A DNA stretch of 22,535 bases from a virus. The position numbers and the translations under genes are program-made. The stretch is taken from positions 1 to 22,535 of the IMG/VR virus record IMGVR_UViG_3300008108_000781, one strand, 5' to 3'. Of the stretch, positions 1 through 22,535 are shown one piece after another (the stretch's first letter is position 1; every line of letters begins with the position of its first letter). The notes beneath the pieces were generated by a model. That model was not told the DNA's origin. It searched no databases and was given only the letters and a program-made list of their open reading frames with translations.

Positions 1-984
1 TCCAAAATCATCGTCAAGATCAATTAAATCATCATCTACACTATTAATAACATTGACTGCAGTTCCAGAAGCATGTGAAGAAGCTATCGTACCATCTTGA
101 CTTCTATTAACCGTTAATGTATTTCCACTTATCTTACGAATGTACATAGATTCGTCATCAATTTGAATATATGATTTTTCAACTAAAGACGTAGCATCAG
201 AAACTGTAAATTCTGTAATATCTGTAGAAACATCCTCTGAAATTACCGTTATTTCATCATTGTTATAATCTCTAAGAGCCCTAGGTTCTACTACATATCT
301 TAATTGTCTTGATGAATTGTTTCTATTGGTATTGGAATAGTAATCTACTTGAACTTGTTTAATTAGAGCATCATTACCATTTCCAGTAGGGCCAAATAGA
401 TATGTTTTAGCTGTGAAGTCAAGAGTATAAATTAAAATTCTTCTTGTTGTAAAATCTCCTTCATATTGATCATCTATTCCAATTCTTTCCAAAATCATTG
501 GAATATCTCTTTTTTCACCAATACTTGAGGCTAAATCTACTGTTAGATTTAAGTGTGGTTGGAAATAGGGCAATATTTGTTCTACTATTTGTAAAGCATC
601 TTCATTCAATTTAGCCATTATTGAAAGTCTAATGTTTACATTATATGGAACTGGCAAAAAAGATTTTGTTATTTCATTATTATTATCAGAATCCAATGCT
701 TTAAATGTCTGCATTGTAGATGACTTTCTGGATGGATCATAAGAGATACCAGTCATCTCAAATGACATTCTCGGTAGAGTTATAGCAACTCTTCTTTTTA
801 AATCTGGTACTTGTTCAATTCTAGCTAAAAATTTCTGTATGGGTCCATAAGCTATAGGGACCGTAATGATACTAAAATCATCTCCAGCACTATCTTTATG
901 TTTAATTTTTATATCATTAAATAACGTACCAAAAGCTACTATGGTCTTTCTCAATATTTCGTGATAAAAATAATTTGATATCAT
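1..984 (-). CDS. 15: gp15-like tail sheath stabilizer / tail completion protein (3' end outside window)
   Basis: My translation of the minus strand from the ATG at 984 stays open for 328 codons to the window edge, so the C-terminus is missing. In T4, gp15 forms a hexameric ring that caps the tail tube and sheath and joins the tail to the neck. The N-terminus (SNYFYHEILRKTIVAFGTLF) matches the T4 gp15 start in pattern. Residues 131-143 (LQIVEQILPYFQP) are almost the same as in T4 gp15, and the RRILIYTLDFTAKTYLFGP stretch fits its later core. T4 gp15 is about 272 residues. Here residues about 254-313 form an added beta-rich module of the 'YIQIDDESMYI ... GNTLTVNRSQDGT ... HASGTAV' type seen in many phage structural proteins, followed by an Asp-rich stretch. 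The gene follows gp14 as in T4. No Shine-Dalgarno sequence is visible; a CTAAATA motif lies 23 bases upstream. Confidence 0.9.
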   Translation of the reverse strand, partial: MISNYFYHEILRKTIVAFGTLFNDIKIKHKDSAGDDFSIITVPIAYGPIQKFLARIEQVPDLKRRVAITLPRMSFEMTGISYDPSRKSSTMQTFKALDSDNNNEITKSFLPVPYNVNIRLSIMAKLNEDALQIVEQILPYFQPHLNLTVDLASSIGEKRDIPMILERIGIDDQYEGDFTTRRILIYTLDFTAKTYLFGPTGNGNDALIKQVQVDYYSNTNRNNSSRQLRYVVEPRALRDYNNDEITVISEDVSTDITEFTVSDATSLVEKSYIQIDDESMYIRKISGNTLTVNRSQDGTIASSHASGTAVNVINSVDDDLIDLDDDFG

Positions 985-1007
985 TATAATTTATTGGGAG
1001 TAATAAT

Positions 1008-1015
1008 TATTTAGT
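1008..1015 (-). promoter_or_regulatory. Possible variant late promoter (ACTAAATA) before gp15
   Basis: The minus strand reads ACTAAATA, one base off the T4 late consensus TATAAATA in its conserved seven. It overlaps the TAA stop of gp14 and lies 23 bases before the gp15 ATG. The same CTAAATA variant precedes the giant fibre gene, which gives it some weight. A chance match in AT-rich DNA, or one forced by the stop codon, is possible. Confidence 0.4.
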
Positions 1016-2441
1016 ATTCACCAAAAGGATTTCTTTGACTGAAATCTACAATTGCATCAGCGGCATTTTCAATCTGAATGTTTTCTGCATAAGCATCCAA
1101 AAACTCATTAGTTTGTACAGTGGATATTTTGTAACTCGCGGCAACTCCAACAATAGCTTCTCCTCTTGCAAAAGTACCGTCAACGATCGCTACTTTGAGT
1201 ATTCTATTTGTAGAATCCCAACTCTTAACATATCCGGTCGTTCCTGTTCTCGTTCCAGTTACAACCTCATTATAATCATAATCACCAAATGTAGTTGCAG
1301 TTGGATCTGTAAAAGATATTGTTGGAGTAAATGTATAACCAGCACCAGCATTCGAATATCTTACTGATACAACGACTCCATTAGAGTTAACAACTGCTTC
1401 AGCCTGTGCATTATTAATGTTTGATGATATTCCCGAACCAGATGGAATAAAGATTTTCTGTATCGTAACTTGTGGAGTAGTTGTATAACCAACACCACCA
1501 GAAGAAATACCAATAATTCCTAGAACTCCACTATTGATGACAGCTGTTGCGATTCCACCAGAACCTCCACCACCAGAAATACTTACTGTTGGTGGTTCAG
1601 TATATCCAAATCCGGGATTTGTGATTAAAATTCTGTCAATGGCTAATCTCTGATTAGAAGATCTACTTGTCATTATAGCAACAGCAGTAGCAGTCAATCC
1701 TCCAGTAGGTGCTGTAGATATTGAAACAATTGGAGCAGAATTATATCCATATCCATCATTGATTAAATCAATATACTGTACAGACTTGGAATTTGGATTT
1801 GTAGTTGCAAATCCTACAGTAGCTGTTGCAACAGTTGCTCCAGTACCAACCATTTGAATAGTATAAATGTTTCCAAGATCTTTGATAGATTCATTGACTT
1901 CGATTCCAGTTGGATCGACCTCTGGTACATCAATAATTTCATCCTCATATTCAAATCTCTCACATCTTAATTCATATACATAAAGGTTGTTTAATTGATA
2001 GAAAGGTTTTTTATGTTCTACATATTTGATTTCAAATAGAGACTCATCTAAAGGAAACCAGATTAAATCACCTTCTTGTGGTCTATATGCTATCTTTCTT
2101 TCAGTTTCTGGCCATAATTTAAGTAAAGGGGATATAAAATCGTCATATCTTTCTTTTGAAATTATTAAATTTATTTCATCGCTACTTCTAACACCAAATT
2201 TACTGAGAATATCTCCATTCCCACTAAATCCCTCATAATTCATTAAATAAGCTTCTATACGAAAACTATCATCAAACTTGGATGCAGTAACTTCTTTGAT
2301 GACAGTATTTTCACCAACTATTTTTCTGGGCATGTATAGAACATCTTGTCCATACATTTTAAGTTGTTCATTAATTAAATCTTGAATGAGTCTTTGCTCA
2401 CTCGGAGATCCTTGGAGGAAATAAGAATTTAATGGTGACAT
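1011..2441 (-). CDS. 14: gp14-like neck protein with a large repeat insertion
   Basis: This is the T4 gp14 neck protein, part of the collar that closes the filled head and links it to the tail. The N-terminal ~195 residues carry the gp14 pattern: QLKMYGQDVLYMPRKI (27-42), an AYLMNYEGFSG segment (64-74) and EGDLIWFPLDESLFEIKYVE (123-142) followed by PFYQL, matching [20 protein letters not shown] in T4. The C-terminal end (DFSQRNPFGEY) also fits. T4 gp14 is about 256 residues and this one is 476. The difference is a block at about 198-442 with four Gly-Tyr motifs (DGYGYNSAPIVSIS, PGFGYTEPPTVSIS, GGVGYTTTPQVTIQ, AGAGYTFTPTISFT at about 229, 276, 315 and 365), then a beta module with SWDSTNRILKV and GTFARGEAIVG. 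The block probably projects from the collar as decoration, which is inference. The ATG lies one base after the gp13 stop, with a weak AGGA upstream, suggesting translational coupling. Confidence 0.92.
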   Translation of the reverse strand: MSPLNSYFLQGSPSEQRLIQDLINEQLKMYGQDVLYMPRKIVGENTVIKEVTASKFDDSFRIEAYLMNYEGFSGNGDILSKFGVRSSDEINLIISKERYDDFISPLLKLWPETERKIAYRPQEGDLIWFPLDESLFEIKYVEHKKPFYQLNNLYVYELRCERFEYEDEIIDVPEVDPTGIEVNESIKDLGNIYTIQMVGTGATVATATVGFATTNPNSKSVQYIDLINDGYGYNSAPIVSISTAPTGGLTATAVAIMTSRSSNQRLAIDRILITNPGFGYTEPPTVSISGGGGSGGIATAVINSGVLGIIGISSGGVGYTTTPQVTIQKIFIPSGSGISSNINNAQAEAVVNSNGVVVSVRYSNAGAGYTFTPTISFTDPTATTFGDYDYNEVVTGTRTGTTGYVKSWDSTNRILKVAIVDGTFARGEAIVGVAASYKISTVQTNEFLDAYAENIQIENAADAIVDFSQRNPFGEY

Positions 2442-2442
2442 A

Positions 2443-3273
2443 TTATCCTATGAGATCGAGTGGTGGTAGTTCGTACTCGTCTTTTAATTGTTGTTCTAGT
2501 TTTTCAACCTCGGCTACACCATCATCATAAATTTGTCTTCCATTTAGTTGAACTCCACCGGGAAGTAAAACTCCATTAAATTTGATCATGTTTTGTCCCC
2601 ACTGTTTTTTAATTAAAGCAGTAAGGTATTTCTTTAACCACCAATCATTGTAAAGTTTTGGAGCATCTGAAGGATCAACGATTCTATAACAATCAATAAT
2701 TACATACTCATTCTCACCAACTTGTTGCCAATCTATGTCTAAGTATAACTTATGATTCTTTTTGTTAAAACGAATTTGAGCATGAGGATTTAATAAGTAA
2801 TCTAGATCTTCAAGATATCTTTTAACCATAGCATAGTTAAGTAGATCTAATGCACCATAATAATAAACATCATTTAAAAATAACTGATATTTAATATTAA
2901 AAAGACCGTCCGAAACTGTACTAGAGTTTATCTTAAGAATACTATTAACACCAATAATTGAATCTGGAAGGGGTAGATAGTTTACTCCTTCAACATAAGA
3001 AAGAGATGTCAAACCAGCTCCAACAACAGTTGGAGATGTAGTAGCAGAACCTATAGGTCCAGGTTGAGCCAATGTTGATTTGGTTGCAGGAGTGAGTTTG
3101 TGTTTTAAAAACACACGATCAATACCATCATAATGACGTTCATGATAATATTGAATTGCATCATCAATTAGATTATCAATTTGATCATCATCTACATTTA
3201 TCTCTAAAACTGGCTTTCCTAGTTGTTTGAGGCAATAATCTTTCAACTCCGCTCTACTAGATGGTTGCGCCAT
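2443..3273 (-). CDS. 13: gp13-like neck protein
   Basis: This is the T4 gp13 head-completion/neck protein, which acts with gp14 at the portal vertex. Evidence is an N-terminus of the form RAELKDYCLKQLGKPVLEIN with DDDQIDNLIDDAIQYYHERHYDG (split here at residues 28-50), matching the T4 start [20 protein letters not shown]. At the C-terminus, WWLKKYLTALIKKQWGQNM and GVLLPGGVQLNGRQIYDDG match T4 (RWVKDYATALAKELNGQ and GMMLPGGVTIDGQRLIEE), ending in LDLIG. T4 gp13 is about 309 residues and this one is 276; the middle is shorter, and a Gly/Ser/Thr-rich linker lies at about 66-92. The gene directly precedes gp14. Its start is unusual: the ATG immediately follows the T7 tract of a hairpin, so the only Shine-Dalgarno-like bases (AGGGG) lie in the hairpin's 3' arm, 9 bases upstream. 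Confidence 0.92.
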   Translation of the reverse strand: MAQPSSRAELKDYCLKQLGKPVLEINVDDDQIDNLIDDAIQYYHERHYDGIDRVFLKHKLTPATKSTLAQPGPIGSATTSPTVVGAGLTSLSYVEGVNYLPLPDSIIGVNSILKINSSTVSDGLFNIKYQLFLNDVYYYGALDLLNYAMVKRYLEDLDYLLNPHAQIRFNKKNHKLYLDIDWQQVGENEYVIIDCYRIVDPSDAPKLYNDWWLKKYLTALIKKQWGQNMIKFNGVLLPGGVQLNGRQIYDDGVAEVEKLEQQLKDEYELPPLDLIG

Positions 3274-3305
3274 AAAAAAATACCCCTAGTTTCCTAGAGG
3301 TATTT
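3274..3305 (-). terminator. Hairpin terminator between the fibre gene and gp13
   Basis: On the minus strand a 12-bp stem (AAATACCTCTAG with CTAGGGGTATTT, containing one T-G pair) closes a GAAA loop. The 3' arm runs straight into seven T residues, so this has the full form of a rho-independent terminator for the fibre transcript. The stem is at 3294-3305 and 3278-3289, the loop at 3290-3293 and the T run at 3274-3280 (its last three T also close the stem). The T run ends at the gp13 ATG. The plus strand also has T-rich DNA after the stem, so it could work in both directions, but there is no plus-strand gene for it to serve. Confidence 0.85.
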
Positions 3306-3308
3306 ATG
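3301..3308 (-). promoter_or_regulatory. T4-type late promoter (CATAAATA) for gp13
   Basis: The minus strand reads CATAAATA, a full match to the NATAAATA late promoter of T4-like phages (known to be read by host RNA polymerase with gp55, gp33 and the gp45 clamp). It ends 27 bases before the gp13 ATG. The last five bases of the motif are also the first bases of the terminator stem. With T4 spacing, transcription would begin near 3294-3295, that is, after almost all of the stem's 5' arm. Confidence 0.7.
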
Positions 3309-3314
3309 TTTTTT

Positions 3315-3322
3315 TATTTATT
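3315..3322 (-). promoter_or_regulatory. Second T4-type late promoter motif (AATAAATA) before gp13
   Basis: The minus strand reads AATAAATA, overlapping the TAA stop of the fibre gene, 14 bases upstream of the CATAAATA motif. It matches NATAAATA, but it lies in a run of A and T, so chance is more likely than for its neighbour. A transcript from it would include the whole hairpin. Confidence 0.45.
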
Positions 3323-6300
3323 TTTTAAGTTCATTAATTTGATTTTTCAGGTCTTCTATTTGTGATTGTTGTTCTTTAATTGCCTCGATTAGAACTGCTA
3401 CCATGTTTCCATAAGCAACAGACTTAGTTCCATCTTCAGTTTCAAATACTAATTCAGGGATTACTTCTTCAACTTCTTGAGCGACAACACCAATTTGATG
3501 TTCGCCATTCATATCAATACGATCATATTCAACTCCACGCAACTTCAATACTTTTTCTAGAGCCTTTTCAATTGTATTGATGTTTGTCTTTAATTTAATA
3601 TCAGATTGTGCAGTTACTGTGCCTGGGAAAGTAGTATTACCGGAACCATCAAGGAGAGTTGCAGTTCTGGTTAGAGTTGAAAATACGCCAGTATATTGTC
3701 TAACGTAAATTGGTTCGGTTCCATCATCTGCAGTTGCAATTTCAACATAACCAGCGTTAGAAGCAGTGCCTCCGATTAAAATGCGGAACTGGTCGTTGTC
3801 CGCCATGTTACCACGAACAAGTTCAGTGGTATTTGTTCCAGTTACAGTATTGGTTAAATTACCAGTTACATTACCAGTAACGTTTCCAGTCACATTACCA
3901 CTTACATTACCAGTCAATGCACCAACAAATCCTCCAGTTGAAGTTGTTACTCCAGTAACTCTAATGCCAGTGGAATTAACAATTACATTAGTACCAATAG
4001 TAGCAGAAGTAGCAGTTAATGCGTTAACCGTAACACTTGGGGTTCCAGTTAATCCAGTAGCATTACCATTGATACTACCGTTAAATGTTCCAGAGAATGT
4101 TGCGGTAATTATTCCTGCGTTAAAGTTACCAAAAGCATCACGAGCTACAATGGTGCTTGCTGTATTTGCTGCAGTTGCGTTTGATGTAACAGTAAATGTA
4201 GCTGCTCCAGAGTTATTATAAGTGGTGGAACCAGAAATACCAGTTCCAGATGTATTCATAGTTAATGTATTCGCAAGAGGTCTCTGCCATGTACCAGAGT
4301 CATTCCACAATTCTAGATTACTTGCAACGTTCCAAGAACCAGTTGCATTATTAGATGCATACCATCTTGCGCCACTTCCAGGTTGGAGTAAGAACAATTG
4401 GTTATTATTGTTACCAGCTGGAGCACTATGTACCCAAGATCCATCAGTATAGTAAATATTAGAACTTAAGAAGACTATTCCATCCCAAGTAAGAACACCA
4501 AATGATGACTGGGAAGGTTTCTTGATGATCAATTGAGAGTCATTATCACCAGTTGTTCCGTTAACAACTAGTCCACCACCACCAATCGCTGTTCCAGTAC
4601 CACCAACAATTGTTGTACCCGTAATAGTATTTCCATTAATATTACCAGAAGCATCACGTCTTACAATAGTATTTCCTGTATTTGTGGTTGCAGAACTAAA
4701 TCCATTGAGTAAAGCAGCATTTAAGTTAGTTACCTCTGTAGTTGAAGAAACTGTAAATGGAGCAGTTCCTGTTGCAACTGTTGAAATTAATCTTGTAGCA
4801 GAAATTGTTGAAGCGGCAGTTAAAGCTCCTGCAGCAGTTAGAGTTAATATTTCTGAGAATGATGTTTGGCTATTTACTTTATACCATCTATGAGTTCCTC
4901 CAGAATAATAAGAAACCGTATCACTATGAATTCCAAATCCACCAGCCCAAGTACTGCCATCATTATAAAGGGTAATTTTATTTGGACCACGAGCAGCATC
5001 ATTAAAGGAATTATCAAATACTAATCTCTTATAAGTTCCAAATGCAGTGGTATTAGAAGAAGCACCACCATCATTGATGGTAACATTGTTACTGAATGTT
5101 CCAGCGCCGCCACTAAATGTTGTTGCACTAATTGTACCAGCGCTAAAGTTACCAGAAGCATCACGAGAAACTATCGCACCTGCAGTATTTGCAGAAGTTG
5201 CATTAGATGTAACTGTGAATGTAACAGCACCAGAACCATTATAAGTTGTAGAATTGTTAGTTAATGTATCAGTTGAAGATACAGTTACAACATTAACGCC
5301 TTCAACGGCAATTCTACCTGCAGAAGCTCTAGTAATTGTAGTGTCAGTTAGATTTCCAAGTTCAATCGAAGTAATAATTCCCGATGTAGCTGTTATTGTA
5401 TTAACAGTGATACTTGGTGTTCCACTTAAGCCTGTTGCATTTCCAGTGACGTTGCCAGTTAGTGGTCCTACGAATGAAGTTGCAGTTACTACGCCAGTTA
5501 CGTTAATACCTGTAGAATTGAGAACTACATTTGTACCCACTACACCTGAAGTTGCAGTTAAAGCATTGATAGTGATACTTGGTGTTCCACTTAAGCCTGT
5601 TGCATTTCCAGTAACATTTCCTGTCAATGGACCTACAAAAGAAGTTGCAGTTATTATACCAGTTACATTGATACCAGTGGAATTAAGAACTACGTTTGTG
5701 CCTACTACAGCTGAAGTAGCAGTTAGAGCATTGATGGTGATACTCGGAGTTCCTGAGAGACCTCCTGCTGTACCACTCACATTACCTGTTACATTGCCAG
5801 TAACATTACCAGTTAATGGACCTACAAATGAAGTTGCAGTTACAATTCCTGCAGCAAATCCACCAAGAACGTTACGAAGTACAATTCTACTTGCAGTATT
5901 TGCACTATCAGTAGAGTAACCTTCCAATAGTGATGCATTAAGATTAGTTACCTGTGTGGTAGAAGTGACAGTAAATGGAGCTGTACCTGTTGATACATTG
6001 GAAATAAATCTTGTAGCGGTAACAATACCTGGGAACGTAGTATTACCGGAACCATCAAGAAGAGTTGCAGTTCTCTGTAAGGATGTAAAAGTACCACTGT
6101 ACTGTCTTACATAAATTGGTTCTGTTCCATCGTCTGCAGTTGCAATTTCAACATAACCAGCGTTAGAAGTTGTTCCACCAATAAGGATGCGGAAGAAATC
6201 ATTATCAGCCATGTTACCACGAACTAGTTCTGTGGTAGCAGTTCCTGTAACAGTATTACTGATATTACCTGTTAGGTTGCCTGTAACATTACCAGTTAAA

Positions 6301-9300
6301 TTGCCAGTTACATTACCGGTTAGAGGTCCAACGAAAGAAGTAGCCGTAACAATACCTGCACTAAATCCACCCCAAGCATCTCTAGAAACAATAGTACTTA
6401 CCGTATTAGTTGTTGAAGAGTTGAGTCCATCAAGTAAATCTGCATCTAGTCCAGATCCAGAACCATCATTACCTTGATGCCATAACTTGTTCCAAGCTGT
6501 TGTTCCACTACCATTTGTTGAACGATAGTAAATATCATTACTATTATAAAAACTTCCAGCAAACTGCATTGCATAGTAATTCGCTGTATTACTATGTGTA
6601 GAACTGAGAAGGTGATACCAAGTATTTGTTGTTTGTGGCCAACCTTCTGCAGTTGTAGCAGTGTCAGTCTGCCAGAAACCACTCTTAGTTCTTGTAGTAA
6701 TATCGTCCTTGGTTTTAGCTTCAGCTTCAAATGAACTTGAGAATAATTGTGTTCCTGACCAAGTATTTGATCCGTCTAAAAGTGGAATTGTATTTCCAGA
6801 TGTTCCAGTGTTCTTCCCATCAAGTAAATCTGCATTCAAATTAGTTACTAATGTAGTAGAAGAAACTGTGAATGGTGCAGTTCCTGTAGCCTGAGTTGAT
6901 GTGAATCTTGTTGCTTGTATTGCTCCAGTAAATGTACCTGTTCCAGCAACACTAACTGTTACAACATCTGTTCCTCCAGAATTTCTAAGAATCCAATTCG
7001 TTGTATACTGATTATAAAGAGAACCGTTGAAGTATTGAATCTTCGCAGCTTTATTGCCCGTCCAATTTGAACTATTTGCAAAAGAAATATCTTTATCAAT
7101 TAGAACAGTGAATCCAGCACCCACTACTCCTGCAAATTCTGGACTTCCAGTTAAAGTATAAGAACTTCCATTTCCAAGTAAAGTAAATCCAAGTGAAGGA
7201 GCTGCAGTAAGATTAGTTCCACCTCTTGTTACTGGTAGAGTTCCAGTACTATTGAGAATATCAAGATAATATGCACTGTTCTGACCACCTAGAGTGGCAG
7301 CATCCACATCTCCAGTCACAGAATTCTTAATACTTATAGCACCATCTGTACCAACTGTAAATGTAGAAGACTTGAATCTAGATACACCAAGAGTTGAATA
7401 TTCATCTGAAGAAGTTTGAGCTCTATTCAGAGTTATGTTGATATTTCCATAGTAAGTATTAACTCCAACTCCACCTGGGGCTAGTTCGGAACTAGTAGCA
7501 GTTACACCAATTGGTTGAGTTGTTCCAATTCCAACTGAAGTAATTACTTTCTGATATGAAGAATCACCTCTCAAGAATGTCTGGTCATTAGCAGTTCCAC
7601 TTCCAAGTCTAGATGGTGATAATGTACCAGTAATAATGTTGGACGCATCTAAACTTCCTACAGAAAGTAGTGACCAATTATTGGTATCTGAAGATGAAGT
7701 GTTAACAGTTCTAGAATACTCAACATTTTGCTCTGTAAGAGTCATAATTCCTACAGCACTATTAATGGTGCCTCCTGCCAAACTTACAGTGTTTAGAAGT
7801 AGACCATTAATAGAAGCTAAAGCCGCAGCTCTAGTTTCATGGAATGTAAATGAGTTTGTAGTTACTGATCCAGCAAAGTAGAAACTACCAGTAGTAATTC
7901 CGGTTGGAGTATTACCAGTGACTTTTACTGCTTCACCCTGACTCAATCCATGGTTTTTAAATGTTATCTGATCAGTTAAAGTATTGACCCCAACACGACT
8001 CAATGAATGAGTTAAAGTACCACTACTTGTCAGATCTTTAATAGTTACAAGTGCATAGGTTGAATAAAGTTGAACAGATGTTAAACCTACAGTCTTAATA
8101 TAATATGTTGTAGTGTCCAGTAGTGGACCTATTGGAGTTCCACCACCACTACGGTAAATTACTGGATCTCCATCAACAAAACTATGACCAGATCCAACAA
8201 CAATTCTATCATTTGCAAAGTCAACACTACCGCCAACGCTAATATCCGTAGGGGTGAAGGTTACAGTATATCCTATTCCAATATTAGTTGAAATAGCAAC
8301 TGCATTTCTATCAGAAACGAAGTCTGAAAGTGCAGAACTTCCTGGGAATTTCTGTCCATTAGAAAGGGCAAGATAGAGCCTTGTTTCTACAGTAGCTATG
8401 TTAACAGTAAAGTTAGATCCACCAGTTCTTCCACCAATTGGAGTGGGATTATTAAGAGTTAATACGTCACCTACAGCAAATTTGTATCCACCAGTATTAA
8501 TTGCAACATTAGTAACTGTTCCACTAACACCAACTGTAATCGTAGCAGTAATTCCGGTTCCAATACCAGTAGAAGTATCAAGACGAACACCCGTATAGAT
8601 TCCTGGATTATTGTATCCAGAACCACCAACTAAAGAATTCAATGTTAAAGGTACGCCTCTGACAAGACCAGTAGTTCCATAACCTACATTTGGGAAAGAT
8701 AATGTAGTTGTACCTAAACCAACTCCAATTCTTGGTGGAGCAGTTACAACACCAATTGCACCACCACCAGAAGTTACACTAACTACTTCATCCCCATTCA
8801 GGAAATTGTAGACAGTTGAATTGTTTAGAACCAAATATTGACCTACAGTATCAGTAATTAGAACGAATGAATCTGTTGGCTCAACTACAGTATCTCCGGA
8901 TACTAAGCTAGTAGCAGGAATATAGTTAACTAACTGAGTTCTTCCACCATCTACTGAAGACTTATAGTAATTGACAGTTTTTGGTGGAATTAGATCAGCA
9001 TTAATTTGACCGATTGAATTGAGTTGAACAACAGCGTTAGGAATAGCGTTTGTAGAAACTGATTTATCAATAAAATCTCCAAGTCTATTATTCAAGAATG
9101 ATCTAGTTGAAAGTTGTGTAGGAACTCTAGAGTGCTTAGGTCCACCAATTTCATTATCACCAAGATCCGTATCCGTAGAGAACTCTTCAATTACGTTACC
9201 ACCAGACAGCGATAATCTAATAGAATCAAGAGTACCAATAGTAACAGTATTATTGAAGATAATGTTACCAGTTCTGTTATAGGCAACAATCGAATCACCA

Positions 9301-12300
9301 ATCTTAAAGTCTCCAAGTTCATTGGTACCGGATGAATAAACTCTACCACCAAGTTCAGAAACTTGTTCAGATCTTGGATCGGTTTGACCTCCATTTTGTG
9401 GGAGAGCATTATAATCTATACCAGAACCAGAGAATTCCCAAGTGTGTGATGAAGAGTTTACAATAGATGGTCTGTGGAAGTGTAGTTTATACACTTCAGG
9501 TAAAGTTCCAATATTCTGAACGAGTGTTCCAGCTATTGTAGAATCTGTCTTAAATTCAACAGTCCAATAAGTAGTTAATCCGACAACAGCACTTACCCCG
9601 ATAGAAATCGGAGATGGACTGTGATCATTAATGTTTAATACTGTTGTTCCATTAGTAACTGAGAAATTCCTTCTAACTCCAGAAGAAAGTTCTAATGCGA
9701 CAATAAGTTCTCTAGTAGTGTTGTTATACGTTACCGCAAATCCAGTTGCAGTTCCTCCAACTACAGTTTGACTGATTAATCTACCAGAAACAAACGATGC
9801 TGTAGAACCCACTCCAGCAAGGGTTAGTTTTTGATATGAATTATGTGAATCAATAATTTCTTTTACGAAGAAGTCTTGAGTTGACTTTGTAATAGTATGA
9901 ATACCAGTACTTAGTGAAGTCAAGTCAACGATGGTATTCAATGACTCATCTTCAGCTAACTTGAAATTATCAGCATCAATATAAACAACATAGTATTGGT
10001 TGTCGTTAACCAGTCCACCAACAATTCTATTTGGAATTACTTGTTCGTCTCCATTGTAAATAACTGGATCAGCATTATTAAATCCGTGAGTTGTAATTGT
10101 AATAGTATTCTCAGTTAGACCAACTCCAGTAGCTCCATTAAATTCTTTTACTGTTACTGCTGGTTTGAACTGTGAAGTTCTATCAACTCCATTTCCATCG
10201 AAGAATCTGAGAATATAGTTTTCAACATCAGATCTACCATATCCAACTGCCTTGAGTGTTTGTAATCCACCAGAAGTGCCAGTCGCGGCAACTCTACCAC
10301 GATCAAAAATGAACGAATTTCTACTATATCCAGTAGATCTTAAAGCATATAAACCGAAGTTAGTTGCAGAGTTTGTAATGGATAGGTATCCACCAGACTG
10401 CGCTAGGGATCCATATCTACAGAAAATTTGGAAACAAGAAACAACCTGTGAATATCCATCGTTAATAACACGCCAACCGATACCACCGAAGGAAACCATC
10501 GTAAATGCTGCGGCAACCATGGACTTACCTTGTTCTGGTTGAATAGCATCTGGACCAACTTCTACCTCTTCAGAAATAAGAGGTACGTTTGGTGTTAGTA
10601 CTTTATTTCCATCAACCAACATTCCATTACCACCTAAGAATGATAGAATGGAACAGTTCTGAATATATGGAGATCTAGTAATAGTTGGTTTGTCTAATTT
10701 AGTAGCATAACCGGCTCTGGAAGTTAGATTATCCGAAGGATCATCAAAAGCTACAGCGTAATCAAATGTATTTTGGGGAACACCTGCGAGATCAATCGCA
10801 TCCTTCATAGCAAAACCAGTGAGATAGATTCCATTTCTTACACGGAATAAATCTTTACCAGCATTTGCAGGTCTAATTATAGTATTTCTTAGGTTATCGC
10901 CAACGATTGCAACATCATCATAAAGAATGATTGGGTTATCTTCTACATAGTTTCCAGCCTCAACGATAATACAAACAGGTTGTGACTGTGTTCCTGGTGC
11001 AACCAATGCTGGGGCTGCAGTTGTGCCAAGACCAACAATAGTTGTAATGATGCCAACATAGTTAACTAATGCAGATCTGACATCCGCACAATCGGTTAAA
11101 CCTAAGTTTGTAGTTGCAATTCCAACAATACTTCCACTAATGACTGCAGTTGTAAGAATTCCAACAAGGTTATCAATATTAGATCTTATGTTCGCACAAA
11201 CATTTACATCTTTGTTTGTGGATCCAACACTAACATCATTTTGGATACTTAAATCCTGGTAATTTAACCAATTTGTTACAGCTCTCTTTGCATAAGTACC
11301 TAAACTCTGGAATGCGTAAGCTGAGATTACTTCTTCACCCAACAATCCATCTGTTCTTGCTGCACCAGCACCATCGAAGTACTTTTTAGTTGCATAAAGA
11401 ATATGTTGGTTAGTTCCGTAAGAGATATCTTGAGCAACAGCATCGACAATGTATCCAAGATCTCTTGCACATTTACGTCCACCAACAACATTAGTGGTTC
11501 CAATTCCTACAAAATCACTTACATTATAGGTAGAGTTGACCAAGAAATATCCATAATTTGTTGTTGCACCAATTCCAGCAGTACTACCAGAACCAACAGC
11601 TGTTGTAACAATTCCAGTCAACGTATCAATAGTTGATCTTACATTAGAACAAGAATTAGGATCAGTGTTAAATCCAGTTACTGGATCTGCAGTAATAGTA
11701 AGATCTCTAGAATTAAGCTGATTGGTAACAGCTTTCTTCATGTAATCTCTAGCACTCTCAAACACATAATTAGATTCTGCGGTTTCTCCGGCTAAACCAT
11801 CCGCAAGAAGATTACCTACATTACTGAAATAGAATCCAGTAAATGCACGAGCATAATTATTACCACCTGTAAACACATCAGTAGAAACGGCATCAATAAA
11901 GAATCCGGTATCTCTAGCACACTTCCAGATACCCTCTGTCATTCCATATCCAATGACGTTGAGATCAAAATCACCGTAATTTACTGCAGGGAGTCCACTA
12001 GTATTTCCAACTCCTATTGCTGCAGTTACGATTCCAACGAGAGAAACAATGGTATTTTGTACATCTGTACATGCAGTTGTACTGGAAACACCTACGTTAC
12101 CTCCACCTCCGTTATATGTTTCTGGTCCACTAGAAACATTCAAATTCTTATTTGTGAGAAGATTTGTAATAGCTCTTCTCATCTGAGTTCCAGCTTGTTG
12201 GAATCCGTAAATTGTTTGTTGTTCTTCTCCAGCTAAACTGGTAGTTCCTACACCAACAAAATAGAATCCTGTGAAAGCTCTTGCATAATTATTACCACCA

Positions 12301-15300
12301 GTAAAGACATCAGTAGAGACTGCATCAACAAAGTATCCCAAGTCTCTCTGACACTTAGCTGAAGAAACTCCAGAAGACCAAAGTGTTGGGTATTGAACGG
12401 ATATTGCAGTTAAAGCGGTAGCAACAATCTCACTCTTATTAATTTGGATTAATCTATAAGCATCATAATATCTGGAATCTTCTGTAGTTGATGTGACTCC
12501 AGGGCCTGGAACATAGAATCCTGTTGGGAATCCAATAGCAATAGATGCGATTGATTTATCTACGATTTCTTGTTTGTTAATCTGGATTAACTTATAAGAA
12601 TCATAATATCTGGATCTTTCATTAGTTTCTTGTTCACCTGGGAAGTAGAATCCAGTTGTAGCAGCAAGAGCTACAGATGCAAGAGACTTATCAATAATTT
12701 CTTGACGGTTGCCAATGATCAGATTTCTAGCATCTTTAGATCTATGGAAGTAGTTTGTATTTGTATTCTCTGGATCATCAATAATTGTAAAATCAAAAGT
12801 TTGAGATACTGCAGTCTGATAAAGGGTTGGTGGCGACTGGTTATTAATAATATATTGACCAAGGAATTTAATATACTCATATGCAAAAATAGCCTCTTCT
12901 TCTTCACCTGCAACATATGAAGTAGCACCAGACCAATACGCTAATCCAGCTTCTCTAGACTTGGAATTTCCACCAAATCTAATATCATAAGCTAATGCAT
13001 CTACAAGATATCCAATATCTCTTTTACAAATTACTGGATCATAATCCATCAAACGAGTTGAAATATCCTCATAGTTGAATTCAAGATAAGCTACTACTTC
13101 TTCTTTAATGAATTCTTTGTTGGATTCAATTAAATTACCAGCATCAAGGTATCTTTGACCAGGAATGATAAAGCTATCAAAAGATGCTAATTGTGATGCC
13201 CTCTTAATGGTTTTAACTGGAAGAGTTTTACCATCATTTGCGTCATCACCATTAACTGAAGAAACATAATATCTGTTTTCATACAATCCAGTACCAGTTG
13301 CAAATCCCAGAGTTCCATCTGCATTTAAACCAAGTAATTGTCCATTCTGACCTAATGTTGGTGGTAAAACCAAATCATAATTGGTTGCAATTCCAAGTTG
13401 TGATGTCTTAAATGTAACGTTATTTCTAAGAGAAGTAAATGTATTAATTCCAGAAACTTGAACATTCGTAAATACACCGACGTTACCGGTAATACTGTTA
13501 ACACCGCTTACATTATTATTGTTTCCATTTATTGTTACTGAAGACGATCCAATTGTTAAAATTCCAGTAATTCTTGCATTACCAGTTACAACTAAACTTG
13601 TATTACCAGTACCAATTCTAACATTACCAAGTGTAGAAATACCACTTACATTGATGTTTGTTGCACTTAAGTGAGTAACGAATCCAAGAGTTGCATTTAA
13701 ATTATCTACGTTACCATTAACAATATTAACATTTTGTCCTATTAGTGAACTTGCGTTTGCACTGGTTATAATACCAGAATTAATATATGCAGTATTAATA
13801 TTAAATGCAGTCGCTACCGCTGTTGTAATTCCAAGATAAGTCGCAATTCCACTATTTACATTTAAAGTATTGACAGTAGCAGTTGTTATATTTGCATTTG
13901 TTATAATACCTGCATTGATTTTTGCTTCATTAGTTACACTACTAGTAATTCCAAGATAAGTTGCAATACCGGCGTTAAGATAAAGCAGGTTAGCAGAACC
14001 AGAAGTAATTCCTACATTTGTAATAATACCTGTATTAACATAAGAGGTTCCTGAATAAGAAACTCTTACATCCAAATAAGTTGCAACTCCAGTGTTTACA
14101 TTTAATCTATCAATAGTTGCGGTAGTTATTCCAGCAGAGGTAATTACACCAACATTGATGTTTGCTCTATCAGTTAAACTAGTTGTAACACCGAGATAAG
14201 TTGCAAACCCAATGTTTATATTTGCTGATCCAATATATGCAGTGTTTATATGAGCAGTTGTTACAATACCAGTATTAATATTAGCTTGATTTGTATATGA
14301 AGTGGTAACATTCGCATTTGTTATTGTTGCCGCAGTAATTACACCAACATTAATATTAGCACGATTTGTATAAGATGTAGAAATACTAGAATTTGTTACT
14401 ACTTCTGAATCTATTATAGCCGAAGTAATAATTCCAGTATTAATATTAGCCACATTACTATATGATGTGGTGATGTTGGCATTAGTTATTATTGCCGCAG
14501 TAATCACACCAACATTAATATTGGCTTGATTTGTATAAGATGTTGAAATTCCTGCATTTTGAATTGTTGCATATTCGATAGATGCATTAGTAATGATGCC
14601 ACTATTAATATTAGCAGTATTAGTATAAGAATTCGTGGCATTTATATTAGTAACCGTAGCCGCAGTTATGAATCCTACGTTAATATTAGCTACATTAGTG
14701 TATGAACTTGTGATGCCTGCATTAGTTATTACTGCAGATGTTAAAATACCACTATTGATATTAGCTTGATTTGTATATGAAGTAGTGATATTTGCATTAG
14801 TGATTATAGCACCAGTAATAATTCCCGTGTTAATATTGCCAGAGTTTACATATAGTGTTGAAACAGATCCATTAGTTATCGTCGCGGCGGTAATTAAACC
14901 TACGTTAATATTAGCTTGATTTGTGTATGAAGTGCTAATATTCGCATTAGTTACTATTGCATTTGTTATAGTTGCATTAGTAATAATACCACTATTAATG
15001 TTAGCTACATTAGTATATGATGTAGTGATTCCTGCATTAGTTATTATGGCTTCAGTGATGATACCACTATTGATATTAGCTTGATTTGTATATGAAGTAG
15101 TGATATTTGCATTAGTTACTGTAGCCGCAGTTATAAATCCTACATTAATATTAGCTACATTAGTATAGGACGTAGTAATATTGGCATTAGTCGTTACTTC
15201 ATTTGTTATAGTTGCATTAGTGATAATTCCACTATTAATGTTAGCTACATTAGTGTATGATGTGGTGATTCCTGCATTAAGAATAGTTGCATATTCAATA

Positions 15301-17690
15301 GTTGCAGCAGTAATAATACCACTATTAATGTTAGCTACATTAGTATAGGACGTAGTAATATTGGCATTAGTGATTATAGCACCAGTAATAATTCCTGTAT
15401 TAATGTTGCCAGAATTGACATATAGATTTGAAACTGATCCATTAGTTATTGTTGCTGCAGTGATAATACCAGTATTGATATTAGCTGTATTTGTGTAAGA
15501 GGTTATAATATCTGCATTAGTTACTACTGCCTCAGTAATTACACCTACATTGATATTAGCTCTATTTGTATAAGAAGTAGAGATTCCTGCATTAGTAATA
15601 GTAGCGGAATCAATAGTGGCTGAAGTAATAATTCCACTATTAATGTTAGCTACATTAGTATATGATGTAGTGATTCCTGCATTAGTTATTATGGCTTCAG
15701 TGATGATACCAGTATTAATATTGGCCTGGTTTGTATAAGAGGTGGTAGTAAAGGAGTTGTCAATAATACTAGTCTGGCCAGTTAACGAAGTTACAACGCC
15801 AAGATTAATATTAGCTACATTAGTGTATGATGTGGTAATATTGGCATTAGTAATAGTTGCGCCAGCAATAGTAGCCGAAGTAATAATTCCACTATTAATA
15901 TTGGCTACATCAGTATAAGACGTGGAGATTCCAGCATTAACAATAGTTGCAAACTGAGTATTAGAACTTGTAATTCCCGCTTGACTAATCGTAGCTGATG
16001 TTATAATTCCAGTATTAATATTGGCTTCATTAGAGTAAGATGTTGCAACAAATGAAAATGAGGTTATTCCAACATTAATATCTGCCGAACTAATAGTTGC
16101 ACTAGTAATAATGCCAGTATTAATATTAGCAATGTTTGTATAAGAGGTGGAAATTCCAGCATTAGAAATAGTCGCACTAGAAATAGTAGCTGTAGTAATA
16201 ATTCCACTATTAATATTGGCTTGATTTGTGTAGGAAGTGGTAATATTGGCGTTGGTAATAGTGGCACCAGTAATCGTAGCTGTAGTAACAATACCGATGT
16301 TAATATTAGCTTGATTTGTATATGATGTTGTTATACCAACATTACCTATGGTAGCATTAGTAATAATACCTGTGTTAATATTAGCTTGATTAGTGTAAGA
16401 CGTGCTAATATTAGCATTAGTTACGGTAGCACCAGTAATTGTAGCAGTAGTAATGATACCACTATTAATATTAGCCGTATTTGTATAAGAATTCGTAGCG
16501 TTTATATTAGTAACAGTAGCTCCACCAATTGTAGCAGTTGTGAGGATACCAATATTGATGTTTGCCTGATTAGTTGTAGATGTCTGTACATTAAGGTTAG
16601 TAATTCCAGCACCAGTTATGGTTGCAGAAGTAATGATACCAATATTAATCCTAGCAGTATTAGTATTGGAATTAGTAATATTGGAACCTAAAATTATAAC
16701 ACTTGTAATAATACCGGTATTGATATTAACATCATTTGAATATACGGTAGTTGCATTTAAATTACTAACAACTGCTGAATTAATTGAGGCTGTAGTAATA
16801 ATACCCGAATTAATATTAGCTTGATTTGTATATGATGTATCACTGAATAGTGTATTGACAATTGCCGCAGTACTATTGATATCGCTTGTATCAATAAAAT
16901 CGGAGTATACTCTTGGAATATCTGCTCTTCCGGCTTTTGGATTACCAATTACAATATTATTATCAGTGATAGGAGGAGGTGTAAGAACAAAGTTGTAATC
17001 ACGAGTAAGTCCTATGGTTGTTCCAGCGAGTGTCTGTGTAGCATTTGTGGATATAGTTATTGTAGTTGTAGTCTTTGAGACTACAGTAGTACCTGCGGAA
17101 ATATTAGAAGGACTATCTAAATCTTCAACAAACGCTCCAATTTCAACTTGAGCAGTATCGAGAGCGCTTACACCAGCAATTACATTACTTCCTGCTGTAG
17201 TATTTCCAAGAATATCTACTTCGCCAGAGAAAGGATTTGTTGCCCCGTAGGTTAATTGGATTTGATCTATTCCTACAGAAAATACTTGTTCATCCGAACG
17301 TAAGTATTGCCCAGTAATTCCATATCCTACGCTAATACTTGCAGTGTTTATTCCAATAATACTAAAAGAACTTGGGAATTCAAATCGACCAGTCTTATTA
17401 ACAAGACGACTTGCGAAATTATCAGCTAATAATATAATATCAGATCCAAATCCTGTAATAATTGATGTACTTCCTGTCCCTAAAGTTACACCAGCTCCAA
17501 TTGTTACAGTATCGCCTTTTCTGAGTCCTAAAGTAGCAATTCCTAATATTCTATTACTGGAAACAGCGGATATTATTCCAGTTTTTGTTAAAAGAAATCT
17601 TTCATTTATATTTAAATATTCTGAGTTTACAGAACCACTAATATCAGCATTACCAACTACGACTAATTCAGAATTTGCAACTACTTTCAA
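3318..17690 (-). CDS. Giant multidomain tail fibre / adhesin with C-terminal Peptidase_S74 chaperone
   Basis: One open frame encodes 4790 residues. Map: 1-284, N-terminal region opening with SELVVVGNADISG, a pattern common in marine phage fibres; about 285-1315, tandem NIN(S/T)GIIT array; 1316-1465, linker; about 1468-1500, YYVSSVNGDDANDGKT followed by TIKRA, typical of phage pectin-lyase-like beta-helices; about 1555-2230, four CxRD modules; about 2237-2510, resumed beta-helix (VCIIVEAGNYVEDNPIILYD); about 2534-3294, three 'HGF..GDPVIY'-type modules; about 3600-4690, ADLLDG and GNVTG repeats; 4696-4790, Peptidase_S74. In that last domain SDIKLKTN gives Ser4696 and Lys4701, the spacing of the known self-cleaving pair, then HQIGVVAQEVEEVIPELV and a C-terminal coiled coil. 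Such chaperones trimerise the fibre and then cut themselves off. The start is TTG (17690), as no ATG lies between it and the in-frame stop at 17726. Host-receptor binding is inferred. Product mass is near half a megadalton. Confidence 0.9.
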   Translation of the reverse strand: MKVVANSELVVVGNADISGSVNSEYLNINERFLLTKTGIISAVSSNRILGIATLGLRKGDTVTIGAGVTLGTGSTSIITGFGSDIILLADNFASRLVNKTGRFEFPSSFSIIGINTASISVGYGITGQYLRSDEQVFSVGIDQIQLTYGATNPFSGEVDILGNTTAGSNVIAGVSALDTAQVEIGAFVEDLDSPSNISAGTTVVSKTTTTITISTNATQTLAGTTIGLTRDYNFVLTPPPITDNNIVIGNPKAGRADIPRVYSDFIDTSDINSTAAIVNTLFSDTSYTNQANINSGIITTASINSAVVSNLNATTVYSNDVNINTGIITSVIILGSNITNSNTNTARINIGIITSATITGAGITNLNVQTSTTNQANINIGILTTATIGGATVTNINATNSYTNTANINSGIITTATITGATVTNANISTSYTNQANINTGIITNATIGNVGITTSYTNQANINIGIVTTATITGATITNANITTSYTNQANINSGIITTATISSATISNAGISTSYTNIANINTGIITSATISSADINVGITSFSFVATSYSNEANINTGIITSATISQAGITSSNTQFATIVNAGISTSYTDVANINSGIITSATIAGATITNANITTSYTNVANINLGVVTSLTGQTSIIDNSFTTTSYTNQANINTGIITEAIITNAGITTSYTNVANINSGIITSATIDSATITNAGISTSYTNRANINVGVITEAVVTNADIITSYTNTANINTGIITAATITNGSVSNLYVNSGNINTGIITGAIITNANITTSYTNVANINSGIITAATIEYATILNAGITTSYTNVANINSGIITNATITNEVTTNANITTSYTNVANINVGFITAATVTNANITTSYTNQANINSGIITEAIITNAGITTSYTNVANINSGIITNATITNAIVTNANISTSYTNQANINVGLITAATITNGSVSTLYVNSGNINTGIITGAIITNANITTSYTNQANINSGILTSAVITNAGITSSYTNVANINVGFITAATVTNINATNSYTNTANINSGIITNASIEYATIQNAGISTSYTNQANINVGVITAAIITNANITTSYSNVANINTGIITSAIIDSEVVTNSSISTSYTNRANINVGVITAATITNANVTTSYTNQANINTGIVTTAHINTAYIGSANINIGFATYLGVTTSLTDRANINVGVITSAGITTATIDRLNVNTGVATYLDVRVSYSGTSYVNTGIITNVGITSGSANLLYLNAGIATYLGITSSVTNEAKINAGIITNANITTATVNTLNVNSGIATYLGITTAVATAFNINTAYINSGIITSANASSLIGQNVNIVNGNVDNLNATLGFVTHLSATNINVSGISTLGNVRIGTGNTSLVVTGNARITGILTIGSSSVTINGNNNNVSGVNSITGNVGVFTNVQVSGINTFTSLRNNVTFKTSQLGIATNYDLVLPPTLGQNGQLLGLNADGTLGFATGTGLYENRYYVSSVNGDDANDGKTLPVKTIKRASQLASFDSFIIPGQRYLDAGNLIESNKEFIKEEVVAYLEFNYEDISTRLMDYDPVICKRDIGYLVDALAYDIRFGGNSKSREAGLAYWSGATSYVAGEEEEAIFAYEYIKFLGQYIINNQSPPTLYQTAVSQTFDFTIIDDPENTNTNYFHRSKDARNLIIGNRQEIIDKSLASVALAATTGFYFPGEQETNERSRYYDSYKLIQINKQEIVDKSIASIAIGFPTGFYVPGPGVTSTTEDSRYYDAYRLIQINKSEIVATALTAISVQYPTLWSSGVSSAKCQRDLGYFVDAVSTDVFTGGNNYARAFTGFYFVGVGTTSLAGEEQQTIYGFQQAGTQMRRAITNLLTNKNLNVSSGPETYNGGGGNVGVSSTTACTDVQNTIVSLVGIVTAAIGVGNTSGLPAVNYGDFDLNVIGYGMTEGIWKCARDTGFFIDAVSTDVFTGGNNYARAFTGFYFSNVGNLLADGLAGETAESNYVFESARDYMKKAVTNQLNSRDLTITADPVTGFNTDPNSCSNVRSTIDTLTGIVTTAVGSGSTAGIGATTNYGYFLVNSTYNVSDFVGIGTTNVVGGRKCARDLGYIVDAVAQDISYGTNQHILYATKKYFDGAGAARTDGLLGEEVISAYAFQSLGTYAKRAVTNWLNYQDLSIQNDVSVGSTNKDVNVCANIRSNIDNLVGILTTAVISGSIVGIATTNLGLTDCADVRSALVNYVGIITTIVGLGTTAAPALVAPGTQSQPVCIIVEAGNYVEDNPIILYDDVAIVGDNLRNTIIRPANAGKDLFRVRNGIYLTGFAMKDAIDLAGVPQNTFDYAVAFDDPSDNLTSRAGYATKLDKPTITRSPYIQNCSILSFLGGNGMLVDGNKVLTPNVPLISEEVEVGPDAIQPEQGKSMVAAAFTMVSFGGIGWRVINDGYSQVVSCFQIFCRYGSLAQSGGYLSITNSATNFGLYALRSTGYSRNSFIFDRGRVAATGTSGGLQTLKAVGYGRSDVENYILRFFDGNGVDRTSQFKPAVTVKEFNGATGVGLTENTITITTHGFNNADPVIYNGDEQVIPNRIVGGLVNDNQYYVVYIDADNFKLAEDESLNTIVDLTSLSTGIHTITKSTQDFFVKEIIDSHNSYQKLTLAGVGSTASFVSGRLISQTVVGGTATGFAVTYNNTTRELIVALELSSGVRRNFSVTNGTTVLNINDHSPSPISIGVSAVVGLTTYWTVEFKTDSTIAGTLVQNIGTLPEVYKLHFHRPSIVNSSSHTWEFSGSGIDYNALPQNGGQTDPRSEQVSELGGRVYSSGTNELGDFKIGDSIVAYNRTGNIIFNNTVTIGTLDSIRLSLSGGNVIEEFSTDTDLGDNEIGGPKHSRVPTQLSTRSFLNNRLGDFIDKSVSTNAIPNAVVQLNSIGQINADLIPPKTVNYYKSSVDGGRTQLVNYIPATSLVSGDTVVEPTDSFVLITDTVGQYLVLNNSTVYNFLNGDEVVSVTSGGGAIGVVTAPPRIGVGLGTTTLSFPNVGYGTTGLVRGVPLTLNSLVGGSGYNNPGIYTGVRLDTSTGIGTGITATITVGVSGTVTNVAINTGGYKFAVGDVLTLNNPTPIGGRTGGSNFTVNIATVETRLYLALSNGQKFPGSSALSDFVSDRNAVAISTNIGIGYTVTFTPTDISVGGSVDFANDRIVVGSGHSFVDGDPVIYRSGGGTPIGPLLDTTTYYIKTVGLTSVQLYSTYALVTIKDLTSSGTLTHSLSRVGVNTLTDQITFKNHGLSQGEAVKVTGNTPTGITTGSFYFAGSVTTNSFTFHETRAAALASINGLLLNTVSLAGGTINSAVGIMTLTEQNVEYSRTVNTSSSDTNNWSLLSVGSLDASNIITGTLSPSRLGSGTANDQTFLRGDSSYQKVITSVGIGTTQPIGVTATSSELAPGGVGVNTYYGNINITLNRAQTSSDEYSTLGVSRFKSSTFTVGTDGAISIKNSVTGDVDAATLGGQNSAYYLDILNSTGTLPVTRGGTNLTAAPSLGFTLLGNGSSYTLTGSPEFAGVVGAGFTVLIDKDISFANSSNWTGNKAAKIQYFNGSLYNQYTTNWILRNSGGTDVVTVSVAGTGTFTGAIQATRFTSTQATGTAPFTVSSTTLVTNLNADLLDGKNTGTSGNTIPLLDGSNTWSGTQLFSSSFEAEAKTKDDITTRTKSGFWQTDTATTAEGWPQTTNTWYHLLSSTHSNTANYYAMQFAGSFYNSNDIYYRSTNGSGTTAWNKLWHQGNDGSGSGLDADLLDGLNSSTTNTVSTIVSRDAWGGFSAGIVTATSFVGPLTGNVTGNLTGNVTGNLTGNISNTVTGTATTELVRGNMADNDFFRILIGGTTSNAGYVEIATADDGTEPIYVRQYSGTFTSLQRTATLLDGSGNTTFPGIVTATRFISNVSTGTAPFTVTSTTQVTNLNASLLEGYSTDSANTASRIVLRNVLGGFAAGIVTATSFVGPLTGNVTGNVTGNVSGTAGGLSGTPSITINALTATSAVVGTNVVLNSTGINVTGIITATSFVGPLTGNVTGNATGLSGTPSITINALTATSGVVGTNVVLNSTGINVTGVVTATSFVGPLTGNVTGNATGLSGTPSITVNTITATSGIITSIELGNLTDTTITRASAGRIAVEGVNVVTVSSTDTLTNNSTTYNGSGAVTFTVTSNATSANTAGAIVSRDASGNFSAGTISATTFSGGAGTFSNNVTINDGGASSNTTAFGTYKRLVFDNSFNDAARGPNKITLYNDGSTWAGGFGIHSDTVSYYSGGTHRWYKVNSQTSFSEILTLTAAGALTAASTISATRLISTVATGTAPFTVSSTTEVTNLNAALLNGFSSATTNTGNTIVRRDASGNINGNTITGTTIVGGTGTAIGGGGLVVNGTTGDNDSQLIIKKPSQSSFGVLTWDGIVFLSSNIYYTDGSWVHSAPAGNNNNQLFLLQPGSGARWYASNNATGSWNVASNLELWNDSGTWQRPLANTLTMNTSGTGISGSTTYNNSGAATFTVTSNATAANTASTIVARDAFGNFNAGIITATFSGTFNGSINGNATGLTGTPSVTVNALTATSATIGTNVIVNSTGIRVTGVTTSTGGFVGALTGNVSGNVTGNVTGNVTGNLTNTVTGTNTTELVRGNMADNDQFRILIGGTASNAGYVEIATADDGTEPIYVRQYTGVFSTLTRTATLLDGSGNTTFPGTVTAQSDIKLKTNINTIEKALEKVLKLRGVEYDRIDMNGEHQIGVVAQEVEEVIPELVFETEDGTKSVAYGNMVAVLIEAIKEQQSQIEDLKNQINELKK
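3603..3605 (-). other. Predicted Peptidase_S74 self-cleavage site in the giant fibre
   Basis: These bases are the TCT codon for Ser4696 in QSDIKLKTN. In characterised fibre chaperones of this family, the bond before the equivalent serine is cut and a lysine five residues on (here Lys4701) is needed. Cleavage would release a 95-residue C-terminal chaperone and leave a 4695-residue mature fibre. The chaperone is at the short end for the family. Confidence 0.75.
3621..3848 (-). repeat. Copy 2 of a duplicated 76-residue fibre module (next to the S74 domain)
   Basis: Residues 4615-4690 run from TVTGTNTTELVRGNMADND to DGSGNTTFPG. By eye, 68 of 76 residues equal those of the module at 6027-6254. 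Stretches such as SNAGYVEIATADDGTEPIYV are unchanged, and the DNA is partly identical as well. This copy leads directly into the chaperone domain. Confidence 0.85.
3870..4055 (-). repeat. GNVTG/GTPSITINALTATS repeat, distal copy
   Basis: A diverged copy of the 55-residue repeat at 5430-5830. It reads GLTGTPSVTVNALTATSATI, then GTNVIVNSTGIRVTG, then GFVGALTGNVSG and several NVTG units. It lies just before the second 76-residue module. Confidence 0.75.
5430..5830 (-). repeat. Tandem ~55-residue GNVTG/LSGTPSITI repeats in the fibre
   Basis: Two almost identical units occur in tandem, each reading LSGTPSITINALTATS, GTNVVLNSTGINVTG and ATSFVGPLTGNVTGNATG. A partial third unit (GTPSITVNTITATSGIITS) follows on the 5'-to-3' path of the gene. 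Short GN(V/L)TG units are strung together at several places (about 3870, 5780 and 6280). The pattern is that of beta-structured fibre shafts, which is inference. Confidence 0.8.
6027..6254 (-). repeat. Copy 1 of a duplicated 76-residue fibre module (internal)
   Basis: Residues 3813-3888 run from TVTGTATTELVRGNMADND to DGSGNTTFPG, differing from the copy at 3621-3848 at only 8 of 76 positions. This copy lies about 800 residues before the other and is followed by more fibre sequence and not by an S74 domain. Confidence 0.85.
11090..13035 (-). repeat. Four CxRD helical modules within the fibre
   Basis: Related modules begin at residues 1555 (CKRDIGYLVDALAYD), 1780 (CQRDLGYFVDAVSTD), 1924 (CARDTGFFIDAVSTD) and 2074 (CARDLGYIVDAVAQD). 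Copies 2 and 3 share the 15-residue run TGGNNYARAFTGFYF. Each module continues with an Ala-rich helix, an 'RA(I/V)TN.L' segment and, in the last three, a second Cys in C..V...I..L.GI.T. Between the first two lie three linked 'QINKQEIVDKSIASIA' type units. Such modules are familiar in marine cyanophage fibre-like proteins, but I know no established function for them. Confidence 0.75.
14989..15066 (-). repeat. 78-bp exact direct repeat, copy A
   Basis: This stretch is identical base for base, by eye, to 15634-15711 in the fibre's tandem array. Most copies in the array differ at synonymous sites, so exact identity over 78 bases points to recent duplication or gene conversion. Confidence 0.8.
15634..15711 (-). 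repeat. 78-bp exact direct repeat, copy B
   Basis: Second copy of the exact repeat at 14989-15066, 645 bases away (215 codons, so in frame). Shorter exact pairs also occur in the array: 56 bases at 14746-14801 and 15061-15116, and 41 bases at 15151-15191 and 15331-15371. Confidence 0.8.
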
Positions 17691-17709
17691 ACTACTACTT
17701 TCTCTGATA

Positions 17710-17717
17710 TATTTAGA
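17710..17717 (-). promoter_or_regulatory. Possible variant late promoter (TCTAAATA) before the giant fibre
   Basis: The minus strand reads TCTAAATA, one base off TATAAATA, in the gap between the 755-residue gene and the fibre. It ends 19 bases before the TTG start, close to the 20-base spacing of the GATAAATA motif before the gene at 22153. A purine-rich AGAGAAAG lies between it and the TTG and may be the ribosome site. Confidence 0.45.
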
Positions 17718-17723
17718 GCAATT

Positions 17724-19991
17724 TTAAATAATACATACATAAGTTCTTGGTATTTGGAAAGGATTTATTGTAGTTATTCCAACATTCTGTAGAATATAAA
17801 TTGTTCCTAGTCCTGTGTACGTTGACCTTATATAAGACTCTCTTCCGGAAGAGACTGCAAATAGACTTCCTAACGCATTGTAGGTCTTCGATAGTGAGTT
17901 GTCCGCAAATCCACCAATTGAGACTATTCCAGAACCTTCCGGTGATGGTACGAATCGATATGAAGTATCACCATATATCGTTACTAAACCAGTACCAGAT
18001 TTTTCAAACAGATCGGTTTGTCTTGTAGACGCATCACCAGAAATTGTGATGTTTCCAACTCCAACATTAGAATATTCAAGTTCAATTCTTGTTTGAGCAG
18101 ATCCAGTAATTTCAAAAAGAATTGTGTTCTGTGGAACATTAGTTACCCTAGATTCCGAACCTCCGGACAACTTAAGTATTGTACCAATTCCAATATAAAT
18201 CTCAGATTCTTTTTCAATTAGGTTAGAACTTATAGATAGAGTTCCTATTCCAGAATAAGAATTCGTTAGCTTAAGATCAGTAAATCCTCCAACAAACTGA
18301 ACTGAACCTATTCCACTATAAACAAATAGATCAATTTCTCTAGTATCAGCTAATCCACTTAAATTAAATAGAACTGTATTTTCAGGTGGATTACTTACGA
18401 AACTTACAAGTGCTGCATCTTGATAATCACAAGTAACTTCTGTGGAATCGCAAGTGTCATATTCACTATCCGAAATATGAGTCTCGAAGTGGAACAAGAC
18501 AGTTGATCCGTCATTTCGAGTGATACTAATATCGGAATATCCAACTATACTTAGATTTCCATCACCTTCATATACATAAGTGCGACTTGCATTAGACTCC
18601 CCAGAAATCTGATATAGAATAGTATCTTCTGTCGGATTGATAGTGAGACTTTGTACAGAAGTTCCGGAAATATTAAATAAGACCGAATCTCCAACTTGAG
18701 ATATTGTTGAAGATTCGGAAGCACCGGAGAAATAACCTAATACACCAATTCCTACATAAGATTTTGTTTTCTTAATATCTGATGCAAATGCATCAATAAC
18801 TACCAGTCCTTCACCAACATATGAATTAGAAATTCTTTCTTCGGCATTTTCCTGGTCATATACAACTGTTCCAAGACCAGCATAAGTATATGTTCCAAAC
18901 TTACCAAATCCAGTAGCTCCACTGGAAATACCGATCTCACCTAATCCAAAATAACTTGATCTTGTAAATGATTCGGAAACACTTCCATTAATTACAAAAA
19001 GACCTACTCCGAAGTAAGGAGTTAGTGGAGAATAAACAGCAAGGTTTCTTACTTGATCAAATCTAAATGTACCTATACCAGAACCGGAGTTCGTATCGCC
19101 ATTAACATTTCCATATCTGTTGGAATATGTCTTGGCATCACGAGGATTTCCATCTCCGTCTGGTGTAAATCCAGCTCCAGGTACAAATCTAATTCCAAAA
19201 GTACCGACACCAATGTTTTGATCTATACCATAATGTGGAGTATAATCAACAAAAGGATGTACAGTATCAGAATTGTAAAGGCTAGGTAACGTTCCAAATC
19301 CAATATAGGTCTCGGTTTCACTCTCAATAACATTCGATGAGAGGTTTAATGTACCAAAACCTACGTAAGGTGTTAAACGAGAAGTATTTGCAGAATCTGA
19401 AAGAATTAATGAACCGGAACCAAATATGGATCCGGTTTGCGTAATGATAGATGAACCATCAATACTTAGTAGTCCAGTGCCGTTATATGCGTCTACGTCT
19501 TTTTCTACAGCAAATCCAGAAATGCTGAAGAGTTGAGTATTTGTTGTATCTGCGGTTTGTACAGTTAGTGAGGATTCCGCAGAATTATTTTCACCAAGTC
19601 GTAAGGTTCCGGAAGATACGTAAGGTCTTAGTGTTCTTTCTAATCCGCTACCTATTTCGAATAAAGTACCATTACCAACCCAAGTAAAGGTTACTTTCTC
19701 TGTCGCGGTCTTAGCTATAAAGGATATATTTCCAGAAGCAACATATGTAGCATATGTAATAGACTCTCTACCTGAAGATAAGGTAAATAACGATCCATAT
19801 GGATAGAGAGTTTCTCCAACTGATATGAGATACCAATCATCTTCAGGACTTGGAGCTGGAGTGTATACTGGATTTGGTTCTGTTATTAGTCCATTGTCTA
19901 CTGATACTGTCGTCGCAGCTGAAATTAACCCATAATCCTCAGTAGAAAATGAGTTAATTCCAGTGGATTCATTGTAAACATAGACTGTCAT
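17724..19991 (-). CDS. Glycine-rich repeat virion structural protein (755 aa)
   Basis: This is a beta-rich, repeat-built protein of the kind found in the fibre region of marine T4-like phages; no specific function is established that I know of. The N-terminus has DYGLIS and DNGLITEP motifs. From about residue 50 on, a degenerate unit of about 22-45 residues recurs some twenty times, of the form Y-x-G-x-G-x-(L/I)-x-I-S-G-x-A-x-S-R, for example YVGFGTLNLSSNVIES, YSGIGTLSISSNLIEK and YTGLGTIYILQNVG. Two interruptions stand out: an Asp/Gly/Asn-rich loop at about 273-301 (FTPDGDGNPRDAKTY then GNVNGDTNSGSG), which might bind metal, and a Cys pair at about 513-523 (CDSTEVTCD). The ATG at 19991 has no clear Shine-Dalgarno sequence. 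The gene lies downstream of a strong terminator with no NATAAATA motif in the gap. Its TAA stop is in the same frame as the giant fibre. Confidence 0.8.
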   Translation of the reverse strand: MTVYVYNESTGINSFSTEDYGLISAATTVSVDNGLITEPNPVYTPAPSPEDDWYLISVGETLYPYGSLFTLSSGRESITYATYVASGNISFIAKTATEKVTFTWVGNGTLFEIGSGLERTLRPYVSSGTLRLGENNSAESSLTVQTADTTNTQLFSISGFAVEKDVDAYNGTGLLSIDGSSIITQTGSIFGSGSLILSDSANTSRLTPYVGFGTLNLSSNVIESETETYIGFGTLPSLYNSDTVHPFVDYTPHYGIDQNIGVGTFGIRFVPGAGFTPDGDGNPRDAKTYSNRYGNVNGDTNSGSGIGTFRFDQVRNLAVYSPLTPYFGVGLFVINGSVSESFTRSSYFGLGEIGISSGATGFGKFGTYTYAGLGTVVYDQENAEERISNSYVGEGLVVIDAFASDIKKTKSYVGIGVLGYFSGASESSTISQVGDSVLFNISGTSVQSLTINPTEDTILYQISGESNASRTYVYEGDGNLSIVGYSDISITRNDGSTVLFHFETHISDSEYDTCDSTEVTCDYQDAALVSFVSNPPENTVLFNLSGLADTREIDLFVYSGIGSVQFVGGFTDLKLTNSYSGIGTLSISSNLIEKESEIYIGIGTILKLSGGSESRVTNVPQNTILFEITGSAQTRIELEYSNVGVGNITISGDASTRQTDLFEKSGTGLVTIYGDTSYRFVPSPEGSGIVSIGGFADNSLSKTYNALGSLFAVSSGRESYIRSTYTGLGTIYILQNVGITTINPFQIPRTYVCII

Positions 19992-20020
19992 AGAGATAGC
20001 CCAACAGAATTTTTAAAGAA

Positions 20021-20054
20021 AAAGAGAGGATCGCCATAAAAATGCAATCCTCTC
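20021..20054 (-). terminator. Rho-independent terminator after the 335-residue virion gene
   Basis: On the minus strand GAGAGGAT and ATCCTCTC form a perfect 8-bp stem (20047-20054 with 20024-20031) around a 15-base loop, followed by TTTTTCTTT. It lies 33 bases after the stop of the preceding gene. An AT-only inverted repeat (TATTAAA/TTTAATA, 20067-20082) followed by six T lies just upstream and may add a weak second site. Confidence 0.85.
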
Positions 20055-20087
20055 ACCATCAAAAAATATTAAATTTTTAATATAAAA

Positions 20088-21095
20088 TCAATCTAGAGCA
20101 ACGTTTAGAGTAATTTTGATTTGGTCTCCGTTGTTAGCAATTGTGTATGGTCCGTTAGTAAATCTTTCTGCATACATAATTGAACTATAAAGAGTTGCGG
20201 TACTCAATCCAGCAGATGCGTTTGGAGTAGCTGTGAGTGCTGGTGTAGTAGTAAACTCATTTGCATTAGGAACAGAGAATACGGTATATGTTCCAGATGT
20301 CAAAGTAGTATTACCAGTTCCTGCTGCAACATATAGGATATCTCCAGCAACCAATTGGTGTCCAGTTGCAACAATTTTTCCAAAACTGAAAGTTACACTT
20401 GGATCTGTTGCAAGCTGAATGTTGTCAATAAGTGGTTTATCCAAATAAACAACTTTTAATGCTCTGTCGATTCCAATAACAATTGTACCAGTTTGAATAC
20501 CAGCGTTTCCTGCAACTCTCATTCCAAGAGTTAAATCATCAACGTTTTGATCTGGATCAACAGTGATATAAGAGTTACCAACAACTCCAATAACTGGGTC
20601 GGTATTATCACCTTTGGTTATAGTTGTTCCAATACCTACAGATGCATAATGGACTACACCTTGTACGGAAACAGGCATGTTGTTTGCTCTGGTTACATAA
20701 TAACCATAAACATCCCCGGCTGCTCCAGTGAAGGTAAATGTTTGTTCTGGATATGTTGCAGTTGTTCCAGAACCAACCTGATTGATTCTCCAACGAGAAC
20801 CATTCAAAAGAATACCTGTCTGTGAAGTATATGTCTGATCAGATCTATTATTTACACAATATGGATAGCCTGTAGTAGGAGCAAACCCATAAGCATTCGT
20901 GTTACCTATACCATATGGCTCAAAATACGCAGAAGCTGAAGGAACATCACTCTCTGCTGGAGTAGTATTACTGGTAAAAAGTTTTAAAACTAAGTTTCTG
21001 GGAGACTGGTCAGCAAGACTTGCAGTGTGATTGTTTTGTGCAACTAGATACCTAAGCGACTCAAGTTCTCCTATATTTGGGACTAATAGTGCCAT
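20088..21095 (-). CDS. Conserved virion structural protein of marine T4-like phages (335 aa)
   Basis: I recognise the start (MALLVPNIGELESLRYLVAQ, then PRNLVLKLFTSNTTPAE) as that of a virion protein common in T4-like marine phages, but its place in the particle is not known to me. Residues 1 to about 155 form a conserved domain with GYPYCVNNRSDQTY, ILLNGSRWRI and a GAAGDVYGYYVTRAN segment. The middle (about 155-230) is a beta-rich insertion (VGIGTTITKGDNTDPVIGVV). About 235-290 reads ATGHQLVAGDILYVAAGTGN and SGTYTVFSVPNANEFT, a module type also present in the giant fibre. The end (MYAERFTNGPYTIANNGDQI) returns to the conserved fold. A strong GGGGAG lies 9 bases before the ATG, and a perfect TATAAATA late promoter lies 45 bases upstream. 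A terminator follows the stop, so this gene looks like a well-expressed late unit. Confidence 0.82.
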   Translation of the reverse strand: MALLVPNIGELESLRYLVAQNNHTASLADQSPRNLVLKLFTSNTTPAESDVPSASAYFEPYGIGNTNAYGFAPTTGYPYCVNNRSDQTYTSQTGILLNGSRWRINQVGSGTTATYPEQTFTFTGAAGDVYGYYVTRANNMPVSVQGVVHYASVGIGTTITKGDNTDPVIGVVGNSYITVDPDQNVDDLTLGMRVAGNAGIQTGTIVIGIDRALKVVYLDKPLIDNIQLATDPSVTFSFGKIVATGHQLVAGDILYVAAGTGNTTLTSGTYTVFSVPNANEFTTTPALTATPNASAGLSTATLYSSIMYAERFTNGPYTIANNGDQIKITLNVALD

Positions 21096-21104
21096 TCGAA
21101 ATAA

Positions 21105-21110
21105 CTCCCC
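21105..21110 (-). promoter_or_regulatory. Shine-Dalgarno site of the 335-residue virion gene
   Basis: GGGGAG on the minus strand, 9 bases before the ATG at 21095, is one of only two clear Shine-Dalgarno sequences at gene starts in the window. It fixes that start. Confidence 0.7.
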
Positions 21111-21140
21111 TACAGGCTACGATTTTGTAATAACTATCTT

Positions 21141-21148
21141 TATTTATA
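21141..21148 (-). promoter_or_regulatory. T4-type late promoter (TATAAATA)
   Basis: A perfect match on the minus strand to the T4 late promoter consensus TATAAATA. It overlaps the stop of the 225-residue gene and ends 45 bases before the ATG of the 335-residue gene, giving an expected leader of roughly 40 bases that contains the GGGGAG site. Confidence 0.8.
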
Positions 21149-21821
21149 ATTTTAATTTCAGAGAGATTAGAAACCTATTAATGTTATTGACTGATATCAC
21201 ATCGAAAGTCAAAATGTCTCCAGCAATTATAGTTTTCGTCCAACCTGTAAGAACATCATCACGAACTTTTCTAGAGTTTGTCATTTGTGGATAAGTTCCA
21301 CCAACAATAGAAGTAAATGTTGGAAATGTAGAATAGTTCGATTTTTTAATGTCTAGTGTTAAATCTCCCTGTTGATCAGATAAAATAGTTAAAGATTCCA
21401 ATACACCACTAACATCTAAAGTTACAGATCCCTTATTACCAGATACCATTGATATTGATCCACTATCAACCACATAATTAATGGTTCTTGTCAAATCTGC
21501 AGTTGTTGCTAAAGCTATAATAAAAACATCATCACCAGGATTTGGAGCAGAAGTGAAAATTATATTATTACTTGAAGTGGTATAATCTTCATTTGGTTCC
21601 ATCACCAAATTATTTTTGACAACAATTAACTGTTGATCATTAATTGGAACATATGATGTAGATGATGAATAAAGTCCAAAAGTATGGGCAACGCCAGTAA
21701 ATTGGGAATTTATATTATCTAAAATAATATTCCCATACTGTATTGATTTTGTTGGAATTTCATAATCAACTCCAATCCTATACGGACCTGGTTCATTTAA
21801 AGTTACTATATAATCGGTCAT
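21144..21821 (-). CDS. Two-domain beta-sandwich virion structural protein (225 aa)
   Basis: No T4 counterpart is evident. Residues about 35-105 (SQFTGVAHTFGLYSS, then QQLIVVKNNLVMEPNEDYTT and IIFTSAPNPGDDVFIIALA) match a module very common in phage tail proteins, usually of the form 'FNG..TTFTL ... L.V.LNGV.QEPG..Y..SG..I.FT.AP..G'. Residues about 125-225 (GVLESLTILSDQQGDLTLDI, TSIVGGTYPQMTNSRKVRDD and LTGWTKTIIAGDILTFDVIS) match a second common phage beta-sandwich, often at the end of fibre or capsid-decoration proteins and suspected to bind surfaces. The protein is therefore probably exposed on the tail or fibre base, which is inference. Its ATG shares one base with the stop of the preceding gene (TAATG), and AGGAG lies 7 bases before the ATG, so the two are translationally coupled. 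Confidence 0.8.
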   Translation of the reverse strand: MTDYIVTLNEPGPYRIGVDYEIPTKSIQYGNIILDNINSQFTGVAHTFGLYSSSTSYVPINDQQLIVVKNNLVMEPNEDYTTSSNNIIFTSAPNPGDDVFIIALATTADLTRTINYVVDSGSISMVSGNKGSVTLDVSGVLESLTILSDQQGDLTLDIKKSNYSTFPTFTSIVGGTYPQMTNSRKVRDDVLTGWTKTIIAGDILTFDVISVNNINRFLISLKLKL

Positions 21822-22153
21822 TATGAAACTCCTGGAGTTACTAGAACATTTCCTTGAATAGCTCTTGTTCTATATGAATTTGGAGAAATAAGAACTACAT
21901 CATAAACATATCGACCACCTTCTATAGAATCGGTTGCAGTATATCCCATAGATACTGCAATTTTACCGTTTAGTCTATCTACAAAACTAAGAGTTAAAGG
22001 ATAAGAAGTTGAAGATGATGGATGTTTCCTGATTGAAGAAATACCAGTGTATCCAGTTAGGTTTAATGGTGCATTATTAGTATTCCTGATTGTAAAGGTG
22101 GCTTGAAAGTCAACCCCCTGTTCAAGAACTAGATTTACATTTCTTGCCGCCAT
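21821..22153 (-). CDS. Small beta-rich virion protein (110 aa), conserved in marine T4-like phages
   Basis: The pattern NLVLEQGVDFQATFTIRNTN, LNLTGYTGISSIRKHPSSS, GKIAVSMGYTAT and EGGRYVYDVVLIS is that of a small phage protein family with an Ig-like beta fold, frequent beside baseplate and fibre genes. I recall it as a conserved cyanophage protein, and its resemblance to adaptor domains of baseplate proteins is only general. The start is at ATG 22153; no strong ribosome site is seen. A GATAAATA late promoter motif ends 20 bases upstream. The stop overlaps the start of the 225-residue gene by one base, so the two form a coupled pair. Confidence 0.75.
   Translation of the reverse strand: MAARNVNLVLEQGVDFQATFTIRNTNNAPLNLTGYTGISSIRKHPSSSTSYPLTLSFVDRLNGKIAVSMGYTATDSIEGGRYVYDVVLISPNSYRTRAIQGNVLVTPGVS
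21829..21833 (-). promoter_or_regulatory. Shine-Dalgarno site of the 225-residue gene
   Basis: AGGAG on the minus strand, 7 bases before the ATG at 21821 and inside the end of the upstream coding region, supports this start. Confidence 0.65.
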
Positions 22154-22173
22154 TATTCTACTGTATTTTTAAT

Positions 22174-22181
22174 TATTTATC
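22174..22181 (-). promoter_or_regulatory. T4-type late promoter (GATAAATA)
   Basis: The minus strand reads GATAAATA, matching NATAAATA. It overlaps the TGA stop of the 79-residue gene and ends 20 bases before the ATG of the 110-residue gene. Confidence 0.65.
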
Positions 22182-22419
22182 AGTTAGAATCCATTTTTTT
22201 CAAAATCATTTTCATCATGTCCTTAATTTCATCTATTTCTTTTTGAAGTAAATCAACCTTACTAACATTTTCCTTTAGTTGATTGATTTCTTCTTTTTCC
22301 TTTAACTTAAGTTGTTTCAATTGAACATAAGAATTGTATTCAGAATCGGAGCAATTTAGAATTGCTCCACTAGATTGATCACGATAAAACCCTGGATTAC
22401 CTTCTACTGGAATTCTCAT
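22180..22419 (-). CDS. Small coiled-coil protein (79 aa) of marine T4-like phages
   Basis: The first ~30 residues (MRIPVEGNPGFYRDQSSGAI then LNCSDSEYNSY) match a short conserved head found in small proteins of marine T4-like phages: a peptide with PVEG..G.YRD..SGAI. Residues about 33-77 are rich in Lys, Glu, Leu and Ile with heptad spacing (KLKEKEEINQLKENVSKVDL and on to IKDMMKMILKKM), so a coiled coil is expected. It lies among structural genes and starts only 2 bases after the stop of the gene before it, suggesting co-translation. It may be a minor virion or assembly protein; the function is unknown. Confidence 0.75.
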   Translation of the reverse strand: MRIPVEGNPGFYRDQSSGAILNCSDSEYNSYVQLKQLKLKEKEEINQLKENVSKVDLLQKEIDEIKDMMKMILKKMDSN

Positions 22420-22421
22420 AG

Positions 22422-22535
22422 TTATACTGAAGCAATTACTCGTAAATCTCTAATCAGAGGAACATATGCAAGATTTGTTCCTGTCATAATAATTTTAATT
22501 TGGAATCCATTAAACAATGGTAGATTCTTTGCAGT
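22422..22535 (-). CDS. C-terminal end of a virion structural protein (5' part outside window)
   Basis: I read the minus strand from the window edge to a TAA at 22422-22424 and obtain 37 codons: AKNLPLFNGFQIKIIMTGTN followed by LAYVPLIRDLRVIASV. The pattern F.(I/V)KI.(L/M)....VP.IRD.R.IA resembles the ends of large virion proteins (baseplate or fibre-like) in marine T4-like phages. I cannot name the gene from so little. It is followed after 2 bases by the 79-residue gene. Confidence 0.65.
   Translation of the reverse strand, partial: TAKNLPLFNGFQIKIIMTGTNLAYVPLIRDLRVIASV

Follow-up and report, generated by a model that had tools for sequence, protein, structure and literature searches.

Does one uninterrupted reading frame that occupies 63.8% of a 22,535-base virus record encode a single virion protein and, if so, of what parts is that protein made? 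The record, called the window below, is the whole stretch of DNA that was analysed. The first-pass annotation, made from its letters, had proposed a frame open over 14.4 kb, about two thirds of the window, that encodes one modular chain of fibre type with an S74 chaperone at its end. Both proposals are upheld: the frame comprises 4790 codons at 3318-17690 and lies on the minus strand, reading from 17690 to 3318. An array of helical modules and an Mtd-type head were both overlooked in that reading.

Genomic setting and completeness of the frame

The window carries the following genes and junctions:

1-984, minus strand: gp15-like tail sheath stabiliser (PF16724), truncated at the edge of the window
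1011-2441, minus strand: gp14-like neck protein (PF11649)
2443-3273, minus strand: gp13-like head-tail adaptor
3318-17690, minus strand: giant tail-fibre ORF of 4790 codons, its TTG start read as an artefact of missing DNA
5253-5254, minus strand: junction lacking 168 bases that are present in contig G003
17680-17682, minus strand: junction lacking 209 bases (the ATG and about 66 codons with Mtd_N), by comparison with contigs of the same phage
17724-19991, minus strand: structural protein of 755 aa upstream of the fibre gene
20088-22419, minus strand: four small virion genes of 335, 225, 110 and 79 aa

The fibre gene is flanked by T4-type neck and tail genes, with gp13-, gp14- and gp15-like genes downstream and the small virion genes upstream, and the gp13-gp14-gp15 cassette has the gene order of cyanophages (Kyanoviridae, T4-like cyanophages). 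The four small genes have counterparts in the same order in phage S-SCSM2R, where the counterpart of the 755-aa upstream protein is 1369 aa long and annotated TolB; this upstream protein varies in length, measuring 1089-1552 aa in several relatives. A 206-base indel in L013, another contig of the phage, would frameshift the 335-aa gene. The gp14-like protein is 476 aa in the window, and frames of 755-780 codons are found in G007, G008, G009, G012, S-SSM7 and Sf-FS3, in which the gp14-like match splits into two separated halves.

The giant ORF is not a product of chance, because syntenic single ORFs precede gp13 in six related contigs (G013, G006, G009, G007, G008 and G012; lengths of 3316, 3613, 3581, 3584, 3584 and 3579 aa) and a 3403-aa single ORF has the same place in S-SCSM2R. 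This last protein, SSCSM2R_112 (PQ898602, 'large exoprotein'), occupies the same slot between the TolB-named gene and gp13, begins with MTKQVQLRRG like the intact contigs discussed below and carries the helical modules, but it is shorter and shows 41.8% identity to the window chain over the longest aligned stretch. Single-gene giants also occur at other genomic places, in S-PM2 (3338 and 3779 aa), Syn1 (4017 aa), S-RSM4 (4482 aa) and S-CAM1 (3693 aa). The S-PM2 fibre S-PM2p091 and 'short tail fiber' YP_195253 are virion proteins of this kind with the same modules, although at other genomic positions, YP_195253 just downstream of cpeT. Size was therefore rejected as a novelty: single-gene giant fibres are common in cyanophages, and the fibre of the window is of ordinary size among them. 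Relative to G013, its extra length falls mostly in the repeat shaft and the distal part, as placed by local alignments of repeats. The first 300 residues of the window chain matched zero phage records in a tblastn search.

Whereas the long tail fibre of T4 (gp34-gp37) is split over several genes, the window and its relatives have one ORF. S-SSM7 and Sf-FS3 agree in the order of the genes upstream and have an Mtd_N-type protein with the MTKQVQ sequence, but they encode the head (152 aa) and the fibre (1477 aa) in two different genes, and modules were not found in these phages. The chain encoded by the window ORF has a mass of 496 kDa, and three such chains would come to about 1.5 MDa, in keeping with the earlier estimate that a trimer would exceed a megadalton.

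Giant genes elsewhere have peculiarities of their own. Module matches in P-SSM4 (about 70.5-75.7 kb) lie inside an open frame of 7312 codons, and DSL-LC03, whose genome is described in PMC10611076 as assembled from a lake metagenome, has three giant genes in a row (2297, 2241 and 3161 aa). The S-PM2 record annotates 16 tRNA genes within the giant fibre gene (in the region 161000-180000); ARAGORN finds none there, and the annotated tRNA coordinates are therefore probably shifted.

The fibre-type N-terminus with which the first-pass annotation had credited the window was not borne out. The TTG at which the ORF begins sits 11 codons past an in-frame TAA, and five further contigs of this phage (L009, L010, L011, L012 and L014) contain 209 bases that are absent from the window; the same 209-base difference is seen in L013, at the contig's end. 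The stretch contains an ATG start and encodes MTKQVQLRRG..., a type of N-terminus recognized by pattern in 23 of 29 loci, the remainder (L015, L020, L031, L033, L036 and L037) including some that do not reach the gene. The intact N-terminus of L014 exceeds the Pfam cut-off for Mtd_N (PF18454, E 4.4e-11) and matches Mtd structures of Bordetella phage in the PDB (E 4.9e-10); an N-terminal Mtd_N domain is thus common to Mtd and the intact alleles. It is because the 209 bases are missing that the window ORF has no Mtd_N, Pfam at E<=0.01 over the window chain giving S74 only. Once these bases had been found, a genuine TTG start and readthrough from the upstream in-frame TAA were both rejected; judged from this comparison of contigs, the apparent TTG start is created by the loss of DNA from the window sequence.

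The bases lacking at the second junction are present in G003, the contig to which L012 belongs. They were considered as a simple copy of the 165-base tandem repeat described below, an idea rejected when blastn matched only 41 bases to the window, at 90%. Contigs of this phage differ from one another by clean indels of 16-315 bases; in the matched blocks there are zero mismatches to the window in L009-L011, L013, L015 and G003, and 4 in L014. At the indel breakpoints, the blocks on either side have 0-3 bases in common (7 at one L014 breakpoint), and several of the indel lengths (16, 206, 209, 248 and 251) are not multiples of three. Since the blocks are virtually free of mismatches, the breakpoints share little and the lengths disregard the codon, the indels look like assembly or scaffold gaps rather than real deletions.

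The reading frame breaks within the repeat array after 502 codons in L009 and after 578 in L012/G003; in L014 it is open for 2802 codons, to the contig end. Such breaks, together with the clean indels among contigs of one phage, would fit a giant ORF generated by assembly from a genome that really holds several shorter genes. Nevertheless, the window ORF holds its frame throughout, and the six related contigs and S-SCSM2R have intact single ORFs of comparable kind (3316-3613 and 3403 aa), so that we consider the existence of several shorter genes most improbable. The earlier concern over a collapsed or chimeric assembly applies in part: the window lacks the start and one more stretch, and assemblies disagree on the repeat array, but the ORF itself is real. 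No single contig carries the gene whole; arithmetic puts the length of an intact chain at about 4850-4910 aa.

Parts of the chain and the module array

From the N-terminal to the C-terminal side, the window chain is composed as follows:

13791-16838, minus strand: repeat shaft, about aa 285-1300, with periods mostly multiples of 5 residues
12678-13154, minus strand: module 1, aa 1513-1671 (module profile E 7.5e-20)
12522-12611, minus strand: extra copy of the module start only, aa 1694-1723 (E 2.2e-9)
11964-12473, minus strand: module 2, aa 1740-1909, the copy used for modelling (E 2.7e-67), with Cys1780 and Cys1874
11541-11927, minus strand: module 3, aa 1922-2050 (E 2.3e-55), matching the profile from position 36
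11100-11477, minus strand: module 4, aa 2072-2197 (E 2.5e-36), matching the profile from position 36
10194-10700, minus strand: stretch common to cyanophage fibres, aa 2331-2499 (PHROG 5342)
3838-6324, minus strand: distal stretch with tandem repeats of 12-base and 165-base units
3447-3605, minus strand: Peptidase_S74 intramolecular chaperone, aa 4696-4748, with Ser4696/Lys4701

The order of these parts is read directly from the chain. In the shaft the best periods are 25, 30, 55, 80 and 85 residues, its length varies between assemblies, and Pfam at E<=10 gives zero matches within it. The distal stretch holds 12-base tandem repeats at 3838-3914, 5771-5813 and 6264-6322 and a 165-base tandem repeat at 5406-5753. 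At the C-terminus, Peptidase_S74 (PF13884) is matched at E 1.1e-14 with 54.9 bits against a cut-off of 22. The Ser-Lys spacing is intact, as had been stated, with Ser4696 and Lys4701, which we take to be the catalytic dyad of S74, at +5 and 95 residues from the serine to the chain end. This part matches PDB entries 6f45 ('Long tail fiber distal subunit', E 3e-7) and 7dc3 (MYRF, E 0.0085), with the dyad aligned.

Four related helical modules lie within residues 1513-2197. Their first sign was a sub-threshold match to PF00502 (E 0.0038), and plain phmmer with the 1200-residue module region against the PDB gave nothing at E<=1. A profile built from 11 of the 23 listed modules, those with the first helix (profile A1), matched 76 PDB sequences at E<=10, and all 60 listed are phycobiliproteins or dyes derived from them; in the best match, CpcA (2.8e-5), the module cysteine is aligned to the CARD cysteine. 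Nine of the 11 members match PF00502 at E<=10 (best 1.8e-4), the member examined in detail reaching 0.00081 and 19.8 bits, which is below the cut-off. Profile A2 has 66 rows, the window module and 65 loci; it was drawn from 69 of 80 kept loci (at least 549 relatives), 66 of them distinct, with L133 left out. Against the PDB at E<=10, its 35 matches were likewise phycobiliproteins or such dyes, 35 of 35, at weaker values than those of A1 (best 0.002).

Alignment of the module with 40 alpha-phycocyanin-type ORFs of cyanobacterial genomes by hhalign scored 47.5 at a probability of 92.8 (39.4 and 89.5 in the first run); 200 column shuffles reached at most 24.2, and the reversed alignment 12.7. Alignment with 40 beta-phycocyanins was weak (probability 1.2), yet paired both cysteines. 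Structure prediction by segments, a check proposed at the outset, succeeded for module 2, for which AlphaFold2 on the A2 alignment gave a pLDDT of 85.5 and a pTM of 0.84, but not for the array, whose 1046-residue model is poor (pLDDT 43.9, pTM 0.35). Foldseek with the module model returned 183 PDB matches at E<=10, among them one at E<=0.001, the B-phycoerythrin chain 3v57_B (7.7e-4); the 50 listed are phycobiliproteins by title except 8u0f ('Bacterial fluorescent protein'). For the 50 matches listed by VIA-align, Z was 16.1-17.6 and the rmsd 1.9-2.4 A over 131-141 residues, where helical models without a clear match reach about 14 at best and the comparison covers only Foldseek-ranked chains.

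The alignments start at residue 27-33 of the matched chains and, on 172-residue phycocyanin chains such as 6hrn_B, VIA-align places residues 1-159 of the model on residues 31-172. The N-terminal part that the module lacks is presumably the X-Y hairpin of phycobiliproteins. With the subunits of phycocyanin and phycoerythrin the modules have in common the fold, the CxRD motif and two bilin-site cysteines; they differ in the missing N-terminal part and in standing as tandem copies inside a virion protein. Profile and structure model together show a phycobiliprotein fold for one module.

A tblastn search with 120 aa of module 2 hit 284 phage records out of 50,697; the names of these begin with Synechococcus in 213 cases, Cyanophage in 58, Prochlorococcus in 12 and Marine in one. 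The A2 profile detected modules in 16 of 21 records and then in three of four more; at E<=0.1 it detected them in neither pelagiphage HTVC008M nor T4. At E<=0.1, PF00502 was matched in eight of ten phage records and, among 14 control genomes, in those of Synechococcus elongatus and Thermus composti, a single one of which exceeded the cut-off. Two of the ten phage records also passed it, in each case only together with neighbouring matches in the frame. In BFVD, all six top-ranked matches belong to cyanophages: four rows bear tail-protein names, and the other two are an S-PM2 protein whose name gives no function. The window's own phage has another giant gene (G003:105439-118557, 4372 aa), gp7-like by position, with module matches at aa 2533-2668 and 2755-2807.

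Might the likeness to phycobiliproteins amount to convergence of a short helical hairpin? The sequence likeness spans only about 60 residues, module 2 scores 17.8 bits against PF00502, below the Pfam cut-off of 22.2, and a single-sequence search (phmmer) sees no likeness. Convergence on so short an element is nonetheless hard to reconcile with a structural match spanning 131-141 residues at about 2.1 A, with the column-shuffle control or with the restriction of the modules to cyanobacterial phages by tblastn, and we judge it very unlikely. Descent from host light-harvesting proteins is probably the origin of the modules. In the literature searched, by title and start of abstract and with few subscription papers covered, no phycobiliprotein-like domains in virion proteins were found; the module array is new as far as that search extends.

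Conserved cysteines and the CpeT family

Four positions of module 2 are nearly invariant in A2: Cys1780 (65/66), Arg1782 (66/66), Asp1783 (65/66) and Cys1874 (65/66). A wider set of 77 distinct modules (domain E<=1e-6, from L231-L260 and four further regions, some near A2 rows) keeps the first site in Cys (64/70) and Asp (65/70), with Arg at 44/70 and 7 gaps; at the second site, Cys is kept in 48/58, with 19 gaps. We take the position of Cys1780 to be the beta-82/alpha-84 bilin site. On 172-residue phycocyanin chains such as 6hrn_B, the VIA-align range puts Cys1874 opposite residue 153 if the last helix is ungapped, and the weak hhalign pairing with beta-phycocyanin also joins it to a Cys at 153; by numbering, it would presumably be the beta-153 bilin site. 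T-type lyases act on Cys-153, as indicated in PMC10452541. The two conserved cysteines suggest that the modules may also carry bilins.

The CpeT family of T-type bilin lyases (PF06206) exceeded its cut-off in 14 of 21 records and in two of six more. Among the 27 records, CpeT accompanies 16 of the 19 with modules, the exceptions being DSL-LC03, S-ShM2 and P-SSM7, and none of the eight without (S-SSM7, Sf-FS3, P-SSM2, P-SSP7, S-CRM01, S-SM2, HTVC008M and T4). The rule that CpeT implies a module was predicted beforehand for four records and held, P-HM1 and MED4-213 being the only informative ones. For 24 T4-like cyanophage records the one-sided Fisher p is 0.0013, or 0.0021 with three close relatives collapsed, but because the phages are related the counts are not independent events. 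When only the four full-length CpeT genes (single match >100 bits) are counted, namely those of Syn1, S-PM2, S-RSM4 and S-CAM1, p becomes 0.36. In these phages the gene downstream of cpeT is a giant module-bearing 'short tail fiber', with cpeT 0.7, 1.4, 1.0 and 1.1 kb upstream, respectively, on the same strand. Passages of PMC2984593 report cpeT absent from P-SSM2 and P-SSM4, and the short PF06206 frame in P-SSM4 may therefore not be a true lyase. A bilin reductase was also tried as a co-occurring gene and rejected, being present in two of seven records, both without modules.

Two readings of the cysteines were weighed. In one, the modules bind bilin in the virion: phage or host lyases load Cys1780 and Cys1874, and the substrates of phage CpeT are fibre and baseplate proteins of the phage itself. 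The near-invariant residues of A2, the retention of Cys and Asp at the first site and Cys at the second in the wider set, the location of Cys1874 at residue 153, where T-type lyases act, the distribution of CpeT among module-bearing and module-free records and the position of cpeT 0.7-1.4 kb upstream of the giant fibre gene in four phages all speak for it. Set against these are the weaker retention of Arg in the wider set, the three phages with modules and no CpeT, the full length of only four of the 16 CpeT matches together with the p value for those four, the reported absence of cpeT from P-SSM4, the confinement of the bilin reductase to module-free records and, in the window's own phage (G003), a CpeT-like gene at 52957, far from the fibre at 136830-138887. 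On balance, bilin binding in the virion is a tentative proposition that we rate as rather unlikely.

The other reading holds the modules to be purely structural helical spacers whose cysteines serve in disulfides or packing. The invariant core extends beyond the cysteines, modules are found also in the gp7-like baseplate protein of the same phage, some copies lack a cysteine, and the association with full-length CpeT alone is not significant. Such spacers would leave the cpeT linkage unexplained. In phycobiliproteins the two bilin-site cysteines are far apart, and for this reason a disulfide within one module is unlikely. We lean towards the structural reading as the rather more probable of the two, and think that, at a minimum, the modules serve as rigid spacers.

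A proposed model of the fibre and a possible relation to light

We are fairly confident that the protein is a T4-like cyanophage tail fibre, a single chain that probably forms homotrimers and that, when intact, comprises an Mtd_N head, a shaft, a phycobiliprotein-fold array, further shaft and S74. The Mtd_N-type head of the intact gene would probably attach the fibre to the tail. Beyond it would extend the long pentad-repeat shaft, then the array of four phycobiliprotein-fold helical modules and then, distal to the modules, further fibre shaft. The S74 chaperone may template trimerization and afterwards trim itself off by Ser-Lys cleavage, and receptor binding would be expected near the C-terminal end.

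If the modules were loaded with bilins, they might bear on adsorption. S-PM2 is among the cyanophages with light-dependent adsorption. P-SSM2 reportedly adsorbs in the dark (a finding ascribed to Liu, 2019), and the effect of light on adsorption is said, in work ascribed to Jia, 2010, to be independent of host photosynthesis. Model fits given in PMC7112961 suggest that P-HM2 effectively does not adsorb in the dark; for P-SSP7, constant adsorption could not be rejected. Modules are present in P-HM2 and absent from P-SSP7 and P-SSM2, a comparison of two or three phages that is anecdotal and includes in P-SSP7 a podovirus that differs in much else. A pigmented and light-sensing fibre, in which CpeT-loaded bilins on the fibre and gp7-like modules absorb light that gates adsorption, is an unlikely extension of these data.

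The use of the bilin genes of cyanophages (CpeT, PebS, PcyA) is usually ascribed to host light harvesting, according to PMC10452541 and PMC2984593. A virion protein family with a phycobiliprotein fold and both bilin-site cysteines is a candidate phage-borne substrate for these genes and, if true, bilins on the modules would explain the role of cyanophage CpeT. The modules are also a candidate mechanism for the light-dependent adsorption of some cyanomyoviruses, so far unexplained. More broadly, these results suggest that host antenna proteins, or their ancestors, have been taken over as structural components of the virion by hundreds of cyanophages.
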